Shown here one piece after another: positions 1-64,000 of a DNA stretch of 64,000 bases. How positions within the stretch are numbered: position 1 is the stretch's first letter; every line of letters begins with the position of its first letter. Below the pieces are notes generated by a model. That model saw only the letters and a list, made by a program, of their open reading frames with translations. It was not told the DNA's origin and did not search any database. Source of the stretch: Levilactobacillus fujinensis (GTDB taxonomy: Bacteria; Bacillota; Bacilli; Lactobacillales; Lactobacillaceae); the NCBI RefSeq assembly GCF_003946335.1, contig NZ_RHNX01000003.1, positions 62,001-126,000 on the forward strand, given 5' to 3'. The translations under genes and the position numbers were made by a program.

Positions 1-72
1 CTTTAAGAAAAGTGTGCTACATTGACTTTAATTACTTATAAATCATTTACCCTATTTTAGGAGGCTATGATC

Positions 73-1077
73 ATGCACCATTTCAGAAGATTCGGGCTCT
101 TATTGGCGGCCATTGTTCTAACTGGAACGCTAGTGGCTTGCGGAAAAAGTAGCACGAAGAACGCGACAAGCTCGTCGGCCACCAGTAGTTCAGCATCCAG
201 TACTAGCACCAAGTCTGACACCAATGATGCCGCAACCACCCCGTCGCTCAAGTCCGTCTTAAAACAGGTCGAATCTAAATATATTCAACTGACCTACACG
301 GATCCCAAAACTGGCGTCAAGCTAGCCTACAACCTCTACGTTCCCGACAATTACAATAAAAATAAGTCCTATCCCCTGATCACCTTCATTCACGACGATA
401 GCATCGTGGGTAAGAGCACCAAGTCGGCCCTCACGCAGGGATATGGTGGCGTGATCTGGGCAACTAAGGCCGAACAGAAAAAACACGCCAGCTTTGTTTT
501 AGTCCCCGCCTTCAAAAAATCCACCGTTGCTGGTGGGATGGGCCAATCCGGCTCCAGCGTAGTCAAATCCCAAGTCAACACGTATCTCGATCTCTTGGCA
601 TCGTTGCAGAAGAAATACAGCATTGATAACAAACGACTCTACGCCACTGGTCAATCCATGGGGTGTATGACCATGCTCTACTTGAATGCCACGCACCCCA
701 ATCTATTTGCGGCCAGTCTCTATGTATCCGGCCAATGGGATGTGAGTCAATTAAAGGCCCTGCGTAAACAAAAATTCTTCTATATCGTCGCGGGTGGTGA
801 TTCCCAAGCGACTTCCGGTCAAACGAGCCTAATCACTAGTTTCAAGAAGAACAGTATTAGCTACACCAACGCCACTTGGAATGCCACCTGGAGTACCAAG
901 AAGCTCAATACAGCAGCAAACAAATCCATTTCACAAAATAAGGACCGCAACTTTGTGACCTGGACAAAGGGGTCTGTTCTGACTGGTTCCAGTCAAACGA
1001 TGGAACATATGGCCTCCTTTGACCACGGCTACACGGTTCCAGCCGTTCGAGACTGGTTATTTAATCAAAGTAAGTAG
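73..1077 (+). CDS. Secreted lipoprotein with alpha/beta-hydrolase (esterase-like) domain
   Basis: The N-terminus has a basic stretch, a hydrophobic core and a lipobox ending LVAC (Cys about residue 23), so the protein should be lipid-anchored outside the cell. A Ser/Thr-rich linker (about residues 28-58) precedes an alpha/beta-hydrolase domain. That domain has the nucleophile elbow GQSMG (Ser about 195), a GGDS segment supplying a possible acid, and FDHG near the C-terminus supplying a possible His. This resembles the PHB-depolymerase/esterase type; the substrate is unknown. AGGAGG at 59-64 is only 2 bases before the ATG at 67 but 8 bases before the ATG at 73, so I chose 73. It is a single gene followed by a terminator. 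Confidence 0.8.
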   Translation: MHHFRRFGLLLAAIVLTGTLVACGKSSTKNATSSSATSSSASSTSTKSDTNDAATTPSLKSVLKQVESKYIQLTYTDPKTGVKLAYNLYVPDNYNKNKSYPLITFIHDDSIVGKSTKSALTQGYGGVIWATKAEQKKHASFVLVPAFKKSTVAGGMGQSGSSVVKSQVNTYLDLLASLQKKYSIDNKRLYATGQSMGCMTMLYLNATHPNLFAASLYVSGQWDVSQLKALRKQKFFYIVAGGDSQATSGQTSLITSFKKNSISYTNATWNATWSTKKLNTAANKSISQNKDRNFVTWTKGSVLTGSSQTMEHMASFDHGYTVPAVRDWLFNQSK

Positions 1078-1160
1078 ACCGTAAACATGAACTTAGTCAA
1101 GTGGGCCGTTTTGTTAGCCAGCTGCATCCGCCTCATTTCGGCCTATATTCGCCGAATGAC

Positions 1161-1192
1161 AAAGGGTCGTGACATTTGTCGCGGCCCTTTTG
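1161..1192 (+). terminator. Rho-independent terminator after the esterase gene
   Basis: AAAGGG at 1161 pairs with CCCTTT at 1185, and CGTGACA pairs with TGTCGCG inside it. This gives a stem of about 14 bp followed by a short T-rich stretch. Confidence 0.7.
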
Positions 1193-1357
1193 CTTGTCAA
1201 AACGAATGGCACCAGGTAAGACCATCCTGAATTGGCCAACCTTAGCCATCATCAACTGATAGTCCGCCAAAAAGTCTAGCACTTTCCTGTTTTGAACCCT
1301 CCGCTTTGACTAAAAAGGCGTAGAATAAAAATAATTTATCTGCTGGGAGGGATTTTT

Positions 1358-2446
1358 ATGGCAAAACCAAATCAATTGCATCACGGCGATCACGTCGCCC
1401 TCGTGAGTCTATCTAGTGGGGTCATGGGCGAAGAATTCGCTGCACATGAGTATCATCGCGGCCAACAACGACTTCGCGAATTGGGGTTAATTCCGGTCGC
1501 AATGCCAAATGCCTTGAAGGGTTTAGCTTACCTCGACGCCCATCCTGAAGCCCGCGCAGCTGACCTCAAGACCGCCTTTATCGATACCAATATTGCCGGC
1601 ATTTTCTGTGCCATTGGCGGCATCGACACCTATCGTCTGGCGCCCTACCTCTTTAACGACCCGGAGTTTGTGACTGCCGTTAAAGCCCATCCCAAGCTGT
1701 TTACCGGATTTTCCGACACGACTGTTGACCACCTGATGCTCTACCGGTTGGGTCTCACCACCTACTATGGCCCCAATGTCATCAACGATCTTGCTGAGTT
1801 GGACACAGACTTACTGCCCTATACCAAACGTACCCTGGAACATTATCTGGAAAATACCGAAACCACGCCAATTAACAGCAGCTCCATCTGGTACGAGGAA
1901 CGGGAGGACTTCTCAAAAGCCGCCCTCGACACCCCGCGAATCAGTCATCCCGAAACCCACGGCTATCAGGTCCTACGCGGTCACGGCCAAGTGACTGGTC
2001 GACTGCTTGGCGGTTGTATTGACAGTTTAAATAGTCTGTTGACCGACACACGCTATCCCAACGAGCCCCTCATCGCCCGAAAATACAGCCTCATTCCCAG
2101 TCCCGCAGAGTGGCGTGGGAAGATCCTTTTCCTTGAAACTAGCGAGGAAAAGCCAACACCAGCAGCCTACCGGACCATGCTCCAAAACCTGAAGCAGGCT
2201 GGCATTCTAGGCAACGTCAAGGCCATCATCACTGGGAAGCCCCAAAACGAAGTCTACTATGACGACTACTGCCAGGCCCTGCTGGACGTGACGCGAGACC
2301 TCGACGTACCCCTCATGACCAATTTTAACTTTGGCCACGCCTACCCGCGGACCGCACTCCCCTATGGCTTAAGTGCCAAACTCGACTGCGACGCTAAAAC
2401 GTTGACGGTCACAGAACCCTTCTTTGCTGGGGAGGTCACGCGATGA
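1358..2446 (+). CDS. S66-family LD-carboxypeptidase / MccF-like peptidase
   Basis: This is a full-length (362 aa) member of the S66 serine peptidase family. The family includes LdcA, which trims the terminal D-Ala from murein tetrapeptides, and MccF, which cleaves microcin C-type compounds. The Ser-Glu-His triad is visible: Ser119 in GFSD, Glu260 in FLETSEE and His327 in GHAYPR. There is no signal peptide, so it acts in the cytoplasm, in peptidoglycan recycling or detoxification. A GGGAGG ribosome site lies 8 bases before the ATG. Its last bases overlap the next gene by 4 (ATGA), so the two are translationally coupled. Confidence 0.88.
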   Translation: MAKPNQLHHGDHVALVSLSSGVMGEEFAAHEYHRGQQRLRELGLIPVAMPNALKGLAYLDAHPEARAADLKTAFIDTNIAGIFCAIGGIDTYRLAPYLFNDPEFVTAVKAHPKLFTGFSDTTVDHLMLYRLGLTTYYGPNVINDLAELDTDLLPYTKRTLEHYLENTETTPINSSSIWYEEREDFSKAALDTPRISHPETHGYQVLRGHGQVTGRLLGGCIDSLNSLLTDTRYPNEPLIARKYSLIPSPAEWRGKILFLETSEEKPTPAAYRTMLQNLKQAGILGNVKAIITGKPQNEVYYDDYCQALLDVTRDLDVPLMTNFNFGHAYPRTALPYGLSAKLDCDAKTLTVTEPFFAGEVTR

Positions 2447-2895
2447 GTTCTTGGCGAGATGACCGCATTCAAGCGGCAATCGATGGCACAAACCCCATGA
2501 TCATGGCAACCTTACCCGGTGGTTTCGCAGTCTATGGTGACACCCAGTTTCTCCCTGGCTACTCAGTGCTACTCCCCAAGCGAAACGTGGCCGCATTGAA
2601 CAACTTAACGGTAGGCGAAAGTACTGCCTTTCTTCAAAGCATGCGTGTATTGGGCGATGCCGTCCTACAAGCAACTGGTTGTGAACGTATCAACTATGAT
2701 ATTTTAGGTAATACCGATCAGTTTCTCCACGCCCACGTCTTTCCCCGTTACGCCACCGAGCCCACGGAACGTCGTGTCAAGCCCGTCTGGCTATACTCGC
2801 CAGATCACTGGTTCGACGATCAGTATAGCTATGATGCCGAGCGAGACGGTGCGTTGCGAAACCGAATCACTGAACTGCTAATTAGTAATAACTAA
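2443..2895 (+). CDS. HIT-like nucleotide hydrolase/transferase family protein
   Basis: A 150-aa protein with the histidine-triad block HAHVFPRY at residues 96-103. His96 and the presumed nucleophile His98 are kept, but the third triad position is Phe, not His. The GYSVLLPKR segment near residue 40 is typical of HIT domains that act on nucleoside phosphates. It starts inside the stop of the S66 peptidase gene (ATGA overlap), implying one transcript and possibly joint action on nucleotide-peptide or similar conjugates; that link is inference. Confidence 0.7.
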   Translation: MSSWRDDRIQAAIDGTNPMIMATLPGGFAVYGDTQFLPGYSVLLPKRNVAALNNLTVGESTAFLQSMRVLGDAVLQATGCERINYDILGNTDQFLHAHVFPRYATEPTERRVKPVWLYSPDHWFDDQYSYDAERDGALRNRITELLISNN

Positions 2896-2934
2896 GGGAT
2901 GAAAGTTCTAAGCTGTCGCGTATTAAGCAGCATT

Positions 2935-3195
2935 GGCAGTTATCGCCTTACCGGCCGGCAGATATGGGAGATGCATGATCTTGGCGGCTTCCAGGCGAGC
3001 TGGAGGCATTCCCCCACAGCAAGCCGAATCCCTGGCAGCCGGACTGCGGTGACAATTCCTACTGTTGCAAGAATATCTTGAACATTTTAACTTCTTGAAT
3101 AATAACCAACAATTATTAATAAACACAAAGGAGTCTGGGATAACACCCCAGACTCTTTTGATATCTCCGAATTTACGTTGCTGAAACGTGGGACA
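2935..3195 (+). repeat. Mosaic of fragments from repeat families R2, R3 and R1
   Basis: The gap holds three partial repeats. A piece of R2 (ATCGCCTTACCGGCCGGCAG) is followed by the 5' and 3' parts of R3 (GAGATGCATGATCTTGGCGG, then CCCCCACAGCAAGC), and then by the hairpin end of R1 (GAGTCTGGG and ACGTTGCTGAAACGTGGGAC). Fuller copies are at 6059, 6398 and 12513. No gene is seen. Confidence 0.65.
3129..3160. terminator. Convergent terminator between the HIT and CDF genes
   Basis: GAGTCTGGG at 3131 and CCCAGACTC at 3147 form a perfect 9-bp stem, followed by TTTT on the plus strand and preceded by AAAG. It can serve both converging genes and is part of repeat R1. Confidence 0.65.
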
Positions 3196-3265
3196 AACCT
3201 CTGTTGCTGAAGTATACGTCAACGGGTAGCTACCGCTTGACCCACTTTCAACGTCAGCTGACAGC

Positions 3266-4243
3266 TTATCCCGCAGGCACCGCCATCACGTCCGTATCGA
3301 CGATCCCAAATTGCCGCCGCATAGCAGCTTCGATCTCTTCACCTAACCGGTAACTGTCCTGCACCTCCATGTGGGGGTCGACCGCAATGATCACATCCAA
3401 CGTGACCACGTTTCCGTTGTAATGGGCCTTGAGTTCCAAGACCTGTTCGACTGCTGGGAACTCAGCAATGGCCGCACCAAACTGCTTTTCCACTGTGGGA
3501 TCAAAATAATCGGCCAGGTTCAAACTGCTCTCTCGGAAAATACGAATGCCAGATGTCAGAATGAAGATCCCCACCAACATACTGGCCACACCATCTAACC
3601 AGGTCACTTGAAAGGCAAGTGCACCACCAATGGCAATCATGGTTCCCAAACTTGTCACCGCATCACTTAAACTGTCCTGAGCCGCCGCCGTTAACGCCGC
3701 ATTTTGTAATCGCCGGCCACCGCGCTTGTTCAGCCACCAAACCCCCAGCATAATAACCGTTGCGATTGCCGCTCCCAGCAACGTTATCGGCTGTGGGACT
3801 TCTTGATCAGCCGGATTCATCAGGCTACGAATGCCACTATAGATAACGCTAGCGGCAATGGCAATCATTACGATTCCCGTAATCATGGTGAAGACTGTCT
3901 CGTAGTGAAAGCGGGTCAATTGCAGTCGCTGACCATTTTCCGTCGAATCCTCTGGCAGCGGTTGACCCATGAGATCATCGTCATGAATATCTCTGGCAAT
4001 GTAAATGCCGATCAATAGGAGCACCGACGAAATAATTCCTGATAAATTATTAAAGGCGTCGGCACGTAAGGTTTGTGAATGTCCAATAATAGCGAGATAA
4101 AATTCGATGATGGAAATTACCAAGTAGGCCCCGACATTTAAGTATAGGTGTCGTTGTGCTCCCTGCAACTTAGCTAATTCTCGCTGCTGGGTCGCCTGCC
4201 ACTCAGCCTGTTCTTCTCGCCGATGTTCTTTCAATTCTTTCAT
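3266..4243 (-). CDS. Cation diffusion facilitator (CDF) metal exporter
   Basis: This 325-aa membrane protein has the CDF layout: a charged N-terminal tail of about 30 residues, about six membrane spans, and a C-terminal cytoplasmic domain of about 80 residues. Such proteins export Zn, Mn, Fe or Co by proton antiport. The helix-5 site reads DSLSD (DxxxD). The helix-2 site reads ADAFNN, so the second ligand position is Asn instead of Asp/His, which may shift metal choice. It is a single gene. Confidence 0.85.
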   Translation of the reverse strand: MKELKEHRREEQAEWQATQQRELAKLQGAQRHLYLNVGAYLVISIIEFYLAIIGHSQTLRADAFNNLSGIISSVLLLIGIYIARDIHDDDLMGQPLPEDSTENGQRLQLTRFHYETVFTMITGIVMIAIAASVIYSGIRSLMNPADQEVPQPITLLGAAIATVIMLGVWWLNKRGGRRLQNAALTAAAQDSLSDAVTSLGTMIAIGGALAFQVTWLDGVASMLVGIFILTSGIRIFRESSLNLADYFDPTVEKQFGAAIAEFPAVEQVLELKAHYNGNVVTLDVIIAVDPHMEVQDSYRLGEEIEAAMRRQFGIVDTDVMAVPAG

Positions 4244-4485
4244 CTAGCTTCCCTCTAACGTCTATATTTTCTACTCCCTTCATTATACCCACTCCCAAGA
4301 AATTTTCTCGACCAAATTCGGCCATTTCATCACTAAGTCTCCCATCACTCGGAAGAATTTGTGTTAACTTTCATTAATCCAATTCACCCTTTGAAAACGG
4401 CAATGAAATTTTCTTTGTCACCCTTGAAATGCCGTCAAGTCGGTACTATTGCCTAGTTTTCTCACCCAACTAACAAACAATTAAT

Positions 4486-4523
4486 CGAAACCGGTTGCAA
4501 ACTGTAAATCTTTCGGTTATAAT
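4486..4523 (+). promoter_or_regulatory. cre-like box overlapping a sigma-A promoter of the iron-type ADH
   Basis: TTGCAA (4495-4500), a 17-base spacer and TATAAT (4518-4523) make a near-consensus promoter. CGAAACCGGTTGCA (4486-4499) matches the CcpA cre consensus TGNAANCGNWWNCA at 13 of 14 positions and covers the -35 box. That predicts carbon-catabolite repression. Confidence 0.72.
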
Positions 4524-4581
4524 TGCTTTGTGAAATTGATACCAATGATTTTCAAAACTTCTGAAAGAAGGCATTTGTATA

Positions 4582-5754
4582 ATGGCTGAACGTAGTTATG
4601 ACTTTCTGATGCCCAGTGTCAACTTTTTTGGCCCTGGTGTAATTAGCAAAATTGGTGAACGTGCAAAGATGTTAGGGATGAAAAAGCCCGTCATTGTCAC
4701 CGATAAGTTCCTTGAAGGACTCAAGGACGGTGCCGTTGAACAAACTCTGAAATCTTTAGACGCTTCCGGTGTCGATTACGTTGTTTACAACAACGTTGAA
4801 CCTAACCCTAAGATTCGCAATATTAAAGAAGTTAAAAAACTTTATGAAGAATCCGGCGCGGACTCCATCATTACTGTTGGTGGGGGCTCTGCTCATGATA
4901 CCGGTAAAGGTGCCGGCATTATCTTGACGAACGGTGACGATATCACCAAGTTAGCTGGGATTGAAACACTCGACAAGGCTTTGCCACCACTGATTGCCGT
5001 TAACACGACTGCTGGGACGGGGTCAGAATTGACTCGTCACGCCGTTATTACGAACGAAGAAACCCACTTGAAGTTCGTCGTTGTTTCATGGCGGAACATT
5101 CCGTTGGTTTCTTACAACGATCCTACTTTGATGTTGGACGTTCCTAAGGGCTTAACTGCCGCTACTGGGATGGATGCCTTCGTCCAATCCATCGAGCCTT
5201 ACGTTTCCGTTGACCATAACCCAATCACCGACTCACAATGTATCGAAGCCATCAAGTTGATTGAAACTTCCTTACGTGAAGCCGTTGCTAACGGCCACAA
5301 CCTTGACGCTCGGACCAAGATGGTCGAAGCCGAAATGTTAGCTGGGATGGCCTTCAACAACGCCAACTTAGGTTACGTTCACGCCATGGCTCACCAATTA
5401 GGTGGTCAATACGACGCCCCACATGGTGTTTGCTGTGCTTTGCTCTTGCCTTACGTTGAAGAATACAACATCATCGCTTGCCCGGAACGCTTTGCTGAAT
5501 TAGCAGAAATCATGGGCGAAAATACCGATGGCTTATCCACGCGTGACGCTGCCGAATTGTCCATTAAGGCCATGAAGCAGATGTCCGAAGACGTTGGTAT
5601 TCCGAAGTCAATCAAGGAAATCGGCGCTAAGCCAGAAGACTTTGAATTGATGGCTGAAAATGCTTTGAAGGATGGGAACGCCTTCTCTAACCCTCGTAAG
5701 GGGACTAAAGAAGATATCGTTAAGATCTTCCAAGCAGCCTACGACGCAAAGTAG
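4582..5754 (+). CDS. Iron-type (group III) alcohol dehydrogenase, 1,3-propanediol dehydrogenase-like
   Basis: This 390-aa protein is close to the DhaT/methanol-dehydrogenase branch of Fe-dependent NAD(P) alcohol dehydrogenases, which in lactobacilli reduce aldehydes such as 3-hydroxypropionaldehyde. The N-terminal half has the cofactor-binding GGGSAHD (residues 100-106). The C-terminal metal site has Asp198, His267 and His281, with His271 in HAMAHQLGG. The usual second ligand His, four residues after Asp198, is Gln202 (MDAFVQS). Codon use is strongly biased, as in highly expressed genes. It is a single gene behind a cre-covered promoter. Confidence 0.9.
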   Translation: MAERSYDFLMPSVNFFGPGVISKIGERAKMLGMKKPVIVTDKFLEGLKDGAVEQTLKSLDASGVDYVVYNNVEPNPKIRNIKEVKKLYEESGADSIITVGGGSAHDTGKGAGIILTNGDDITKLAGIETLDKALPPLIAVNTTAGTGSELTRHAVITNEETHLKFVVVSWRNIPLVSYNDPTLMLDVPKGLTAATGMDAFVQSIEPYVSVDHNPITDSQCIEAIKLIETSLREAVANGHNLDARTKMVEAEMLAGMAFNNANLGYVHAMAHQLGGQYDAPHGVCCALLLPYVEEYNIIACPERFAELAEIMGENTDGLSTRDAAELSIKAMKQMSEDVGIPKSIKEIGAKPEDFELMAENALKDGNAFSNPRKGTKEDIVKIFQAAYDAK

Positions 5755-5774
5755 AGTGCGTAGCAAGGCGCTTA

Positions 5775-5824
5775 GGGCCTGAGCATTCATGTGCTACCTT
5801 TGTCGCACATTTACACCCAGGCCC
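5775..5824 (+). other. Nested hairpin downstream of the Fe-ADH gene
   Basis: GGGCCTG (5775-5781) pairs with CAGGCCC (5818-5824). Inside it ATGTGC pairs with GCACAT. No clear T-run follows, so it is a possible 3' stabilising stem or weak terminator. Confidence 0.4.
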
Positions 5825-5845
5825 TCCCCTTGCAAAGCACGTTTC

Positions 5846-5879
5846 ACCAGTCGAATCGACCCTCATCGATTCGACTGGT
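5846..5879. repeat. Perfect 14-bp inverted repeat
   Basis: ACCAGTCGAATCGA (5846-5859) and TCGATTCGACTGGT (5866-5879) are exact reverse complements with a 6-base loop. There is no T-tract, so this is not a standard terminator. The role is unknown. Confidence 0.6.
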
Positions 5880-6007
5880 CATGACTAACCTCATGCGAAC
5901 GCTACGGTCATCCGGTTACCCCCTCTTGGCCGTTAGCTAAATTAAACTATGAACACGAGCAATCGCAGTTGACTGCACAGCTACCCGATTGGTCGTGTTT
6001 AAAAGAA

Positions 6008-6044
6008 GGGACCGGCTCTACTAATCTGTGGAGCTGGTCTCTTT
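6008..6044 (+). terminator. Terminator-like hairpin
   Basis: GGGACCGGCTC (6008) pairs with GAGCTGGTCTC (6031), followed by TTT. It probably ends read-through from the Fe-ADH transcript. Confidence 0.5.
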
Positions 6045-6058
6045 GTATATGTATATAT

Positions 6059-6245
6059 CGAAGGTTGAAAGTCCCGAAACACACATTATGACCGTTGTCA
6101 CAACGATACTGGGTCTAAAATTAGGCAACGTTGTCCAACCATCGCCTTACCGGCCGGCAGATATGGGCTGGAACGGTGCGAACACGCGCCTGAGCCCATA
6201 TCTGCCGACCTCTCGGCTGACGTAGTTGGTCTGAGGCAACATGGC
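6059..6245 (+). repeat. Intergenic repeat R2, full copy
   Basis: It begins near AAGGTTGAAAGT and passes through GGCTAAAATTAGGC-like sequence. It ends in a 15-bp inverted repeat, CGGCAGATATGGGCT (6155-6169) with its complement (6193-6207) around a 23-base loop. Near-identical sequence is at 49497; reverse or partial copies are at 13600, 18537 and 30737. It is non-coding. Confidence 0.75.
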
Positions 6246-6397
6246 TCATGCCGTTTGAAGCGCTATTGAATTATGCTTAAACTTTAGCGACCACTTGGGA
6301 TTCAGTGATTAGAATTGACGAGCACAATCAAAGCCGGAGGCGGCCAGGGATGTAGCTAGCCGTGTCGACGATATTAGTCGGCGTCTTTTCCGACTTA

Positions 6398-6595
6398 CAT
6401 CGTGGGACGACCTGGGAGATGCCTGATCTTGGCGGCTCTCAGGCGAGCTGGAAGCCCGTCCTTTGGCTGGAAGCGTTCCCCCCACAGCAAGCGGAATCCC
6501 TGGCGGCCGGAGTGCAGTTGTTTTCACTAATTTAGCCGTGATAATTCCTACTGCTGCAAGCGTAACGCAAACATTTTGGCTTTCAACCTTCAGTA
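6398..6595 (+). repeat. Intergenic repeat R3, full copy
   Basis: It shares long stretches with 37868-38045: a GAGATGCCTGATCTTGGCGG start, CAGGCGAGCTGGAAG, CCCCACAGCAAGCGGAATCC, GGCCGGAGTGCAG and a CTACTGCTGCAAG tail. Partial copies are at 2966 and 9838; reverse ones are at 18360 and 22840. No open frame is conserved between copies, so it is a non-coding dispersed element. Confidence 0.7.
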
Positions 6596-6652
6596 TATAT
6601 CACAATTTTTCCGTAGAAATCACCCACAACGAATAAAGAAAGGCCCTTACTT

Positions 6653-7306
6653 ATGCAAAAATACTTAACCTTTGACTGCTACGGCACCCTCTTACAAGAG
6701 GCCGGCACCTATGATACCATCGCTCAATTAGCCCGAAAAATCGGTGTTGATCCGCAGCTGGCACGCGACCGCTTCGTGACGTATCAAGACGACCGCAATA
6801 ATATGCATCCCTACATTGACTACGACTTACTGACCCGTAACAACCTCATTCACTTAGACTATCAGTTTGGTCTCAAGCACCAATTTGAAAGCTATTACGT
6901 GGATGTGTTAACCGCCCATCGAAATCTCAAACCCTTCCCAGAAGTCATTCGGACATTACAGGCCTTACAACAGCGAGACTATCACTTGATCATGATGTCC
7001 AACTCTTCATGGGACATCATTCCGGCCAACGCTGCGGCTCTCCAAGTTCCCTTTGATATCTGGACAGCCGAAGACGTTCACGCTTACAAACCCGACCTGC
7101 ACTTCTTCAACACGGTCGCCGACCACTACGGTTTCACGACCGACAATCACTGGCACATTGCCCAAGGCTACGCCAGTGACATCGTCCCCGCTGACCAACT
7201 TGGCTGGAAATCCATCTGGATCAATCGCGACAATGCGGCACCAACCACGGCGGCAGTTCCCACCTATGCCGCGGCTACGCTGGATAAAATTTTAGCATGG
7301 CTATAA
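6653..7306 (+). CDS. HAD-superfamily hydrolase, haloacid-dehalogenase type
   Basis: A 217-aa cytosolic protein with HAD motif I as FDCYGT (residues 7-12; first Asp at 8), motif II SNSS near residue 120, a YKPD motif III region and GYASDIVPA as motif IV. In the canonical motif I (DxDxT) the second Asp acts as acid/base. Here it is Tyr, as in 2-haloacid dehalogenase-type members, so phosphatase activity is less certain. The nearest ribosome site is GAAAGAAAGG upstream. It stands alone between repeats and an MFS gene. Confidence 0.75.
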   Translation: MQKYLTFDCYGTLLQEAGTYDTIAQLARKIGVDPQLARDRFVTYQDDRNNMHPYIDYDLLTRNNLIHLDYQFGLKHQFESYYVDVLTAHRNLKPFPEVIRTLQALQQRDYHLIMMSNSSWDIIPANAAALQVPFDIWTAEDVHAYKPDLHFFNTVADHYGFTTDNHWHIAQGYASDIVPADQLGWKSIWINRDNAAPTTAAVPTYAAATLDKILAWL

Positions 7307-7377
7307 CTTTTACCTAAAGACTGCCGCGCCAACAGTCACAATAATTATTTTGGATCTTTCAGTCTTTAAATTTAGCT

Positions 7378-7407
7378 TTGAAAAACGCTTCGATTGTGGG
7401 GTATACT
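7378..7407 (+). promoter_or_regulatory. Promoter of the DHA2-type MFS gene
   Basis: TTGAAA (7378-7383), an 18-base spacer and TATACT (7402-7407). The implied leader is about 130 bases and holds GCGGG and CCCGC arms that could pair close to the ribosome site. Confidence 0.55.
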
Positions 7408-7541
7408 AGATGCAATTGAACGCGGGCAAAGCGACCAACCATTAAATTAATAATACTTGTATATCTCTTAACGACACCTTCGCTAACGGGAAAAGTATGA
7501 TGTTAATCGTACTTGACCCGCGAACGGAGGTTTTTTATTTC

Positions 7542-8936
7542 ATGACAGAAACACCAAATGCTTCAGCAACTCGTTTTTCAGTTTTTGGTTCCGCCGGTCT
7601 CGCTTTTTGTGGCGTACTGGTTGAAACCTCAATGAATGTCACTTTTCCCACCCTAATGACGCAGTTTCACACGTCGCTCAACGCCGTCCAGTGGGTCACT
7701 ACGGCCTATTTACTAGCGGTCGCCGCGACCATGGTCATTACGGCATTTATTCAAAGTCGCTTTCGCCTCAAAGCCATTATTAGCGTTGGTGGAACGGCCT
7801 TTGTTGTGGGCGGTATGCTCTGTGCACTCGCCCCTTCGCTCCCGATTCTACTACTTGGCCGGGTAATTCAAGCTGTGGGGACGGGGTTCGCCATGCCACT
7901 CGTTTTTGCGCTGATCATGCATCAAGTGCCCTTTGCCCAACAAGGTCGCTATACCGGGACTGCCGGCATGCTAATTGCCTTGGCACCTTCCCTCGGTCCA
8001 ACCTATGGTGGCTTAATGACGCAACTCCTTAGCTGGCGCCTCATTTTCTGGCTCACCCTGCCAATTGGTCTTATTTCTTGGCTGGTCGCCGTGACTCACC
8101 TGCAGCAGACCTGGGATACCGAACACCGGTCATTTCCTTGGGGGCAGTTCATCCTAATCGTAGCGGCCCTTGGTCTGACCACCTTAGCCTTTAATAACGC
8201 CGGAAACGATGGCTTTGGGGCACCCGGATTCTACGGGCTCTTCCTTTTGGCCTGTGTGGCATTGGCTGGGTTCATCTGGCTTGCCAACCGAGGTGAACAG
8301 CCCCTCTTACAACTCAAGATTTTCCGCCACACCACCTTTAGCAAGGTCCTCTTCCTTTACTTCTTAATTCAATTTACACAAATTGGTCTGACCTTTCTCC
8401 TACCAAACTTCACACAACTCGTCTTGGGCAAAAACGCCATGGTATCAGGGTTAATGTTGCTTGCTGGGAGTCTAACATCGGCCATCTTGTCGCCAGTCGC
8501 CGGACGCCTGATGGACCATCGGGGCGTCACCTTACCCTTACGTCTTGGGGCCAGTTGTCTTCTGTTAACCGCCATTTTGTTTATGCTCGTCGCCAACCGG
8601 TTATCGGTTCCCCTGATTATTGGCCTGTTCGTCTTATTTCAGTTCGGCTTCAGCTTCATGTTTAACAATCTCTTGACCTTTGGGCTACAACAACTCCCCC
8701 GGCCACAGATTGGGGACGGAAATGCGGCCTTCAACACCCTTCAACAGTACTCGGGCTCCTTGGGAACGGCCATCATGGCAGCCTCCCTCGCCCTGGGCGC
8801 CAAGTTCCAGCCGGCAGCTAATGCCATTAATCAGACCCGCTTTGGGACCGTTCTAGCTCTCAGCCTAACGCTTGCCGTCATGATTGTTGTATTCATAGTG
8901 ACCTTCACGATTCGGCAACCGGCTAAGGCAAAGTAA
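7542..8936 (+). CDS. MFS exporter, DHA2 (EmrB/QacA) family
   Basis: This protein of about 464 aa has roughly 14 hydrophobic segments and an NAVQWVTTAYLL motif in the first helix region. LLGRVIQAVGTG and GPTYGG motifs follow, as is typical of 14-helix drug:proton antiporters. It should export small toxic compounds through the membrane. An upstream in-frame ATG (7497) lacks a ribosome site, whereas GGAGG at 7526-7530 lies 11 bases before ATG 7542, so I start there. It is a single gene closed by a strong terminator. No regulator is adjacent. Confidence 0.85.
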   Translation: MTETPNASATRFSVFGSAGLAFCGVLVETSMNVTFPTLMTQFHTSLNAVQWVTTAYLLAVAATMVITAFIQSRFRLKAIISVGGTAFVVGGMLCALAPSLPILLLGRVIQAVGTGFAMPLVFALIMHQVPFAQQGRYTGTAGMLIALAPSLGPTYGGLMTQLLSWRLIFWLTLPIGLISWLVAVTHLQQTWDTEHRSFPWGQFILIVAALGLTTLAFNNAGNDGFGAPGFYGLFLLACVALAGFIWLANRGEQPLLQLKIFRHTTFSKVLFLYFLIQFTQIGLTFLLPNFTQLVLGKNAMVSGLMLLAGSLTSAILSPVAGRLMDHRGVTLPLRLGASCLLLTAILFMLVANRLSVPLIIGLFVLFQFGFSFMFNNLLTFGLQQLPRPQIGDGNAAFNTLQQYSGSLGTAIMAASLALGAKFQPAANAINQTRFGTVLALSLTLAVMIVVFIVTFTIRQPAKAK

Positions 8937-8944
8937 ATTGCACA

Positions 8945-8978
8945 AAAAAATTCTGGAGATCTCTATCCAGAATTTTTT
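8945..8978. terminator. Strong rho-independent terminator after the MFS gene
   Basis: AAAAAATTCTGGA pairs perfectly with TCCAGAATTTTTT around an 8-base loop. It could act on both strands. Confidence 0.85.
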
Positions 8979-9039
8979 AGTTAACCAACTAAATAAAGTT
9001 AAGATGTTCACGTGACGCTGTGACGACGCGGATTATTTC

Positions 9040-9115
9040 CGCTAGCTTAGTAGAAAACCAGGCTTGGAGACTCGACATTTTCGAGGCTTCAAGTTATATC
9101 CGCACCGCTCCAGCT
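9040..9115 (-). repeat. Fragment of repeat R2 (long-loop variant)
   Basis: GCTTAGTAGAAAACCAGGCT, GGAGACTCGACATTTTCGAG and TTCAAGTT match the insert carried by the R2 copy at 18537-18785. Confidence 0.6.
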
Positions 9116-9134
9116 TTAATCCCTTAGCTCCCGA

Positions 9135-9761
9135 TTAAATTGGCGCGACCCGGTACCGCAGCACGGTCTTAGCCTTTTCTGGTGCCGTTCGCCGCGTGTC
9201 GGTCAGATAAATTTCGCGGTGCCAATAGTCGCCCATGGTCGATATCACCTTGAGCTTTTGCGCCTCTAGGACCGTCTGGAGCTGGGTAAACGTGGCCGGT
9301 TCCTCATCAAAGGGGCCGTGATGAATGGTCTGCAGGACTTGGCCCTCAGCATAATTTTCCCATTTTAAATCGTTAAAATACGGATTGGTCTTCTTGCCCA
9401 TGACTCGCGCCACAGCGGCCTGAAAGTCCTGTTCCGTTAAACGGTCCGGTTGGCGTAGCATGATTTTATAACGCAGCGCCGCCTTATTTAATTGCGCGCC
9501 ACGTGACCCATCGCTAGTCGTCCAGACACCTTCCAACGGATAAACCGTGTATTCGTACGGATCGCCGAGTTCGCCACGTTTCAACGCCATTCGCAGGTCG
9601 TAGGCCACTGGATACAACGCGCCAATATGTTCCGCAAAGTCCGGCTGATTGGGATCACCCGCGCCAGTTAACGTGATAAAATTCAACGCTGGCAAAGTCA
9701 GCAACGTCGGTTCTTTCGGCAAGTACCAGTTCTTTTCCGCTTTCCGCCATTCATGTTTCAT
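9135..9761 (-). CDS. GyrI-like small-molecule-binding protein
   Basis: This 208-aa cytosolic protein matches the GyrI-like/effector-binding fold family, whose members bind drugs or other small ligands; some related proteins hydrolyse them. The recognisable parts are a TLPALNFITLTGAGDPN strand near residue 22, a central YPLEGVW block, and a C-terminal YWHREIYLTD segment. AGGAGG lies upstream of the ATG. It lies on the same strand as a second effector-binding-fold gene (10029-10499), separated by a repeat. The ligand is unknown. Confidence 0.72.
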   Translation of the reverse strand: MKHEWRKAEKNWYLPKEPTLLTLPALNFITLTGAGDPNQPDFAEHIGALYPVAYDLRMALKRGELGDPYEYTVYPLEGVWTTSDGSRGAQLNKAALRYKIMLRQPDRLTEQDFQAAVARVMGKKTNPYFNDLKWENYAEGQVLQTIHHGPFDEEPATFTQLQTVLEAQKLKVISTMGDYWHREIYLTDTRRTAPEKAKTVLRYRVAPI

Positions 9762-9837
9762 GGAAATACCTCCTAGAAACGCTATTTACGTGTTAGTATA
9801 CCAAACCCTACTAGGAAACCCCGCTTTAATCTCCGAA

Positions 9838-9972
9838 TCTACATGCCGAAAGGTGGCCACAGCCAGCGGATTCCCTAGCAGTCGGCGTGCGGCTAGTATA
9901 CCTAATTTTAGCAATAACAATTCCTACGGTCACAAGAATAAGGTAAACGTTTTGGTCCTCAACCTTCAGACG
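9838..9972 (+). repeat. Partial copy of repeat R3
   Basis: AGCCAGCGGATTCCCTAGCA, GTCGGCGTGCGGC and an AATTCCTACGGTCACAAGAA tail match the 3' half of R3 at 6398. It is non-coding. Confidence 0.55.
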
Positions 9973-10028
9973 TCAACTTCAGCTAGCACCGCCACTTCAA
10001 GCGCAACGATGGTCCATCCCTTAGTGAT

Positions 10029-10499
10029 TTACTTTTCAACTAACGGCACGAGCATCTCACCATGCACGCCGTTTTCGTCTTGTGCCGTCATGTATGACGT
10101 GTTGGGTCCACCGACGTACGCATAATCCGTCAGTTGCGGTAAAATTTCACCGAACGCTGGTCCTTCGAGGGCATTGTACAGGCCCATTTGGTCGGCAGCC
10201 TCGCCCGTGATGACCAGGTACTTGCCGGCTGGAAATTCAATCAATCGTTGATCAGCAGCCGCGGCCGTATCAGCACTGACCTGCCGTCCAGCATAGTAGT
10301 GAAATTCGCCATTGATGGCTTCATTGACGGCGAAAGGATAGTCGTTGATTCCGGTCAATTGGTCTAGTGCGTGGTCCGCGTTGATTTTTTGCCAGAATGC
10401 CGTCTTCTGCTGTCCCATAGAAGGAAAATCTCCCGTGAGCACCGTGCCCAAACCCAATACCGTAAATGCTGGTTTCGTTTCAATCGTGTAATTTGCCAT
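10029..10499 (-). CDS. Effector-binding (GyrI/AraC-C-terminal-like) domain protein
   Basis: This 156-aa protein contains only the effector-binding fold found at the C-terminus of AraC-type regulators: an ETKPAFTVLGLG start, FHYYAGRQV near residue 74, PAGKYLVITG near 98, and a final EMLVPLVEK strand. It has no DNA-binding domain. It is divergent from a YafY/WYL-type regulator (10582), sharing an 82-base control region, so that regulator probably controls it. Confidence 0.72.
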   Translation of the reverse strand: MANYTIETKPAFTVLGLGTVLTGDFPSMGQQKTAFWQKINADHALDQLTGINDYPFAVNEAINGEFHYYAGRQVSADTAAAADQRLIEFPAGKYLVITGEAADQMGLYNALEGPAFGEILPQLTDYAYVGGPNTSYMTAQDENGVHGEMLVPLVEK

Positions 10500-10581
10500 G
10501 TTGTTGTGGCCTCCTTAAGATGATAGACTCAGTATACAGATGAATAGTTCCAAAAACTGACACTGTTTGGAGGGGAAATTG

Positions 10582-11541
10582 ATGACAAAAACGGCTCGGA
10601 TCAACACAATGATGCGCTATATCAATAATCGTCAATACTTTACTATTCGCGAACTCATGACCCACTTTCAGGTCTCCCGGAGCACGGTCATCCGCGACCT
10701 CAATAACATTCAGGAGTTAGGCATGCCACTGACCGCCAGTGTGGGCCGAGACGGTGGCTACGCGGTACTTCAGAATCAGCTGCTGCCAGCCGTTCAGTTC
10801 AACAGCGAAGAACTGAAGGCCCTGTTCGTGAGTTTTCTGGCAACCCGCAACACCCAACTCCCCTACCTTCAGAACCGAAATACGCTCACGGAAAAGCTGG
10901 TGGCGATTGCCTCACAGACCCAGCAAGACGACCTGTTGACGCTGCAGGAGTTGCTGGTATTTAGCCACACCAACCCCGCCAACACGCGACTGACCGAGCT
11001 TACAGATTTCGCGCCGCCGATGCTTAAAACGCTGCTGAACACCTGCCTGACCAGTCGCCAACTGCAGCTTACCCTTGCCACTTGCACCCAGACGGTCTGG
11101 GTTCGCCACGTCTTCAACCGCCAGGATAACTGGTGCATCGATGCCTGGGACCTCAGCAACCAGCAATTTTGCGAAATCAAAGTCGCTGACATTCAGCAAA
11201 TCTCCCCGGTCGAGCGGGAGAAAACGTTGGCCCCCGCGACAATTAACGCCGCCATCAAAGCGGCCCGCCCAGCACCGAACGTCAGCGTGCGATTGACCGC
11301 TGTGGCTATCCAGCAGTTTCGCCAACATCCACACCCGACCATACCACTCCAATTTCTAGATCCCTTCCAGCAGACAGCCAAGTTCGACTGCTATCTCGAC
11401 GTTCACCGGCCACAACAGCTCACCGATTTTAGTCATTGGCTGCTTTATTTGGGGAGCGCCGCGCGGTTGACGGCGGCCCCAACTGAACTGGTGACTGCAT
11501 TGCGGCGAGAGGTCACGGAAATTGCTGAACAGTTGCCGTAA
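10582..11541 (+). CDS. YafY-type transcriptional regulator (HTH + WYL-like domain)
   Basis: A 319-aa regulator. Residues 1-60 form a DeoR-like winged helix (FTIRELMTHFQVSRSTVIRDL). A middle helical part follows, and then a WYL-like sensor region (RHVFNRQDNWCIDAWDL, roughly residues 170-200). Such proteins bind DNA near their own gene in response to a ligand. GGAGG at 10569-10573 lies 8 bases before ATG 10582; an in-frame TTG at 10567 overlaps that site and is rejected. It is divergent from the effector-binding gene. Confidence 0.82.
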   Translation: MTKTARINTMMRYINNRQYFTIRELMTHFQVSRSTVIRDLNNIQELGMPLTASVGRDGGYAVLQNQLLPAVQFNSEELKALFVSFLATRNTQLPYLQNRNTLTEKLVAIASQTQQDDLLTLQELLVFSHTNPANTRLTELTDFAPPMLKTLLNTCLTSRQLQLTLATCTQTVWVRHVFNRQDNWCIDAWDLSNQQFCEIKVADIQQISPVEREKTLAPATINAAIKAARPAPNVSVRLTAVAIQQFRQHPHPTIPLQFLDPFQQTAKFDCYLDVHRPQQLTDFSHWLLYLGSAARLTAAPTELVTALRREVTEIAEQLP

Positions 11542-11691
11542 TGTTTTATGTGAACGGAGCGCCGCTGATTGGTCCAACCATGTATTTTTCTCCGTACTCC
11601 CCATGGTATCCTCCCGACAAGTCTGCTACACTCAATTCAAACGACACATTTGACTAATCAAGTGTCGTCCTGTTGGAGGAGGAGTTCCCTA

Positions 11692-12492
11692 TTGAAAAAA
11701 TCAACAGTCACCACCCGAATTTTCTGTCTTTCCTTGGTCGTCAGCTTTTTATTAGCTATCGGCCTTCCCATCACGGCGCAGGCCGATACCTGGAAAAAAA
11801 TTCAGTGGGTCACGCTTACTGAGGACGTGACGGTCAAGAAAATTAATAACCGGACCCAGCACGTCGTCAGCCAGTCCGTCGCGAAATCTGGGAAATATTA
11901 TCTGCTGCGGCGCGAAAAGGGACCGAACCTTTGGGTGTTACATTCTGGAAAATACACGACTAACGGCACCTATACTTACGCCGTTAACCGTAAGAAAAAC
12001 GTTTACTACTGGTACGCCCATGGTAAGCATCCCACGAAACCCGCCAATTTTAAATTTGCTAAGTTCAGTCAATTCTCGACATCGACCTATCGACCAGGTT
12101 ATGCGGACATTTACATGGATGGCTCACAGAAATTTTATAGCGGTCAACCACACACCAAGGCTGTCTTTAAACTGACTGACAATTTACATCCCCTACAAGT
12201 AAAGCGCAGCGCCACGTCTAGCACTACCCTAGATGTCTTGTTTAACGGAAAAAGTGCGCAAGTCACCCCCACGAACAAAGACGCCCTGAGCGTTTACCCC
12301 TACAATTCAGAAAAGCTCGACTACGAATCAGTTATTTCTCAGGCCTCCCCATACTCAGGAAAGGCCGTCTTGCCTAAGGGCTTCAACATGAAAAAAATTA
12401 CTTGGTGGGATCAGACCGGTGTGGACGCCGATGGCGACGACACCGACGCTTACTATCGCTTGGTTCATGGCGGTTGGGTCTATATCGACTAA
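11692..12492 (+). CDS. Secreted protein of unknown function (TTG start)
   Basis: I do not recognise the family. GGAGGAGGAG at 11675-11684 is placed for a TTG at 11692, giving a classic signal peptide (MKKSTVTTR, hydrophobic core, cleavage after ITAQA) and a mature protein of about 235 aa. The mature part is rich in Lys, Tyr, Trp and Thr, with several KYYLL/NVYYW-type strands and an acidic C-terminal DADGDDTDAYY patch. This is typical of exported lactobacillus cell-surface proteins. No LPXTG or lipobox is visible. A similar orphan is at 36005. Confidence 0.7.
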   Translation: MKKSTVTTRIFCLSLVVSFLLAIGLPITAQADTWKKIQWVTLTEDVTVKKINNRTQHVVSQSVAKSGKYYLLRREKGPNLWVLHSGKYTTNGTYTYAVNRKKNVYYWYAHGKHPTKPANFKFAKFSQFSTSTYRPGYADIYMDGSQKFYSGQPHTKAVFKLTDNLHPLQVKRSATSSTTLDVLFNGKSAQVTPTNKDALSVYPYNSEKLDYESVISQASPYSGKAVLPKGFNMKKITWWDQTGVDADGDDTDAYYRLVHGGWVYID

Positions 12493-12512
12493 CCTTTTTT
12501 TAAGTCAACAAA

Positions 12513-12699
12513 AACACAGGAGTCTGGGACAAACCCCAGACTCCTGTGCTATCTCCAAATTTACGTTGCTGAAACGTGGGACAAAAGGCGATTAGCTGAC
12601 TCCGCTTAAAACGGATAACCAAATAATCCAAGCCCGGGATTATTCGGCTATCCGCCTTAATGCTCGCCAGCTAATCGCCTTTTGTCCCACTCTCGTTTT
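12513..12699 (+). repeat. Intergenic repeat R1, full copy (hairpin plus 115-bp palindrome)
   Basis: After the small hairpin and the link ACGTTGCTGAAAC comes an imperfect palindrome at 12576-12690. It is bounded by GTGGGACAAAAGGCGATTAG and its complement, with further pairing inside. Copies in the opposite orientation are at 62279 and 63822, and a truncated one is at 3128. Confidence 0.8.
12515..12548 (+). terminator. Hairpin terminator at the 3' end of the secreted-protein gene
   Basis: CACAGGAGTCTGGG pairs with CCCAGACTCCTGTG. It is the small hairpin of repeat R1. The following T content is low. Confidence 0.5.
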
Positions 12700-12709
12700 T
12701 TTGCATATT

Positions 12710-13483
12710 CTACCGCAACAAGTACCCACCATCGACCGGCAACATGACGCCAGTCACATAGTCCGAAGCACTGCTGGCCAGAAAGACCATTGGCCCCATC
12801 AAGTCAGTTGGCACACCCCACTCGCCGTTGGGAATGTGGCCGGCAATCTCTGGCCCACGCACCGCATCTTCTTGTAGCGGCTTGGTCATATCGGTACTGA
12901 TATAGCCCGGTGCTAACCCGTTGACCTGTACGTGGTATGGTGCCAAGGCATCGGCATACGACTTAGTCAGTCCGACCACCCCATGCTTGCTGGCGGCGTA
13001 CGGAAAGATTCGTTTGCCCGCCCGGTACGATTGCATCGAACCAATATTAATGATTTTACCGTGCTTTTGGTCGGCCATGACCTTGGCCGCCGCGTGGGAG
13101 AGGTAGTAGGTCGCGTTCAAATTGGTGTCGATCACTTTCCGCCAGTCCGCATCCTCGAAGTCCAGCACGTCATTGCGAATCTGAATACCGGCGTTGTTGA
13201 CCAGAATATCCAGCTGCCCAAATTCTTTTACCGTTGCGGCGACCACCTTTTCAGCGGCCCCGGACTCGGTGATGTCTTGTTGTAAGAAACTAATCCGTTG
13301 ACCATAACTCTCCACGGCCTGGCGAATGTCATCCCATCCGCGTTGTGACTGGCTCACGACCATGATATCCGCGCCATACTCAGCTAACGCAATCGAATAG
13401 TATTTACCTAATCCGTGCGCACCACCGGTAATCAATGCCACTTGGCCGTGTAGTGAAAAACTCTGACGATCAAATTTTGTCAT
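12710..13483 (-). CDS. SDR-family sugar-acid dehydrogenase (KduD / gluconate 5-dehydrogenase-like)
   Basis: This 257-aa classical short-chain dehydrogenase has the NAD(P) motif TGGAHGLG (residues 19-26), NNAG near residue 96, catalytic Ser (IGSMQS), and the YAASK motif with Tyr/Lys. The overall sequence is of the KduD/gluconate-5-dehydrogenase type that interconverts keto and hydroxy sugar acids. It is a single gene on the minus strand, next in line to a sugar porter (13840-15201) but separated by a terminator and a repeat. The substrate is an inference. Confidence 0.82.
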   Translation of the reverse strand: MTKFDRQSFSLHGQVALITGGAHGLGKYYSIALAEYGADIMVVSQSQRGWDDIRQAVESYGQRISFLQQDITESGAAEKVVAATVKEFGQLDILVNNAGIQIRNDVLDFEDADWRKVIDTNLNATYYLSHAAAKVMADQKHGKIINIGSMQSYRAGKRIFPYAASKHGVVGLTKSYADALAPYHVQVNGLAPGYISTDMTKPLQEDAVRGPEIAGHIPNGEWGVPTDLMGPMVFLASSASDYVTGVMLPVDGGYLLR

Positions 13484-13599
13484 TCTATTTTTATCTCCTT
13501 TAACAATACGTGCGTTTCAAAGTAACACCTGTTGCCCACCAACACAATTCCTTTGCTAATCCAGCTCGTTAATAGCCTGCCTTTAACTGGGGCCTGCCA

Positions 13600-13752
13600 T
13601 CCTTGGAGCCTTGGAATTTTTGAGACTTCAAGTTGCGCTCGCACCGTTCCAGCCCATCTTTGCCGGCCGGTAAGGCGCTGACTGGACAAAGTCGTCTAGT
13701 TCTAGTCTCAGTATCATTGCGACAACACTCATAATACGCGTTTTGAAACTTT
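13600..13752 (-). repeat. Partial reverse copy of repeat R2
   Basis: TTGAGACTTCAAGTTGCGCT, CCAGCCCATCTTTGCCGGCC and GGTAAGGCGCTGACTGGACA match the 3' half of the R2 copy at 18537-18785. It fills the gap between SDR and sugar porter; no gene is seen. Confidence 0.65.
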
Positions 13753-13793
13753 CCTTGGGTGTAATAACCTCAGTGTACCATGCCGGTCAGCAA

Positions 13794-13821
13794 AAAAGCT
13801 CGGGACATTCCCCCGAGCTTT
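13794..13821 (-). terminator. Terminator of the sugar-porter gene
   Basis: On the minus strand AAAGCTCGGG pairs with CCCGAGCTTTT around a 7-base loop and is followed by T residues. Confidence 0.75.
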
Positions 13822-13839
13822 CATTTCATGCTTATGAAG

Positions 13840-15201
13840 CTATTTTGCTTGGTGCCGTAATTCCATTTCGATTTCTTCCAGTGACTTGCCCCGCGTTTCG
13901 GGAACCAAGTAGTGGACGAAGAACATTGACAGCACGGCGAAGACCGCAAAGACGGCAAACGGGCCACCGACGTTGTTGTGGAAGTAAGACAACATGACCA
14001 AGAAAAATTGGGAAACTAAGAAGTTACCAATCCAGTTTGCGGCGGACCCAATCGATGACCCAATCCCCCGGACACTCAATGGGAAGATCTCTCCAATGGT
14101 GACCCAGGCAATTGGTCCCCAGGAAATGGCGAACCCGAAGATGTAGATGGCGATTAAGATCATGGTTGGAATGGCCGCCGCGTGAATGTTGACGGTAAAG
14201 TTCAGTACCGCTAAAATTCCCAGTGACACGGCCATGACGATCGACCCAAACATCAGGAAGGTCTTGCGGTTGAATTTATCCATGATAAACGTTGCCAAGA
14301 CGGTAACGACAAAGTTCACGATCCCAATCCCAACCGAGATCCAGATGGCGCTACCTTCAGCGAAACCGAAACCTTTAATGAAGACTTGGGGCAAGAAGTA
14401 AATGACGGAGTTGATGCCGACCAATTGTTGGAGCAACATGATACCCACGGCCACAATCACGGCCGGACGGGCAATCGTAAATAGTTCCTTGACGCCACCC
14501 TTAGGCTGGTGTGCAACCATTTCGATGTCGGCCAATTCCTTTTCGGGATCATCGGCCGTATTTTTACGCAACATTTTCAAAACGCTCAGGGCTTCTTCAG
14601 TATGGCCCTTTTCAGCCAAAAATCGTGGTGATTCGGGTAGCATCAAGCCCCCAATCAGTAACATGGCAGCTGGAATCAACGCGGACCCCAGCATCCAGCG
14701 CCAGTCGCGAACGCCCAATAAGTTGTGATTCAGGAAACCCAGGTTAGACACGTATGCCAGTAAAATCCCCAGCGTAATCATGAGTTGAAAGAGCGTTCCC
14801 AACGACCCCCGCCGTTCTGCGGGCGCCAGTTCGGCCAGGTACGCTGGTGTCAACGCCGAAGCGGACCCCACGGCAAAACCCAAGATGATCCGGGCGATGA
14901 CCATGGACCAGAAACCCACGGCGACCATGGAGAGTGAAGACCCCAAGAGAAACAGGATCGCCGCTAAAATCAACAGTCGCTTACGACCAAAGCGGTCAGC
15001 CAACGGCCCGACGCCCAATGCCCCGACCGAAGACCCAATCAATACAGAAGACGTAATGAATCCGGTCTGAGCGATGTCCAACTGAAAGCTATTTTCAATC
15101 AGTGGTGAGGCCCCAGAAATAATCCCCGTATCAAATCCAAATAGGAGGCCTCCTAACGCACCAAATGTGAAAATAAAAAACGTACTTAAATGTCGGTTCA
15201 T
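13840..15201 (-). CDS. Sugar porter (MFS), pentose/hexose:H+ symporter
   Basis: A 453-aa, 12-helix protein of the MFS sugar-porter family (XylE/AraE/GalP type). It has GGLLFGFDTGIISG in helix 1, DRFGRKRLL after helix 2, PESPRFL before the central loop, QQLVGINSVIYF in helix 7 and the terminal PETRGKSLEEIE signature. AAGGTGAGG lies 8 bases before ATG 15201; an in-frame GTG at 15216 overlaps that site. A cre box covers the -35, so glucose should repress it. The likely cargo is a pentose such as xylose or arabinose; this is inferred. Confidence 0.88.
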   Translation of the reverse strand: MNRHLSTFFIFTFGALGGLLFGFDTGIISGASPLIENSFQLDIAQTGFITSSVLIGSSVGALGVGPLADRFGRKRLLILAAILFLLGSSLSMVAVGFWSMVIARIILGFAVGSASALTPAYLAELAPAERRGSLGTLFQLMITLGILLAYVSNLGFLNHNLLGVRDWRWMLGSALIPAAMLLIGGLMLPESPRFLAEKGHTEEALSVLKMLRKNTADDPEKELADIEMVAHQPKGGVKELFTIARPAVIVAVGIMLLQQLVGINSVIYFLPQVFIKGFGFAEGSAIWISVGIGIVNFVVTVLATFIMDKFNRKTFLMFGSIVMAVSLGILAVLNFTVNIHAAAIPTMILIAIYIFGFAISWGPIAWVTIGEIFPLSVRGIGSSIGSAANWIGNFLVSQFFLVMLSYFHNNVGGPFAVFAVFAVLSMFFVHYLVPETRGKSLEEIEMELRHQAK

Positions 15202-15240
15202 GAATAATGTCCTCACCTTTCGTAAATAATCAGCAGATAT

Positions 15241-15277
15241 AAGATAACACTTGTACGCACTTGTGTAAACGCTTACG
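15241..15277 (-). promoter_or_regulatory. Promoter with overlapping cre box for the sugar porter
   Basis: On the minus strand TTTACA (15269-15264), a 17-base spacer and TATCTT (15246-15241). TGTAAACGCTTACG (plus strand 15264-15277) fits the cre consensus at 13 of 14 positions and overlaps the -35. Confidence 0.72.
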
Positions 15278-15448
15278 ATGGTGATTTAACAGCCTTTTGT
15301 TCAATCAGACCGCACGTAATCGACCCAAATCAGTCTATACCAATTTATTGTAAAGGATATGTAAAACGGGAACGGTCATGACGGCAAAAAGTGAGTTCAC
15401 TAGACCAATTATGTGTGGTCTTACACATGCTTCCACCAGAAAAAAAGT

Positions 15449-15491
15449 TAAAAAAATTCCGTTAACCGGTCATTAAGACTAGTTAACGGAA
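15449..15491 (-). terminator. Terminator of the TetR-ABC operon
   Basis: TTCCGTTAAC and GTTAACGGAA (15457-15491) form a 10-bp stem. On the minus strand it is followed by a long T-run. Confidence 0.75.
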
Positions 15492-15638
15492 ATAGTGTTC
15501 CTATATTTAGACTAGGTTGAATTGGTCCGTACAGGATGCATGAAACTTTCGCCTGACAATCATGGTCAGACCAGTTTTACTCTAAAAAGTTTAACGAATT
15601 ATGAACACACTACCTGGGCTCACCCCACGTTGCCAATC

Positions 15639-16310
15639 CTAAGCCACAGTCATTTTGCCGTCCATGATCATGTAGGTCTTATCAGCGAACTCTTGGAGCC
15701 GCAAGTCGTGCGTCACCACCACGATGGCCTTGTTATGCTGTTTGGCTAAGTCGTGTAGCAGCTGCCCAACGACCTTGACCCGGTCACTGTCTAGCGCTGC
15801 CGTCGGTTCGTCGGCCAAGATGATGTCTGGATTCTGATACAGTGCCCGCGCAATGGCGACCCGTTGCGTTTGCCCACCGGAAAGTTCGGTCGGAAATTGA
15901 TCGATCAGCTCCCCAATACCCAGTTGGGCTAACAGCTCGTCCAGCGCTACTGCATCTAGGTTACCCTGTGGTTTGACCCGGTCGACCAATTTGAATTGAT
16001 CCTTCACAGTGAGATATGGCACCAGATTATAGGCCTGTAAAATAAAGCCGATTTGATTGAGCCGCAACGCATCGCGGGCCTTACCGGATAAGTCCTGTAG
16101 CGTCTTATCTTCGACGACGACCGATCCGGACGTGGGCGTCTGAATGCCCCCAGCAATCGTCAAGAAGGTACTCTTCCCCGACCCAGATGGTCCCAGAACC
16201 AGGCTCACTTCACCTGCGTTGGCCTCGAAACTAATATCGTGTAAGACGGTCACCTCGTTGGTTGCGTGGCCGAATTTTTTATTCACATTTGTTAATGCTA
16301 ATGCTGGCAT
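15639..16310 (-). CDS. ABC transporter ATP-binding protein (LolD/MacB-like)
   Basis: A 223-aa ATPase with Walker A GPSGSGKST (about residues 40-48), a Q-loop, signature LSGGQTQR, Walker B IILADEP and the D-loop/H-switch VVTHD. It matches the subfamily that pairs with FtsX-type permeases. It follows the permease gene after 3 bases, with its ribosome site GGAGG inside the permease stop region. It is the third gene of a TetR-regulated operon, so it probably powers efflux or membrane stress relief. Confidence 0.9.
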   Translation of the reverse strand: MPALALTNVNKKFGHATNEVTVLHDISFEANAGEVSLVLGPSGSGKSTFLTIAGGIQTPTSGSVVVEDKTLQDLSGKARDALRLNQIGFILQAYNLVPYLTVKDQFKLVDRVKPQGNLDAVALDELLAQLGIGELIDQFPTELSGGQTQRVAIARALYQNPDIILADEPTAALDSDRVKVVGQLLHDLAKQHNKAIVVVTHDLRLQEFADKTYMIMDGKMTVA

Positions 16311-16313
16311 CGC

Positions 16314-17372
16314 TTATCCTCCAATCACGCTGACGGGGTCAACGTTTAAAATAATCTTGACGGGAATCAGCGCCCCAATCACGCCGGTCAACAGAATGCC
16401 GGCCGTGACGCCCCCTAATAAGGGAAGATTAAAACTCATCGGCACGCCCGCGGGTAGTGCCAGAACAGTTGCCAGTGTCAGTGCGGCGCCGATTGCCAGG
16501 CCACCCACAACCAGCAGGAGTGCTTGACTAATGGTCGTCGTGACCAGCACCTTAGCGGGGATCCCCTGCGCTCGTAAAACAGCGTAATTCGGTAACTTTT
16601 GCATGGTTAAGATGTACAGAAAGACGGCAATAACGACCATCGCGATGATCATCAGAAAGGCGATCATGAAGGTAAACGTTGTGTTCTGTGCGGAGTAACC
16701 GGGCAGCTTGTTGATAAATTGACTCATGCTCAGCGTATCCAATCCATGTTTCGCCGAAAAATTGGCGTCGTTGGACACGATCCCGTTGGCTTTGTAATCG
16801 CTGGTCACGTGACTCAACGTCCGCCAAGTCCCGAGCGACCCGTAAACCACTGGCGCCACACTCATCTTGGCATTATGGGTAAAGCCAACGATGGTGTACT
16901 TGCTGCTGGTCGAGTTCAGCGTGACCTTGTCGCCCAGCGCATAGCCGTTAGCCTTAAAACTATCGTCGACCATGATTTGATTGGCTTTAGCTGGTTTGTG
17001 TCCACTCGTCACCTTGATCGTTTTATAAATAAATTGATCACGAGAAATCCCCAGAAATTGTGCAGATAGTTTTGCTTGCCCTTTGGCCTTGGCAACGACC
17101 CCGGCTTGCCCCAAGTAAGCTTCGTGGCTGGTCATGTTGACCTTCTTCGCCGTTGTACTGGTAATTAACGATTGTGACAGACTGTCGTTGGCGTCCTTAT
17201 CGAGAGCAACCCGACTGGCATCCCACGAGGAGATAGCCTGTGTGTTCTGTTGGGCGAGACCGTAAGCCAGTCCGCTCAAGACGAATACGAGGTACGTGAC
17301 TAAAACGATCATACCGATGATCAGCCCATACCGGAGCTTCTCGTGGCGAATTTCCTTTAAGGCTAAAAACAT
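16314..17372 (-). CDS. ABC transporter permease, FtsX/MacB family
   Basis: A 352-aa protein with one N-terminal membrane helix, a large extracytoplasmic domain of about 200 residues, then three C-terminal helices: the FtsX-type four-helix layout. The opening FLALKEIRHEKLRY is like that of HrtB-type heme/peptide exporters, but the substrate is not shown by the sequence. Its start codon shares one base with the upstream TetR stop codon, so translation is coupled. Confidence 0.85.
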   Translation of the reverse strand: MFLALKEIRHEKLRYGLIIGMIVLVTYLVFVLSGLAYGLAQQNTQAISSWDASRVALDKDANDSLSQSLITSTTAKKVNMTSHEAYLGQAGVVAKAKGQAKLSAQFLGISRDQFIYKTIKVTSGHKPAKANQIMVDDSFKANGYALGDKVTLNSTSSKYTIVGFTHNAKMSVAPVVYGSLGTWRTLSHVTSDYKANGIVSNDANFSAKHGLDTLSMSQFINKLPGYSAQNTTFTFMIAFLMIIAMVVIAVFLYILTMQKLPNYAVLRAQGIPAKVLVTTTISQALLLVVGGLAIGAALTLATVLALPAGVPMSFNLPLLGGVTAGILLTGVIGALIPVKIILNVDPVSVIGG

Positions 17373-17887
17373 TAATGTTCCTCCTTTAACAGCGACAGCG
17401 TTTGTTGGAAACGGGCCAGTGCTGTGTCTCTGTCGGCCGGTTGCAACATAATTTCTTTAATCGTCGCGTGACTCAAGGTCATCGCCGCCCAGTCCGCAGC
17501 CGGCAAGGTCACCGGCACCGGTCGTTCGGGCAACAAGCTTTCGTTCTCACTGTAGTGCCGCCGAATCAGCTGGTCGTACTGGCTATTGGTAAAGTGATCG
17601 ACAAATTGTTCGACCGCATCGTAGTAAGGTTGCGGTTGAAATTGACCACTGGGAGTCACGTCAAAGTCACGGTGAATCTCCTGCATGGCCGTATGATAAA
17701 GGTACTGGTAGGCGTCGGTCAGGTCATCGAAATATTTATAGAAGGCCCCGCGCGCGATGCCAGCGCCGGTCACGATGCGAGCCACCTGAGCATCGGCCAA
17801 GCCGTGTGCGGAAAATTCGGTCAGCAAGGCTGCCGTCACCCGCGCCTGTTTTTCAGCGGTTAAATGAACAAAAGTTGTTGAAGGCAT
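17372..17887 (-). CDS. TetR-family repressor of the ABC exporter operon
   Basis: A 171-aa TetR-type regulator. Its N-terminal HTH includes ARIVTGAGIARGAFYKYFDD (residues about 39-58). The C-terminal part is the ligand/dimer domain. It is the first gene of the operon TetR-permease-ATPase. Two matching 13-bp palindromes upstream (17939 and 17983) flank and overlap its own promoter, which points to autoregulation. The inducer is unknown. Confidence 0.87.
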   Translation of the reverse strand: MPSTTFVHLTAEKQARVTAALLTEFSAHGLADAQVARIVTGAGIARGAFYKYFDDLTDAYQYLYHTAMQEIHRDFDVTPSGQFQPQPYYDAVEQFVDHFTNSQYDQLIRRHYSENESLLPERPVPVTLPAADWAAMTLSHATIKEIMLQPADRDTALARFQQTLSLLKEEH

Positions 17888-17938
17888 AAGCTGTCTCCTT
17901 TCGGTAAAGCTAAATTTAAATTCGTATCCTCTCTAAAG

Positions 17939-17996
17939 TGACGCAGTGTCACTTATGTACAAAAAGCAGTTTACCATGCAGGTGACACCGTGTCAA
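17939..17996 (-). promoter_or_regulatory. Promoter with two TetR-type operators
   Basis: On the minus strand TTGACA (17996-17991), 17 bases and TAAACT (17973-17968). TGACACCGTGTCA (17983-17995) overlaps the -35 and TGACGCAGTGTCA (17939-17951) lies past the start site. Their centres are 44 bases apart, about four helix turns. The shared form is TGACRCNGTGTCA. Confidence 0.78.
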
Positions 17997-18012
17997 CTGT
18001 AGTCAAAAATAA

Positions 18013-18050
18013 AATCGGCGATATGGTTTGAACCCACCACATCGTCGATT
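18013..18050. terminator. Terminator-like hairpin upstream of the TetR operon
   Basis: AATCGGCGATATGG pairs with CCACATCGTCGATT (12 of 14 pairs), with A/T-rich flanks on both sides. It could insulate the TetR promoter or end transcription from the repeats. Confidence 0.5.
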
Positions 18051-18052
18051 AT

Positions 18053-18359
18053 TTATTGGTTTGTTTAAGTTTTACTGGATATACTGACCGAATCTATTCA
18101 TAGTTATGACTACTTCAACGCAATCAGGAATAAATTTCACCATAGCGTTCTCGATATTCCTTGCTACAACTTATGAACGAATAGCCGGCAACCAGGCCAC
18201 TGAACACGACTTCACTGGTCGATTGAATCCGCCAGCAGGCCCATTGCCATCCGACTAACTAAAAACTCTCCGCGAAACGGATGCCACACCTATAATTCAT
18301 TTGAGCAAAATCGCGGTCATTTCTAACCGATTTGCATTGCACCTCACGCTACTAGACGT
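18053..18359. other. Intergenic stretch without a supported gene
   Basis: On the minus strand two short frames (about 18117-18290) look faintly protein-like, one with an alanine/leucine-rich segment. They are interrupted by stops and have no start signal. They may be an old gene remnant. Nothing firm is seen. Confidence 0.3.
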
Positions 18360-18445
18360 TGCAGGACAAACTATTCATGTTACGCTTGCGACAGTGAGGA
18401 TTATCGCCGCTAAATTCGTGGAAACAGCCACACTCCGACCGCCAA
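18360..18445 (-). repeat. Reverse partial copy of repeat R3
   Basis: GTTACGCTTGCGACAGTGAG, TTATCGCCGCTAAATTCG and CCAAGGATTCCGCTTGTG are the complement of the 3' half of the R3 copy at 6398-6595. Confidence 0.55.
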
Positions 18446-18536
18446 GGATTCCGCTTGTGCTCGTCCATTTCAAACGTTGCGTTCCAGATGAGTGCTAGCC
18501 TTTAGCGTAAGTCAATAACGTTTCTATTGGCATAAT

Positions 18537-18785
18537 CCATGCTGCCTCAGAACAACCAAGTAAGCCGAGAGGCCGGCAGATATGGGCTCAGGCGCGTCCT
18601 TCTACTTAGTCAGGGGGTGCTTTCCCCACTGGCTTAGTAGAAAACCAAGCTTGGAGACTCGGCACTTTCGAGGCTTCAAGTTGTGTTCGCACCGATCCAG
18701 CCCATATCTGCTGGCCGGTAAGGCGATGACTGGACAATGTTGCCCAGTTTTAGCCTCATTGTTACACCCGTCATAATAAACGTTT
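18537..18785 (-). repeat. Reverse copy of repeat R2 with an expanded loop
   Basis: The 15-bp arm CGGCAGATATGGGCT (18574-18588) and its partner (from 18699) enclose 110 bases instead of the 23 seen at 6155-6207. The extra sequence has its own inverted repeat (CTACTTAGTCAGGGG against CCCCACTGGCTTAGTAG) and recurs alone at 9040 and 13600. Confidence 0.75.
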
Positions 18786-18800
18786 TAGAATCTTCTTTAG

Positions 18801-19985
18801 TTACTCTACATTAAGATGTTCCGGTTCACCAATCAGAAGATGACCGGCGATGGCGATGACCAGGAAGGCCACGGCCACGCCGCAGACGCCCGTCCACCCG
18901 GCGTGACTCCACGCCCAGGTTGCGGACAAGGTCCCAATTGCCCCGCCCAGAAAGTAACTGAACATAAACACAGAATTGTTCCGACTACTTTCTCGCCGAT
19001 TCAGCGACTGGACGATGGCCTGATTGGAAACCTGACTGAACTGGGTCCCCAGATCAAGCAGAACAATGCCGACAATTAAACCGAATAACCAGTGGCCAAG
19101 CAGCCAGAAGATCACAAACGCAATCCCAGAAAAGGCCATGCCCAGTCCAACCGTTAACCGCGGTGAGCGCTGGTCGACCAGGTTCCCGATCATTGGCGCC
19201 GCCAAGACGCCGGCGATGCCTAATAGACCAAGCAGGCCAGCAACGTTACTACCCAAATGGTATTGCGCCGCCAGGTAAAATGCTAACGTGGACCAGAGAA
19301 CGTTGGACATGCCAAACAGACAGAACCCGTTGATGGCCGATCCCCGAAGCTCGCGTTGCGTCATGAACAATTTCGGCAACATCCCAATCACCTTTAAATA
19401 GTTCAGATCCTGATGCCCCCGTGCGTCGTGTGGCAAACGAAAATGGACGATGGCCAAGAAGACCAGGTCGATGGCCGCCGCAATCAGGTAGATATCCTGC
19501 CACGGCATGACGCTCCCCAGCAAGCCACTGAACGACCGCGACAGCAAGATTCCAGTCAGCAGACCGCTAAGCACGATGCCCAGCACCTTTCCCCGTTGCA
19601 GACTGGGGGCCAAGTACCCGGCGTAGGGAATGATGATCTGTGGTGCGACCGACGTGATGCCGACCAGCGTGGTGGCGACCGCAAAAACACCGGCATTGGG
19701 CGACCAAAATGCGAGTAACATGGAAAGAATCGATAGGATCATCATGAACTGGATCAAATGATAGCGATCAAAAATGTCGCCCAGCGGCACAATCAAGAGC
19801 AGGCCAAACGCGTATCCCAACTGCGTTAACATGGCGAGCATCCCGACGACGGCCTTTGATAGGTTGAAGTCGGCTGCAATCAAGTTCTCGATGGGTTGAA
19901 TAAAGTTCAAGTTAGCCACGATGACCCCGGTCACCACGGCCATTAAAAGAATTGTACGACGTGATAATGCTGCTTGTGTCTTCAC
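18801..19985 (-). CDS. MFS transporter (12 helices, drug/solute exporter type)
   Basis: A 394-aa major-facilitator protein. The motif PLGDIFDRYHLI after helix 2 is a variant of motif A, and NRRESSRNNSVFMFSYFLGG lies in the last third. It most resembles bacterial MFS exporters of unassigned substrate. GGAGG is 8 bases before a GTG at 19985, and the upstream 33 codons are not hydrophobic, so I use GTG 19985. It is divergent from the LacI-regulated operon at 20526, but its own control signals are not clear. Confidence 0.8.
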   Translation of the reverse strand: MKTQAALSRRTILLMAVVTGVIVANLNFIQPIENLIAADFNLSKAVVGMLAMLTQLGYAFGLLLIVPLGDIFDRYHLIQFMMILSILSMLLAFWSPNAGVFAVATTLVGITSVAPQIIIPYAGYLAPSLQRGKVLGIVLSGLLTGILLSRSFSGLLGSVMPWQDIYLIAAAIDLVFLAIVHFRLPHDARGHQDLNYLKVIGMLPKLFMTQRELRGSAINGFCLFGMSNVLWSTLAFYLAAQYHLGSNVAGLLGLLGIAGVLAAPMIGNLVDQRSPRLTVGLGMAFSGIAFVIFWLLGHWLFGLIVGIVLLDLGTQFSQVSNQAIVQSLNRRESSRNNSVFMFSYFLGGAIGTLSATWAWSHAGWTGVCGVAVAFLVIAIAGHLLIGEPEHLNVE

Positions 19986-20347
19986 TGAAATAACCTCCTC
20001 AAAATAGTGTAGCCTTTTTCGCTGGAATTGAAAACCAACGCCAAAATGATAGCGGTTACGCTCTAAGCTGAGCTTGAAGCGCATTCATAACAAGTTCCCA
20101 GTCCAGCAACCGTCTGCGCGTCTAAGCGCAATTCCGACCGGACGGCTCGCAGTTTTAGGGTTAATTGGTTAAAATAGGTTAACCGCCTAACCAACCCGTA
20201 AATCAACGATAATTGGACTTGTGAATTTCAAAAATAATAATTTATTTGATAAACGAAATTTATTTTAGAATGTAGGCTTGTCGCCCATTCCGGTCGATTT
20301 AACCGTCATTTTAACGCCTCATCGCTTGTGAAATTCCGGCAAAAGGG

Positions 20348-20376
20348 TTGCAAAAGAAATTGGAATCGTTTACAAT
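20348..20376 (+). promoter_or_regulatory. Promoter with perfect cre box for the yhcH-MFS-yhcH operon
   Basis: TTGCAA (20348-20353), a 17-base spacer and TACAAT (20371-20376). TGGAATCGTTTACA (20361-20374) matches the cre consensus TGNAANCGNWWNCA at all 14 positions and covers the spacer and -10. A LacI-type operator follows at 20393. Confidence 0.82.
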
Positions 20377-20392
20377 TACCCTTGTAAAGTTG

Positions 20393-20406
20393 GTTAAGCG
20401 ATTAAC
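20393..20406. promoter_or_regulatory. LacI-type operator 1 (GTTAAGCGATTAAC)
   Basis: A 14-bp near-palindrome just after the predicted transcription start, placed to block transcription. It is the exact reverse complement of the site at 20488 and matches others at 27659 and 29249. Confidence 0.75.
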
Positions 20407-20487
20407 ACGTTTTAACAAGAACCACTTAATCATTCATAAATGCTTTCACAACAGCAATCATAAAACCGTTTTTTATTTTCAAAGTTT

Positions 20488-20501
20488 GTTAATCGCTTAA
20501 C
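20488..20501. promoter_or_regulatory. LacI-type operator 2 (GTTAATCGCTTAAC)
   Basis: It lies 95 bases centre-to-centre from operator 1, or about nine helix turns, in the leader just before the ribosome site. The spacing would allow a repression loop. Confidence 0.75.
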
Positions 20502-20525
20502 TACAGTCGAAAAGGAGTGAACGCA

Positions 20526-20975
20526 TTGCTATTCGTAAATTTAGATTCATTTGACGCTCAGGACTACGAACGGATTCAAGAAGCCGTATCCTTCCTCAAA
20601 AGCACTGATTTAACGGCAACTCCCCTAGGTCGGAGCCATCAAGATGGTGAACGCTTCTACGTCCAAACGTTAGAATACGATACTGAACCGATCGAAGACT
20701 TCGAGTTTGAAATCCATAACAAGCGTCTGGACCTCCACTACATCGTGGAAGGCGAAGAACGTATCGACGTTGCCCCCGACACGAACTACGTTGGCATCAG
20801 CGATTACAACGATGAACGCGACATTCAATACGTCCAGCGGCCAACGGCTTTCAATCAGATTCACCTGCACAAGGGAGATTTCGTTTTGATTGGTATGCAC
20901 GAACCACACCGGACTAACGGTCTCATCGACCAACCGACTCACGTTAGAAAAATCGTTTTGAAATTAGGTAAATAA
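20526..20975 (+). CDS. YhcH/YjgK/YiaL (DUF386) family sugar-acid anomerase-like protein
   Basis: A 149-aa cupin-like protein of the family of E. coli YhcH (NanQ, reported to be an anomerase opening cyclic sialic acid) and YiaL. Family marks seen are the HNKRLDLHYIVEGEERIDV block (residues about 63-81) and the metal-site-like MHEPHRT with a late VRKIVLKL strand. AAAGGAG at 20511-20517 is 8 bases before a TTG at 20526; a GTG at 20517 overlaps that site. It is the first gene of yhcH-MFS-yhcH, behind two LacI-type operators and a cre. Confidence 0.82.
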   Translation: MLFVNLDSFDAQDYERIQEAVSFLKSTDLTATPLGRSHQDGERFYVQTLEYDTEPIEDFEFEIHNKRLDLHYIVEGEERIDVAPDTNYVGISDYNDERDIQYVQRPTAFNQIHLHKGDFVLIGMHEPHRTNGLIDQPTHVRKIVLKLGK

Positions 20976-20987
20976 GGAGCTTTCATC

Positions 20988-22235
20988 ATGGATAATGCTG
21001 CGACACATGGAAAATGGACCGGTCGCCAGATTATGGTCCTCGCCGGCATCTGGCTGGCGTTCTTAATTAGTTTCATCACTCGGCTGTCATGGGCAACCAT
21101 CATGCCTTCAGCCATCGATTCCTTACATTTCACCGTGCAACAAGGGAACTCATACTTAACTGCCTTCTACATTGGGTACGCCATCACGGTGCTGCCTGGT
21201 GGGATGCTCGCCGACAAGTTCGGTTACAAGAAGTTATTGCTTGCCGCCGTTACCGGTAACTTGATCGTCATGATTGCCATGGTCTTCATGCACGGTTACT
21301 GGGATGGGTTAGCCCTACGGTTCATCTTAGGGCTGGTCAGTGGTCCTGACTTATCTGCTTGTTTAGGGATTATCACCGAATGGTTCGATGGTAAGAAACG
21401 GGCGACTGCTACTGGGATCTTCAACACGTGTACCTCATTTGGGTTGACTGTGATCAACCTGTACGCCCCAACTGTCATGGTTCGTTACGGCTGGCGTGCT
21501 GCCTTAGGGGTAACCGCATTCTTCCCACTGGCTGCTTTGATTTTCTCTTACTTCGCTCTCAAGGGTAATCCGCCGTTTCCACAACAGTTTGGTATTAAGG
21601 AAGCTAACGGGAAGGTTGAACAAGAATCATCTATGGCCCGTTTACGCAAAGCCATCAACAACCGTTCCGTTTGGATGTTAGCCATTACCGGTTTATTCGC
21701 TACCGGTGCTAAATGGGGCGTTACCAACTGGGCCAACCTCTTCATCGTTAAGAGTTTGAAGTTCAGTCTGGTCACCGCCGGAACCGCCATGTCCATCTTC
21801 GGGATCACATCCGTTATCTCCATGATCGTTGCGGGTTGGATCTCCGACCATTCTAAATTATCTCGTCACATCTGGGCCGCTATCTTCATGGCCATCTTCA
21901 CGCCAACCATCGTTGGATTCGCGTTGACCCCACAAGGTAACCTCGCCATGCTTTACTTCTGGACAGGTGCCATGGGGGTTGGGGCCTTCATGTTCAGTAC
22001 CATCACCAACAACTTGTCCGTTGAAGTCGCACCAGCCGACCAACGGGGGACCGTTTCCGGATTCATCAACGTCTTTAACCAAGTTGGGTCCTTCTTGGCC
22101 CCCGTCCTACTGGGCCAGTTGTTAGCTTCAACCGGTAGCTATGTCACCTCATACCTAACTATCGCTGCCTTCCCGATTATCGCTGTGGTCGCCTTACTCT
22201 TTGTACGTGAGTCCGACGCAGATAAAAATAACTAA
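20988..22235 (+). CDS. MFS importer, anion:cation symporter-like (sugar-acid type)
   Basis: A 415-aa, 12-helix MFS protein with the layout of sugar-acid symporters (ExuT/GudP-like): SFITRLSWATIMPS near helix 1, GGMLADKFGYKK (motif A, about residues 62-73), EWFDGKKRATATGIF after helix 4. It sits 12 bases after one YhcH-like gene and 23 before another, with highly biased codon use. I infer import of a keto-sugar or sugar acid feeding the kinase/epimerase operon at 23292-27625, which has the same operator type. Confidence 0.82.
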   Translation: MDNAATHGKWTGRQIMVLAGIWLAFLISFITRLSWATIMPSAIDSLHFTVQQGNSYLTAFYIGYAITVLPGGMLADKFGYKKLLLAAVTGNLIVMIAMVFMHGYWDGLALRFILGLVSGPDLSACLGIITEWFDGKKRATATGIFNTCTSFGLTVINLYAPTVMVRYGWRAALGVTAFFPLAALIFSYFALKGNPPFPQQFGIKEANGKVEQESSMARLRKAINNRSVWMLAITGLFATGAKWGVTNWANLFIVKSLKFSLVTAGTAMSIFGITSVISMIVAGWISDHSKLSRHIWAAIFMAIFTPTIVGFALTPQGNLAMLYFWTGAMGVGAFMFSTITNNLSVEVAPADQRGTVSGFINVFNQVGSFLAPVLLGQLLASTGSYVTSYLTIAAFPIIAVVALLFVRESDADKNN

Positions 22236-22258
22236 CTATACTAAAGGAGAAATCACTC

Positions 22259-22726
22259 ATGGAATTTGGACTAAGCAAGAGTCACCAACGTAACGAAAAG
22301 ATCGAAAAACGGATTCAGACCGCTTTGGACTGGTTAGACGCCCGTTCAACTGAAGAATTATTAGCAGAACCCATTGGCAACAAGGTTATCGCTGACGGCG
22401 TTGAACTTCGTTTCCAAGAATACGACACCCGCGACTACGCTGAAATGACTTACGAAACCCACCGCGACCACATCGACATTCATTACATGATCACCGGTGC
22501 TGAATGGGTTCGTTGGGCCGACGAAGGCACTGCCGAAGCCGTTAGTCCTTACGATCCAGAGGAAGAAATCCAACGCTTTGGTCACCCTGCTTTCCATAGC
22601 AAGGCTCTCCTGACTGACCGTCACTACGCCATCTTCGACCCATCCGACTTACATGCCGCTCATGGGATGGTTGATGGCAAGGTTGGTCACAACCACAAGC
22701 TTTGCGTTAAGATCGCCATCAACTAG
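22259..22726 (+). CDS. Second YhcH/YiaL (DUF386) family protein
   Basis: A 155-aa paralogue of the product of 20526-20975, clearly diverged from it. It keeps the HRDHIDIHYMITGAEWVRW block (about residues 75-93) and a FDPSDLHAAHG metal-site-like segment in place of MHEPHRT. Two family members around one transporter suggest that two ring forms or two related acids are handled. It is the last gene of the operon and is followed by a terminator. Confidence 0.82.
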   Translation: MEFGLSKSHQRNEKIEKRIQTALDWLDARSTEELLAEPIGNKVIADGVELRFQEYDTRDYAEMTYETHRDHIDIHYMITGAEWVRWADEGTAEAVSPYDPEEEIQRFGHPAFHSKALLTDRHYAIFDPSDLHAAHGMVDGKVGHNHKLCVKIAIN

Positions 22727-22767
22727 GTTTTACTAGTGCTCCCCCCTTGCATCGGGCACACCATTTG

Positions 22768-22812
22768 AAAAAGACATCAATGACCTGAACTTGGTCGTTG
22801 ATGTCTTTTTTT
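22768..22812 (+). terminator. Terminator of the yhcH-MFS-yhcH operon
   Basis: AAAAAGACATCAATGACC pairs with GGTCGTTGATGTCTTTTT, followed by more T residues. Confidence 0.9.
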
Positions 22813-22839
22813 GTTCAGCGAGTTAAAGGTCAAAGAGCC

Positions 22840-22900
22840 ATTTTACGTAAAATTCCCGCCTGCGGCTACCAAGAATTCTACCTGCTGTGGGGACGCTCCG
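22840..22900 (-). repeat. Degraded reverse fragment of repeat R3
   Basis: GCGGCTACCAAGAATTCTAC and CTGCTGTGGGGACGCTCCGG are near the complement of the CCCACAGC...GGAATCC core of R3. Confidence 0.4.
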
Positions 22901-23291
22901 GACTGAGAAATGGTCCTCCGAATCGGCCGGTTACATCCCTGGCCTCCTATTGCTCCTGATGAGACGTTACGTTCGTTAAACCCTAGAACCGTTCTGGTTG
23001 TGTTTTTTAGCTGGCCTTGCTGGCGGTCGTCATCACGCTTAATCTGATTCTATACGTCTTCAATAACTGTGACAGACAACGCCTATCTATCCTCAACTGG
23101 CCACTCACGGCGTTCAGTCATGGCATGAGTAAGAACATACCACACGCATTCATGTATAACCTATGCGCTTCTCGGGCGTGCCCAGTCAGCCAGCGAAATC
23201 CTCGGCAACCGAGTGCGACCATTCTTATACAAGATAGCAAAAAAGGACCAGCCCATCACTAGGTTGATCCCTTAGAAAATCATTTTAAAGC
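22901..23291. other. Intergenic stretch without a supported gene
   Basis: It holds a weak piece resembling R3 (CCAGCGAAATCCTCGGCAAC near 23190). A hairpin-like GGACCAGCCCATCACTAGGT region lies just past the 3' end of the minus-strand araD gene and may act as its terminator. No convincing start or ribosome site. Confidence 0.3.
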
Positions 23292-24023
23292 TTATTCGCG
23301 AGCCGCATGGTCCTTTGACTTCGCGTTGTTCTGGCCATAGTAGGCGTTGGCGCCATGCTTGCGGAGGTAATGCTTGTCCAGCAAGTACTGTGGTAATTCA
23401 CGGTTGGCCCGGGTCAATTGTGCCGTGTGGTAGTCTTCTTCAGCGACGACTTCTAGCACCTTGGCGTTGTATACGGCCTTGTCAGGTGTTGGGCCCCAAG
23501 CAAAGGGACCGTGTTGGCTGACCAAGGCTGCAGGAACGGCCTCGTAGTCGATACCGCGTTCGTTAAACGTCTTCACGATAGTCTTCCCCGTGTTGCCTTC
23601 GTAATCTTCTTCGATTTCCTCTTTGGTCAAAGCATCTGCGGCAGGCACATCCCCATAGAAAGTGTCGGCGTGCGTAGTGTTCATAGCTGGAATATCCATT
23701 TTAGCTGCGGCGAATGACACGGCCCAAGGTGAGTGCGTGTGCACGATACCGCCGATGTTTGGAAAATGGTTGTACAGGTACGTGTGGGTTGGCGTGTCGC
23801 TTGACGGGTTCATGTCCCCTTCAACGACCTTGCCATCCTTTAGGCTCACAACGACCATGTCTTCTGGCTTCAAGTCGTTGTAATCGACACCAGAAGGTTT
23901 GATGACGTAAAGACCTTTTTCACGGTCAACACCGGAGACGTTGCCCCAAGTGAATGCGACTAGACCGAGTTGTGGTAAACGCATGTTGGCGTCATAGACT
24001 TCTTGTTTGAGTTGTTCAAGCAT
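23292..24023 (-). CDS. araD: L-ribulose-5-phosphate 4-epimerase (AraD/UlaF/SgbE family)
   Basis: A 243-aa class II aldolase-fold enzyme converting L-ribulose 5-phosphate to D-xylulose 5-phosphate, which enters the phosphoketolase pathway. The E. coli AraD residues fall at the same numbers: SSD at 74-76, zinc ligands His95 and His97 in VHTHS, and His in VSQHGPF. The start is the ATG with AAGGAG 10 bases upstream; a longer in-frame start has no ribosome site. It follows the 3-epimerase gene after 177 bases and may also have its own promoter. There is no araA/araB neighbour, so L-arabinose is not the obvious substrate. Confidence 0.9.
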   Translation of the reverse strand: MLEQLKQEVYDANMRLPQLGLVAFTWGNVSGVDREKGLYVIKPSGVDYNDLKPEDMVVVSLKDGKVVEGDMNPSSDTPTHTYLYNHFPNIGGIVHTHSPWAVSFAAAKMDIPAMNTTHADTFYGDVPAADALTKEEIEEDYEGNTGKTIVKTFNERGIDYEAVPAALVSQHGPFAWGPTPDKAVYNAKVLEVVAEEDYHTAQLTRANRELPQYLLDKHYLRKHGANAYYGQNNAKSKDHAARE

Positions 24024-24200
24024 AGTTTGTTCGCTCCTTATTTTCTGTGTATTGCCGGCGGTCGCTAGGACCTGCGGCGATAATCGTATTTTAATCAAAC
24101 TGTGGTTCGATATGAAGTTATTTAATCATTTTTAACTATGGCTAAATTTCCGTGAGTATGATTGACAGCATGTCTGCCACCCACTCAAACTACTGCGAAA

Positions 24201-25079
24201 CTAGTCAGCGATGGCTTCTTGTTCAATCCCGACTTTGGCGAAGAGGTCGTCGAAGAACTGTTTCGCCTTCTTGATCTCACCAACGGGGTCGGCCGTCGTG
24301 CCCGTCCACATTTCAACGGTGTAGCTCCCAGAATAGTCCAGGCGAGCCAACATTCGCAAACAGCCCTCGAAGTCCACGCAGCCTTCGCCAAATGGCACTT
24401 CTTTGAACTTACCCTTGAACGTTGGGGTCACGGCTAACGTATCCTTCAAATGGATAGCCGCAACGTCTTCCAAGTTATTCTCCAGGTCTTCTGCGACGTT
24501 GTTTTCTGGCCAAGCGCTGATGTTTCCCAGGTCAGGGTAGCCCTGTAAGAAGGGACTCTTGATCATAGTCTTGTAGTGCGCGATCTTCGTCAGAGAGTTG
24601 ATAAATGGGTCATCCATGGTTTCAATGGACAACGTCACCAGCTTCTTGGCGGCCATGGCAACACACTTACGCAAATTTTCCACAAAGTATTCGCGGCTTT
24701 CGACCGTCTTCTTTTCGTAGTAAACGTCGTAACCGGCCAACTGGATATTCTTGATGCCCAGGTCAACGGCAAGGTCGATGGCCTTTTGCATGATGTCCAG
24801 TGACTTGGCGCGGATTGCGGGGTCAGCGGAACCAAGGGGAAACCGCCGATGACCGGACAACATCATGGTGTTGATGCGACTCTTGGTTTCCCACATAGCA
24901 TTTCTGAAGTCGGCACGTTGCTCACGCGTCCAGTCCAAGCGGGCTAACCGTTCGTCACTTTCATCGATAGAGAATTCCAAAAAGTTAAAGCCTAATTCAT
25001 GAACTAAGTTAAACTTCTCTTTCCAAGTTAGATCTTGGGGTAATGCTTTTTCGTAAATGCCTAATGCGTTAACTGTCAC
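24201..25079 (-). CDS. ulaE: L-ribulose-5-phosphate 3-epimerase (UlaE/SgbU-like)
   Basis: A 292-aa xylose-isomerase-like TIM-barrel protein of the UlaE/SgbU type, converting L-xylulose 5-phosphate to L-ribulose 5-phosphate. Recognisable parts are GIYEKALP near the N-terminus, FLEFSIDESDERL, LSGHRRFPLGS, the metal-site IETMDDPF, HLKDT, and a late EMWTG. The start is a GTG overlapping the kinase stop (GTGA), with AAGGAG upstream. Kinase, this enzyme and the AraD-like enzyme form consecutive steps from L-xylulose to D-xylulose 5-phosphate. Confidence 0.9.
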   Translation of the reverse strand: MTVNALGIYEKALPQDLTWKEKFNLVHELGFNFLEFSIDESDERLARLDWTREQRADFRNAMWETKSRINTMMLSGHRRFPLGSADPAIRAKSLDIMQKAIDLAVDLGIKNIQLAGYDVYYEKKTVESREYFVENLRKCVAMAAKKLVTLSIETMDDPFINSLTKIAHYKTMIKSPFLQGYPDLGNISAWPENNVAEDLENNLEDVAAIHLKDTLAVTPTFKGKFKEVPFGEGCVDFEGCLRMLARLDYSGSYTVEMWTGTTADPVGEIKKAKQFFDDLFAKVGIEQEAIAD

Positions 25080-26608
25080 TGTTCTGCTCCTTCTTGAAAT
25101 GCCTTGAGATTGCTCCAACTACCGTCTAACGCCGTCAATAAGGACACGTAAGCGGCATACTTTTTATCATAAATTTTAACTTGGTCAGTGCGTGGTTCGA
25201 AGCGTGCCTTAACGTGGGACATCTTCCCCGCAGCTTCTTCTAGACTCGCATACTGACCACTGCCAACAGCCGAGGTGATCGCCCCACCCAAGCCACCGAG
25301 TTCGTTGGATTCGACCAACTCGATCGGCAGGTTCAGGATATCCGCAAACATTTGGACCCAGCTAGGGGAATTCGTGCCCCCACCGGACATCCGGACGACT
25401 TGTGGCGCATGACCCAGTACTTTCAACAGTGACTGCACGTGATAACGGTGGGCAAAGGCAATCCCCTCGTAGACCGCGCGGACCATTTCGGACTTCGTGG
25501 TGTTACTACGCAGACCGATAAAGGACCCGGTTGCTTCGGGATCGGTATTACTCCCATAAAGGAACGGGAAGTAGATCAATTTGGCAAAATTCGCGTCCGT
25601 GTTCTGGAGAAACACTTCAAGGTCGTCATAGATCGACTTGCCCTGAGCCTCAGCGTCTCGGGTCTCGGCGGTCATTAACATCTTGATAATGATGGCCAGA
25701 TTGCCGGCGGAGGTAGGACTCGATGCTTCGATCAGCTTCTTACCGGTCGGGAAAATCGAGTTCATCAAACCACTGTCTTCTGGCGCCATCGTCTCGTTGG
25801 GGAAGATGTTCATGTTCCACGTTCCGGCAATCAGACTGAATTTATCGTTGTCCAACACGCCGGTCGCAATGGCACAGGCATCAATGTCGAACATCCCGCC
25901 AAAGACGGGGGTACCGGCCTTGATGCCAGTCATCTTTTCCGCTGCCGGTGAGACGACCCCGCACTGATCCGTGGCGTGCACGAGTTGGGGCATCTTAGCA
26001 AACATTTCTGGAATACCAAAGAAGTCGAAGAGCCGTTGGTCGTAGGTCTCGGTGTCTAAATTGACAAAGTTATTACCGGACGCGTCGCCAATTTCTTGGT
26101 AAACGTCGCCCGTGATCAGAAACCGGATGAAGTCCTTGTTGGACAACACCGCGCCAATCTTGGCATAGTTTTCTGGTTCGTGCTCCTTAAGCCACCGTAA
26201 GATAACCGGCGCTTGGCTCGACATCACGTGTTGGTGACTGATGGCAAAAATATCGCTAACGCTACTTTCAAAGGTCGTCGCGAGTTTTTCGGCACGGCTG
26301 TCGGCCGATAAGATGCCATCCATGAAGATCTGCTGGTCGTGGTCGAGGACGTAAAGCCCCTTCCCGTGGCCGACCGTCGAAATTCCGCTAATTTGGTCAC
26401 CCGTTAAGTGGGCCTTGGTCAACGCGTCGTGCGCCGCCGCTCCCAGTGCCGTCCACAGCTCGTCGAGGTTCGTTTCGTGGAATCCCGCCTTGCGTTCACG
26501 GTTTTTCGTGGGAAATGCGGAGACCGCGAGTTGGTCCCCTTGGTCGTTAAAGATGGCCACTTTGGTATTGGTGCCGCCGTTATCGATCGTTAAAAAGTAG
26601 CTTGCCAT
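25076..26608 (-). CDS. FGGY-family carbohydrate kinase, L-xylulose kinase (LyxK)-like
   Basis: A 510-aa sugar kinase with the N-terminal phosphate motif IDNGGTNTK (residues about 7-15), a central GGMFDIDACAIATG substrate/catalytic segment, and the C-terminal adenosine motif RMSGGGTNSPSW. It most resembles L-xylulose/3-keto-L-gulonate kinases of yia-type operons, consistent with the following UlaE-like gene. The start is ATG 26608 (AAGGAG 11 bases upstream; the GTG at 26620 overlaps it). It lies 15 bases after the propeller gene and overlaps the epimerase by 4. Confidence 0.85.
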   Translation of the reverse strand: MASYFLTIDNGGTNTKVAIFNDQGDQLAVSAFPTKNRERKAGFHETNLDELWTALGAAAHDALTKAHLTGDQISGISTVGHGKGLYVLDHDQQIFMDGILSADSRAEKLATTFESSVSDIFAISHQHVMSSQAPVILRWLKEHEPENYAKIGAVLSNKDFIRFLITGDVYQEIGDASGNNFVNLDTETYDQRLFDFFGIPEMFAKMPQLVHATDQCGVVSPAAEKMTGIKAGTPVFGGMFDIDACAIATGVLDNDKFSLIAGTWNMNIFPNETMAPEDSGLMNSIFPTGKKLIEASSPTSAGNLAIIIKMLMTAETRDAEAQGKSIYDDLEVFLQNTDANFAKLIYFPFLYGSNTDPEATGSFIGLRSNTTKSEMVRAVYEGIAFAHRYHVQSLLKVLGHAPQVVRMSGGGTNSPSWVQMFADILNLPIELVESNELGGLGGAITSAVGSGQYASLEEAAGKMSHVKARFEPRTDQVKIYDKKYAAYVSLLTALDGSWSNLKAFQEGAEQ

Positions 26609-26623
26609 ATTCAGCCACACTCC

Positions 26624-27625
26624 TTATAAACTAATTGCGTAGACTGCGACCTGGTTAGCTTCACGGTTAGCAGACAACAGGTAGGTTTGACCATCCTTGT
26701 TGTAGACCGTGACGTTACTTGGTCCCATTTTTTCATCGATCAATTGGGCGTCTAACTTGTCGCTCGTGATCAATTCAAGGTTTTGCTTACCAGCACGCCA
26801 GCCGAAGATGAAGTAATCGCGATCGCCTAACTTACCACCCCAGATAGCGTGACCAAATGGCGTATCCGCTTCACTACGGGAAATCGTGTTGAAGTTATGG
26901 TCCGAAACCCGGAGATAAGGACCGTGGAACCCTTCGATGGTCAGGTATTCTTGTTCGCCGTCCTGGTTGATGTCGGCACTGAAGATGTCGGACGTTTCAA
27001 CGTCGGATAATTGCGTTAACTGCCAATCTTTTTCGGCGGTTGGTGGCACGAGCTCGAAGATTCCTTGCACACCGGTGATCAATGAATAGCCGTCCATGCG
27101 CTTGTAGCCGTGGTTCTTGGTCAAACGGAAATCAAGGGCGTGTAAGTCATCGACCGTTTCGTTAGCATCGTTGTAGTCGCCGACCCAGATCTTACCAGGA
27201 TCAGTCCAGTCATCAACGTCCTTCTTGGAGTTGGCAATGGAGCAACCCACGTACCAGTAGCCAGAACCGTCATACTTAGGGAGGATATCAAACCGGTGAA
27301 CGTAAGGGAAATCGCCCACGATGGTTTGGTCCCAGTCGGTCCCGTTAAAGGTTTCCTTAACGATCCGGCAGGCAGCAGAGTTAAAACCAGGGTAGAATCG
27401 TTGCGTGGCTAAAAAGTTCAACGTACCAGGAATTTGGACCATGGTCATAGTTCCCCCAACGTCGGGCCAAACGGTCGTCCGGGCAAAATTATCGTTCAAA
27501 TCATAGGCGTAGCAAGGCTTCTTTTCTTCGGAAGCCACAACGATATAGTCTTTATCGTCGTGTTGTAACCGCATGATTGCATAACAGTGATCTAAGTCAT
27601 CTTTAAAAATCTTATCGAATTTCAC
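26624..27625 (-). CDS. Unrecognised cytoplasmic beta-propeller-like protein in the sugar operon
   Basis: I do not recognise this 333-aa protein. It has no signal peptide. It is built of repeated short beta strands ending in aromatic/Gly turns (DYIVVASEEKK, YWYVGCSI, YSLITGVQGIFEL, YFIFGWRAGK, TYLLSANREANQVAVY), as expected for a propeller. One FG-GAP-like calcium loop, DINQDGEQE, lies at residues 218-226. His110, His172, His234 and His259 could form a central metal site. It is the first gene of the operon before the kinase, with GTG start and GGAGG 7 bases upstream. A role as lactonase, lyase, decarboxylase or isomerase is only a guess from context. Confidence 0.6.
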   Translation of the reverse strand: MKFDKIFKDDLDHCYAIMRLQHDDKDYIVVASEEKKPCYAYDLNDNFARTTVWPDVGGTMTMVQIPGTLNFLATQRFYPGFNSAACRIVKETFNGTDWDQTIVGDFPYVHRFDILPKYDGSGYWYVGCSIANSKKDVDDWTDPGKIWVGDYNDANETVDDLHALDFRLTKNHGYKRMDGYSLITGVQGIFELVPPTAEKDWQLTQLSDVETSDIFSADINQDGEQEYLTIEGFHGPYLRVSDHNFNTISRSEADTPFGHAIWGGKLGDRDYFIFGWRAGKQNLELITSDKLDAQLIDEKMGPSNVTVYNKDGQTYLLSANREANQVAVYAISL

Positions 27626-27658
27626 AGTTGTTCCTCCATTTTGTGTTTTCTCTTTGTA

Positions 27659-27715
27659 GTTAACCGGTTAACAATAGTCGAGTATTATCTTACGGTTTCT
27701 GATTTTAAATGTCAA
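27659..27715 (-). promoter_or_regulatory. Promoter and perfect LacI-type operator of the kinase/epimerase operon
   Basis: On the minus strand TTGACA (27715-27710), 17 bases and TAAGAT (27692-27687). The fully symmetric operator GTTAACCGGTTAAC (27659-27672) follows just after the expected start site, the same arrangement as at 20393. Confidence 0.8.
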
Positions 27716-28014
27716 TTACGGGTGGTGCGCGTTGACTGGCTGGTCAACTAAATTAGTGGCATACCAATAACGTCGCCGGTAACCCATTTCTACCATAGAA
27801 TCGGCTTCGCCCGGAAACGGATTGGCAGCCGAGCATCGCCAACTCTGTCATTTTCTAATTCGCTAATCTGAGTCGGCGGCAATCAGGGACAGAATCCCGT
27901 GTCGGTGTTCTTAAGCCGGCTGTTCTTGCCTAAAATACGGGTCGCCCTGAAGATCACTTCTCAGGCTTCGGGTCTCCCCCACCAAGTGCCATCCCTGACC
28001 GCCGAAGAAATGAC
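27716..28014. other. Intergenic stretch with a long imperfect palindrome
   Basis: GGCGGCAATCAGGGA near 27865 and TCCCTGACCGCC near 28002 are arms of an imperfect palindrome of about 140 bp. No gene is seen. Confidence 0.4.
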
Positions 28015-28052
28015 AAAAGGGATTGGCGAAGCTTAGCTCCCCCAATCCCTTT
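28015..28052 (-). terminator. Terminator of the 2-hydroxyacid dehydrogenase gene
   Basis: AAAGGGATTGG pairs with CCAATCCCTTT around a 15-base loop, and TTTTG follows on the minus strand. Confidence 0.75.
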
Positions 28053-28061
28053 GCACGAAGA

Positions 28062-29018
28062 CTAAGCGTTTACGTGGTTAAGTGCTTTACCATCGTTAAT
28101 AAATGAAATTAAGTTCTTGGAAGCTTCTTGCGCAATGGCAATCCGTGCTTCTAAAGTCCCAGTCCCAGCATGTGGGGACATGATGACGTTGTCTAAGGCC
28201 CGTAGGTCGGCAGAAACGTTGGGTTCGTTTTCGAAAACGTCTAAACCAGCACCGGCAATTTCGCCGTTCTTTAAGGCATCAACTAAGTCAGCTTCCTTAA
28301 CCAAGACACCACGAGCAGCGTTGATCAAGTAAGCGGTGTTCTTCATCTTGCCGAAGACATCAGCGTTGAAGATACCAACCGTAGATGGTAAGGCTGGGGC
28401 GTGTAGCGTGATAACGTCGGCCGTCTTAACTAACGTGTCGAAGTCAACGTACTTCACATCCAGCTTCTTTTCCAAGTCGCTATCGAGTTGACGAACGTCG
28501 TTGTAGATAACGTTCATGCCCAAAGCTTGGCAGAACCGACCAACTTCGGAACCGATACGACCCATGCCGTAGATTCCTAAGGTCTTTCCTTGCAGGCTCA
28601 TACCCATGTACTTCTTTTCGGAAACGTCCATCCAGTTACCTTCACGAACAACCTTGTCGTAGAAGAATAAGCGACGAACCGTTGCCAAGAGTAAAGCAAA
28701 GGTCATTTCAGCAGTTGGTACACGGACGCCCATTGGGCAGTTAGAAACGACGATGCCCTTTTCTTTAGCATAGGCGATGTCCACGTGGTCAAACCCAACA
28801 CCGTTAGTCGTAATGATCTTCAGGTTCTTACCGGCATCGATCAATTCGCGGTCGGCCTTCGTTCCCATTAACAGCAAGCCATCAAAGTTGGCTAAGTTGT
28901 TTAAGATCCATTCGCGGGATTCCTTTTCGGGGTCGTAAGTGACGTCAAAGGCTGCGCGTAAATCAGTCAAACCTTCTTCGGGGATGATTCCGGTAACTAA
29001 AACTTTTGCTTTACTCAT
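28062..29018 (-). CDS. D-isomer-specific 2-hydroxyacid dehydrogenase
   Basis: A 318-aa NAD(P)-dependent enzyme of the GhrA/GhrB/PGDH superfamily, which reduces 2-keto acids to 2-hydroxy acids. The Rossmann motif GMGRIGSEVG lies near residues 152-161. The catalytic Arg (AARGVLV), Glu (ENEP) and His (SPHAG) are all present. It is a single gene with an imperfect copy of the LacI-type operator over its -10, next to the lacI gene. In this regulon it could reduce a 2-keto sugar acid, for example 2,3-diketo-L-gulonate, a job done by YiaK in E. coli; that is inference. Confidence 0.87.
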   Translation of the reverse strand: MSKAKVLVTGIIPEEGLTDLRAAFDVTYDPEKESREWILNNLANFDGLLLMGTKADRELIDAGKNLKIITTNGVGFDHVDIAYAKEKGIVVSNCPMGVRVPTAEMTFALLLATVRRLFFYDKVVREGNWMDVSEKKYMGMSLQGKTLGIYGMGRIGSEVGRFCQALGMNVIYNDVRQLDSDLEKKLDVKYVDFDTLVKTADVITLHAPALPSTVGIFNADVFGKMKNTAYLINAARGVLVKEADLVDALKNGEIAGAGLDVFENEPNVSADLRALDNVIMSPHAGTGTLEARIAIAQEASKNLISFINDGKALNHVNA

Positions 29019-29087
29019 GGTGTATTCTCCTTAGAAATATTTTTTTAAATTCAATGCGGATAACGCACATTTAAGATGGCCACGCTA

Positions 29088-29116
29088 GTAATACGGTTAA
29101 CAAAACAAATTGTCAT
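29088..29116 (-). promoter_or_regulatory. Promoter with imperfect LacI-type operator of the dehydrogenase gene
   Basis: On the minus strand ATGACA (29116-29111), 17 bases and TATTAC (29093-29088). GTAATACGGTTAAC (29088-29101) matches the operator consensus GTTAANCGNTTAAC at all but two positions and covers the -10. Confidence 0.6.
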
Positions 29117-29140
29117 GCCTTAATCTCTTTTATAAAGAAT

Positions 29141-29262
29141 TTGACCTACCGCCAGCCCACTAACTATAGCATTGCTGGAAGCAAGCGGTTTCAACCTTTT
29201 GTAAAAAAATATGGCTACCGTGATGAATTAGTGGTAATCTTAGACGTGGTTAAGCGCTTAAC
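29141..29262 (+). promoter_or_regulatory. Possible promoter of lacI with a perfect downstream operator
   Basis: TTGACC (29141-29146), 18 bases and TATAGC (29165-29170) could be a promoter towards the LacI gene. The fully symmetric GTTAAGCGCTTAAC lies at 29249-29262. This would give autoregulation through a leader of about 490 bases; the promoter itself is uncertain. Confidence 0.5.
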
Positions 29263-29667
29263 TACCTTACAAGTGAATTCTATAGCTATCTCGCAGTTTT
29301 GTCAATCACTTCTCGTACCTGAATGTGAATCTTTTACCATTTCACAACATAAGTACCATCGAAAGCGATTGCTATTCCCGTCACATCACGATATTCACAG
29401 TCCACTACATAACTTAAATTCACAAGATAAGTATCTGGCGAGGTGCATCGCGATGGTATTTAAAGTTGGTATAGTGGTAGACTTACTTAATAATCGAACT
29501 CAAAAAAATAGTGTAAAATCGTATTCTGACAGCGTTTCCAGGTACGTAAGCATGCTAAAATAATCATATGTTAACTAATCTTAGTCCTGGTTAATCGTTA
29601 CTAGGCGACCAACGCAGGCTAGCTTATATCCTGATGTAATAATAACGAAACTTAGTGGAGGCTCATT
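29263..29667 (+). other. Long leader/intergenic region before lacI
   Basis: A TTG-initiated frame of 140 codons runs through 29141-29563 without a ribosome site or family resemblance and crosses the operator, so I do not call a gene. The half-operator GTTAATCG lies at 29592. Confidence 0.4.
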
Positions 29668-30678
29668 TTGGAAAAATTCACCATTAAAGACATTGCGAAG
29701 CTTGGAGAGGTCTCCACAGCAACTGTCTCAAACTTTTTGAACGGCAACTACGCAAAGATGTCCGCCACAACTCGTGAAAGACTGGCGAATATCATCAGTA
29801 AAACGGATTATCATCCCAGTACGACCGCCCGTAATCTGGCTAAAAATGAAAATAAAACGATTGGTATTTCGGTCGCTGACATTACAAACCCATTCACCTC
29901 ACCAGTTATCTCCGGACTATCCGAACGCTGCGAAAAGTACGGCTACAAGATGGTCTTTACCAACTCGAATAATGACGAGCGCCGGGAGGTTGAAAACATC
30001 AACCGCCTGCGCGAGGAAGAAGTCGCCGGCCTGATCATTGACCCGGTCAATCCCGACAGTAGTATTTACAACCAATTGTCCAATGCTTACACGGTCATCG
30101 TTGACCGGCAAGCACGCCGCAACGTGGTTGATACTATCGTGACCGACAACATGAATTCCGTCGACACCATGGTCAAGAAGATGGTCGCCAAGGGGTACGA
30201 TGACCTCTACTTCGTGAGTTGGCCACTCGACGGCGTGAGCACCCGGCTGAACCGCTACGCCGGATTTAAGCTCGCCACGAATTATTTGAACGACGACCAC
30301 CTGATCACGGTGCCTTATAATACGTCGCTCAACAAGAGTAGTGACTTCGACCAGACCTTAGAGAACATTCTAGCCAACAAGGGTGACAAAAAAATCGGCT
30401 TCTTCACCATGAACTCCCGGACGCTACTGCAACTGCTAAAGTCGGCCCAACGGCTAAACTACAACTATGCTGAGGACTTTGGCGTGGCGACCTACGAAGA
30501 GTTCGAATGGATGCAGTTGATGAATCCTGGCATCAGTTGTGTGCGGCAAGACTCCTTTGCCATCGGCTGTGCTGCCATGGATCTCTTAAAGGAAAAACTG
30601 GAGACCCAGTATGATAACGAACCCGAACCTCAGGTCAAATTGATTCCGACCGATTTGATTGTGCGGGACAGCTTCTAA
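29668..30678 (+). CDS. LacI-family transcriptional regulator of the local sugar regulon
   Basis: A 336-aa LacI/GalR protein. The N-terminal HTH has TIKDIAKLGEVSTATVSNFL (residues 4-23) and the hinge-helix region HPSTTARNLAKN, followed by a periplasmic-binding-like effector domain (IGISVADITNPF to LIVRDSF). TTG start, with GTGGAGG 7 bases upstream. Similar LacI-type regulators (KdgR in Bacillus) control sugar-acid catabolism. The palindromes GTTAANCGNTTAAC around it are the best candidate binding sites. Confidence 0.88.
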   Translation: MEKFTIKDIAKLGEVSTATVSNFLNGNYAKMSATTRERLANIISKTDYHPSTTARNLAKNENKTIGISVADITNPFTSPVISGLSERCEKYGYKMVFTNSNNDERREVENINRLREEEVAGLIIDPVNPDSSIYNQLSNAYTVIVDRQARRNVVDTIVTDNMNSVDTMVKKMVAKGYDDLYFVSWPLDGVSTRLNRYAGFKLATNYLNDDHLITVPYNTSLNKSSDFDQTLENILANKGDKKIGFFTMNSRTLLQLLKSAQRLNYNYAEDFGVATYEEFEWMQLMNPGISCVRQDSFAIGCAAMDLLKEKLETQYDNEPEPQVKLIPTDLIVRDSF

Positions 30679-30694
30679 CTTTGAATAGGTCTTA

Positions 30695-30726
30695 GGTGCC
30701 GCAGGCTTACTGTTGGCACCTTTTTT
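30695..30726 (+). terminator. Terminator of lacI
   Basis: GGTGCC (30695-30700) pairs with GGCACC (30715-30720), followed by six T residues. Confidence 0.8.
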
Positions 30727-30736
30727 CGTACTTAAA

Positions 30737-30835
30737 CTAAGGTTGAAAGTTCTAAAACACCAGTATGACTGTTGTCACAGCAATACTGCGGCTAAAATTA
30801 GACACGTTGTCCAGTCGTCTTACCGGCCGCAACGC
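30737..30835 (+). repeat. Truncated copy of repeat R2
   Basis: AAGGTTGAAAGTTCTAAAAC, GTATGACTGTTGTCACAGCA and GGCTAAAATTAGACACGTTG match the 5' half of R2 at 6059. It ends abruptly at ACCGGCCG, before the inverted repeat. Confidence 0.65.
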
Positions 30836-30894
30836 GTCAAAAAAGCAGCAGGTTAGCCATCTCGGCTACTCCGCTGCTTAGGATTTAAACGTCT

Positions 30895-31404
30895 TTATTT
30901 CCCCTGTAATTTGTCCAATTGTGGTGCAATCAACCGTGACCACACGCTCTTGAGTACCACATAGCCGATGATAACGCCGACTAAGGCGCTCATGAAGAAA
31001 CTTGGCAGGAATAACCAGACTGCGCCGGTCGTTCCCATCAGCCAGGCGGCCACTGGGTACGCCACAAAGGCGCCAATGATTCCCGAACCGATTAGTTCAC
31101 CACAGACCGCTGCCAACAATTTTCCGGTCAGTCGGAACAACCAACCACTCAGAAAGGCGCCAATCATGCTGCCGGGAAAGGCTAAGACCGTCCCGGTTCC
31201 CATGATATTTCGAATCAGTGAGGTCAAAAAGGCTTGGGCCAACGCCCACCAGGGGCCCACTAAGGCTCCTGAAATTAGATTGATCATGTGTTGCACGGGC
31301 GCCACCTTGGCCACCCCGATATTAAATGAAAACAAACTCCCCCCAATAACTGCCAACGCCACCAACATGGCCGTCAACGTCATTGGATAAATCTTCTTGG
31401 ACAT
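30895..31404 (-). CDS. thiW: ThiW, S-component of an ECF transporter for thiamin precursor
   Basis: A 169-aa, about five-helix membrane protein of the ThiW family, the substrate-binding S-component proposed to import the thiazole moiety of thiamin together with the shared EcfAAT module. Conserved parts are FNIGVAKVAPVQHM near residue 30, FPGSMIGAFLSGWLFR (about 76-91) and GELIGSGIIGAFVAYP. GGGGAG lies 8 bases before ATG 31404; the longer TTG start overlaps it. It is controlled by a TPP riboswitch with a terminator just upstream. No thi biosynthesis genes are adjacent. Confidence 0.9.
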   Translation of the reverse strand: MSKKIYPMTLTAMLVALAVIGGSLFSFNIGVAKVAPVQHMINLISGALVGPWWALAQAFLTSLIRNIMGTGTVLAFPGSMIGAFLSGWLFRLTGKLLAAVCGELIGSGIIGAFVAYPVAAWLMGTTGAVWLFLPSFFMSALVGVIIGYVVLKSVWSRLIAPQLDKLQGK

Positions 31405-31430
31405 AACTTTCGCTCCCCGCTTCAATTTCT

Positions 31431-31464
31431 AAAAAAGACGTCCTCTACGTAGAGTAGAGACGTC
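31431..31464 (-). terminator. Riboswitch-controlled terminator before thiW
   Basis: On the minus strand GACGTC and its partner GACGTC, plus an inner TCTAC/GTAGA stem, form a hairpin followed by TTTTTT. This is placed for ligand-dependent attenuation. Confidence 0.82.
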
Positions 31465-31483
31465 GCCAATTTCAGCGGAACGG

Positions 31484-31563
31484 CCACTTCCCTACGCGAG
31501 TACTAACTCACAGGTTCCAAGGGATTGGACGCATCCATCTCAGCCATAGGGCACCCCTAGTGT
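31484..31563 (-). promoter_or_regulatory. TPP (THI-box) riboswitch aptamer
   Basis: On the minus strand the conserved pieces appear in order: ACTAGGGGTGC, GGCTGAGATGG, CCCTTGGAACCTG, GAGTTAGTACTCGCG and TAGGGAAGTGG. High thiamin pyrophosphate should favour the terminator and shut off thiW. Confidence 0.92.
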
Positions 31564-31763
31564 CTTTCTTAGTTATCGCCACTATACCGGGTTAACGTGG
31601 GGAAAGCAACACATGACGATCTGTACTAATACATGGTCAAAACGATTGGCTCGCTGGATATCGTAACGCCGTTTAGTCGTTTCGCAGAACCGATTACCCG
31701 ATGAAATGAAAGTCCGCCTGATTCCTAGCATTTCTCATGGGTATCCTGTATAGTGTGGGTATC

Positions 31764-31840
31764 AGGTAAATTGGTGATTCTCTACCGTAAGTGAGAGCTT
31801 AAAATTAGAGGGAGCTGCCTGTCGGCTCCTTTTTTTTACC
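31764..31840 (+). ncRNA. Remnant ToxI-like antitoxin RNA with terminator
   Basis: GGTGATTCTCTACCGTAAGT, continuing to 31808, closely resembles the 36-base ToxI repeat of the Pectobacterium type III system as I recall it (GGTGATTTGCTACCTTTAAG...). Only one full unit and a preceding tail (AGGTAAATT) remain; ToxI loci usually have several. The terminator (GGAGC/GCTCC with eight T residues, 31811-31838) then the toxN remnant follow, which is the standard type III order. A TATAGT -10 lies at 31749. Confidence 0.65.
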
Positions 31841-31864
31841 AAAATTCATCCCTATGGAGGTCTT

Positions 31865-32345
31865 ATGAGACTAGTTTACGTTGATAATCACTATATCTCT
31901 TACTTACAACAATTTGACCATCGTGTTTTGCAGAATAAAAATCGCCGTCCGTATATTGGACCCGTCTTAACGGTAAATAATCATTCTTATTTTGCCCCAT
32001 TTGAAACAGCTAAACCTGGTAAAAAAAGTAAATAATCGGCTCACATTCACCATACGCAAGTCTCCCTTGTCAAATAGTCCTATTCTTAGCTTTCTATTGA
32101 TTAATGATATGATTCCTATCTCAACTAGAAATTATATTCCGATCGATATGGACCATTTAAAAAATTCGTCTCCCCAAAAATTTGATTTACTAATTAAAGA
32201 ACAAAACTTCGCCAGATCCAACCACCAGCGTATCTTGCAAAAAGCTCTAAGTGTGTACCATAAACGCTTATCCGCCAAGATTCCCTTCTTCAACCAAATG
32301 TGCTTGGATTTTAGACTCCTCGAACACAAATATCTGGATTTCTAG
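31865..32345 (+). pseudogene. toxN: Type III toxin ToxN/AbiQ-family endoribonuclease, frameshifted
   Basis: The first frame (ATG 31865, TGGAGG just upstream) encodes MRLVYVDNHYISYLQQFD through YIGPVL and SYFAPF, the ToxN N-terminal core, and stops at 32033. The reading continues one base off in a frame ending at 32345 with NDMIPIS and LEHKYLDF, the ToxN C-terminal blocks. The break is at a run of seven A at 32021-32027; six A would restore a protein of about 160 aa. ToxN normally cuts mRNA and is neutralised by ToxI. It is inactive unless frameshifting occurs. Confidence 0.75.
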
Positions 32346-32514
32346 CCTTAAAAATAACGCATCTAATAAAGAAACGTATCCATACACTTAGCGTTTAAGA
32401 CTAAGCATATGCATACGCTTCTTTTATACGCAATTTCAAACTTTATTACAACGTTTTACCTAAAGCCCTTGCGCGGTTTACCGAAATCATTTAAACTATG
32501 GAATACGATAGTTA

Positions 32515-32528
32515 TGTAAACGCTTAAT
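32515..32528. promoter_or_regulatory. Candidate cre box before the DUF1097 gene
   Basis: TGTAAACGCTTAAT fits the cre consensus at 12 of 14 positions and lies 14 bases before the start codon, close to the ribosome site. Confidence 0.45.
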
Positions 32529-32542
32529 AAAGGGGCCGTATC

Positions 32543-33088
32543 ATGAAAATTAGTAAAAAAGTCTGGTTCGATGCAATTGGGGTGGGATTGTTCACCCTGG
32601 TCTATAGTTTGATTATGAGTGGTTTCTCCCTCTGGATGGGGTCTGCTGCCTTCGTAGCCGTCTCCTACTTCTTCGGTGCCGGCTTCCCCAAGGATAAGCT
32701 CTGGAACATCCTGGTCAGTTTTGCTCTCGGCATTGCCTGGGGACTGATTGCCTTTCGCCTTCTGCAAATTCCTGCTCTCAGTGGACTCTGGGCCAGCTCA
32801 ATTATGTTTGGCTTCCTGACCTTCGTGGTGTTATTCCTCCAAGGGACCATTATGAAATTCACCATCGTCCCGGCCTGGCTGATTGCCTGGGGAACGACCA
32901 TGCTGATTATCACCAACATTTCCATTCACAGCTGGTCCCTCTTCGTTTTTCAGCTCTACGCCTCCATGCTGCTCGGAATTTTCGTGATTGGCTACGCATC
33001 AGATCTGTTCAATCAAATCATGTTCCACTTCTTCCCAGAAAAGAAGCCAGCAGAAAAGATTACTGCTGAGCCTGCTAAAAATGAATAA
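32543..33088 (+). CDS. DUF1097-type integral membrane protein
   Basis: A 181-aa protein with about five or six hydrophobic helices and a charged C-terminal tail (EKKPAEKITAEPAKNE). The ALGIAWGLIAFRL and SIHSWSLFVFQL segments and the length fit the DUF1097 family of inner-membrane proteins of unknown function. It sits alone between the toxN remnant and the restriction gene, so it may simply be an old chromosomal gene in a patch that gained defence genes. Confidence 0.65.
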   Translation: MKISKKVWFDAIGVGLFTLVYSLIMSGFSLWMGSAAFVAVSYFFGAGFPKDKLWNILVSFALGIAWGLIAFRLLQIPALSGLWASSIMFGFLTFVVLFLQGTIMKFTIVPAWLIAWGTTMLIITNISIHSWSLFVFQLYASMLLGIFVIGYASDLFNQIMFHFFPEKKPAEKITAEPAKNE

Positions 33089-33114
33089 AAATTCACAATA
33101 AATGAATACAAATT

Positions 33115-33168
33115 AAAAAGAGAATGAACCGTGCCACGTTATGTGGCGCTACGGTTCATTCTCTTTTT
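33115..33168. terminator. Bidirectional terminator
   Basis: AAAAAGAGAATGAACCGT pairs with ACGGTTCATTCTCTTTTT, with an inner GCCAC/GTGGC stem. It serves both converging genes. Confidence 0.9.
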
Positions 33169-33169
33169 A

Positions 33170-34090
33170 TTAATCCTCTTCGTAGTAATAGTCATCCAAG
33201 TGATAGGTTTGGACTGGCTCAATATGCAACCGAAACTGCTCGACTAAATCTGTAATCCGGCGACCATCGATCAAGGTCACCGATCGATTACCTTTGACGG
33301 CTTTTTCCTTAGCTTTCGGTGTGAAATAGGTCGTCGTGATAAAAATGCCATACTCGGCACTAAAACCATCCATCGCACCCTTGAACTTATCGATTTCCGG
33401 TTCAGATACCGCGCTATCCGTATAACGTTTAGCCTGAATTGCGACACGTGAGGTTCTGAAATCATCTGATTCAAAGTAACCAAAACCATCGATACCATGG
33501 TCGCCGGACATCACTTTTCCCATCTTAGAATCAATGCTGACTCCCATCTTAGAGATCAATAACCGGGCAAAGCTTTCAAATTTCTTCGGAGAAAATTGCT
33601 TCAACTGTGCCAATAACAGCGTTCGCCATTCATCCTCACTATCATCGTCATCAACGATGCCATCTTCTGCCGTCACCAGCGCCTGCTTGTCAGCCGTTTT
33701 TACCTGCTCAGTCGCCGTTTGCTTGGCCTTATTCACCTTGGAGTGGTCGTGCCAGTACTGCGCAATAAGGGTCTGCTCCGCTTTACTTGGAACGTGAGTA
33801 TAGTTTGCAGTTCGCCCTTTTTCAGTTAAAACAATATCTGCACCGCGCTTAAACTGTTCAATATAGCCCAACATCGCCAGCTCACGAATACCAAAGTTAA
33901 AATCAAAATTAAAAGGAACGTATTCATTTCCTGAGCGTGACGTCACCGGATCATACACATCTTCATAACTAATCCCACTGGTTTCGTCCTCAGCAATAAT
34001 CGACTTGATCTTATCCCGTGATGCAATTCCACCAACACCATTTAACGCGTCAAGAATCGCAACATAAACCCGTTGTCTCTGATAGCTCAT
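33170..34090 (-). CDS. Mrr-like (type IV) restriction endonuclease
   Basis: A 306-aa protein with an N-terminal winged-helix domain (about residues 1-100, Mrr_N-like), an acidic/charged linker (DDDDSEDEW near 148), and a PD-(D/E)XK catalytic domain. The active-site pieces are GDHGIDGFGYF (Asp) and VAIQAKRY (Q-x-K, about residues 218-225), preceded by the ESFARLLISKMG helix. Such enzymes cut modified foreign DNA. No methylase is nearby, as expected for type IV. It lies with ToxN, RelA-like and Fic genes in a defence-like patch. Confidence 0.85.
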   Translation of the reverse strand: MSYQRQRVYVAILDALNGVGGIASRDKIKSIIAEDETSGISYEDVYDPVTSRSGNEYVPFNFDFNFGIRELAMLGYIEQFKRGADIVLTEKGRTANYTHVPSKAEQTLIAQYWHDHSKVNKAKQTATEQVKTADKQALVTAEDGIVDDDDSEDEWRTLLLAQLKQFSPKKFESFARLLISKMGVSIDSKMGKVMSGDHGIDGFGYFESDDFRTSRVAIQAKRYTDSAVSEPEIDKFKGAMDGFSAEYGIFITTTYFTPKAKEKAVKGNRSVTLIDGRRITDLVEQFRLHIEPVQTYHLDDYYYEED

Positions 34091-34326
34091 TCTTTCATCC
34101 CCACCCCAATATAGTTGACTGGCTTCAGTATATCATTTCAGACGAAGATAACGTCAAAGCTAACCCATACTCCAGTGAACCCGGTCATCTAAATCGACTT
34201 ACTTGCCCTTTACTTAATCGTTCACTTTAGGGACAAGCCGATTTGTCTTGGGCACTGTGACCCGTCGTGTTATGCTGAGCTAACAGAACTGAATCCTTTT
34301 TAGATGGAAGCGTGGATAATGTTGTG

Positions 34327-34644
34327 ATGATTGAACAAGTAATTACACAACTGCATCAGTTATACCTCAAATTTACCAACGATTTTTATGGTCAATTTAC
34401 TTCCGGCTTATCTAACAGCCTTCACACTTAAAATCAATCTCAACAATTCACAATTAACTATGTACAGTCAGCTTATGATTTTCAATATCGATCAGAGCTT
34501 ATTGCTACTATTCTGGAAAAACTAGTTCATAATCAAAACCAAGGGAAATATGTTGCCAAAATTCTCAATGATCTATTTGGTGCACGTTCGATTTTACCCC
34601 ATCTATTTGAAGACAGAGAATCCATCAATATATTACTTATCTAA
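34327..34644 (+). pseudogene. RelA/SpoT-like synthetase fragment, interrupted
   Basis: One frame reads MIEQVITQLHQLYLKFTNDF..., hits a TAA at 34429, and continues as FTINYVQSAYDFQYRSELIA then KYVAKILNDLFGARSILPHL before stopping at 34644. The second part resembles the RelA/SpoT nucleotidyltransferase core (substrate-binding helix, then the D-L-x-G-x-R block). Family assignment is tentative. The premature stop and lost C-terminus indicate a dead gene. Confidence 0.42.
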
Positions 34645-34834
34645 GTCAAACTCCATTAAAGCTCGAATCTTCTTCATGCTCCCCACTGCCCCTATCCCGT
34701 ATACTAGCGCTCACAGCAATATACGCTCTGGCAGCTACGATACAATGCGTATCCCAATTACCACACACATTGTGTTGTAACAATGCTAAAATCAAGTATA
34801 AGTCAGCGCTCAATTGGAAAGGGGATCGATATAA

Positions 34835-35500
34835 TTGGCTTTCTCAGATAAGTATCGTCTGACATCAATATCCGAACAAAACTTAATGAGTCAAAATTTG
34901 GTACAACTAATTTATACGACCGGTAAATTTGAAAACCTCTCGACGTCTCTACTTGATACTGAAAGTATTTTAAATAATGAGTCGCTTCAAAATGCTAAAC
35001 CGGAAGATGTCGTAACAATTATTCATTTAAAGCGTGCATTTCAATACGTTCTAAATCTGAAAACTAACTTCAATTACACTGACATTTTAACAATTAATCA
35101 GATCGTTAAGGGTGGTCAACCAGGTACTGGTATGCTTCGTAGTCAAGACGTAAAAGTCGCTTTAACTAATGACATCTGGCTTCCCCCACTCCCTGAGCCC
35201 CAGCGCACGCAACAAGAACTGGTCAATATTCTAACTAGTTCCGCAACTGCGACCGAAAGAGCGCTCAACCTGAATCTCTATCTCTCGCGTTGGCAGCTCT
35301 TCATGGATGGCAACAAGCGCACCGCCATCGTCGCGGCCAATGCTTTAATGGTCCAAGCTGGTGCCGGCCTCCTAGCCATTCCAGAGAATAAAATGCATTG
35401 GTATCGTTCACAACTACAAAAACACTGCCGCTCCGGTCACGACACTAGCTTAAAACAGTGGCTCTATGACAATTGCGTATTTGGCATTGCCGAAAACTAA
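34835..35500 (+). CDS. Fic-domain protein with altered catalytic motif
   Basis: A 221-aa protein with a Fic fold. The motif region reads QLFMDGNKRTA (residues 154-164). The usual HPFxDGNGR starts with the catalytic His; here that position is Gln154, so AMP-transfer is doubtful. TGKFEN (residues 29-34) fits the inhibitory motif (S/T)xxxE(G/N). It starts at TTG with AAAGGGG upstream. It lies just after the RelA-like remnant. It may be a silenced toxin, a regulator, or an enzyme with altered chemistry. Confidence 0.75.
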   Translation: MAFSDKYRLTSISEQNLMSQNLVQLIYTTGKFENLSTSLLDTESILNNESLQNAKPEDVVTIIHLKRAFQYVLNLKTNFNYTDILTINQIVKGGQPGTGMLRSQDVKVALTNDIWLPPLPEPQRTQQELVNILTSSATATERALNLNLYLSRWQLFMDGNKRTAIVAANALMVQAGAGLLAIPENKMHWYRSQLQKHCRSGHDTSLKQWLYDNCVFGIAEN

Positions 35501-35514
35501 ATCTCTCTAATCAG

Positions 35515-35733
35515 CAAAAGGGTCTGGGACATAACTCAAAAAGTTGCTCCTTTCAGAATCTAACGATTCTAAAAGGAGCAACTTTTGTTTATGCCACTAT
35601 AGTGCCGAAACGTGCGCCATAAGGCAGTTTGTTGCGCTTAACCCGCTAGCCAAAATCATGCCAGAATCAGGCATAATCCCTGCTATCACGTTAATGCTCG
35701 CAACCTAATCGCCTGATGTCCCACTCTCTTTCA
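35515..35733 (-). repeat. Intergenic repeat R1b (hairpin plus palindrome)
   Basis: A hairpin AAAAAGTTGCTCCTTTCAG... with complement (35537-35586) is followed by an imperfect palindrome ending GCCTGATGTCCCAC. The same element lies in the opposite orientation at 54778-54983. The outer GTGGGAC ends are shared with R1. Confidence 0.75.
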
Positions 35734-35742
35734 CTTATCCGC

Positions 35743-35890
35743 TTACGCCAGATTCGGCTGAAAATCGAACAATCCGGCAACCGCCGCATGATTAGTATGG
35801 GAAATGACCCAGACCGTGCGATTCGACAGCGACAAGAAGTACTGTTCAATTTCCGTGGCTAACTTGGCATCCACACTCGGGGATAAATAT
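35743..35890 (-). pseudogene. C-terminal remnant of an ABC exporter ATPase
   Basis: On the minus strand, PSVDAKLATEIEQYFLSLSN then TVWVISHTNHAAVAGLFD ends at a TAA (35743-35745). These match the D-loop and H-loop end of an ABC ATPase domain. Nothing upstream of it remains, so it is a truncated leftover. Confidence 0.6.
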
Positions 35891-36004
35891 ACTTTCGCAA
35901 TTTAACTGAATTTGCGCGATAGTTAACATATATCTAATGCCGCTTCATTTCCGGGATGAATTTGTCGTAACTAGCAATTACGCGTAAAAAGGGGAGACTC
36001 ACCA

Positions 36005-36838
36005 ATGAAAATAAGCACGACACTATGCCTAATTATCGCAGCCTTCACAGTAGGTGCGGCTGGTCTGGGAACCCAGGCTCAGGCCAAGTCATCTGCCGTT
36101 AAGATTGGCAAGGTCATGGTACCACGTGAATACCTACATACGAATACGTTCTACCGTGCAAAAAAGGCCGTGACAATCAAGATCACCGCGAACCACACGG
36201 ATGGCACTTATGCGACGAAGACCGTCAAGATTCCCAAAAACACAGTTGTTTCCGGTCGAAAGATCAACTTGAACAGTAAGGACCAAACGCTGTGGATCAA
36301 TCTGCGTAACGAGTTAAGCTACCACGTTTTGAAGACAGCATTTACGCAGCATCCTGGTTACGTTCCTAGTGTGCAGAACCTTTCAGTCAGTCCGCAAGCC
36401 TTCAAGAAAGTTAAGCGGCCGGTATCCTTGCCAACTTGGAGTTATGGGGACTTTTACCTTGGTGGTAAATCCGCAATCGCTAAAAGCACGACCACCCAGG
36501 AGTTTCAATTTACCTCAGATGGCTACCTAGAAATCCACAAGTACGTGGCCGCCAATGGAACCACCACGCCTAGACCAACACAATCGGCTAAAATCAAGCG
36601 CGTCCAGGTGAGCGGGTCAACCCGCTACTACTATTTCAGTAAAAAGATCAAAGGATTGACGCTGAAACACGTGACACAGCACGGCCAGAAACAGTATCGG
36701 CTGACCGTAAGAAACTTACATCAACCACAACACCGGGCTGGTTTCTCAGACGATGACATACCAGGAACCTACTACAGTCTGTATAAATTAGGCAGTAAAA
36801 CGACCTTCACGCCAATTGCTGAGGATACAATATACTAA
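36005..36838 (+). CDS. Secreted protein of unknown function
   Basis: I do not recognise the family. A signal peptide is clear (MKISTTLCLIIAAFTVGAAG, cleavage after TQAQA), leaving about 250 residues rich in Lys, Thr, Ser and Tyr. Repeated KKVTI/TVKIPKNT-like strands make it resemble lactobacillus extracellular beta-rich surface proteins. There is no LPXTG anchor, lipobox or catalytic motif. GGGGAG lies upstream. It is a single gene; composition and size are like those of the secreted protein at 11692. Confidence 0.7.
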   Translation: MKISTTLCLIIAAFTVGAAGLGTQAQAKSSAVKIGKVMVPREYLHTNTFYRAKKAVTIKITANHTDGTYATKTVKIPKNTVVSGRKINLNSKDQTLWINLRNELSYHVLKTAFTQHPGYVPSVQNLSVSPQAFKKVKRPVSLPTWSYGDFYLGGKSAIAKSTTTQEFQFTSDGYLEIHKYVAANGTTTPRPTQSAKIKRVQVSGSTRYYYFSKKIKGLTLKHVTQHGQKQYRLTVRNLHQPQHRAGFSDDDIPGTYYSLYKLGSKTTFTPIAEDTIY

Positions 36839-36969
36839 AAACAAATCCGACTCCTGATTGACAGGGACAGTGCCCTTACCCATTGACGATCAGGTCTTGC
36901 TAACTATTAGATCACTCCGTAACGCTCCTCGTACCACTTGCCTTTGGTCTATGGGGCAGACTTTAAGCT

Positions 36970-37006
36970 AACCGCGTTCTGCAAGTACAAAGCAGGCGCG
37001 GTTTTT
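36970..37006 (+). terminator. Terminator before the XRE gene
   Basis: ACCGCG pairs with CGCGGT, with an inner CTGC/GCAG stem, followed by TTTTT. Confidence 0.65.
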
Positions 37007-37015
37007 AAATTCAAA

Positions 37016-37074
37016 ATGTCATATATAATTGACACCAAGTGACTACGGGCCTATACTAAAAAATGTCATATATA
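37016..37074 (+). promoter_or_regulatory. Promoter flanked by direct repeats, XRE-DUF3278 pair
   Basis: TTGACA (37029-37034), 17 bases and TATACT (37052-37057) form a strong promoter. ATGTCATATATA occurs exactly at 37016-37027 and 37063-37074, one copy on each side. They are likely operators for the small XRE protein encoded next. Confidence 0.72.
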
Positions 37075-37101
37075 TCTAACATTTTAAAAGAGGCGACCTG
37101 C

Positions 37102-37290
37102 GTGAACCGTGTCAAAGAATTCCGGAAAGCTGCTGGCTTGACCCAGTATCAACTTGCCCAACAAGTGGCCGTTGCCCGTCAAACCATTAACCTGGTCGAA
37201 AATGACAAATACAATCCGTCACTCGATTTATGCTTACGGCTTGCTAAAACCCTCCATACGGACCTAAATCGTCTATTCTGGGAGGAATAA
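37102..37290 (+). CDS. Small XRE-family repressor (HTH only)
   Basis: A 62-aa protein consisting of one HTH_3 domain: NRVKEFRKAAGLTQYQLAQQ, then VARQTINLVENDKYNPSLDL. AAGAGG lies 8 bases before a GTG at 37102; the ATG at 37063 falls on the predicted transcription start, so it is unlikely. It lies 4 bases before a DUF3278-type membrane gene, a common pairing in lactobacilli and streptococci. Probably an autorepressor binding the flanking ATGTCATATATA repeats. Confidence 0.82.
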   Translation: MNRVKEFRKAAGLTQYQLAQQVAVARQTINLVENDKYNPSLDLCLRLAKTLHTDLNRLFWEE

Positions 37291-37294
37291 TATC

Positions 37295-37801
37295 ATGAAA
37301 AACGGGGGAAGTTTACGTGATCGCGTTGTGAAACACTTTTTCAATATTTCCGGGGACTTTGACGAGTACAAGCGCCAAGAAACCAATCGTATCGGGACTA
37401 ATGTGATGCTACTGTGTCTGCCAGCGCTGCTGATTCCGTCGATCATCGCTGGGGTGTGGGCGACCAAATCACCCGAGAATGCCCTACTAGGCTTAATTTT
37501 CTTCAATATCATCTTTGTCGGCATCATCATCTGTCCCTACCTCATGACAGCTAGCCGGCGCGCGCACCTCACCGATAATGAAGTCGATATCCGCAACTTA
37601 CCGGCCGCACGGAAAAACATTTTGAAACGGGTTTTGGGGAGTAGTCTCTACGGCTTCGTTTTCTTCTACCTCATGCAAGTGATTCTCAATTCAATCTTTG
37701 ATAATACCAGTTTTGTCGGTGGATTGACCTCACTGCGTAACATCAAAACCGCAGTCCTAACGGGAATCCTTCTTGGTATCACCATGGGAATTACCAACTA
37801 G
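37295..37801 (+). CDS. DUF3278-like membrane protein
   Basis: A 168-aa protein with about four membrane helices in two pairs and an N-terminal cytosolic FDEYKRQETNRIG segment, as in DUF3278 proteins partnered with tiny XRE regulators. Function unknown. It starts 4 bases after the XRE stop, with its ribosome site GGAGG inside the XRE 3' end, so the pair is co-translated. Confidence 0.7.
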   Translation: MKNGGSLRDRVVKHFFNISGDFDEYKRQETNRIGTNVMLLCLPALLIPSIIAGVWATKSPENALLGLIFFNIIFVGIIICPYLMTASRRAHLTDNEVDIRNLPAARKNILKRVLGSSLYGFVFFYLMQVILNSIFDNTSFVGGLTSLRNIKTAVLTGILLGITMGITN

Positions 37802-37867
37802 GTACGGCTTAAAAAACAACGCTAGTTTTAGCGTAAACGAAAGTATCTGCGCACACCCGCTCAGCTT

Positions 37868-38045
37868 ACATCGTGAGATGACCTGAAAGACGCATGAATT
37901 TGGCAGCTTTCAGGCGAGCCGGAAGTCCGTCCTTTGGTTGGCGGCGTCCCCCACAGCCAGCGAAATTCCTGGTAGCCGGCGTGCGCCTGTTTCAACTCGT
38001 TTAGCGGTGATAACTTCTACTGAAAACAACATGAACATTTTAACT
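37868..38045 (+). repeat. Intergenic repeat R3, full copy
   Basis: TTACATCGTGAGATGACCTG, CAGGCGAGCCGGAAGTCCGT, CCTTTGG and CCCCCACAGCCAGCGAAATT match R3 at 6398 in order and orientation. Confidence 0.7.
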
Positions 38046-38062
38046 TGCCTTAGACCACTAAG

Positions 38063-38105
38063 AAGAACCATCAAAGCAGGCGTATCCCCCACTCTGATGG
38101 TTCTT
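38063..38105. terminator. Bidirectional terminator
   Basis: AAGAACCATCA pairs perfectly with TGATGGTTCTT; T residues follow on the plus strand. Confidence 0.75.
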
Positions 38106-38157
38106 TTACATTCAGATTTTTTAATTTTCAATCTAATCAGCAAACCCTTCAGCGCAT

Positions 38158-39045
38158 CTATTCGGATTCACTTGCCGCCTGCTCATACCGGCTCCGCAGA
38201 GCCCCCACCTTGATCTCGACCACTTCGTTATGATTGATGCGAGCGAAGGCCAACGCCTCGTTCATCAAACGCTGAATGGCATCATCATCTTGATGCTGCT
38301 TGATGGCGTTTTCCGCCGCCAAGAATTTCAACCGCGGCAAGTAGTAAGTCACGTGCTTGTCCGAACACAGTAGGACGCCGGCATTAATCAAGTCATTACT
38401 GGTAACAAAATCTCCGGCCAGGGCGTAAAACTCTGCCGTGTAAAAGACCAGTGTTAGCAAGCGCAAATAGTCATTGCCATCCTCTTCGTGGGCATCGACC
38501 AACGCCCGTTGCACGTAGCGATACGTCTTGGTAAAGTAAAATTTGGCCTTCGCTGGTTGCTTACGCCGCTCGTAGAGTACGCCAGAACCCACGTAAGCTA
38601 GTTGCGTAAAAATAGTCTCGTGCTTTTCATCGAATCCATTTAAAATACGAGAAAAGTCAAAAAGAATATCATCAGGCTTCTTATTGATCAGGGCGTTCAG
38701 CATCCCGCGCAAATAGTAGAACTGCATTTTCAACGGAATCGCATCAATCTCCGTCTCGTCGATTTCGTCAAGGGACTGCAACACCGTACGGTAATCCTCC
38801 ATCATCAACTGTTCCTCAACCTTATCCAACCGCTCCCGCATCTTCGTGACCGAAGTTGCCTGCACTTCGTTGAGGTCATCAACCGTCAGTCCAAGGCGTG
38901 CACAGAGTTGTTCCAAAATGGCCAGTGATGGCACGCGCCCTTGCCGCTCAAATTTACTCAGCGTTGCCTGCGTACAGATACCGGCAGATAATTTCACTTG
39001 TGATAGCCGCAACGCTTTGCGCTGAGCCACAAACTTTTTGATGTC
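38158..39045 (-). CDS. Rgg/GadR/MutR-type transcriptional regulator
   Basis: A 295-aa regulator with an N-terminal XRE-like HTH (LRLSQVKLSAGICTQATLSK then FERQGRVPSL, residues about 13-43) and a long all-helical C-terminal TPR-like domain. The Rgg family often senses short peptides. I searched by eye next to it and found no convincing short hydrophobic peptide gene, so it could be a stand-alone type. Start at ATG 39045 with AGGA 9 bases upstream. The neighbouring genes are degraded, so its target is unclear. Confidence 0.78.
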   Translation of the reverse strand, partial: DIKKFVAQRKALRLSQVKLSAGICTQATLSKFERQGRVPSLAILEQLCARLGLTVDDLNEVQATSVTKMRERLDKVEEQLMMEDYRTVLQSLDEIDETEIDAIPLKMQFYYLRGMLNALINKKPDDILFDFSRILNGFDEKHETIFTQLAYVGSGVLYERRKQPAKAKFYFTKTYRYVQRALVDAHEEDGNDYLRLLTLVFYTAEFYALAGDFVTSNDLINAGVLLCSDKHVTYYLPRLKFLAAENAIKQHQDDDAIQRLMNEALAFARINHNEVVEIKVGALRSRYEQAASESE

Positions 39046-39361
39046 CATGCTGATCAATCCTATTCTTCGGTCGTGATTACTCAAATAGCCCGTGCAGACC
39101 GACTCATTTTATATACTCAGAACGCTGCTCCCAGTATCTTTTCTCGAGGGTACTTATCTTTCTTTTAGTATATCACTGCATGTAGTCTAACAATAGTTTA
39201 CGTGCAGCTCAGTTAGCACCCAGATTCTGAACTAAGTCCCCCCTGGTGTCGACGTAACCTCCTACGCCGCCTCAAATAGATTAAGAGGTGGCCTTCCAAC
39301 TGTGACGGTATACTGCGCGATGACCATCTTGGGTCTCAAATCCAAATTAAACTTAACCCTC
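39046..39361. other. Intergenic stretch without a supported gene
   Basis: AT-rich promoter-like sequence upstream of the Rgg-type gene. A minus-strand frame of about 60 codons (39262-39447) ending LNLFEAA crosses the hairpin at 39362 and has no start signal. No gene is called. Confidence 0.3.
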
Positions 39362-39406
39362 GTGCCCCCCCAAAGGTTGGACAGAAGTTCCAACCTTGGG
39401 GGGCAC
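39362..39406. other. Strong hairpin resembling IS3-family ends
   Basis: GTGCCCCCCCAAAGGTTGGA and its complement TCCAACCTTGGGGGGCAC face each other with a 7-base loop. The CCCC..AA..GTTGGA form is like the inverted ends of IS3/IS150-group elements, but no transposase is near. It could be a solo end-pair or a terminator without a T-run. The following 300 bases contain nothing recognisable. Confidence 0.4.
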
Positions 39407-39726
39407 TTCATCTGAACCCTATTTTGTTGCCTTACAAGATTATTCATTTAATCAATTGACACAGCAAATAATGACTTCTCGGATTACTATTCAACCTTAT
39501 TCATTTGTAAAAATCACTTTTTCGTTAATCCGTGCCCTATTTCAATGCAACCCATTAGAATGCTTTAGTACCAGTCGCTCAGCCCACTTGCGAAACTCTA
39601 AGTTGCGCGAATCTTCCTTTCTATTTGCGGAATGGCCGTTACGAATTGCTTGTTTGCAACCCGCCCAATGACCGACAGTAGAGTTAGTTAAAGTGCGTAA
39701 CTAACAACGACTAGGAGGACGATTAC

Positions 39727-39932
39727 ATGCTCGATGTACAAAACGTAAACACCTATATCAGCCATAAGAAAATCGTGGCAGACGCCACCTTTAGCCTTCA
39801 ACCCGGGAGCATTACCGGGCTGATTGGTCCTAATGGCGCTGGCGGTGGCTTTTGTCCTCGGGTTCTTTTGGGCGGCCCATTAGCTTTTGGCGCGTCAGCT
39901 ACACACTGCTAGCAGGACTAGTGTTCCTGTAA
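39727..39932 (+). pseudogene. ABC exporter remnant: ATPase N-terminus joined to a permease C-terminus
   Basis: The first 40 codons (MLDVQNVNTYISHKKIVADA, then GLIGPNGAGG) are a normal ABC ATPase start that ends inside Walker A, before Lys-Ser-Thr. From about 39846 a different frame reads RPISFWRVSYTLLAGLVFL and stops at 39932, like the end of a permease. One deletion seems to have fused the two ends of an ATPase-permease operon. GGAGG precedes the ATG and the terminator survives at 39947. Confidence 0.65.
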
Positions 39933-39946
39933 AATAAACGATTCAC

Positions 39947-39988
39947 AAAAACACATGACTAGCCTGACTGAGCTTGTCATGTGTTTTT
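39947..39988. terminator. Terminator of the deleted ABC operon
   Basis: AAAAACACATGAC pairs perfectly with GTCATGTGTTTTT around a 16-base loop. Confidence 0.85.
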
Positions 39989-40047
39989 ACGCTATTCTGA
40001 TAACTATGATGAACGCCCGGTAATTGGCTTTACGAATCGCTTAACAC

Positions 40048-40525
40048 TTAGTGACCGCCATCGTCCGCTTCCCCTAAGCGCTTTAATCCCGCCATCAGCA
40101 GTGTCGCCATTTCTGCCGGTGATTCCGGCTGATTGCGCACCAGCCATTGATTTAAAACGTTCCAAAAGCCCCCCGCCGCAAAACTCATGATATAGTCCGT
40201 CTCGGTCGGCGAGCCAGTGATGTGCCACGGTGCTGGAAATACACGATAAATCTCACTAGCCATAGGGGTAATCTTGGCCAACATTCGACTAAATAGCCCC
40301 CGCTTGATCAGTAAACGAATCTGTTTGCGTTCCCCCACCAGAACGTGAAAAAATACGTCAACACCTCTTTAAACACCATCTTCTGTGGCGTAATCTGCTG
40401 TAACGCTGTCAAATAACGTTGCCCCACTTCACGATCATAGTAATCCAGTAAGTCATCCTTATCCCGGAATGCCCGATAGAAGGTTCGCCGCGACGGCAAA
40501 TATTCTGGCGGTAGCTGACTTCCAC
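40048..40525 (-). pseudogene. TetR-family regulator, truncated and frameshifted
   Basis: On the minus strand one frame gives SRRTFYRAFRDKDDLLDYYD through FFTFW, the end of a TetR HTH and the following helix. The C-terminal domain (ERKQIRLLIKRGLFSRMLAK to GEADDGGH) is in another frame. The shift lies at a G-run near 40333-40337. The first part of the HTH is missing; it abuts a truncated MFS gene in the opposite direction. Confidence 0.68.
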
Positions 40526-40535
40526 GGTGCCCGCC

Positions 40536-41128
40536 TAACCAGTTCACAAAGTGTTGCTAACGTGCTCCGGCAAGTGGTGATGGTTCTCGCCATCACCGTA
40601 TTCACAACCTTACTGACGAGCAACGTAACTCAGGCTAAGCAGCACACATTGGCTAATGCCCAAACCCGTGTGAGTCAATTGGCTAACGTCACCACGAGTC
40701 AACAACACCGGCTATCTGACAAGCTCCAACGAAAGCTCAATCCTAACAGCACGACCGTCACATCAACGAACGCTAAGCTATCTCCCACAACGGTTACCAT
40801 TTCAGCTACCACTCGGCATCAAAAGACGGAACAAGCTTATCAGCAAGCCCTGCGTCAACTAGCAACGCAAAAGCAAGTTACACCCACGGCAATCCCACAG
40901 GTCATGAAGCAACAGGTTCACCACACGATCTCCCTTGCGGTCAATCAAAAAATCAACCACAAGATTCACCAAATCAACCAGGAATTAACCAAGTTGATTC
41001 ACGAAATCCGACAAACACTCAAGCACCAATTAAACCACGCGTTTCTAAATGTCTTTGGCGCACTGAGTTGGTTACCCTTTGCGGCCTTGCTGATCGTCCC
41101 GGTCTTCAAATTCCGTCACAATGATTAG
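40536..41128 (+). pseudogene. C-terminal remnant of a DHA2-type MFS exporter
   Basis: From about 40536 the plus strand reads NVLRQVVMVLAITVFTTLLT, then a long Gln/Thr/His-rich loop, and a last helix GALSWLPFAALLIVPVFKF: the end of a 14-helix EmrB/QacA-type exporter. The N-terminal 12 or so helices are missing. A TetR gene with a missing start points away from it, so a single deletion probably removed both starts. A short expressed product cannot be excluded. Confidence 0.65.
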
Positions 41129-41176
41129 CGGTGAACAGTTGCTCAGATTCTTGTCAGTAAGCAGTTGAATCGCTAT

Positions 41177-41222
41177 ATCAAAACGGCCGTAGACTAAGTA
41201 CAATGTCTGCGGCCGTTTTGAT
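41177..41222. terminator. Bidirectional terminator
   Basis: ATCAAAACGGCCG pairs perfectly with CGGCCGTTTTGAT. Confidence 0.8.
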
Positions 41223-41324
41223 GTATTCTCACTTTTGTAAATACTGACGCCATCTGCTATTCGCATTTAAGAAAGTGGCTGGTCAATCCCGCCACTGATA
41301 CCGTGGACCAGAATGCGGTCGCCC

Positions 41325-42554
41325 TCATGGTTCCTGTGAATCGAACCGTTTCAGTACCCGCAAGAATCGCGGACTAAATGCTGGAATCGTCGCCAATAAC
41401 ATCACGCCACCCAAGCCGACAATCAGTACCGGTAATGTTGCTAAATGGGTCAACGGCACACTCACTACGGCCGCTATCGGATTGGCAATTGAGAAGAGCG
41501 TTAAGACCGCACCAGTAATCAACCCGACTTTATCCTTTTTGGCCGACAATTGGACGATTGAAAAGTAAATAATGGCTGAAATACTATTGAAAAACCCATA
41601 TCCCAGCCAAGCCACACCCACCAATATCACATGCCCCAGTGTTGGATTACCCCGACCACTGAGTCCCAATAAAAGCATCATGGCTGCTTGTCCCAACAAC
41701 AAAAAGGGATACCATTTTGCAAATAATCCTGCCCGCTGAAATTTAGAAAAAAGCGTCGCTCCAGCAATTCCGCCCACGGTCAGCGTGATATCAATCAGGT
41801 TATACACAAACGGATACCGACCAAAGATATCAACACTGAATTTTGGCATCAGCAGCCAAATCGACCAATAGCCAAAGTTTGCTAGCAGGGCCACCGGAAC
41901 CATGCAGCTAATCACGGGATTACGGACGACCAGGTGGATTCCTTGAGCGAAGTCTCGTAGCGTTTCACGAATGGCTAACCGTTCTCGCTTCACCGGTGCG
42001 GAATCATTTGCAATCCGACTGAGTGCCATCACAGAGAGGGTCAGCGCTAGAAATGCCACGCCTAATGCCAGCGCCGGTGCCTTCACATACACCAGTAAGA
42101 CAGCCAATGCAGATGAAGCAATCGAGGAAACCTGGTTCGCAGCCGCAACCCATGAATTCGCGGTAAATAGCGTCGAATCATCTGTAATCAACGCTGGCGC
42201 GACAGACTCCGTTAACGGTCCGTAGACCACGCCCAGTAAGGCATTTACCATGACAATTATAAATAAAATGGTCGTTCCTTGGTGCCAGATTAAGACAACC
42301 AGACCACCGCACCCCATAATCACCAGCCGCATCGTCGCAATCACCCGTAGCAACTGAATCTTACTGTGCTGATCGACCACATAACCCCCGATAAAGGCGA
42401 ATAGTAACATCACCATCGAAAAGGTTCCCAGTATGGAAATAACGGCTTGACTACGCGTTTCCTGGTACAGATACCAGTAACTATAAGTCATGAGGGCACT
42501 GACTGTTAGCGTGCCGAGAAAATCGCTGACGATGACTCGTTTGATTTTATCCAT
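41325..42554 (-). CDS. MFS transporter (12 helices)
   Basis: A 409-aa major-facilitator protein with about 12 helices: a SYWYLYQETRSQAVISILGT start, the motif-A variant GGYVVDQHSKIQLL, and a mid loop SRIANDSAPVKRERL. It resembles MFS_3/EntS-like exporters. It is downstream of another MFS gene (42614-43915) on the same strand with a 59-base gap, so the two may be co-transcribed and work as a pair. Substrate unknown. Confidence 0.8.
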   Translation of the reverse strand: MDKIKRVIVSDFLGTLTVSALMTYSYWYLYQETRSQAVISILGTFSMVMLLFAFIGGYVVDQHSKIQLLRVIATMRLVIMGCGGLVVLIWHQGTTILFIIVMVNALLGVVYGPLTESVAPALITDDSTLFTANSWVAAANQVSSIASSALAVLLVYVKAPALALGVAFLALTLSVMALSRIANDSAPVKRERLAIRETLRDFAQGIHLVVRNPVISCMVPVALLANFGYWSIWLLMPKFSVDIFGRYPFVYNLIDITLTVGGIAGATLFSKFQRAGLFAKWYPFLLLGQAAMMLLLGLSGRGNPTLGHVILVGVAWLGYGFFNSISAIIYFSIVQLSAKKDKVGLITGAVLTLFSIANPIAAVVSVPLTHLATLPVLIVGLGGVMLLATIPAFSPRFLRVLKRFDSQEP

Positions 42555-42613
42555 ACATTGGCGTGCCTCTTTTCAATCTCCGAAATTCGTCGGTGACCGC
42601 TTACCGCAGCCAT

Positions 42614-43915
42614 TTAACTCGCCGTTTCTTCCGCAAAATCCACGCGCACAATCAATAGCGTTGCCAACAACGTAATCGCCGCACCGACAATGTAGACCAC
42701 TGCGATACTGACGATGCCCGACAAGAGACCACCCAACATCATCCCCAGTGGCAAGGAGACATTTGAGCCAGCCAACATGGCGCCGTTTACTCTACCCAAC
42801 ACATGGCCCGGCGTTCGCGTCTGAATCAGCGTAAAGACTGACACATTCAGAAAGCCACCGGCCATCCCAATTACGGCCATCATCAGCAGCGTCACGATGA
42901 GGTTCTGGATCAACGCCATCAACAAAACCGCCGTTGCCATCATTGTCAGTGAAAACAACAGCTTATGCTTCAACGACCACTTCACTAAGTTGACCAGTAC
43001 GTTCCCCAGGATGATCCCCACCATCAACGTGACCTGAGAGACGCTATACATAAAGGAGCTTGCGTGCAATGTCCCCCGAATCCACGCCACGTCCAATCCC
43101 ATAATGGGCCCCAACGTCAAATTCACAATCATCGCAAGGAGAATAATAATCCGGAGCACTTGATGATGTGCAACGTAGACAATGCCGTCATACCAATTAC
43201 CCAGAGTCGTTTCGTCATTTTCCACCACAATCTGTTCATGTAAGACATGATTAACGATTGTTAGACAGACCAGTGAAACCAAGAAGGTGGCACCGTTAAT
43301 CAGTGCAAACGACGCAATCGGCAGAAGTGTCACCAAAACTCCACCCAGCAACATTCCGATGATTTGTGTGATCATCTGTAGCCCCTGGTTCAGCCCGTTT
43401 GCCTGGCTTAAATGATCCGCAGCAATAACCTGCGGGATCAGAGCGTCTTCGGCCGGATCAAAAAAGGTTCCCATAATTTTAGACAGAAAGGAAATTCCAA
43501 CGATAGTAAAGACCGTGACGTCATTGCCAAAGTAGAGGACTGCTGCAACAAACATCAATACGGCCTGGGCAACATCCACAATCTGCATGATCCGCGTCTT
43601 CAGATACTTATCCGCTAAGAATCCGGTGATCAAATTCAGTAAAACTAGCACGTTAAATAGTCCCGATACCAACCCAATCACGACTGAATTGCTTGTTACC
43701 TTGTACAAGTAAATCATGATGGCAATATCAAAAAAGTTATTTCCTAAACGCGAGGTCGCCTCGCCTGCTAATAATACGTAAAATATTCTTGGAATTTGAA
43801 TCAGCTCCTCACTGTCGATGGCTTGTTTTGATTTACGCCAAAAATAACTAACCGGATCCCCATAACACGTCTCATTATAGTTAAGGGTTGGAAATGGCGG
43901 TTGTTTTAAAATCAT
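42614..43915 (-). CDS. MFS transporter with an unusual N-terminal extension
   Basis: A 433-aa MFS protein with 12 predicted helices; the motif-A region is TGFLADKYLKTRIMQ and the last third has RTPGHVLGRVNGAM, as in EntS/MFS_3 exporters. About 45 hydrophilic residues precede the first helix, including NYNETCYGDPVSYFWRKSK. The ATG at 43915 has only a weak ribosome site; longer in-frame starts run into the suf terminator. It precedes a second MFS gene. Confidence 0.78.
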   Translation of the reverse strand: MILKQPPFPTLNYNETCYGDPVSYFWRKSKQAIDSEELIQIPRIFYVLLAGEATSRLGNNFFDIAIMIYLYKVTSNSVVIGLVSGLFNVLVLLNLITGFLADKYLKTRIMQIVDVAQAVLMFVAAVLYFGNDVTVFTIVGISFLSKIMGTFFDPAEDALIPQVIAADHLSQANGLNQGLQMITQIIGMLLGGVLVTLLPIASFALINGATFLVSLVCLTIVNHVLHEQIVVENDETTLGNWYDGIVYVAHHQVLRIIILLAMIVNLTLGPIMGLDVAWIRGTLHASSFMYSVSQVTLMVGIILGNVLVNLVKWSLKHKLLFSLTMMATAVLLMALIQNLIVTLLMMAVIGMAGGFLNVSVFTLIQTRTPGHVLGRVNGAMLAGSNVSLPLGMMLGGLLSGIVSIAVVYIVGAAITLLATLLIVRVDFAEETAS

Positions 43916-43955
43916 TTTTGATTCTTTAACCCAATTTACAAACAAACGACAACAC

Positions 43956-44010
43956 AAAAACACCGTCACCAATCAAGAACAGAACGTTCTCAACCAGTGA
44001 CGATGCTGTT
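43956..44010 (-). terminator. Terminator of the suf operon
   Basis: On the minus strand a stem of about 20 bp with wobble pairs (CATCGTCACTGGTTGAGAAC against GTTCTTGATTGGTGACGGTG) is followed by TTTTTG. Confidence 0.85.
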
Positions 44011-44024
44011 ATTTCACTTATGAC

Positions 44025-45431
44025 TTACCCGATCGACCCTTCCATTTCAAAGCTGATCAGTCGGTTCAACTCAACCGCATATTCCATCGGTAATTGCTTG
44101 GTGAATGGTTCAACGAAGCCCATGATGATCATTTCAGTGGCTTTGGCTTCGGAGATGCCGCGGCTCATCAGGTAATAGAGCTGTTCTTCGGAAATCTTCG
44201 AGACCCGCGCTTCATGTTCCATGGAGACGTTGGAATTTGAGATTTCATTGTACGGAATCGTGTCGGATGAGGACTGGTCATCCATGATGATCGTGTCGCA
44301 TTCCACGTGGGCCTTGGACCCGTCGGAGTGGCGGCCAAAACGCACGGTTCCACGATAATCGGTCGCACCACCCGTCTTGGCGATGGACTTGGACACAATA
44401 GAGCTTGAGGTGTTCTTAGCGTTGTGAATCATCCGGGCTCCGGAATCTTGATGAATCCCGTTGCTGGCCACGGCGATCGACAGCATGGTCCCCCGTGCAC
44501 CCTCACCATTCAAGTAAACGCTGGGGTACTTCATGGTGACCTTGGAACCTAAGTTACCGTCGACCCATTCCATCGTGGCGTTTTCTTCAGCGGCAGCCCG
44601 CTTAGTTTCCAGGCTGTAGACGTTATTCGACCAGTTTTGAATGGTAGTGTAGCGGCAATAGGCGTCCTTGGCAACGTTGACCTCGACCACAGCGGCATGC
44701 AGACTGTCCGATGAGTAGTTTGGCGCCGTACAGCCTTCGACGTAATCGACCCGCGCACCCTCATCGACAATGATCAGGGTCCGTTCAAATTGCCCGGAGT
44801 TTTCGGCATTCAGCCGGAAGTAAGATTGAATTGGCGTCTTGGTTTGGACACCCTTCGGCACGTAGATAAAGGACCCCCCAGACCAGACTGCCGCATTCAA
44901 GGCCGCGAATTTGTTGTCGGTCGGCTTGACCAATTTGCCAAACCACTTCTTGAAGAGTTCGGGATATTCACGCAGTGCCGTGTCGGTATCTGTGAAGATG
45001 ATCCCGAGCTTGGCAAAGTCATCGCGCATATTGTGATAGACGACTTCGGACTCGTACTGTGCGGAGGATCCCGCTAAGTATTTCCGTTCGGCCTCGGGCA
45101 CACCCAAGCGATCGAAGGTCTTCTTCAAATCGTCGGGCACATCTTTCCAGTCGCGGTACTTCTTGTCCGTCATTTTCTGGTAGTACAACATGTCTTTCAG
45201 GTCCAAATCGGACAGGTCCGGGCCAAAGTCCGGCATCGGCATGCGCTTATAGGCGGCGTAAGATTTCAACCGGTAGTCTAGCATCCATTGCGGCTCATTC
45301 TTCGCTGCCGAAATTTCGCGGACGGTTTCCTCCGTTAGGCCACGCCCAGTTGAGTAAGCGGGCTTGATATCATCGTGAAATCCGAATTCATAGTCGCGGT
45401 CATTGGCGACCACATCAGGTACTTCTGTCAT
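44025..45431 (-). CDS. sufB: Fe-S cluster assembly scaffold SufB
   Basis: A 468-aa SufB, full length, with the right-handed beta-helix core and a C-terminal helical domain ([20 protein letters not shown]). With SufC and SufD it forms the SufBC2D scaffold on which clusters are built from SufS/SufU sulfur. It is the last gene of sufCDSUB. The start codon shares one base with the sufU stop. The sequence is strongly conserved around [13 protein letters not shown]. Confidence 0.97.
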
Positions 45432-45898
45432 TACGACTCCTCCTCGCTAGTCTCATCAGTTTCTTCGAGTAAGGCCCGCTGCAGTGCCCACCAGGAAAGA
45501 GTGGCACACTTGATGCGCGCCGGAAACTGCATGATGTTTGATAAAATGGCCGCGTCCTGTAACTCATCCAAGTCAGCCTGTGCGTGTTCCTTACCGATCG
45601 CCATATCGGAGAAGGTCTTCGCCATCTTCAAGGCTTCTTCCTTAGACTTACCCATGACGGCGTCGGTCATCATGCTGGCGGACGACTGACTAATGGTGCA
45701 ACCGTCGCCGGTGAACCCGATGTCGGCAATTTTATCGTCCGGCGTTAATTTAATTTCTAAGTTGATCACATCACCACAGGTCGGATTCTTCAGCGTAATC
45801 GTATTGGTACTCTCAGCCAAGGTGTGCTTATGATGTGGGTGATCCGCATGATCCAAGATAACTTCGCGGTAAAGACTATTCAGCTTTGACAGTCCCAT
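45431..45898 (-). CDS. sufU: Zn-dependent sulfur transfer protein SufU
   Basis: A 155-aa IscU-like SufU. The Zn/sulfur-acceptor residues Cys41, Asp43 (PTCGD), Cys67 (GDGC) and Cys131 (IKCATL) are all present, as in Bacillus SufU. It accepts persulfide sulfur from SufS. Its first 23 bases overlap the end of sufS. Confidence 0.95.
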
Positions 45899-47123
45899 GA
45901 TTAAAGAACTCCTTTGTTTCCTGCAGTGCCGTCAGTAATTTGTCAGCATCTGCTTGTGTATTGTAAAGGTACAGACTGGCCCGCGCTGTCGCGACAAGGC
46001 CTAAGTAATCCATCAGCGGTTGCGCACAGTGGTGGCCCGCCCGTACGGCAACACCCTCCATGTCCAGCGCCGTGGCGACGTCGTGGGGGTGGAGGTTGTC
46101 GAGGTTAAAGGCGATGACGCCCGTGTGCTTAGCCGGATCTTGCGGCCCATAGACCGTGACGCCCGGCATGCTCTCCATCTTAGGTAAGAGGTAGTCGACC
46201 AGCTTCTGTTCGTGCGCTTGGACCTGGTCCATGCCGATGTTGGTCAGATAGTCGACCGCAGCCCCCAAACCAATGGCCCCGGCAATATTTTGCGTGCCGG
46301 CTTCAAACTTCCAAGGAAGTTCGGCCCAGGTGCTGTCATCGCGGTGAACGAAACCGATCATTTCACCACCGTACTGATAGGGCGGCATGGCCTGTAGGAG
46401 ATCTTCCTTACCGTACAACACGCCAATTCCCGTGGGCCCCATCATCTTGTGGCCGGAGAAGGCGTAGAAATCGACGTCCAAATCGGTCACGTCGACTGGC
46501 ATGTGTGGCACGGATTGTGCCCCGTCACCAACGAAGATGGCACCGTGCTCATGCGCTAATTTCGCCAGTTGTTTGACCGGCGTCACGGTCCCCATCACGT
46601 TGCTAGCGTGGGCGACTGCAACAATTTTAGTCTTGTCGGTAATCTTAGCCACAGCGTCGACCATGTCCAGCTCACCATCGGCAGTCAGTTCGATGTACTT
46701 CAGTGTGGCGTGCTTCTTAATCGCCAATTGTTGCCAAGGAATCAGGTTGCTGTGATGTTCCATAATGGAAATGACGATTTCATCGCCGGCCTGAACGTTG
46801 GCCTCGCCATAGGTGCTGGCGACCAGGTTCAATCCGTCCGTCGCCCCTTTGGTAAAGACGATTTCGGTTGGCTTCTGCGCGTGAATAAAGTGTTGCACCT
46901 TATGCCGGGCATTCTCATAGGCTTCGGTCGCCCGTTCCGCTAGCGTGTGGACGCCCCGGTGAACGTTGGCGTTGTCGTGCTGGTAAAAGTGGACTAAGGC
47001 ATCAACCACTTGATTGGGTTTTTGAGCCGTCGCGGCGTTGTCCAAGTAGACTAACCGTTCGTCGTTAACTTCTTGATCTAAAATGGGAAAATCAGTGCGT
47101 GAGTCACTCAATTTCTGCGCCAT
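45876..47123 (-). CDS. sufS: Cysteine desulfurase SufS
   Basis: A 415-aa class V aminotransferase-fold enzyme. The PLP Lys226 lies in FSGHKMMGP, PLP-contacting His in EHHSNL, and the catalytic Cys366 in RAGHHCAQP. It makes alanine and a protein persulfide from cysteine. ATG 47123 has GGAAGC 8 bases upstream and overlaps the sufD end by 20 bases; a longer frame to 47198 lacks a start signal. Confidence 0.96.
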   Translation of the reverse strand: MAQKLSDSRTDFPILDQEVNDERLVYLDNAATAQKPNQVVDALVHFYQHDNANVHRGVHTLAERATEAYENARHKVQHFIHAQKPTEIVFTKGATDGLNLVASTYGEANVQAGDEIVISIMEHHSNLIPWQQLAIKKHATLKYIELTADGELDMVDAVAKITDKTKIVAVAHASNVMGTVTPVKQLAKLAHEHGAIFVGDGAQSVPHMPVDVTDLDVDFYAFSGHKMMGPTGIGVLYGKEDLLQAMPPYQYGGEMIGFVHRDDSTWAELPWKFEAGTQNIAGAIGLGAAVDYLTNIGMDQVQAHEQKLVDYLLPKMESMPGVTVYGPQDPAKHTGVIAFNLDNLHPHDVATALDMEGVAVRAGHHCAQPLMDYLGLVATARASLYLYNTQADADKLLTALQETKEFFNHGTVKAE

Positions 47124-48411
47124 TTTCAAGCTTCCTTTCGATCGTATCCGTGAGATTCTGCCGCACATCCTTGGCCGGAATGGCCTGTAAGACGGCACTC
47201 AGAAAGCCCCGAATGACTAAGCGTTTGGCTTGCGCCTTGGTGATACCACGACTCATTAGGTAATACATCTGTTTGGCGTCGACCTGGCCCACACTTGCGG
47301 CGTGACCGGCCAACACATCGTTTTCATCGATCAAGAGGATTGGATTAGCATCCCCGTGAGCCTTACTGGACATCATCAGCACGCGATTCTCCTGTTCGGC
47401 ATTGGCGCCGGCAGCCCCGTGAATGATGTGGCCGATCCCGTTAAAGATCAACGTGGACTTTTCCATGATGACCCCACGTTGCAGGATATTCCCGGTCGAC
47501 TTCTTCCCACGGTTAGTGACGCGAGTGTTGACGCCGACGCGTTGCCGACCCCCGGTCAAGGTGATGACCTTGGCGTCGGACTTGGAATTTTCGCCGATCA
47601 GTTCAGAATCAAAGTCACCAAATGTGTCGCCATCGTTCATCAGGCCAATTGCCCAATCAACGTTGGCATCGCGACTGATATTAGCCCGCCGGTTGAGGTA
47701 GGTCGTGGTGTTGGGTCCTAGCTCATCAAAGGACGAGAAGTGAACCTCACTATTTGGCCGGGCGAAAACTTCGACCACACAGCTGGCTAAGTTGGCCTGG
47801 TCGCCTTGGGTCGTCAAATGTTGCATCACGGAAAAATGGCTGTCCGCTTCGGCGACGATTAGGACGTGTGAGATCAGTGGGTGCTTTTCCTGCGTGCTGT
47901 CCTGAACCAGGTGAAGCTCGATGGGATCATCAATGACCACACCCTTGGGCACATAAAGGAAGACGCCGGCGTTGAGGAAGGCCGTGTGGAAACTAGTTAA
48001 GCGGTCTTCATTGGTCTTAATGATTTTATCCATAAAGTGTTCTTGCGTTAAACGCGGGTACTCGCGGAAGGCCGAGAAGATGTCAGTCAAAATGACACCC
48101 TGGTCAGCGAGTTCAGCGGGCAAATTGACCGTCACCGTTGTCTGCCCAACCTGGACGATTTGAATATGGTCAGCTGCGACCGGTACATTTGCGGCCAGGT
48201 CAGCACTGGACCGGCTGAACGTCAATGGCTCATCGGTCGGCGTTAGTGGCCAACGGTGAATGTCGAAGCGGTTGACCTCGGGTAAGGCTGCGGTAGCCAG
48301 GTCGTCGATGGCGGCTAAGCGCCGATCGACAACCCAGTGCGGTTCGCCGTGGTCGTTCGCAGCGGCCGCGAGTTCTGGTTTAAGTGCTTCGTAATCTTGA
48401 ACTGCTTCCAT
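47104..48411 (-). CDS. sufD: Fe-S cluster assembly protein SufD
   Basis: A 435-aa SufD, paralogous to SufB in its C-terminal half (YLNRRANISRDANVDWAIG and MSRGITKAQAKRLVIRGFLS). It partners SufB and SufC in the scaffold complex. It lies 14 bases after sufC, with a GGAGG ribosome site in the gap. Confidence 0.95.
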   Translation of the reverse strand: MEAVQDYEALKPELAAAANDHGEPHWVVDRRLAAIDDLATAALPEVNRFDIHRWPLTPTDEPLTFSRSSADLAANVPVAADHIQIVQVGQTTVTVNLPAELADQGVILTDIFSAFREYPRLTQEHFMDKIIKTNEDRLTSFHTAFLNAGVFLYVPKGVVIDDPIELHLVQDSTQEKHPLISHVLIVAEADSHFSVMQHLTTQGDQANLASCVVEVFARPNSEVHFSSFDELGPNTTTYLNRRANISRDANVDWAIGLMNDGDTFGDFDSELIGENSKSDAKVITLTGGRQRVGVNTRVTNRGKKSTGNILQRGVIMEKSTLIFNGIGHIIHGAAGANAEQENRVLMMSSKAHGDANPILLIDENDVLAGHAASVGQVDAKQMYYLMSRGITKAQAKRLVIRGFLSAVLQAIPAKDVRQNLTDTIERKLENGAEIE

Positions 48412-48425
48412 GTGTTCGACCCTCC

Positions 48426-49220
48426 TTAGTTCTCGTCGACTAATTCAACATCTAGTCCCAAGTCATCCCGCAGACCAGCGTAACCCTCTTTTTCAAGCGT
48501 CTTGGCGAGGTCGGCATTGCCAGTCTTGACGATGCGGCCGCCCATCATAACGTGCACCACGTCGGGAACGATGTAGTTCAACAGGCGTTGGTAGTGGGTG
48601 ATGATCAGGGAACCGAAGTTGTCGCCACGCATGGAGTTGACCCCTTTGGAAACGACCTTCAAGGCGTCAATGTCCAAGCCAGAATCGATTTCGTCGAGTA
48701 AGGCAAAGGTTGGTTTGATCATCAAAAGTTGGAGGATTTCGTTACGTTTCTTTTCCCCGCCAGAGAATCCTTCGTTTAAGTAACGTTCCGTCATAGATTC
48801 ACTCATGTCGAGGAGCGCTAGGTTCTTGTCGAGTTCCTTTAGAAAGGCTATCACGGAGATTTGGTCGTCATCGGCCCGGCGCGCATTCATGGCCGCCCGG
48901 AGAAATTCAGCATTGGTGACCCCTTGAATCTCAGCAGGGTATTGCATGCCGAGGAAAAGGCCTTTGCGCGCCCGTTCGTCAACTGGCATCTTGAGGATAC
49001 TTTCACCGTTCAGCAAAATGTCACCCTGCGTCACGTGGTAGGCGGGTTGGCCCATGATGGTCTGCGATAACGTCGACTTCCCAGTTCCGTTAGGCCCCAT
49101 GATGGCGTGGATTTCGCCGGTCTTCATGGTCAGGTTGACCCCTTTTAGGATTTCCTGCGTCTTGTTTTGCTCGTCGTCCTTAACCTCAACGTGTAAGTCT
49201 TTCACTTCAAGTGTTGCCAT
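48426..49220 (-). CDS. sufC: SufC, ATPase of the Fe-S scaffold
   Basis: A 264-aa ABC-type ATPase: Walker A GPNGTGKST (42-50), signature FSGGEKKRNE, Walker B FALLDEIDSGLD. It energises SufBD. GGAGG lies 9 bases before ATG 49220; the ATG at 49229 is too close to it. It is the first gene of the operon, which lacks sufR or iscR nearby. Confidence 0.96.
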   Translation of the reverse strand: MATLEVKDLHVEVKDDEQNKTQEILKGVNLTMKTGEIHAIMGPNGTGKSTLSQTIMGQPAYHVTQGDILLNGESILKMPVDERARKGLFLGMQYPAEIQGVTNAEFLRAAMNARRADDDQISVIAFLKELDKNLALLDMSESMTERYLNEGFSGGEKKRNEILQLLMIKPTFALLDEIDSGLDIDALKVVSKGVNSMRGDNFGSLIITHYQRLLNYIVPDVVHVMMGGRIVKTGNADLAKTLEKEGYAGLRDDLGLDVELVDEN

Positions 49221-49385
49221 TGAAATCATCCTCCAAGATTTGAATTATGTCAGTTCGATGTTGCTGTTCGGCTGCGGGTTGTCCTGAGTAGCGCGTGATT
49301 GTTTTTGATCCTGATCATTGCCGGGAATATTCCAATCATATGTAGCGCTTACACCCTTGTAATAACGGGATTCCTTTTAGTTTCC

Positions 49386-49415
49386 ATTATACCCGTCATT
49401 ATCCGTTTATAATTT
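49386..49415 (-). promoter_or_regulatory. Possible suf operon promoter
   Basis: On the minus strand a consensus TATAAT (49391-49386) lies in an AT-rich region; the -35 is not clear. The leader would be about 160 bases. Confidence 0.35.
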
Positions 49416-49496
49416 CATTATAAGCACTGAATATTCCAATTTAAATTAGGCAAATCCCCCATATCTCTTCTGGTAGCTATACTTATTGGAAATAAC

Positions 49497-49675
49497 TGAA
49501 GGGTCTAAACCACCTAGTATGACTGCTGTAACGGCAATATTGTGGCTAAAATTAGGCAACGTTGTCCAACCATCGCCTTACCGACCGGCAGATATGGGCT
49601 GGATCGGTGCGAACACGCCTGAGCCCATATCTGCCGACCTCTCGGCTGACTTGGTTGTTCTGAGGCAACATAGAT
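49497..49675 (+). repeat. Intergenic repeat R2, full copy
   Basis: Nearly identical to 6059-6245, including AGTATGACTGCTGTAACGGC, GGCTAAAATTAGGCAACGTT and the CGGCAGATATGGGCT inverted repeat with a short loop. Confidence 0.78.
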
Positions 49676-49909
49676 GATGTCCATAGAAAAGTTATTGATT
49701 TACGTTAATTACTAGCGTTTAAGCATAGGTCAATAGCGCTGCTAAAACAGGCATAACTGATGTTTACCTCACCATTTCACTTGTGCCTAAATTCACCCAA
49801 TATAGCCGAAATGGGGGGCAAATGCGCCTAATATTTGTTAATCAACGAAATCGTTATCCCCATTTAATGGTATGCTTAGAACTGTAATTTACGATAAGTA
49901 GGTGATCAA

Positions 49910-51088
49910 ATGTACTTATTTGAAAGCTTCTTTAATGATGTCTTTAATATAAAATCTGTAATTATGGCTCTGATTACTATTGGGCTAATCGCCATCATGA
50001 TGGTCATGACCTATCTGGTGGCGCAACGAACGGCACGATTGTCCCGTACGCGAACTTTTATTCTAGAAATGATTGAAGCTCTGGTTGTCGTCGGCGGGGT
50101 CTTCCTCCTGCGACAAACCTTCTTAGTTCTGAACGGCGGTAGCGTGATGAGCTGGGCTTACGCCATTGCCCAACTGATGATTCTGCTGTATAGCATGTAC
50201 GCCATGCAAACGTTAGCAGTAACCCTGGTTAACTTGGCGATGCCGCTGGTCTTCTACGGTCAGGCACTACGCTTGGGCGCTAACACACGGTATTGGTGGG
50301 TGTTCATGCTGACCATGGCCGTCCTGTTCGGCGTCATTGCCTACATTAGCCGTCATCAAGACTTGGTTCTGACCTCTGAATGGCGCTTCTTAGTTCTCCA
50401 ATTTTTATATGGTGGCGCGTGGTGCCTGATTATCTGGTCGGCACGGCCCTATCACCTATTCTATGCCACCAACGTCCTCGTCGTCTTCATCGCTTACATG
50501 TGGATCATTCGCTTCTTCGTTACCCGCGTGAATCACGTCATTAACCACTTCGCGCGCTTGGATCAAGCGGCAAATTACGACGAGTTGACCGGTGTTCGCA
50601 ATCGCGCCAACTTTGATACGACAACGGTTGGTGTGTTCGGCGTTTACCGGCAGCACCCGACCATGCCGATTACCATGGCGATGTTTGATATCGATCATTT
50701 TAAGCACTTCAATGACGATTACGGTCATTTAGCAGGCGACGCCGTGTTGAAACACGTCGCTCAGCTCTTTAATCAAGAACTAACGAAACAGACCAATCAT
50801 GGTGAGCTGTTCCGATACGGCGGCGAAGAATTTGTAATCATTTTCGAAAATATTTCCCCGGTAGACGCTCAAAATAAGGTCACAACGATTCGTAATGTCC
50901 TACAGAAGAGTCCCATCACCATAAATGGGGACACAATGACGGTCACCGTCTCCATTGGCATTTCAGCGCTCCAACAGTCCGACGCCGACTTTGACAGTTG
51001 GTTCAAGCGTGTCGATCACTACCTGTATTTATCCAAGGAAGCTGGTCGTAATCGCATTACCGTCGAGGGTCAAACCCAAAAACTATAA
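49910..51088 (+). CDS. Membrane-bound diguanylate cyclase (GGDEF protein)
   Basis: A 392-aa protein with about six N-terminal membrane helices (residues 15-205, resembling 6-helix sensory regions) and a C-terminal GGDEF domain: YDELTGVRNRANFD, MFDIDHFKHFNDDYGHLAGD, and the active-site YGGEEF intact. No RxxD inhibitory site precedes it. It should make c-di-GMP if active. No EAL or PilZ partner lies in the window. AGGTGATC precedes the ATG. Confidence 0.88.
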   Translation: MYLFESFFNDVFNIKSVIMALITIGLIAIMMVMTYLVAQRTARLSRTRTFILEMIEALVVVGGVFLLRQTFLVLNGGSVMSWAYAIAQLMILLYSMYAMQTLAVTLVNLAMPLVFYGQALRLGANTRYWWVFMLTMAVLFGVIAYISRHQDLVLTSEWRFLVLQFLYGGAWCLIIWSARPYHLFYATNVLVVFIAYMWIIRFFVTRVNHVINHFARLDQAANYDELTGVRNRANFDTTTVGVFGVYRQHPTMPITMAMFDIDHFKHFNDDYGHLAGDAVLKHVAQLFNQELTKQTNHGELFRYGGEEFVIIFENISPVDAQNKVTTIRNVLQKSPITINGDTMTVTVSIGISALQQSDADFDSWFKRVDHYLYLSKEAGRNRITVEGQTQKL

Positions 51089-51090
51089 GC

Positions 51091-51132
51091 AAAAGCGTTC
51101 AGAGAGGGTGTTAGCCGCTCTGAACGCTTTTT
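51091..51132 (+). terminator. Terminator of the GGDEF gene
   Basis: AAAAGCGTTCAGAG pairs with CTCTGAACGCTTTTT. Confidence 0.88.
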
Positions 51133-51185
51133 GTTGCAGCTAATGTCTACCTTCAAAAGAAACATTGCCATTTAGAAAATATATG

Positions 51186-51767
51186 TTATCCAAGCATCAC
51201 ATGCAGTAACGCCCCAATACCATACGTGACAAAAATGGTTAGGATCCCAATGACAACGTTGCGGACGATGGTCCGTTTGGTCGAGTTAGTCGTCTCGTAG
51301 GTACTGATGATGGCGTTCAGACTTAGCGCGATCACCATAGCAATGGCCGTGTTGATGAAGCGCCAGCTTGGGGCGGACAACATGATTGCCAGCAAAGGAA
51401 TCAGGGAGCCAATGATGAAGGCCGTGAAGGACATGGCAGCCGCATGAAACGGAATCAGCAGGTCCTTCTGGGAAAGGTCAACGTCGACTTGGGGATTTTC
51501 ATGCGCCATGGTGTACTCCTGAACGTCGTGTTGAGCGCTAACGGAGATCCACTCACCACCGGCCATGGAACAGGCACCAGCCAACATGCCGGAGATGCCA
51601 CTAACCAGTAAGGTCGTACTGCTGAGCTCGGCTCCGGTTGCCCCCAAAACGATTCCGGAAACAGAAATAATGCCGTCATTGGCGCCGAGAATCCCAGCGC
51701 GCAAGACATTTAGTTTATCCCAAAAATAGATGCTCTTTGTTTTAGATGATTCCATTGGTGTATTCAC
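51186..51767 (-). CDS. VIT/CCC1-family metal transporter
   Basis: A 193-aa, five-helix protein of the VIT1/CCC1 family, which moves Fe(II) or Mn(II). Visible motifs are LRAGILGANDGIISVSG, SGISGMLAGACSMAGGEWIS and the cytosolic acidic loop. The GTG at 51767 has GAGGAGG 8 bases upstream; the 13 upstream codons lack a start signal. It is a single gene. Confidence 0.87.
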   Translation of the reverse strand: MNTPMESSKTKSIYFWDKLNVLRAGILGANDGIISVSGIVLGATGAELSSTTLLVSGISGMLAGACSMAGGEWISVSAQHDVQEYTMAHENPQVDVDLSQKDLLIPFHAAAMSFTAFIIGSLIPLLAIMLSAPSWRFINTAIAMVIALSLNAIISTYETTNSTKRTIVRNVVIGILTIFVTYGIGALLHVMLG

Positions 51768-52156
51768 TGTACTTCCTCCTCGAGGAAAATATGTAATCGA
51801 TTTCACTCTGAATCATCTGTATTATAGGCCGCTTTTATATACTTATGCAATATTATTTGTGAATATTAGCGCAATATAGGAATATTTGGGCAGGCTGACA
51901 AGGAATATCTCCGTCAGTTGGTCATCGGCACTAGACGCTATTCCAATATGACTAAAATTCTGCTGCCTAGGATTTGGGCATTCGTTATGCGTAATGGCCA
52001 GACTACCGAAACGTGGACCAAAGACAGCTGGCTCTGCTTAACGTCTTTGGGCCCACTCTGAAAATAAAAACGGTTACTTTCAAAACAATCCTTACGCCGT
52101 GAAAAAATATGTGGTACGCTAACATCTCGTGGGAAATTTAAACGAGGAGCAACACA
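51768..52156. other. Intergenic stretch with a degraded R1-like palindrome
   Basis: Near 52010-52060, GAAACGTGGACCAAAGACAG and TCTTTGGGCCCACTCTG look like collapsed arms of R1. The rest is AT-rich promoter-like sequence for the genes on both sides. Confidence 0.4.
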
Positions 52157-52660
52157 ATGCCTAAAAATTTTAAAGAAGAACTACTTTTCACTGCCGTTAT
52201 GGCCGGCCTCATGGTCTTGGTCATGGCTGGCTACAACATCGCTCTAGCCGACGGATTCAGTCACCATTTCATTCGTGAGGTTCTGACCGGATACCCACTG
52301 GCCTTGCTGGTCGCCGCAATCTGCGACCTGGGGATTATTGGTCCCGGCGTCAAATACATCTTTTTCCACTTCATTATTAACGATTACATGAAAAAGAAGC
52401 AGATTCGCATTGCCCTAACCATCTCAGTCATGATGGTTGCCGGCATGGTCACTCTAATGTCTCTATTTGGCATGGTGGTCACGCAAAACTTCGGCGGTAA
52501 CGCCCTGCTGACTTATTTACACACTTGGATCTTCAACCTCTTCATGGCCTTGCCGCTGCAATTAGTGATTGTCGGCCCCATCGCAAGAAAGATTCTGGGA
52601 ACGGTGCAAAAGCACAGTGCTCCCGCTGAAAATGTTGAAGCCGAATCAATCAAAGATTAA
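52157..52660 (+). CDS. DUF2798-type membrane protein
   Basis: A 167-aa protein with four helices in two related halves. Each half has a helix pair with Gly-rich turns (ALLVAAICDLGIIGPG, ALPLQLVIVGPIARK), typical of the duplicated DUF2798 domain. Function unknown. ACGAGGAGC lies upstream of the ATG. Confidence 0.72.
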   Translation: MPKNFKEELLFTAVMAGLMVLVMAGYNIALADGFSHHFIREVLTGYPLALLVAAICDLGIIGPGVKYIFFHFIINDYMKKKQIRIALTISVMMVAGMVTLMSLFGMVVTQNFGGNALLTYLHTWIFNLFMALPLQLVIVGPIARKILGTVQKHSAPAENVEAESIKD

Positions 52661-52666
52661 CCAACT

Positions 52667-52705
52667 AAACGTCGCCGCTACCAACAAGTAGTGGGGACGT
52701 TTTTC
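52667..52705 (+). terminator. Terminator of the DUF2798 gene
   Basis: AAACGTC pairs with GACGTTT, with an inner GCTAC/GTAG stem, followed by T-rich sequence. Confidence 0.75.
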
Positions 52706-52734
52706 TTTTTTTCCGCTGGTCCCACGCCAACGCT

Positions 52735-52776
52735 AAGACGGCCACTCCCTTTTTGATGGGGAGTGGCCGTCTTTTT
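52735..52776. terminator. Second, bidirectional terminator
   Basis: AAGACGGCCACTCCC pairs with GGGAGTGGCCGTCTT and is followed by T residues. Confidence 0.8.
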
Positions 52777-52827
52777 AGTATGCTTTCGGGTTTTACGATA
52801 AACCCACTCAGGCTAAACAAAGGCTGA

Positions 52828-53388
52828 TTATACCTCAGCTACCTGTAGTTGTGACCACTTTTTCTGCCACTGCTTAGTCGCCATCCGTTGCCGATAAATG
52901 GCGCGGTGGCGCTCGTCTTGTTGGTAAAACGGAATCGGTCGACAGTGAAAATTGACCAGATCATCCACACCATGGGGCGCAATTAATTTCAGCTCATCCC
53001 CATCAAGATAGGCACCCACGCAGGTCGGAACCTCGACAAAGTGACCAATGGCATCGGCTACCGAGGTAAAGTCCGGCGTATCAGAAAAATTATAGTGGGC
53101 CATGTAGACTTCATTTTTGACCTGCCACTGATATTCTGGTGCGAGTTGCGTCAACTGGGCATAAATCTCAAGATCGTCGCTGGCGGGGCGATCAGGGTCA
53201 AAAAAGACAACGTCAATGTCGCTGCCCAACTGAACGGGCTGATTGCTCAGCACCTGCCAGACAGTGTTCCGAATGCTCCCAGCGGCCAATGCCCCCTGCT
53301 TGAGATGGCGGTCACGAATCAGCGTTAGGATGCGCATGAGTTCTGGGGTGGTCCGGATAATGTTTAAGACTTGAGATTCTGGTGTCAT
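52828..53388 (-). CDS. Nucleotidyltransferase-like protein (NTP_transf_6 type)
   Basis: A 186-aa protein with the nucleotidyltransferase-fold pieces GSIRNTVWQVL (about 37-47) and the metal-binding SDIDVVFFD (about 55-63), as in the PF06042-like family. Biological substrate unknown. It is a single gene. Confidence 0.75.
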   Translation of the reverse strand: MTPESQVLNIIRTTPELMRILTLIRDRHLKQGALAAGSIRNTVWQVLSNQPVQLGSDIDVVFFDPDRPASDDLEIYAQLTQLAPEYQWQVKNEVYMAHYNFSDTPDFTSVADAIGHFVEVPTCVGAYLDGDELKLIAPHGVDDLVNFHCRPIPFYQQDERHRAIYRQRMATKQWQKKWSQLQVAEV

Positions 53389-53602
53389 TTGGGAAGGGCC
53401 TCCTGAATCTAGGATTTAGTATCATATAATTCCTATTATATCCGGAAAGCTTCCACTTTCATGAAAAAATTTTTTACCCCGTATTATGTTCAGTCGACTT
53501 TGCCAAAATCGACTACCCGTTCACCCGCTTTAGGCGTATGATGAAGTGAGTCAATCGGGATAGTTAAAAACTATCAACACTATGACTAAGGAGTACATAC
53601 AT

Positions 53603-54286
53603 ATGAAGAAATGGAAATTCGGACTCATTGCTGGGCTCATGCTACTCTTGCCGTTGGCATTAAACACGCCCGTCGCTAACGCCCAAACTACTGCCACGAC
53701 AGAAGCGACCACGAAGCCAGCCAAGAAAACGACACCCAAGGCTAAGAAACATTACCTCATCGTCATGGGGCACGGTGCCGGTGACCCCGGTGCCCGGGGA
53801 AACGGGACGACCGAAGCAACCTTCCTACGCAAGTACATGCTGCCCCAACTGCGCAAGTACGCTAAAGAAGTTCAAAACAGCACGGTCACATTTTACAATC
53901 CTAAGAAGAACCTGGTCAGCGACACCTTGTTTCATCATCAAGGCTCATACAAACTTAACAAGAAAACGACGGTCATCATGTTTCACTTGGACGCGCCTGC
54001 CGGACATGGTGGTCACGTCATTATCCATAAACAACACCCAACGGCTCGTGACAAGCGCCTCGCTAAGGTTATTCAAAAGTACGTTGGCTTGAACAAGGCC
54101 TATAACGGTTATAGCTATCGAACCAACTTAAAGAACTGTAACGTCTTACGCAAACGCGGTATTGACTACAGTTTGGTTGAATCTGGCTTTATTACGAATA
54201 AGACTGATGTCCACCACCTCAAGAAAAATATGGCTAAAATTGCCAAGGCGGATATCGAGGCCATTACCAACGAAAAAATTAAATAG
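53603..54286 (+). CDS. Secreted N-acetylmuramoyl-L-alanine amidase (Amidase_3-like)
   Basis: A 227-aa protein with a signal peptide cleaved after PVANA, a Thr/Lys/Pro-rich linker (about residues 30-52), and a zinc amidase-like domain. The likely metal-site residues are in GHGAGDPGARG (His, then Glu in TTEATF), HLDAPAGHGGH and the catalytic Glu in LVESGFITN. It should cut cell-wall peptidoglycan or bacteriocin-type targets. AAGGAG at 53587-53592 is 10 bases before ATG 53603; the earlier ATG lies upstream of it. Confidence 0.82.
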   Translation: MKKWKFGLIAGLMLLLPLALNTPVANAQTTATTEATTKPAKKTTPKAKKHYLIVMGHGAGDPGARGNGTTEATFLRKYMLPQLRKYAKEVQNSTVTFYNPKKNLVSDTLFHHQGSYKLNKKTTVIMFHLDAPAGHGGHVIIHKQHPTARDKRLAKVIQKYVGLNKAYNGYSYRTNLKNCNVLRKRGIDYSLVESGFITNKTDVHHLKKNMAKIAKADIEAITNEKIK

Positions 54287-54402
54287 TACCTGTGAAGCCG
54301 GTCTGGTTAGGGCCAGTTTTTTATGTCAATTGACTAAAAAGTCAGCCCCTATGTATTCGCATTGCACTGGCTGCTTGTCACTGCTACACTGGGGGCTAGA
54401 CG

Positions 54403-54418
54403 TGTTTCACATGAAACA
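54403..54418. other. parS-like site (centromere for ParB), 15/16 match
   Basis: TGTTTCACATGAAACA differs from the Bacillus parS TGTTTCACGTGAAACA at one position. It lies just before an SMR gene. A second site is at 63461. Confidence 0.68.
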
Positions 54419-54434
54419 TTAGGGGGCGGCGAAA

Positions 54435-54758
54435 TTGCCATATATCTACTTGGGAATCGCCATTATTGGGGAATTGATTGGGACCAATCTGCTTAAAGTC
54501 GCGGCCGGATTCACACGATTATGGCCATCGCTGGGCGCGTTACTCGCGTACGGCCTGTGCTTTTACTTCTTATCGGTAGCCATGAAAAACATCGATCTGA
54601 ACGTTGCCTACGCTATCTGGGCTGGTATCGGGATCGTCATCACCACCGCCATCTCCATCACGCTTTGGCACGAACCGATTAACCTCGCTAGTATTCTGGG
54701 CATCGCTCTAGTCGTGGTCGGCGTTGTCATCCTAAACATGTATGGACCCAACCATTGA
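54435..54758 (+). CDS. SMR-family multidrug efflux protein (EmrE/QacC-like)
   Basis: A 107-aa, four-helix small multidrug resistance protein. The essential membrane Glu lies at residue 13 in IIGELIGTN, and the family pattern IDLNVAYAIWAGIGIV covers helix 3. It should export cationic drugs as a dimer by proton exchange. TTG start with AGGGGGCGG upstream. Single gene. Confidence 0.9.
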   Translation: MPYIYLGIAIIGELIGTNLLKVAAGFTRLWPSLGALLAYGLCFYFLSVAMKNIDLNVAYAIWAGIGIVITTAISITLWHEPINLASILGIALVVVGVVILNMYGPNH

Positions 54759-54777
54759 TTACTGACTCATTTCGAGA

Positions 54778-54983
54778 GTGGGACATCAGGCGGTTAGTTT
54801 GCGAACATTAACGTGATAGCAGGAATTATGCCTGACTCTGGCATAATTTTTGCTATCGGGTTAAGCGCAACAAACTGCCTGATGTCCCACGTTTCGGCAC
54901 CATAGTGGCGTAAATAAAAGTTGCCTCTTTCAGAATTATTAGATTCTGAAAGAAGCAACTTTTTGAGTTATGTCCCACTCTCC
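54778..54983 (+). repeat. Intergenic repeat R1b, opposite orientation to 35515
   Basis: A palindrome from GTGGGACATCAGGC (54778) to GCCTGATGTCCCAC (54890), then the AAAAGTTGC.../...GCAACTTTT hairpin (54917-54965). Nearly the complement of 35515-35733. Confidence 0.78.
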
Positions 54984-55532
54984 TTTTTTATAGTTCTATC
55001 TGAAGACGCTCTCCTATAGTCGGCGGACTATCAAGTAACTGCAGTGTATCTAACTTACATTTAATTGTTTGTTCTAATTATTAATAATAGAGTTTATTTA
55101 CTAATTAACTTTAAATAGATCCTTTTCGTTCATTGCATTTCTGCTATCTCCGGCTTGGAACCATTGTTTTTTCAATTACCAGTTATTTTAAAAAGTTGGA
55201 CAGGTTACTATCAAATCCCTTAAAATTTTCTGCCAGTTAGTGGCTGTAAGGCTAGCGCGGTCGTTCACCCTATTTTCCTTGTGAATAACTTTGCATTTTG
55301 TCGCAAAAAGGACTAAAACAAAAGGTGAGAAGTCGAGCAGGAGCGTTATAAGCGATTGCTATCGATTGCTCATAAATTAACAATGTATTGTTTTTTAAAC
55401 GATGTGTCACCTTCAATTCGTGGGTTGCGCACGACAAGGTAATCATCGTTGTAGCTGTTTTCATTTGTCGCCTAATTCGTTTTATAGCTACCCTCCTAAG
55501 AAGAGCAGCTGGGAAAGGAAGTATTTTACATC
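54984..55532. other. AT-rich upstream region of aldA
   Basis: No gene is seen. A weak cre-like TATAAGCGATTGCT (55347-55360, 12/14) and the tandem CGATTGCT copies at 55353 and 55363 may be control sites for the aldehyde dehydrogenase gene; promoter not clear. Confidence 0.35.
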
Positions 55533-57008
55533 ATGGCACAAAGTTCTGTTGCATTAAAACATTATCAAATGTACATCAACGGTGAATTTAGAGATTCTTC
55601 TTCAGGCAATCTGATCACTGTTATCAATCCGGCTACCGGTGAACCAATTTCTACGGTCCCAAGTGCAACGGTCGACGAAGCTCGTGAAGCTATCGATGCC
55701 GCTTACGAAGCACAGAAGTCATGGAAGTTGGTTCCCGCCGCAACTCGAGGCCAATACTTACACGACGTCGCTACCGAAATCCGTAAAGATTCCGATCACC
55801 TGATCGAAATGCTTCAGGAAGAACAAGGCAAGGTTAAGGCCTTAGCTACCACCGAAATTTTATTCTCGGCCGACTACTTCGACTACATGGCTAGTGCTTC
55901 TCGGACCTATGAAGGGGAAATTCTTCAATCCGACAACGCTAACGAAAGCATTATGATCGACAAGCAACCTATCGGTGTTGCCGCTGGTATTTTACCTTGG
56001 AACTTCCCATTCTTCTTGATTGCCCGGAAGATGGGTCCAGCTTTGGTAACTGGGAACACAATCGTTATGAAGCCAAGTACCGACACGCCTAACCTGGGTC
56101 TGGAATTTGCGAAGATCGTTGAAAAGGTTGGGATTCCTAAGGGTGTTGTTAACATCATTACTGGTCCTGGTGCCGTCATTGGTGACGAACTTTCTAAGAA
56201 CAAGAAGATCGGCATTATCAGTTTAACCGGTTCCGTTAACTCTGGGAAACGTGTTATGGCTGCGGCTGCTACCCACATGGCCAAGGTTTCTTTGGAACTT
56301 GGTGGGAAAGCCCCTGCTATCGTCTGCAAGGATGCTGACATCGACTTGGCTGTTCAATCCATTATCGACTCTCGTGTCGACAACAACGGTCAACTTTGCA
56401 ACAACTGTGAACGGGTTTACGTTCAAGAAGACATTGCGGATGAATTCACGAAGAAATTGGCTACCAAGATGGGCGAAGTTACCGTCGGCGATCCAATGGA
56501 ACACGAAGACATTGGCATGGGCCCACTGATCAACCAAGGCGCTTTGGACAAGGTATCTGGCATGGTCGACCGGGCTGTTAAGGCCGGCGGCAAGCTGGAA
56601 ACTGGTGGCCACGTGGTTAAGATTGCTAAAGGCTTCTTCTTCGAACCAACCGTAATTTCCAACGTTAAGCAAGACTCCGAAATCGTTCAAGACGAAATCT
56701 TTGGCCCAGTACTTCCTGTATTGACCTTTAAGACCTTGGACGACGCCATCAACATGTCTAACGACAGTGACTTCGGGTTGACTTCTTCCATCTTCACTGA
56801 AAACATCGACAACGCTATGCGTGCTGCTCGTGAATTGGAAGACGGTGAAACTTACATCAACCGGTTCAACTTTGAAGCTATGAATGGGTCTCACTCCGGC
56901 TGGAAGGAATCCGGTATCGGTGGTGATGATGGTAAGCATGGGATTGAAGAATTCTTGAACACCCACGTTGTTTACCTACAAGGCCATCCTGAAAAGGCTA
57001 ATGGCTAG
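55533..57008 (+). CDS. aldA: AldA-type NAD+ aldehyde dehydrogenase (lactaldehyde/glycolaldehyde)
   Basis: A 491-aa aldehyde dehydrogenase very like E. coli AldA. It has GILPWNFPFFLIARK (about 151-165), the NAD site TGSVNSGK, catalytic Glu in LELGGKAP and catalytic Cys in GQLCNN. FGPVLPVL and GGDDGKHG near the end are also AldA-like. It oxidises lactaldehyde or similar to the acid. Strong codon bias suggests high expression. GGAAAGGAAG lies upstream. Confidence 0.88.
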   Translation: MAQSSVALKHYQMYINGEFRDSSSGNLITVINPATGEPISTVPSATVDEAREAIDAAYEAQKSWKLVPAATRGQYLHDVATEIRKDSDHLIEMLQEEQGKVKALATTEILFSADYFDYMASASRTYEGEILQSDNANESIMIDKQPIGVAAGILPWNFPFFLIARKMGPALVTGNTIVMKPSTDTPNLGLEFAKIVEKVGIPKGVVNIITGPGAVIGDELSKNKKIGIISLTGSVNSGKRVMAAAATHMAKVSLELGGKAPAIVCKDADIDLAVQSIIDSRVDNNGQLCNNCERVYVQEDIADEFTKKLATKMGEVTVGDPMEHEDIGMGPLINQGALDKVSGMVDRAVKAGGKLETGGHVVKIAKGFFFEPTVISNVKQDSEIVQDEIFGPVLPVLTFKTLDDAINMSNDSDFGLTSSIFTENIDNAMRAARELEDGETYINRFNFEAMNGSHSGWKESGIGGDDGKHGIEEFLNTHVVYLQGHPEKANG

Positions 57009-57017
57009 TCATAGACT

Positions 57018-57055
57018 CGAAAAGAGATAATTCCGTCGCGAATTATCTCTTTTCG
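57018..57055. terminator. Terminator of aldA
   Basis: CGAAAAGAGATAATTC pairs perfectly with GAATTATCTCTTTTCG (16 bp) around 6 bases. Confidence 0.88.
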
Positions 57056-57178
57056 GCGAAATTCCCCTGTAAATAGAAATTGAAAACGAGATCCCCGTCA
57101 CTTTGGCGAGATTGGCTAACTGCTGGCAAAGCCCGTCAGATTGAGGATATTCCCCCGGATAGTGTGAAAATGCCACTG

Positions 57179-57211
57179 TGGAAGCGCTTGCATTTTTGCC
57201 TATCTGTGTGA
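57179..57211 (+). promoter_or_regulatory. Perfect cre box and promoter of the Zn-ADH gene
   Basis: TGGAAGCGCTTGCA (57179-57192) fits the cre consensus fully and overlaps a -35 TTGCAT (57188-57193). A -10 GATAAT/TAATAA lies 16-18 bases further. Predicts CcpA control. Confidence 0.78.
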
Positions 57212-57251
57212 TAATAATCACGTATAAATAAATAAAAACGAGGTGCCAATT

Positions 57252-58376
57252 ATGAAGATTCAAGCTGCAGTTGTTGATAAGCAAAATGCTGATTTTGAAA
57301 TTCGTGATGACGTTGAACTAGCTGACATGGGTCCGGACGATCTTCAAGTCCACATGGTTGCTAGTGGGATCTGCCACTCTGACGAAGCTCTGCGTACTGG
57401 GGTTGCGGTCATCGACTATCCTATCGTTTTAGGCCACGAAGGTTCTGGGATCGTTGAAAAGGTTGGGCCAGAAGTTACCCAATTCAAGCCTGGCGATCAC
57501 GTTGTTCTCAGTTTCTACGGCTGTGGGAACTGCAAGAGCTGTCTGAAAGGGATTCCTACCCAATGTGAAAACTATGCTGCGAACAACTTATCTGGTGTTC
57601 GTCCAGATGGTTCAGCACACTTCACTGAAAAGGGCCACAACGTTGCCGACATGTTTGACCAAAGTTCCTTCACCTCAACCACGGTCGTTCGTGAACGGAA
57701 CGCCGTTAAGGTCGACAAGGACCTTGACTTACGGAAACTCGGACCTCTGGGCTGTGGCTATGTTACCGGTTCTGGGACTGTTCTGAACACCTTGAAGCCA
57801 AAGCCTGGTGACACGATTGCCGTCTTTGGGACTGGTGCTGTTGGGTTAGCTGCCATGATGGCTGGCCGGATCTCAGGTTGCACTAAGGTTATCGCCATTG
57901 ACATCGTCGACTCTCGTTTGGACTTAGCTAAAGAACTCGGCGCTACCGATGTGATCAACAGCAAGAAGGTTGACGACGTCGTTAAAGCCGTTCAAGATTT
58001 GACCGGTGGCTACGGTGTTAACTATGCGGTTGACACGACTGGTGTTGCCAGCGTCATCTCCGACTCCATTCAAGCCTTAGCACAAGGTGGGACTTCAGCT
58101 GCGATCGCTGTGACGAACCATCATGTCGACCTCGACACTTGGAACGACCTCTGTGTTAACGACAAGAGTGTCATTGGGGTCAACATGGGTGACTCCATTC
58201 CTCAAGTTGACATTCCTCGTTTAATCGAATTCTACAAGATGGGTCAATTCGACTTCGACAAGACTGAAAAGTTCTACAAGTTCAGCCAAATCAATGAAGC
58301 CAACGCTGACTCTGTTTCCGGGAAGACCATCAAGCCAATTCTGGTCATTGATGACAGCTACGTTCCTGGCAAATAA
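57252..58376 (+). CDS. Zinc-dependent alcohol dehydrogenase (MDR family, aryl/allyl-alcohol type)
   Basis: A 374-aa medium-chain dehydrogenase. The catalytic zinc site is CHSDEALR (Cys/His), GHEGSG (His-Glu) and a later Cys in GPLGCGY. The structural-zinc Cys cluster is CGNCKSCLKGIPTQC. The Rossmann motif is GTGAVGLAAM. The CEN..GLLGCG-like layout is that of aryl-alcohol/benzyl-alcohol dehydrogenases; in this host it probably reduces aldehydes. ATG 57252 has GAGGTG 7 bases upstream. Strong codon bias and a cre-controlled promoter. Confidence 0.88.
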   Translation: MKIQAAVVDKQNADFEIRDDVELADMGPDDLQVHMVASGICHSDEALRTGVAVIDYPIVLGHEGSGIVEKVGPEVTQFKPGDHVVLSFYGCGNCKSCLKGIPTQCENYAANNLSGVRPDGSAHFTEKGHNVADMFDQSSFTSTTVVRERNAVKVDKDLDLRKLGPLGCGYVTGSGTVLNTLKPKPGDTIAVFGTGAVGLAAMMAGRISGCTKVIAIDIVDSRLDLAKELGATDVINSKKVDDVVKAVQDLTGGYGVNYAVDTTGVASVISDSIQALAQGGTSAAIAVTNHHVDLDTWNDLCVNDKSVIGVNMGDSIPQVDIPRLIEFYKMGQFDFDKTEKFYKFSQINEANADSVSGKTIKPILVIDDSYVPGK

Positions 58377-58395
58377 AAACAACTAACGTGATTCT

Positions 58396-58950
58396 TTAAC
58401 GTTCTTGACCGGTGAGCCCTGTTTTGGGGTTTGCCGGTTTTTGTTCTGTCGCTGGTTCGTTTGCAGTAGCTGCTTTCATCAGTATTTTAGCTTGGTCCGT
58501 CACTTTTTCTTGCGCACCAAAAATGATCATTTCATTGCCCAGACCATCCTGACCGAGCCACCACTGCCGCAATTGTTCCTCGGTAAACGGCGATTGTTTC
58601 TGCTGATTACGCGCTAACGTCGTCGCAAATGGAACGTTAAAGTACACCGAAATCAGGCGCTCCCCCCACTGTCTCTGGAGCAGACTAAGCCAGTCACCAT
58701 AGACGCTACGCTTTAAAATACCTTCTAACACAATCGTTGAAAATCCCTGCGTCTCGCCCCACGTAATCAGGTCAGCCATTACCTGGATCGACGCATTGCC
58801 CTTTCGATCGGGGGCGTGACAAATCTGACGGCGGACAACATCCTGACTGATCAGTAAGCAGTCAGGCGCAAGCTGTTCCCAGACTCGTTGCGCCGTAGTT
58901 GTTTTCCCGCATCCCGAGTTTCCCCGCAAAACAATTAATTTGGTCATCAT
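58396..58950 (-). CDS. P-loop kinase-like (AAA_33/zeta-like) protein
   Basis: A 184-aa protein with Walker A RGNSGCGKTTT (about residues 9-19), a DVVRR segment after strand 2 and a VLEGIL Walker-B-like strand, typical of small AAA_33-type kinases. These are sometimes compared with zeta toxins, but no epsilon antitoxin is here. The last 25 residues are Pro/Lys/Thr-rich and coincide with the neighbour's terminator. Start at ATG 58950 (AAAGG 9 bases upstream). Function unassigned. Confidence 0.72.
   Translation of the reverse strand: MMTKLIVLRGNSGCGKTTTAQRVWEQLAPDCLLISQDVVRRQICHAPDRKGNASIQVMADLITWGETQGFSTIVLEGILKRSVYGDWLSLLQRQWGERLISVYFNVPFATTLARNQQKQSPFTEEQLRQWWLGQDGLGNEMIIFGAQEKVTDQAKILMKAATANEPATEQKPANPKTGLTGQER
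58408..58442 (+). terminator. Terminator of the Zn-ADH gene
   Basis: ACCGG/CCGGT with an inner AGCCC/GGGGTT stem, followed by TTTTTG. It overlaps the 3' end of the convergent kinase gene. Confidence 0.6.
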
Positions 58951-59094
58951 CTTCACTTGCCTTTCGCCCAGTATGCGCGCTACTCCTGCCGATTACTAGC
59001 ACAACCAGTTCACTGGATTAAGCGTGTTGGCCCACATTGAAATGGGCTCTTATTCATCGTAAACTAACCCTATACCTAAAGGAGGCCCTTTGCC

Positions 59095-59451
59095 ATGGTC
59101 ACACGACAAACAATTTTCGATTACACTGAGGATAACTACGCTGTTACACCGGAATATACCTTCAAAAGTTACCCCAAGTACGCTGCCCTGAAGAATCTGC
59201 AGGGCAAGTGGTTCGGCCTGGTCATGAACGTCCCCCGCGAAAAACTGAGATTGCCTGGTAAGGATGAGGTCGACATTCTAGACGTTAAAATCGATCCCGA
59301 ACTTGGCAGCATCTTGCGTGAGCAACCCGCCTACCTGGCCGGCTACCACATGAACAAGGACCACTGGCTGACAATTCTACTTGACCAAGTTGACGACAAG
59401 GCTGCCCTACAATTACTAGACGGCAGTTATCAATTAGTTACTAAGAGATAG
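59095..59451 (+). CDS. MmcQ/YjbR-family protein
   Basis: A 118-aa protein with the MmcQ/YjbR (CyaY-like fold) features: TPEYTFKSYPKYAALKN near residue 17, KWFGLVMNV, a VDILDVK strand, and AGYHMNKDHWLTILLD near 82-97. Such proteins are small putative DNA-binding or metal-binding proteins of unclear role. AAAGGAGG lies upstream. Single gene. Confidence 0.85.
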   Translation: MVTRQTIFDYTEDNYAVTPEYTFKSYPKYAALKNLQGKWFGLVMNVPREKLRLPGKDEVDILDVKIDPELGSILREQPAYLAGYHMNKDHWLTILLDQVDDKAALQLLDGSYQLVTKR

Positions 59452-59517
59452 GTTTAAATTAGTTATTAATAATTAATTTGAACCTGATACTTTGTAAAAA
59501 AGTTTTCACTTTCCAGG

Positions 59518-59546
59518 TTGACACCACCTTTTTTCCGGGTTACACT
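59518..59546 (+). promoter_or_regulatory. Promoter of the T-box leader
   Basis: TTGACA (59518-59523), 17 bases and TACACT (59541-59546). Confidence 0.7.
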
Positions 59547-59559
59547 AGCCTCAATTCAA

Positions 59560-59845
59560 GAATCGTCCGAAACAAACCATTGAGGTGGAGATCAAGACCA
59601 TCGTGCACGCCAAGAGAGCCGTCGTCGCTGAGAGTACGGCCGAACGCAGATGATTAAATGGACCACCGAGGGCTTCCCCGAACCTTTTGCAGTACGGGAA
59701 GACGTGCGACATACGTCAGTTGTCAGGGAAATGATAGTTTCCTGTGGAGAAGGGATGTGGGCTCTATTTGAGTACCCGTCCAATTAAGGTGGCACCGCGG
59801 TTAAAACCGTCCTTAACGCATTGGCTGTTGAGGACGGTTTTTTGT
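59560..59845 (+). promoter_or_regulatory. T-box riboswitch (tRNA-sensing leader) with terminator
   Basis: The conserved T-box AAGGTGGCACCGCG lies at 59786-59799. The terminator AAAACCGTCCT/AGGACGGTTTT follows at 59803-59843. Stem I has an AAGAGAG motif and a specifier loop near 59656; by eye the codon could be ATG (Met) or TGG (Trp). Uncharged tRNA should switch on the peptide-binding protein gene. Confidence 0.9.
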
Positions 59846-59944
59846 ATCCAATTTTAACCGAGGGGGATTCACTAATGATCAAACGATGGCAAAACTCAAT
59901 GTTATTTCTAACCAATCACACTAAAATTTCTGGAGGAATACATC

Positions 59945-61585
59945 ATGAGTTTAAGAGAACACAAGAAAGCACTTTTTATCTGCGGCGCTATCATTCTAAT
60001 CGGCGGTATCTTTGCGATTAACGCCCAATCCAAATCGACCAAAAAGACGGCAACACAGGATCTGAATCTGTATGAAACATCGACTATTTCCAGCCTGGAC
60101 GTTGCCAAGATCACCGACGGCGTTTCCAGTAACGCCCTGAGTCAAGTCGGCGAGGGCCTCTACCGCTTGAACGCCGACAGTCAGGCTGAGAACGCCCTGG
60201 CCACCAAGACGACCGTCAGCGACAACGGTCACCTCTACACCATCAATTTAAAGCACGACGCCAAATGGAGCAACGGTGATACCGTGACCGCCCAGGACTT
60301 CATTTACTCCTGGAAACGAACCCTGAACCCGCAGTCCAAGTCGGAGTTCACCTATCAATTTGCTAACATCAAGAATGCCACCGCCATTGCTGCTGGGAAA
60401 AAGGCGCCATCTACGCTGGGCGTCAAGGCCGTTGGCAACTATCAACTCAAAATCACACTGAGTCAACCAGCCTCCTACTTCAAGCAGATGCTGGCTAGCA
60501 CCACCTACTACCCCTTGAACAAGACGGCCGTCACCAAGTACGGTAAGAAGTACGGCACGTCTTCCGCTACCACCGTTTATAACGGACCATTCGTTATGAA
60601 GGACTGGACCGGGACGAGTGACAGCTGGAAGTTGGAGAAAAACCCAACCTACGTGGATAAGCAGTCCGTCAAGCTTTCCAGCATCAACTACCAGGTCATC
60701 AAGTCGCCAACCACGTCTTACAACCTGTATCAGTCCAAGAAGCTGGACGCCATCACGCTAAACGGCGAGCAAACCACGCAAAATAAAAATAATCCCGACC
60801 TAAAGTCCCTTTCTTCCGGCCGTATCGGTTTCATTCAATATAACGAAAAGAACGCGGTGGCCGCTAACCAGAACTTGCGGCTTGCCATTTCACTAGCTAT
60901 CAACCGGCAGCAACTGGCTGACAAGGTCCTGAAGAATGGCTCAACCCCGGCGCAAACATTTGCCATCAACAATATGTTGAAGAATCCCAAGACCGGCGCT
61001 GATTTCACGAAGGACGCAACCGTGACCGGCACCGCCGATTACCAACCGGCACAGGCCAAAAAGCTTTACCAAACAGCCTTAAAACAACTTCATAAGAGTA
61101 ACCTAACCGTCACGCTGACCTGTGCCAACGACGATACCAGCCAGCAACTCGCTGAATTTATCCAGGGTGCGTTGCGCAACAAGCTCGGACTGACCGTCAA
61201 AGTTCAGGCCTTGCCATTCCCATCAATGCTCAGCAACGTTTCACAAGGCAATTTCCAGCTTAACCTGACCAGCTGGAGCATGGACTACGCTGACCCCATC
61301 CAGTCGCTGCAAATTCTCGAATCGACCAACAACTCCAACATGGGTCACTATGACAGCAAAACTTATGATCGTGCGTTGACCGCCGCTGAAGGAACGGACG
61401 CCCTCAACAAGACCGCCCGTTACCAAGACTTACTCACTGCCGCCAAAACTGCGGCTAAGGATCAAGCCGTCACCCCACTTTACCAAGGCCGGACCAGTAC
61501 GTTGGTTAATCCTAAGGTCAAGGGCGTCGTTTATAACAAATTTAATGGAAGCGCGGACTACCGGTTAGCCCACGTTGCCAATTAG
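59945..61585 (+). CDS. Oligopeptide-binding protein (OppA/DppA family), without lipobox
   Basis: A 546-aa SBP_bac_5 protein. It has YEGLYRLN-like GEGLYRLNADSQ (about 69), WSNGDTVTAQDFIYSWKRTL (about 107-126) and the late SLQILESTNNSN region. The N-terminus is a signal peptide or anchor (ALFICGAIILIGGIFAINAQ), but its only Cys is too early for a lipobox, unusual for a Gram-positive binding protein. No opp permease or ATPase genes are in the window. Controlled by the T-box upstream, linking peptide uptake to amino-acid shortage. Confidence 0.9.
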   Translation: MSLREHKKALFICGAIILIGGIFAINAQSKSTKKTATQDLNLYETSTISSLDVAKITDGVSSNALSQVGEGLYRLNADSQAENALATKTTVSDNGHLYTINLKHDAKWSNGDTVTAQDFIYSWKRTLNPQSKSEFTYQFANIKNATAIAAGKKAPSTLGVKAVGNYQLKITLSQPASYFKQMLASTTYYPLNKTAVTKYGKKYGTSSATTVYNGPFVMKDWTGTSDSWKLEKNPTYVDKQSVKLSSINYQVIKSPTTSYNLYQSKKLDAITLNGEQTTQNKNNPDLKSLSSGRIGFIQYNEKNAVAANQNLRLAISLAINRQQLADKVLKNGSTPAQTFAINNMLKNPKTGADFTKDATVTGTADYQPAQAKKLYQTALKQLHKSNLTVTLTCANDDTSQQLAEFIQGALRNKLGLTVKVQALPFPSMLSNVSQGNFQLNLTSWSMDYADPIQSLQILESTNNSNMGHYDSKTYDRALTAAEGTDALNKTARYQDLLTAAKTAAKDQAVTPLYQGRTSTLVNPKVKGVVYNKFNGSADYRLAHVAN

Positions 61586-61611
61586 TAAGTGAAATTTGGA
61601 AGGTTGGAACG

Positions 61612-61746
61612 TTGCAGTGACGGCCAAAAACGGTATAATTAGGTTGGTACATAATTATACGTTTTCATAACTCAGGTGAGCCGTGCGTTGCTTTCATTGG
61701 CGGTGACACCCAGCTAGGTGAAACGTCACAGAAAGGTTCCGAAATT
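61612..61746 (+). promoter_or_regulatory. Promoter and structured leader of the GtrA-like gene
   Basis: TTGCAG (61612-61617), 16 bases and TATAAT (61634-61639). The leader of about 100 bases includes GTGAC (near 61704) and GTCAC (near 61727) arms and GGTGAGCC/GGTGAAAC pieces. I match it to no riboswitch family. Confidence 0.5.
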
Positions 61747-62268
61747 ATGGAAAGTCAACCCTTACGTCACGATCACTACCCAACATCGCAAGAAGAATAC
61801 GAAGCTGAGTTAACCGAAACGGAACACGAATATGCAGCTAAAATTGAAGAAGCCAAGGAACAAGTCGAAGATAAGGTCCAAGGTCAAATCTCACGTTACC
61901 TGCTATTTGGGGCCATTTCGGTGGTCATCAACATTACCTTGTTCTACCTGTTCTATCACACGTTTGGTATCGGCTACCAACTCGCCAACTTCATCGACTG
62001 GCTCATCAGTGTTCAATGCTCCTTCTGGCTCGACCGGACCTTCGTGTTCAAGCACAAGTCCGACAAGCCCGTTAAGGAAATGGGCACGTTCTACATGACC
62101 CGGGTCGCGACGTTCTTGTTGGAAACCGTCATCCTGTTCTTGGGAATTTCCTGGATGAACTTAAACGGCACCATCACCAAGGTCGTCGGTCACGCAATTG
62201 CTCTGGTTCTGAACTTCTTCCTATCTAAGAAGTTAGTGTTCAAGAACCAACCGGCACCTGCTGATTAA
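61747..62268 (+). CDS. GtrA-family membrane protein
   Basis: A 173-aa protein with an acidic N-terminal helix (residues 1-42, likely coiled) and four membrane helices of the GtrA/DPMS-flippase-like family (SRYLLFGAISVVINITLFYL, SFWLDRTFVFKHK, NFFLSKKLVFKN). GtrA proteins help flip lipid-linked sugars for wall or teichoic-acid glycosylation. It has no glycosyltransferase neighbour here. AAAGG lies 10 bases before the ATG. Confidence 0.87.
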   Translation: MESQPLRHDHYPTSQEEYEAELTETEHEYAAKIEEAKEQVEDKVQGQISRYLLFGAISVVINITLFYLFYHTFGIGYQLANFIDWLISVQCSFWLDRTFVFKHKSDKPVKEMGTFYMTRVATFLLETVILFLGISWMNLNGTITKVVGHAIALVLNFFLSKKLVFKNQPAPAD

Positions 62269-62278
62269 AGAAAAGATA

Positions 62279-62450
62279 GAGTGGAACAAAGGGCGATTAG
62301 CTGGCGAGCATTAAGGCTGATAACCGAATAATCCCGGGATTGGATTATTTGATTATCAGTTTTAAGCGGAGTCAGCTGCCTTTTGTCCCCCGTTTCAGCA
62401 CTGTAAATTCGGAGATAGCAAAGGAATCTGGGGTTATGTCCCAGTCTCGT
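62279..62450 (-). repeat. Intergenic repeat R1, reverse copy
   Basis: AAAGGGCGATTAGCTGGCGA, a central CCCGGGATT, CAGCTGCCTTTTGTCCC, then the AATCTGGGGTTATGTCCCAG hairpin. Complement of 12513-12699 with some decay. Confidence 0.75.
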
Positions 62451-62467
62451 TACCACCATCTAAAAAT

Positions 62468-62527
62468 GAAAAAATCACCAACGCCATTCTCTCTGAAAAT
62501 GAGGAATCAAGCGTTGGTGATTTTTCA
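62468..62527. terminator. Bidirectional terminator hairpin without an adjacent gene
   Basis: GAAAAAATCACCAACGC pairs with GCGTTGGTGATTTTTC; T residues follow on either strand. It may mark the end of a lost gene. Confidence 0.75.
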
Positions 62528-62876
62528 TCTCACAATATACTTTGCAACCGCGATTTTCCAGCGTCACTTCGCTTCTTTCGCCACTGGCCATCATCGCTTT
62601 GTGTCCACACGCGCCTATTAGTCCGGACCAGACTTCACAACGGGGCCATCAGCCCTATGCGGGTCCCATTCAATTCGGTTATTAGCGTTTGTTATTGATC
62701 TGTCCGCCTTAAGCATTAGCTGAATCGTTGGCCTAATTCTAAGGTACACCGCTTGTCTGGCCAGATCATGCTACCTGTCATTTACGCTAAAAAAGGCTTA
62801 GGCAGTGGTCCCGTTAACGTGTAGAATAGGAGCTAACATAGATTGATCACTACGCGCCACATTGGGGGAAATCACC
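62528..62876. other. Intergenic stretch without a supported gene
   Basis: No frame with a ribosome site or family resemblance. It separates the orphan terminator from the CadD-like gene. Confidence 0.35.
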
Positions 62877-63452
62877 ATGTCACTACCATTCATTCTAACT
62901 GCCATTGGCGTCTTCTTCGTCACGGATACTGACGATTTGGTGGTTCTATTATTACTCTGGCTGAGTGCACGGAATGCCCGCCAGCGCCGTAGCATTATTT
63001 GGGGTCAGTACTTGGGAATTCTCACGTTAATTATTGTGGCGTGGCTCGTCAGTCGCGGCGTCCTGCTCTACAACGTGGCCCACTTAACCCGCTGGCTGGG
63101 ATTGGTTCCCCTGACGTTGGGCGCGGTTGGCTTGCGAAATTGGCTAAAGAACCGACAGGCTAACGCACTGCCACCCTTACTTACAAAAGCCGTTAGCCTC
63201 CCCCTTGTGTGGTCACTGACTATTGGTAATGGTGGGGACAACCTCAGTATTTACATTCCCTACTTCACTCATCTCACCACCCCAGAATTTGGCGTAACTC
63301 TCGTGGTCTTCATGGTCATGGTTGGTCTGTGGCTGTTCATTAGCAATCGCCTCGCCCGATCCCACGCAGCCAGTCACTTCTTCGCACGTTTTGGGGCCTG
63401 GCTCTCCCCCGTTCTCTTTATCACGATTGGCACACTGATTCTGTGGCATTGA
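62877..63452 (+). CDS. CadD-family cadmium resistance transporter
   Basis: A 191-aa, five- or six-helix protein of the CadD/LysE-like cadmium resistance family. FFVTDTDDLVVLLLL (acidic pair in helix 1), GQYLGILTLI, and NGGDNLSIYIPYF (Asn/Asp pair in helix 4) are its marks. GGGGGAAA lies just before ATG 62877; an in-frame TTG 15 bases earlier overlaps that site. It is followed by a parS-like site and another short gene. Confidence 0.87.
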   Translation: MSLPFILTAIGVFFVTDTDDLVVLLLLWLSARNARQRRSIIWGQYLGILTLIIVAWLVSRGVLLYNVAHLTRWLGLVPLTLGAVGLRNWLKNRQANALPPLLTKAVSLPLVWSLTIGNGGDNLSIYIPYFTHLTTPEFGVTLVVFMVMVGLWLFISNRLARSHAASHFFARFGAWLSPVLFITIGTLILWH

Positions 63453-63460
63453 CTTTAAAA

Positions 63461-63476
63461 TGTTCCATGTGAAACA
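63461..63476. other. parS-like site, 14/16 match
   Basis: TGTTCCATGTGAAACA, between the CadD-like gene and the next short gene, differs from TGTTTCACGTGAAACA at two positions. Confidence 0.5.
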
Positions 63477-63491
63477 TTCAAGGAGGCACTT

Positions 63492-63821
63492 ATGGCAGAC
63501 ACACAAACCGTCACGCTAGCCGGCAAACAGATTCGCTCTTACGTCCAACAGGTCTTAACCCTAAAACTAGCAGACATCCAACGTGTTTCCGGTGATGCCA
63601 GTGTCATGCATCTGGCGCTCGCCAACGGCACGTCGCTGGGTATCATCACAGGTCCAGCATATGGTTCGGCAGCCCAGGCAATGGGTATTCAGGACCTCCG
63701 CTACTTCATTAACGAGTTGAATCTTGACTTCGTTCTGAACCCAACGGCGGCCAATGATGCGGCTCGGCAACTGATTTTTCAAGATGCCCAACACCGACAA
63801 ATTTTGATCATCAAAAAATGA
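63492..63821 (+). CDS. Short conserved-looking protein of unknown function
   Basis: A 109-aa soluble protein I do not recognise. It has two beta-strand-like blocks around LADIQRVSGDASVMHLALAN and LGIITGPAYGSAAQAMG, a helix-rich C-terminus, and no signal peptide. AAGGAGG lies 6 bases before the ATG and codon use is normal, so it is likely a real gene. It is followed directly by repeat R1. Confidence 0.65.
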   Translation: MADTQTVTLAGKQIRSYVQQVLTLKLADIQRVSGDASVMHLALANGTSLGIITGPAYGSAAQAMGIQDLRYFINELNLDFVLNPTAANDAARQLIFQDAQHRQILIIKK

Positions 63822-64000
63822 GAGTGGGACAAAAGGCGATTAGCTGGCGAGCATTAAGGCGGATAATCGAATAATCCCGGGCTTGGATTATTTGGTTATC
63901 CGTTTTAAGCGGAGTCAGCTGCCTGTTGTCCCACGTTTCAGCAACGTAAATTTGGAGATAGCAAAGGAGTCTGGGGGGTTGCCCCAGACTCCTTTTATTT
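63822..64000 (-). repeat. Intergenic repeat R1, reverse copy at the window end
   Basis: A palindrome from GTGGGACAAAAGGCGATTAG (63824) to TTGTCCCAC (63934), then ACGTAAATTTGGAGATAGC and the hairpin GGAGTCTGGG/CCCAGACTCC. It doubles as the terminator of the preceding gene. The window ends in its T-run. Confidence 0.8.

Follow-up and report, generated by a model that had tools for sequence, protein, structure and literature searches.

A predicted beta-propeller protein family as candidate 3-keto-L-gulonate 6-phosphate decarboxylase in bacterial L-ascorbate and diketogulonate operons

The Escherichia coli operon yiaKLMNO-lyxK-sgbHUE is among the closest described counterparts of the locus reported here. 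YiaK is a diketogulonate reductase and YiaL a DUF386 protein. According to the accessible part of its description, the operon also encodes LyxK, a kinase for L-xylulose and 3-keto-L-gulonate, together with SgbH, SgbU and SgbE (PMC6958661). The window, i.e. the whole stretch of 64,000 nucleotides from Levilactobacillus fujinensis that was analysed, likewise contains a kinase, equivalents of SgbU and SgbE, a transporter and proteins of the YiaL family, but it uses an MFS transporter rather than the YiaMNO importer, a 2-hydroxyacid dehydrogenase rather than YiaK, and a predicted beta-propeller protein (hereafter the propeller) rather than SgbH. The propeller occupies the same pathway position as UlaD and SgbH, between UlaG or a kinase and UlaE, and is proposed to catalyse the same reaction; however, UlaD is a PF00215 protein of about 220 residues, whereas the window protein is an unrelated propeller in which a Pfam search found no PF00215 (OMPDC-type TIM barrel) domain.

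Two further enzymes are relevant for comparison. The human 3-dehydro-L-gulonate decarboxylase C11orf54 (DUF1907) binds Zn on three His residues (PMC12435205), and the chemistry we propose for the propeller would be the same, on the same beta-keto acid, but C11orf54 has an alpha-beta-beta-alpha fold related to acetolactate decarboxylase and acts on the unphosphorylated substrate (PMC12435205). For the fold, the nearest counterpart seems to be aldos-2-ulose dehydratase (AUDH), with a chain of 879-881 residues as opposed to 333 amino acids in one domain for the window protein. In AUDH the propeller is followed by cupin and lectin domains, both of which are lacking in the window protein. The PDB titles of 4a7y and 4a7z present AUDH as a metal enzyme acting on a keto sugar, with structures in which the active-site metal is depleted or the intermediate ascopyrone M is bound, and the accessible part of a further source describes it as a seven-bladed propeller of the VCBS type (PMC8023676).

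In the window, the propeller gene lies on the minus strand (26624..27625) and starts with GTG. Upstream of it are the genes of a D-2-hydroxyacid dehydrogenase (28062..29018, minus strand; Pfam 2-Hacid_dh and 2-Hacid_dh_C), proposed as 2,3-diketo-L-gulonate reductase in the role of YiaK, and of a LacI-family regulator (29668..30678, plus strand; Pfam LacI). Downstream, the open reading frame of an FGGY carbohydrate kinase (25076..26620, minus strand; Pfam FGGY_N and FGGY_C) begins 3 bp past the propeller stop on the same strand; it reaches no NCBIfam equivalog cut-off and is proposed to act as 3-keto-L-gulonate (or L-xylulose) kinase in the role of LyxK. It is followed by an L-xylulose-5-P / L-ribulose-5-P 3-epimerase of the UlaE/SgbU type (24201..25118, minus strand; PRK13210 and TIGR00542 above cut-off) and an L-ribulose-5-P 4-epimerase of the AraD/UlaF/SgbE type (23292..24098, minus strand; PRK08193 above cut-off). 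Beyond these, two unlike genes of the YhcH/YjgK/YiaL family (DUF386, by Pfam; 20517..20975 and 22259..22726, both plus strand) flank a single MFS transporter gene (20988..22235, plus strand; Pfam MFS_1), proposed to take up the sugar acid, and this YhcH-MFS-YhcH arrangement (20517-22726) is kept in most Levilactobacillus, Paucilactobacillus and Furfurilactobacillus loci.

Four LacI-type operators, none of them assigned to a strand, were found in this region. One, TTAACCGGTTAA (27660..27671), lies between the propeller start and a sigma-70-like promoter (TTGACA, 17 nt, TAAGAT; 27687..27715, minus strand), which is a consensus match only in a region with 11 such sites against a mean of 6.8 in shuffles. 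Another, TTAAGCGCTTAA (29250..29261), is placed between the dehydrogenase and LacI genes, while TTAAGCGATTAA (20394..20405) and TTAATCGCTTAA (20489..20500) precede the YhcH-MFS-YhcH genes. The pattern TTAANCGNTTAA occurs four times in the window against 0.09 expected, an expectation that flatters because the pattern was picked after the operator matches were already known. In an independent check on 27 Lactobacillaceae loci (472 kb), it gave 89 sites against 3 for the control pattern TTAANGCNTTAA, and 21 of the 27 loci have a site at most 450 bases before the propeller. Other sites in the relatives precede the dehydrogenase, a YhcH gene or a TIM-barrel gene and, in L057, ulaG. The whole genome of the window holds 14 sites, four of them within 8.9 kb here, but a control with the pattern reversed yielded 12, so no meaning attaches to an isolated site far away; the six of the other ten that were read (L218, L219, L225, L229, L230 and L231) all fall within or next to genes with no apparent connection. 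The common operator in the window and its relatives indicates that the reductase, transporter, YhcH proteins, kinase, propeller and epimerases form one regulon. From its adjacency we infer that the LacI protein, whose gene cluster recurs in 41 loci including the window, regulates it. The original prediction made the propeller the first gene of one transcript with the kinase and epimerase genes; the same-strand order was indeed seen, while the head of the transcript is deduced from the operator and the promoter-like site, and the window's transcript probably starts with the propeller gene.

The propeller protein had been described as fitting no familiar enzyme family, which agrees with our searches: no Pfam or NCBIfam family was matched at cut-off. 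Below threshold, the window protein gave FG-GAP_3 (15.6 bits, cut-off 26.9) and Beta-prop_CGLA (13.1 bits, cut-off 26.8) in Pfam, and one NCBIfam match far under its cut-off that we read as chance. Among 72 homologues, FG-GAP_3 was matched at E <= 1 by 51 (best E 0.0003) and FG-GAP by 29 (best E 8.2e-6), while a single weak NCBIfam match in one of the 72 was again taken as chance. No FG-GAP repeat of the window protein exceeds the Pfam cut-off and only one such motif is present, namely the predicted loop DINQDGEQE (26948..26974, minus strand; residues 218-226). The sequence search of solved structures returned short, weak matches only and no relative of the propeller; moreover, no PHROGs family was matched by three members of the family, and the plasmid records searched gave no match. 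Homology to a known non-catalytic family was looked for and not found. From its N-terminal sequence alone, the protein is judged to be cytoplasmic.

The propeller is a member of a real protein family, present in 27 of 397 Lactobacillaceae genomes and in 8 of 398 Bacillota genomes (the window's own included; one of the eight is a partial match). In genome contigs, 334 matching stretches were confirmed, and the best 80 of these, kept as loci L037-L116, span lactobacilli, bifidobacteria, streptococci, Leptotrichia, Clostridia and relatives, Betaproteobacteria and one spirochaete MAG, with L. koreensis (97%) and L. andaensis (96%) as the nearest named homologues. Three sequence sets were drawn from these searches. 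Set A1 consists of 24 of the 27 Lactobacillaceae loci, without L003, L012 and the broken L025 and with L001 under the name P0001, and set A3 comprises the window and 71 of the best 80 loci, without the close copies L037, L038, L039, L041, L049, L051, L054 and L073 and the broken L061. A3 was combined with 29 loci from a class sample (L163-L191), a part of them from genomes that also supplied named loci or are nearly identical to ones that did, into 101 pooled homologues; grouping these at 99.5%, 95% and 70% identity gives 100, 88 and 27 groups, respectively. The broken sequences L025 and L061 are from Lentilactobacillus kisonensis, where the propeller gene has two in-frame stops, hence the pathway there may be decaying.

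The gene neighbourhoods of the family, which the original prediction had singled out for a search, contain genes of L-ascorbate and pentulose metabolism. Among the best 80 of the 334 loci, 79 have at least one of UlaE, UlaF, FGGY, UlaG and UlaA, 63 have UlaE or UlaF, and 42 have a gene like the window's 2-hydroxyacid dehydrogenase, while UlaD is inside 11, all of Lactobacillales. These counts are lower bounds, since open reading frames were chosen greedily by length and genes could be lost to longer overlapping frames; the propeller label itself was lost in three of the 80 (L099, L106 and L110) and also in L214. The UlaG, UlaE, UlaF and UlaD identities follow NCBIfam cut-offs on representatives of two loci. 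Gene clustering of the same 80 loci gave three layouts. The one of Lactobacillales, Bifidobacterium and Leptotrichia mostly combines the 2-hydroxyacid dehydrogenase with the propeller and the FGGY kinase. In many of its loci UlaE and UlaF are present as well, and YhcH-MFS-YhcH, a set of EIIC, amidohydrolase and TIM barrel, or both complete the layout. The layout of Clostridia mostly consists of ulaG, ulaABC, propeller, ulaE and ulaF, with FGGY in some, and that of Betaproteobacteria of propeller, ulaG and FGGY, with ulaE and ulaF in some.

Some variants of these layouts deserve mention. In L066 (12093-16919) an EIIC-GAT permease, with no IIA or IIB recognised beside it, stands with an Amidohydro_2 protein and a TIM barrel that is uncharacterised; such a set often occurs with the propeller, with equivalents in L043, L045, L047-L049 and L052-L054, where it replaces or joins YhcH-MFS-YhcH, and it is perhaps a second uptake and entry route. 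In Betaproteobacteria, including L089, L090, L094 and L096, UlaG adjoins the propeller and an FGGY kinase with no PTS recognised nearby, and there the kinase perhaps phosphorylates L-ascorbate itself. A 9.7 kb faecal scaffold deposited as 'Bacteriophage sp.' (L036, MT836566.1) carries, all in the same orientation, genes for UlaE, UlaG, FGGY, UlaA, a homologue of the propeller and UlaF (1631-8450), with no UlaD match; it is probably a mislabelled contig with an operon of bacterial type.

The proposed reaction is suggested by the Clostridia. Their minimal operons have the order ulaG-ulaC-ulaA-ulaB-propeller-ulaF-ulaE (L084, L208 and L215; the genomes G923 and G978 read so), and genome G1147 has ulaG-ulaC-ulaA-ulaB-ulaD-ulaE, i.e. 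ulaD at the place of the propeller. Following the pathway order of E. coli as given in the accessible part of its source (PMC3219644), G923 and G978 possess known genes for all steps from ascorbate 6-phosphate to D-xylulose 5-phosphate except the decarboxylation, and the propeller is the only gene of the minimal operons without an assigned step. UlaG was found at E <= 1e-90 in 50 of 380 genomes of one class (the best UlaG matches of G978, the genome of L215, and of G995 have one in-frame stop each). The propeller is present in 43 of these 50, none of which has UlaD at 48% identity or more, and three others have UlaD at 48-50% identity, all without the propeller. Three of the 43 show only a UlaD match of 26-31%, the range expected of hexulose-phosphate synthases, with which the UlaD query itself scores; the same query detected the UlaD of Bifidobacterium at 42-43% and was thus sensitive enough. 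The four remaining genomes have neither gene, and their UlaG identities (53-58%) are the lowest of the 50. In one of them UlaG is accompanied by distant UlaA and UlaC; in the three others it is close to a contig end, and the stretch read shows no ula gene recognised around it. All four may represent other pathways or be incomplete. At the genus level, 16 of the 19 genera have the propeller, three others UlaD, and none both.

The Bacillota sample shows a similar pattern: seven of 398 genomes have UlaG at 62-71% identity, five with the propeller and no UlaD match and two with UlaD (50 and 70%) and no propeller. UlaG-like matches at 32-41% in five other Bacillota genomes were set aside as other paralogues, and none of the five has the propeller or UlaD. 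Fisher tests gave p = 0.0018 for the class sample and 3.6e-5 when it was pooled with the Bacillota sample (two genomes common to both entered once), values that are rough because the genomes are related. In a further search, UlaD was looked for in 50 of the best 80 loci (49 genomes), the remaining 30 all being from Lactobacillaceae or streptococci. Among the 36 propeller genomes outside Lactobacillales, Bifidobacterium and Leptotrichia, a set that overlaps the class sample and was kept out of the pooled test, 31 have no UlaD and four only matches of 26-31%. The exception is a Merdimonas MAG (G831, L105) that has the propeller and whose contig C106 begins with a strong UlaD (63%); three other Merdimonas MAGs have no UlaD, so contamination is possible in G831. 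As an alternative decarboxylase, DUF1907 (PF08925) was found in none of 51 genomes, nor in the control genomes, so this result carries little weight. In those sampled Clostridia that have UlaG, the propeller and a strong UlaD are mutually exclusive.

The window's own clade differs in this respect. The window genome has no UlaD (best match 28%) and no UlaG at E <= 1e-40, but 10 of the 13 Lactobacillales, Bifidobacterium and Leptotrichia genomes searched have UlaD at 42% or more alongside the propeller, so the exclusion does not hold in this group. E. coli likewise keeps two sets, ula with UlaD (PMC3219644) and yia with SgbH (PMC6958661), according to the accessible parts of both sources. In the tree, a long, fully supported branch (100/100, 0.58) parts the window's clade from the PTS-linked clade that shows the exclusion; the clostridial reductase-linked members L087 and L093 fall on the PTS side. 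Between the 35 reductase-linked and 17 PTS-linked members, only four type-specific columns were found at the 90% level, two of which are gaps and none an invariant residue. For the window's clade, the case for a decarboxylase is made by analogy, and the long branch and the frequent coexistence with UlaD are its weakest points.

The structure prediction suggested in the original prediction strongly points to a propeller: an AlphaFold2 model from 72 sequences has this fold with pLDDT 95.0 and pTM 0.92. AUDH had been named as a possible relative, and its structure 4a7k is the best solved match of the model by VIA-align (4a7k/4a7y/4a7z; Z 33.7, rmsd 2.5 A over 322 residues, 12% identity), ahead of LGI1 as the second family (Z 28.6), although Foldseek puts LGI1 first and AUDH eleventh. 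Other candidates named at the outset, PL22, PL11 and SMP-30-type lactonase, are not among the 50 matches listed from each of VIA-align and Foldseek, nor among the 25 Pfam families listed, an absence that does not count against them. AUDH differs from the propeller in being a dehydrating enzyme, and the PF22301 cut-off is not reached: at E <= 1 the family is matched by three of the 72 homologues (lowest E 0.005) and not by the window protein, and a search of eight genomes gave no match, nor did any control.

The residues H110, R111, D139, N171, H172, S212, D213, D218, E226, H234, H259, R277 and N304 are invariant in all 101 homologues; they include the ends of the FG-GAP-like loop and the 'several spaced His' of the earlier reading, which turn out to be H110, H172, H234 and H259. 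D222 and G223 are kept in 99 of the 101, N320 changes once, and K170 is lysine in 96. In the model, the presumed inner strands of the seven blades begin at residues 14, 62, 109, 173, 211, 258 and 302, and within two positions of each start lies an invariant residue (Y15, M60, H110, H172, S212/D213, H259 and N304), so each blade seems to aim a fixed residue at the channel mouth. The four invariant His residues sit near strand starts or blade loops of the model, and metal binding by the invariant residues is a candidate function.

On these grounds we propose, with a probability of about 0.7, that the propeller with its AUDH fold decarboxylates 3-keto-L-gulonate 6-phosphate to L-xylulose 5-phosphate and is a non-orthologous replacement of UlaD/SgbH. 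Both reaction and mechanism are candidates drawn from context and fold. In the window, the MFS protein would take up 2,3-diketo-L-gulonate, the 2-hydroxyacid dehydrogenase would reduce it to 3-keto-L-gulonate, the FGGY kinase would phosphorylate this, the propeller would carry out the decarboxylation, and UlaE and UlaF would yield D-xylulose 5-phosphate. Near the mouth of the central channel, the invariant H110, H172 and H259 together with H234 may bind a divalent metal, which would polarise the keto group at C3 of the beta-keto acid; C1 would be lost as CO2 to leave a metal-bound enediolate, and a His or acid residue would protonate the enediolate to L-xylulose 5-phosphate. R111 and R277, both invariant, and K170 could hold the phosphate and the carboxylate. 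In AUDH, as Claesson et al. reportedly described in 2012, the zinc polarises the keto group and a His acts as acid-base; a metal placed as in AUDH would aid decarboxylation of a beta-keto acid by stabilising the enediolate.

Other readings differ in the substrate or in the step. Members of the window's clade could have the same chemistry but convert free 3-keto-L-gulonate to L-xylulose ahead of the FGGY kinase, as human C11orf54 does. The window operon with its kinase and no PTS, the retention of UlaD by most searched relatives and the long branch between the two clades would fit this, and decarboxylation of free 3-dehydro-L-gulonate is known in humans (PMC12435205). The clostridial members, however, sit behind the ascorbate PTS and UlaG, and thus their substrate is phosphorylated; the same invariant residues occur in the reductase-linked and PTS-linked types, and E. 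coli LyxK acts on 3-keto-L-gulonate ahead of SgbH (PMC6958661, accessible part). We therefore regard decarboxylation of the free acid in the window's clade as unlikely, and decarboxylation of the phosphorylated acid as the preferred reading for the family.

The original prediction of an enzyme for a missing first step has stood in part: the propeller fold and a catalytic-looking conserved site were found, but the first step is wrong or unproven, as it is for the decarboxylation, after the kinase (or lactonase) and before the 3-epimerase, that no other candidate is present. A lactonase, dehydratase or isomerase of the propeller type acting upstream on a sugar acid would agree with the AUDH fold, with the propeller's probable position at the head of its transcript and with the amidohydrolase and EIIC transporter that adjoin some relatives. 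We consider it quite unlikely, because operons that contain both UlaG and the ascorbate PTS are already equipped for the first steps and lack the decarboxylase alone, and because exclusion of UlaD is not expected of such an enzyme; the occupied ulaD slot and the absence of a strong ulaD alongside it in the class sample indicate that the step is the decarboxylation. It is very improbable that the propeller is a non-catalytic or auxiliary protein (scaffold, sensor or mutarotase), with the beta-keto acid decarboxylating spontaneously or by an unrecognised enzyme elsewhere. Propellers often serve as scaffolds, and beta-keto acids are labile, which counts for a spontaneous reaction, but conserved site residues are not wanting (the His/Arg/Asp/Asn set is invariant in 101 of 101), one gene replaces UlaD in the same operon slot, and the minimal operons read leave no spare gene.

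Judged from sequences and the model, the propeller probably represents an enzyme family that is new and unrelated to those already described for this reaction. It also seems likely, if somewhat less firmly so, that the L-ascorbate/diketogulonate pathways of most sampled Clostridia with UlaG, of lactobacilli, streptococci and bifidobacteria, and of some Betaproteobacteria are carried by a third, structurally unrelated family of 3-keto-L-gulonate (6-phosphate) decarboxylases whose scaffold is a metal-binding propeller. Among the matches listed from open-licence papers, none links the propeller to this decarboxylation, and the enzyme would have been overlooked because ula operons were assumed to contain ulaD. 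If our proposal is true, a function would be given to a widespread family that was found in neither Pfam nor NCBIfam, decarboxylation would join the reactions known for propeller enzymes, and one reaction would be performed by three unrelated folds, the human enzyme having been identified only in 2025 (PMC12435205). It would also fill a pathway hole in the use of vitamin C by gut anaerobes, with the propeller doing in many gut and food bacteria what a quite different enzyme does in E. coli.
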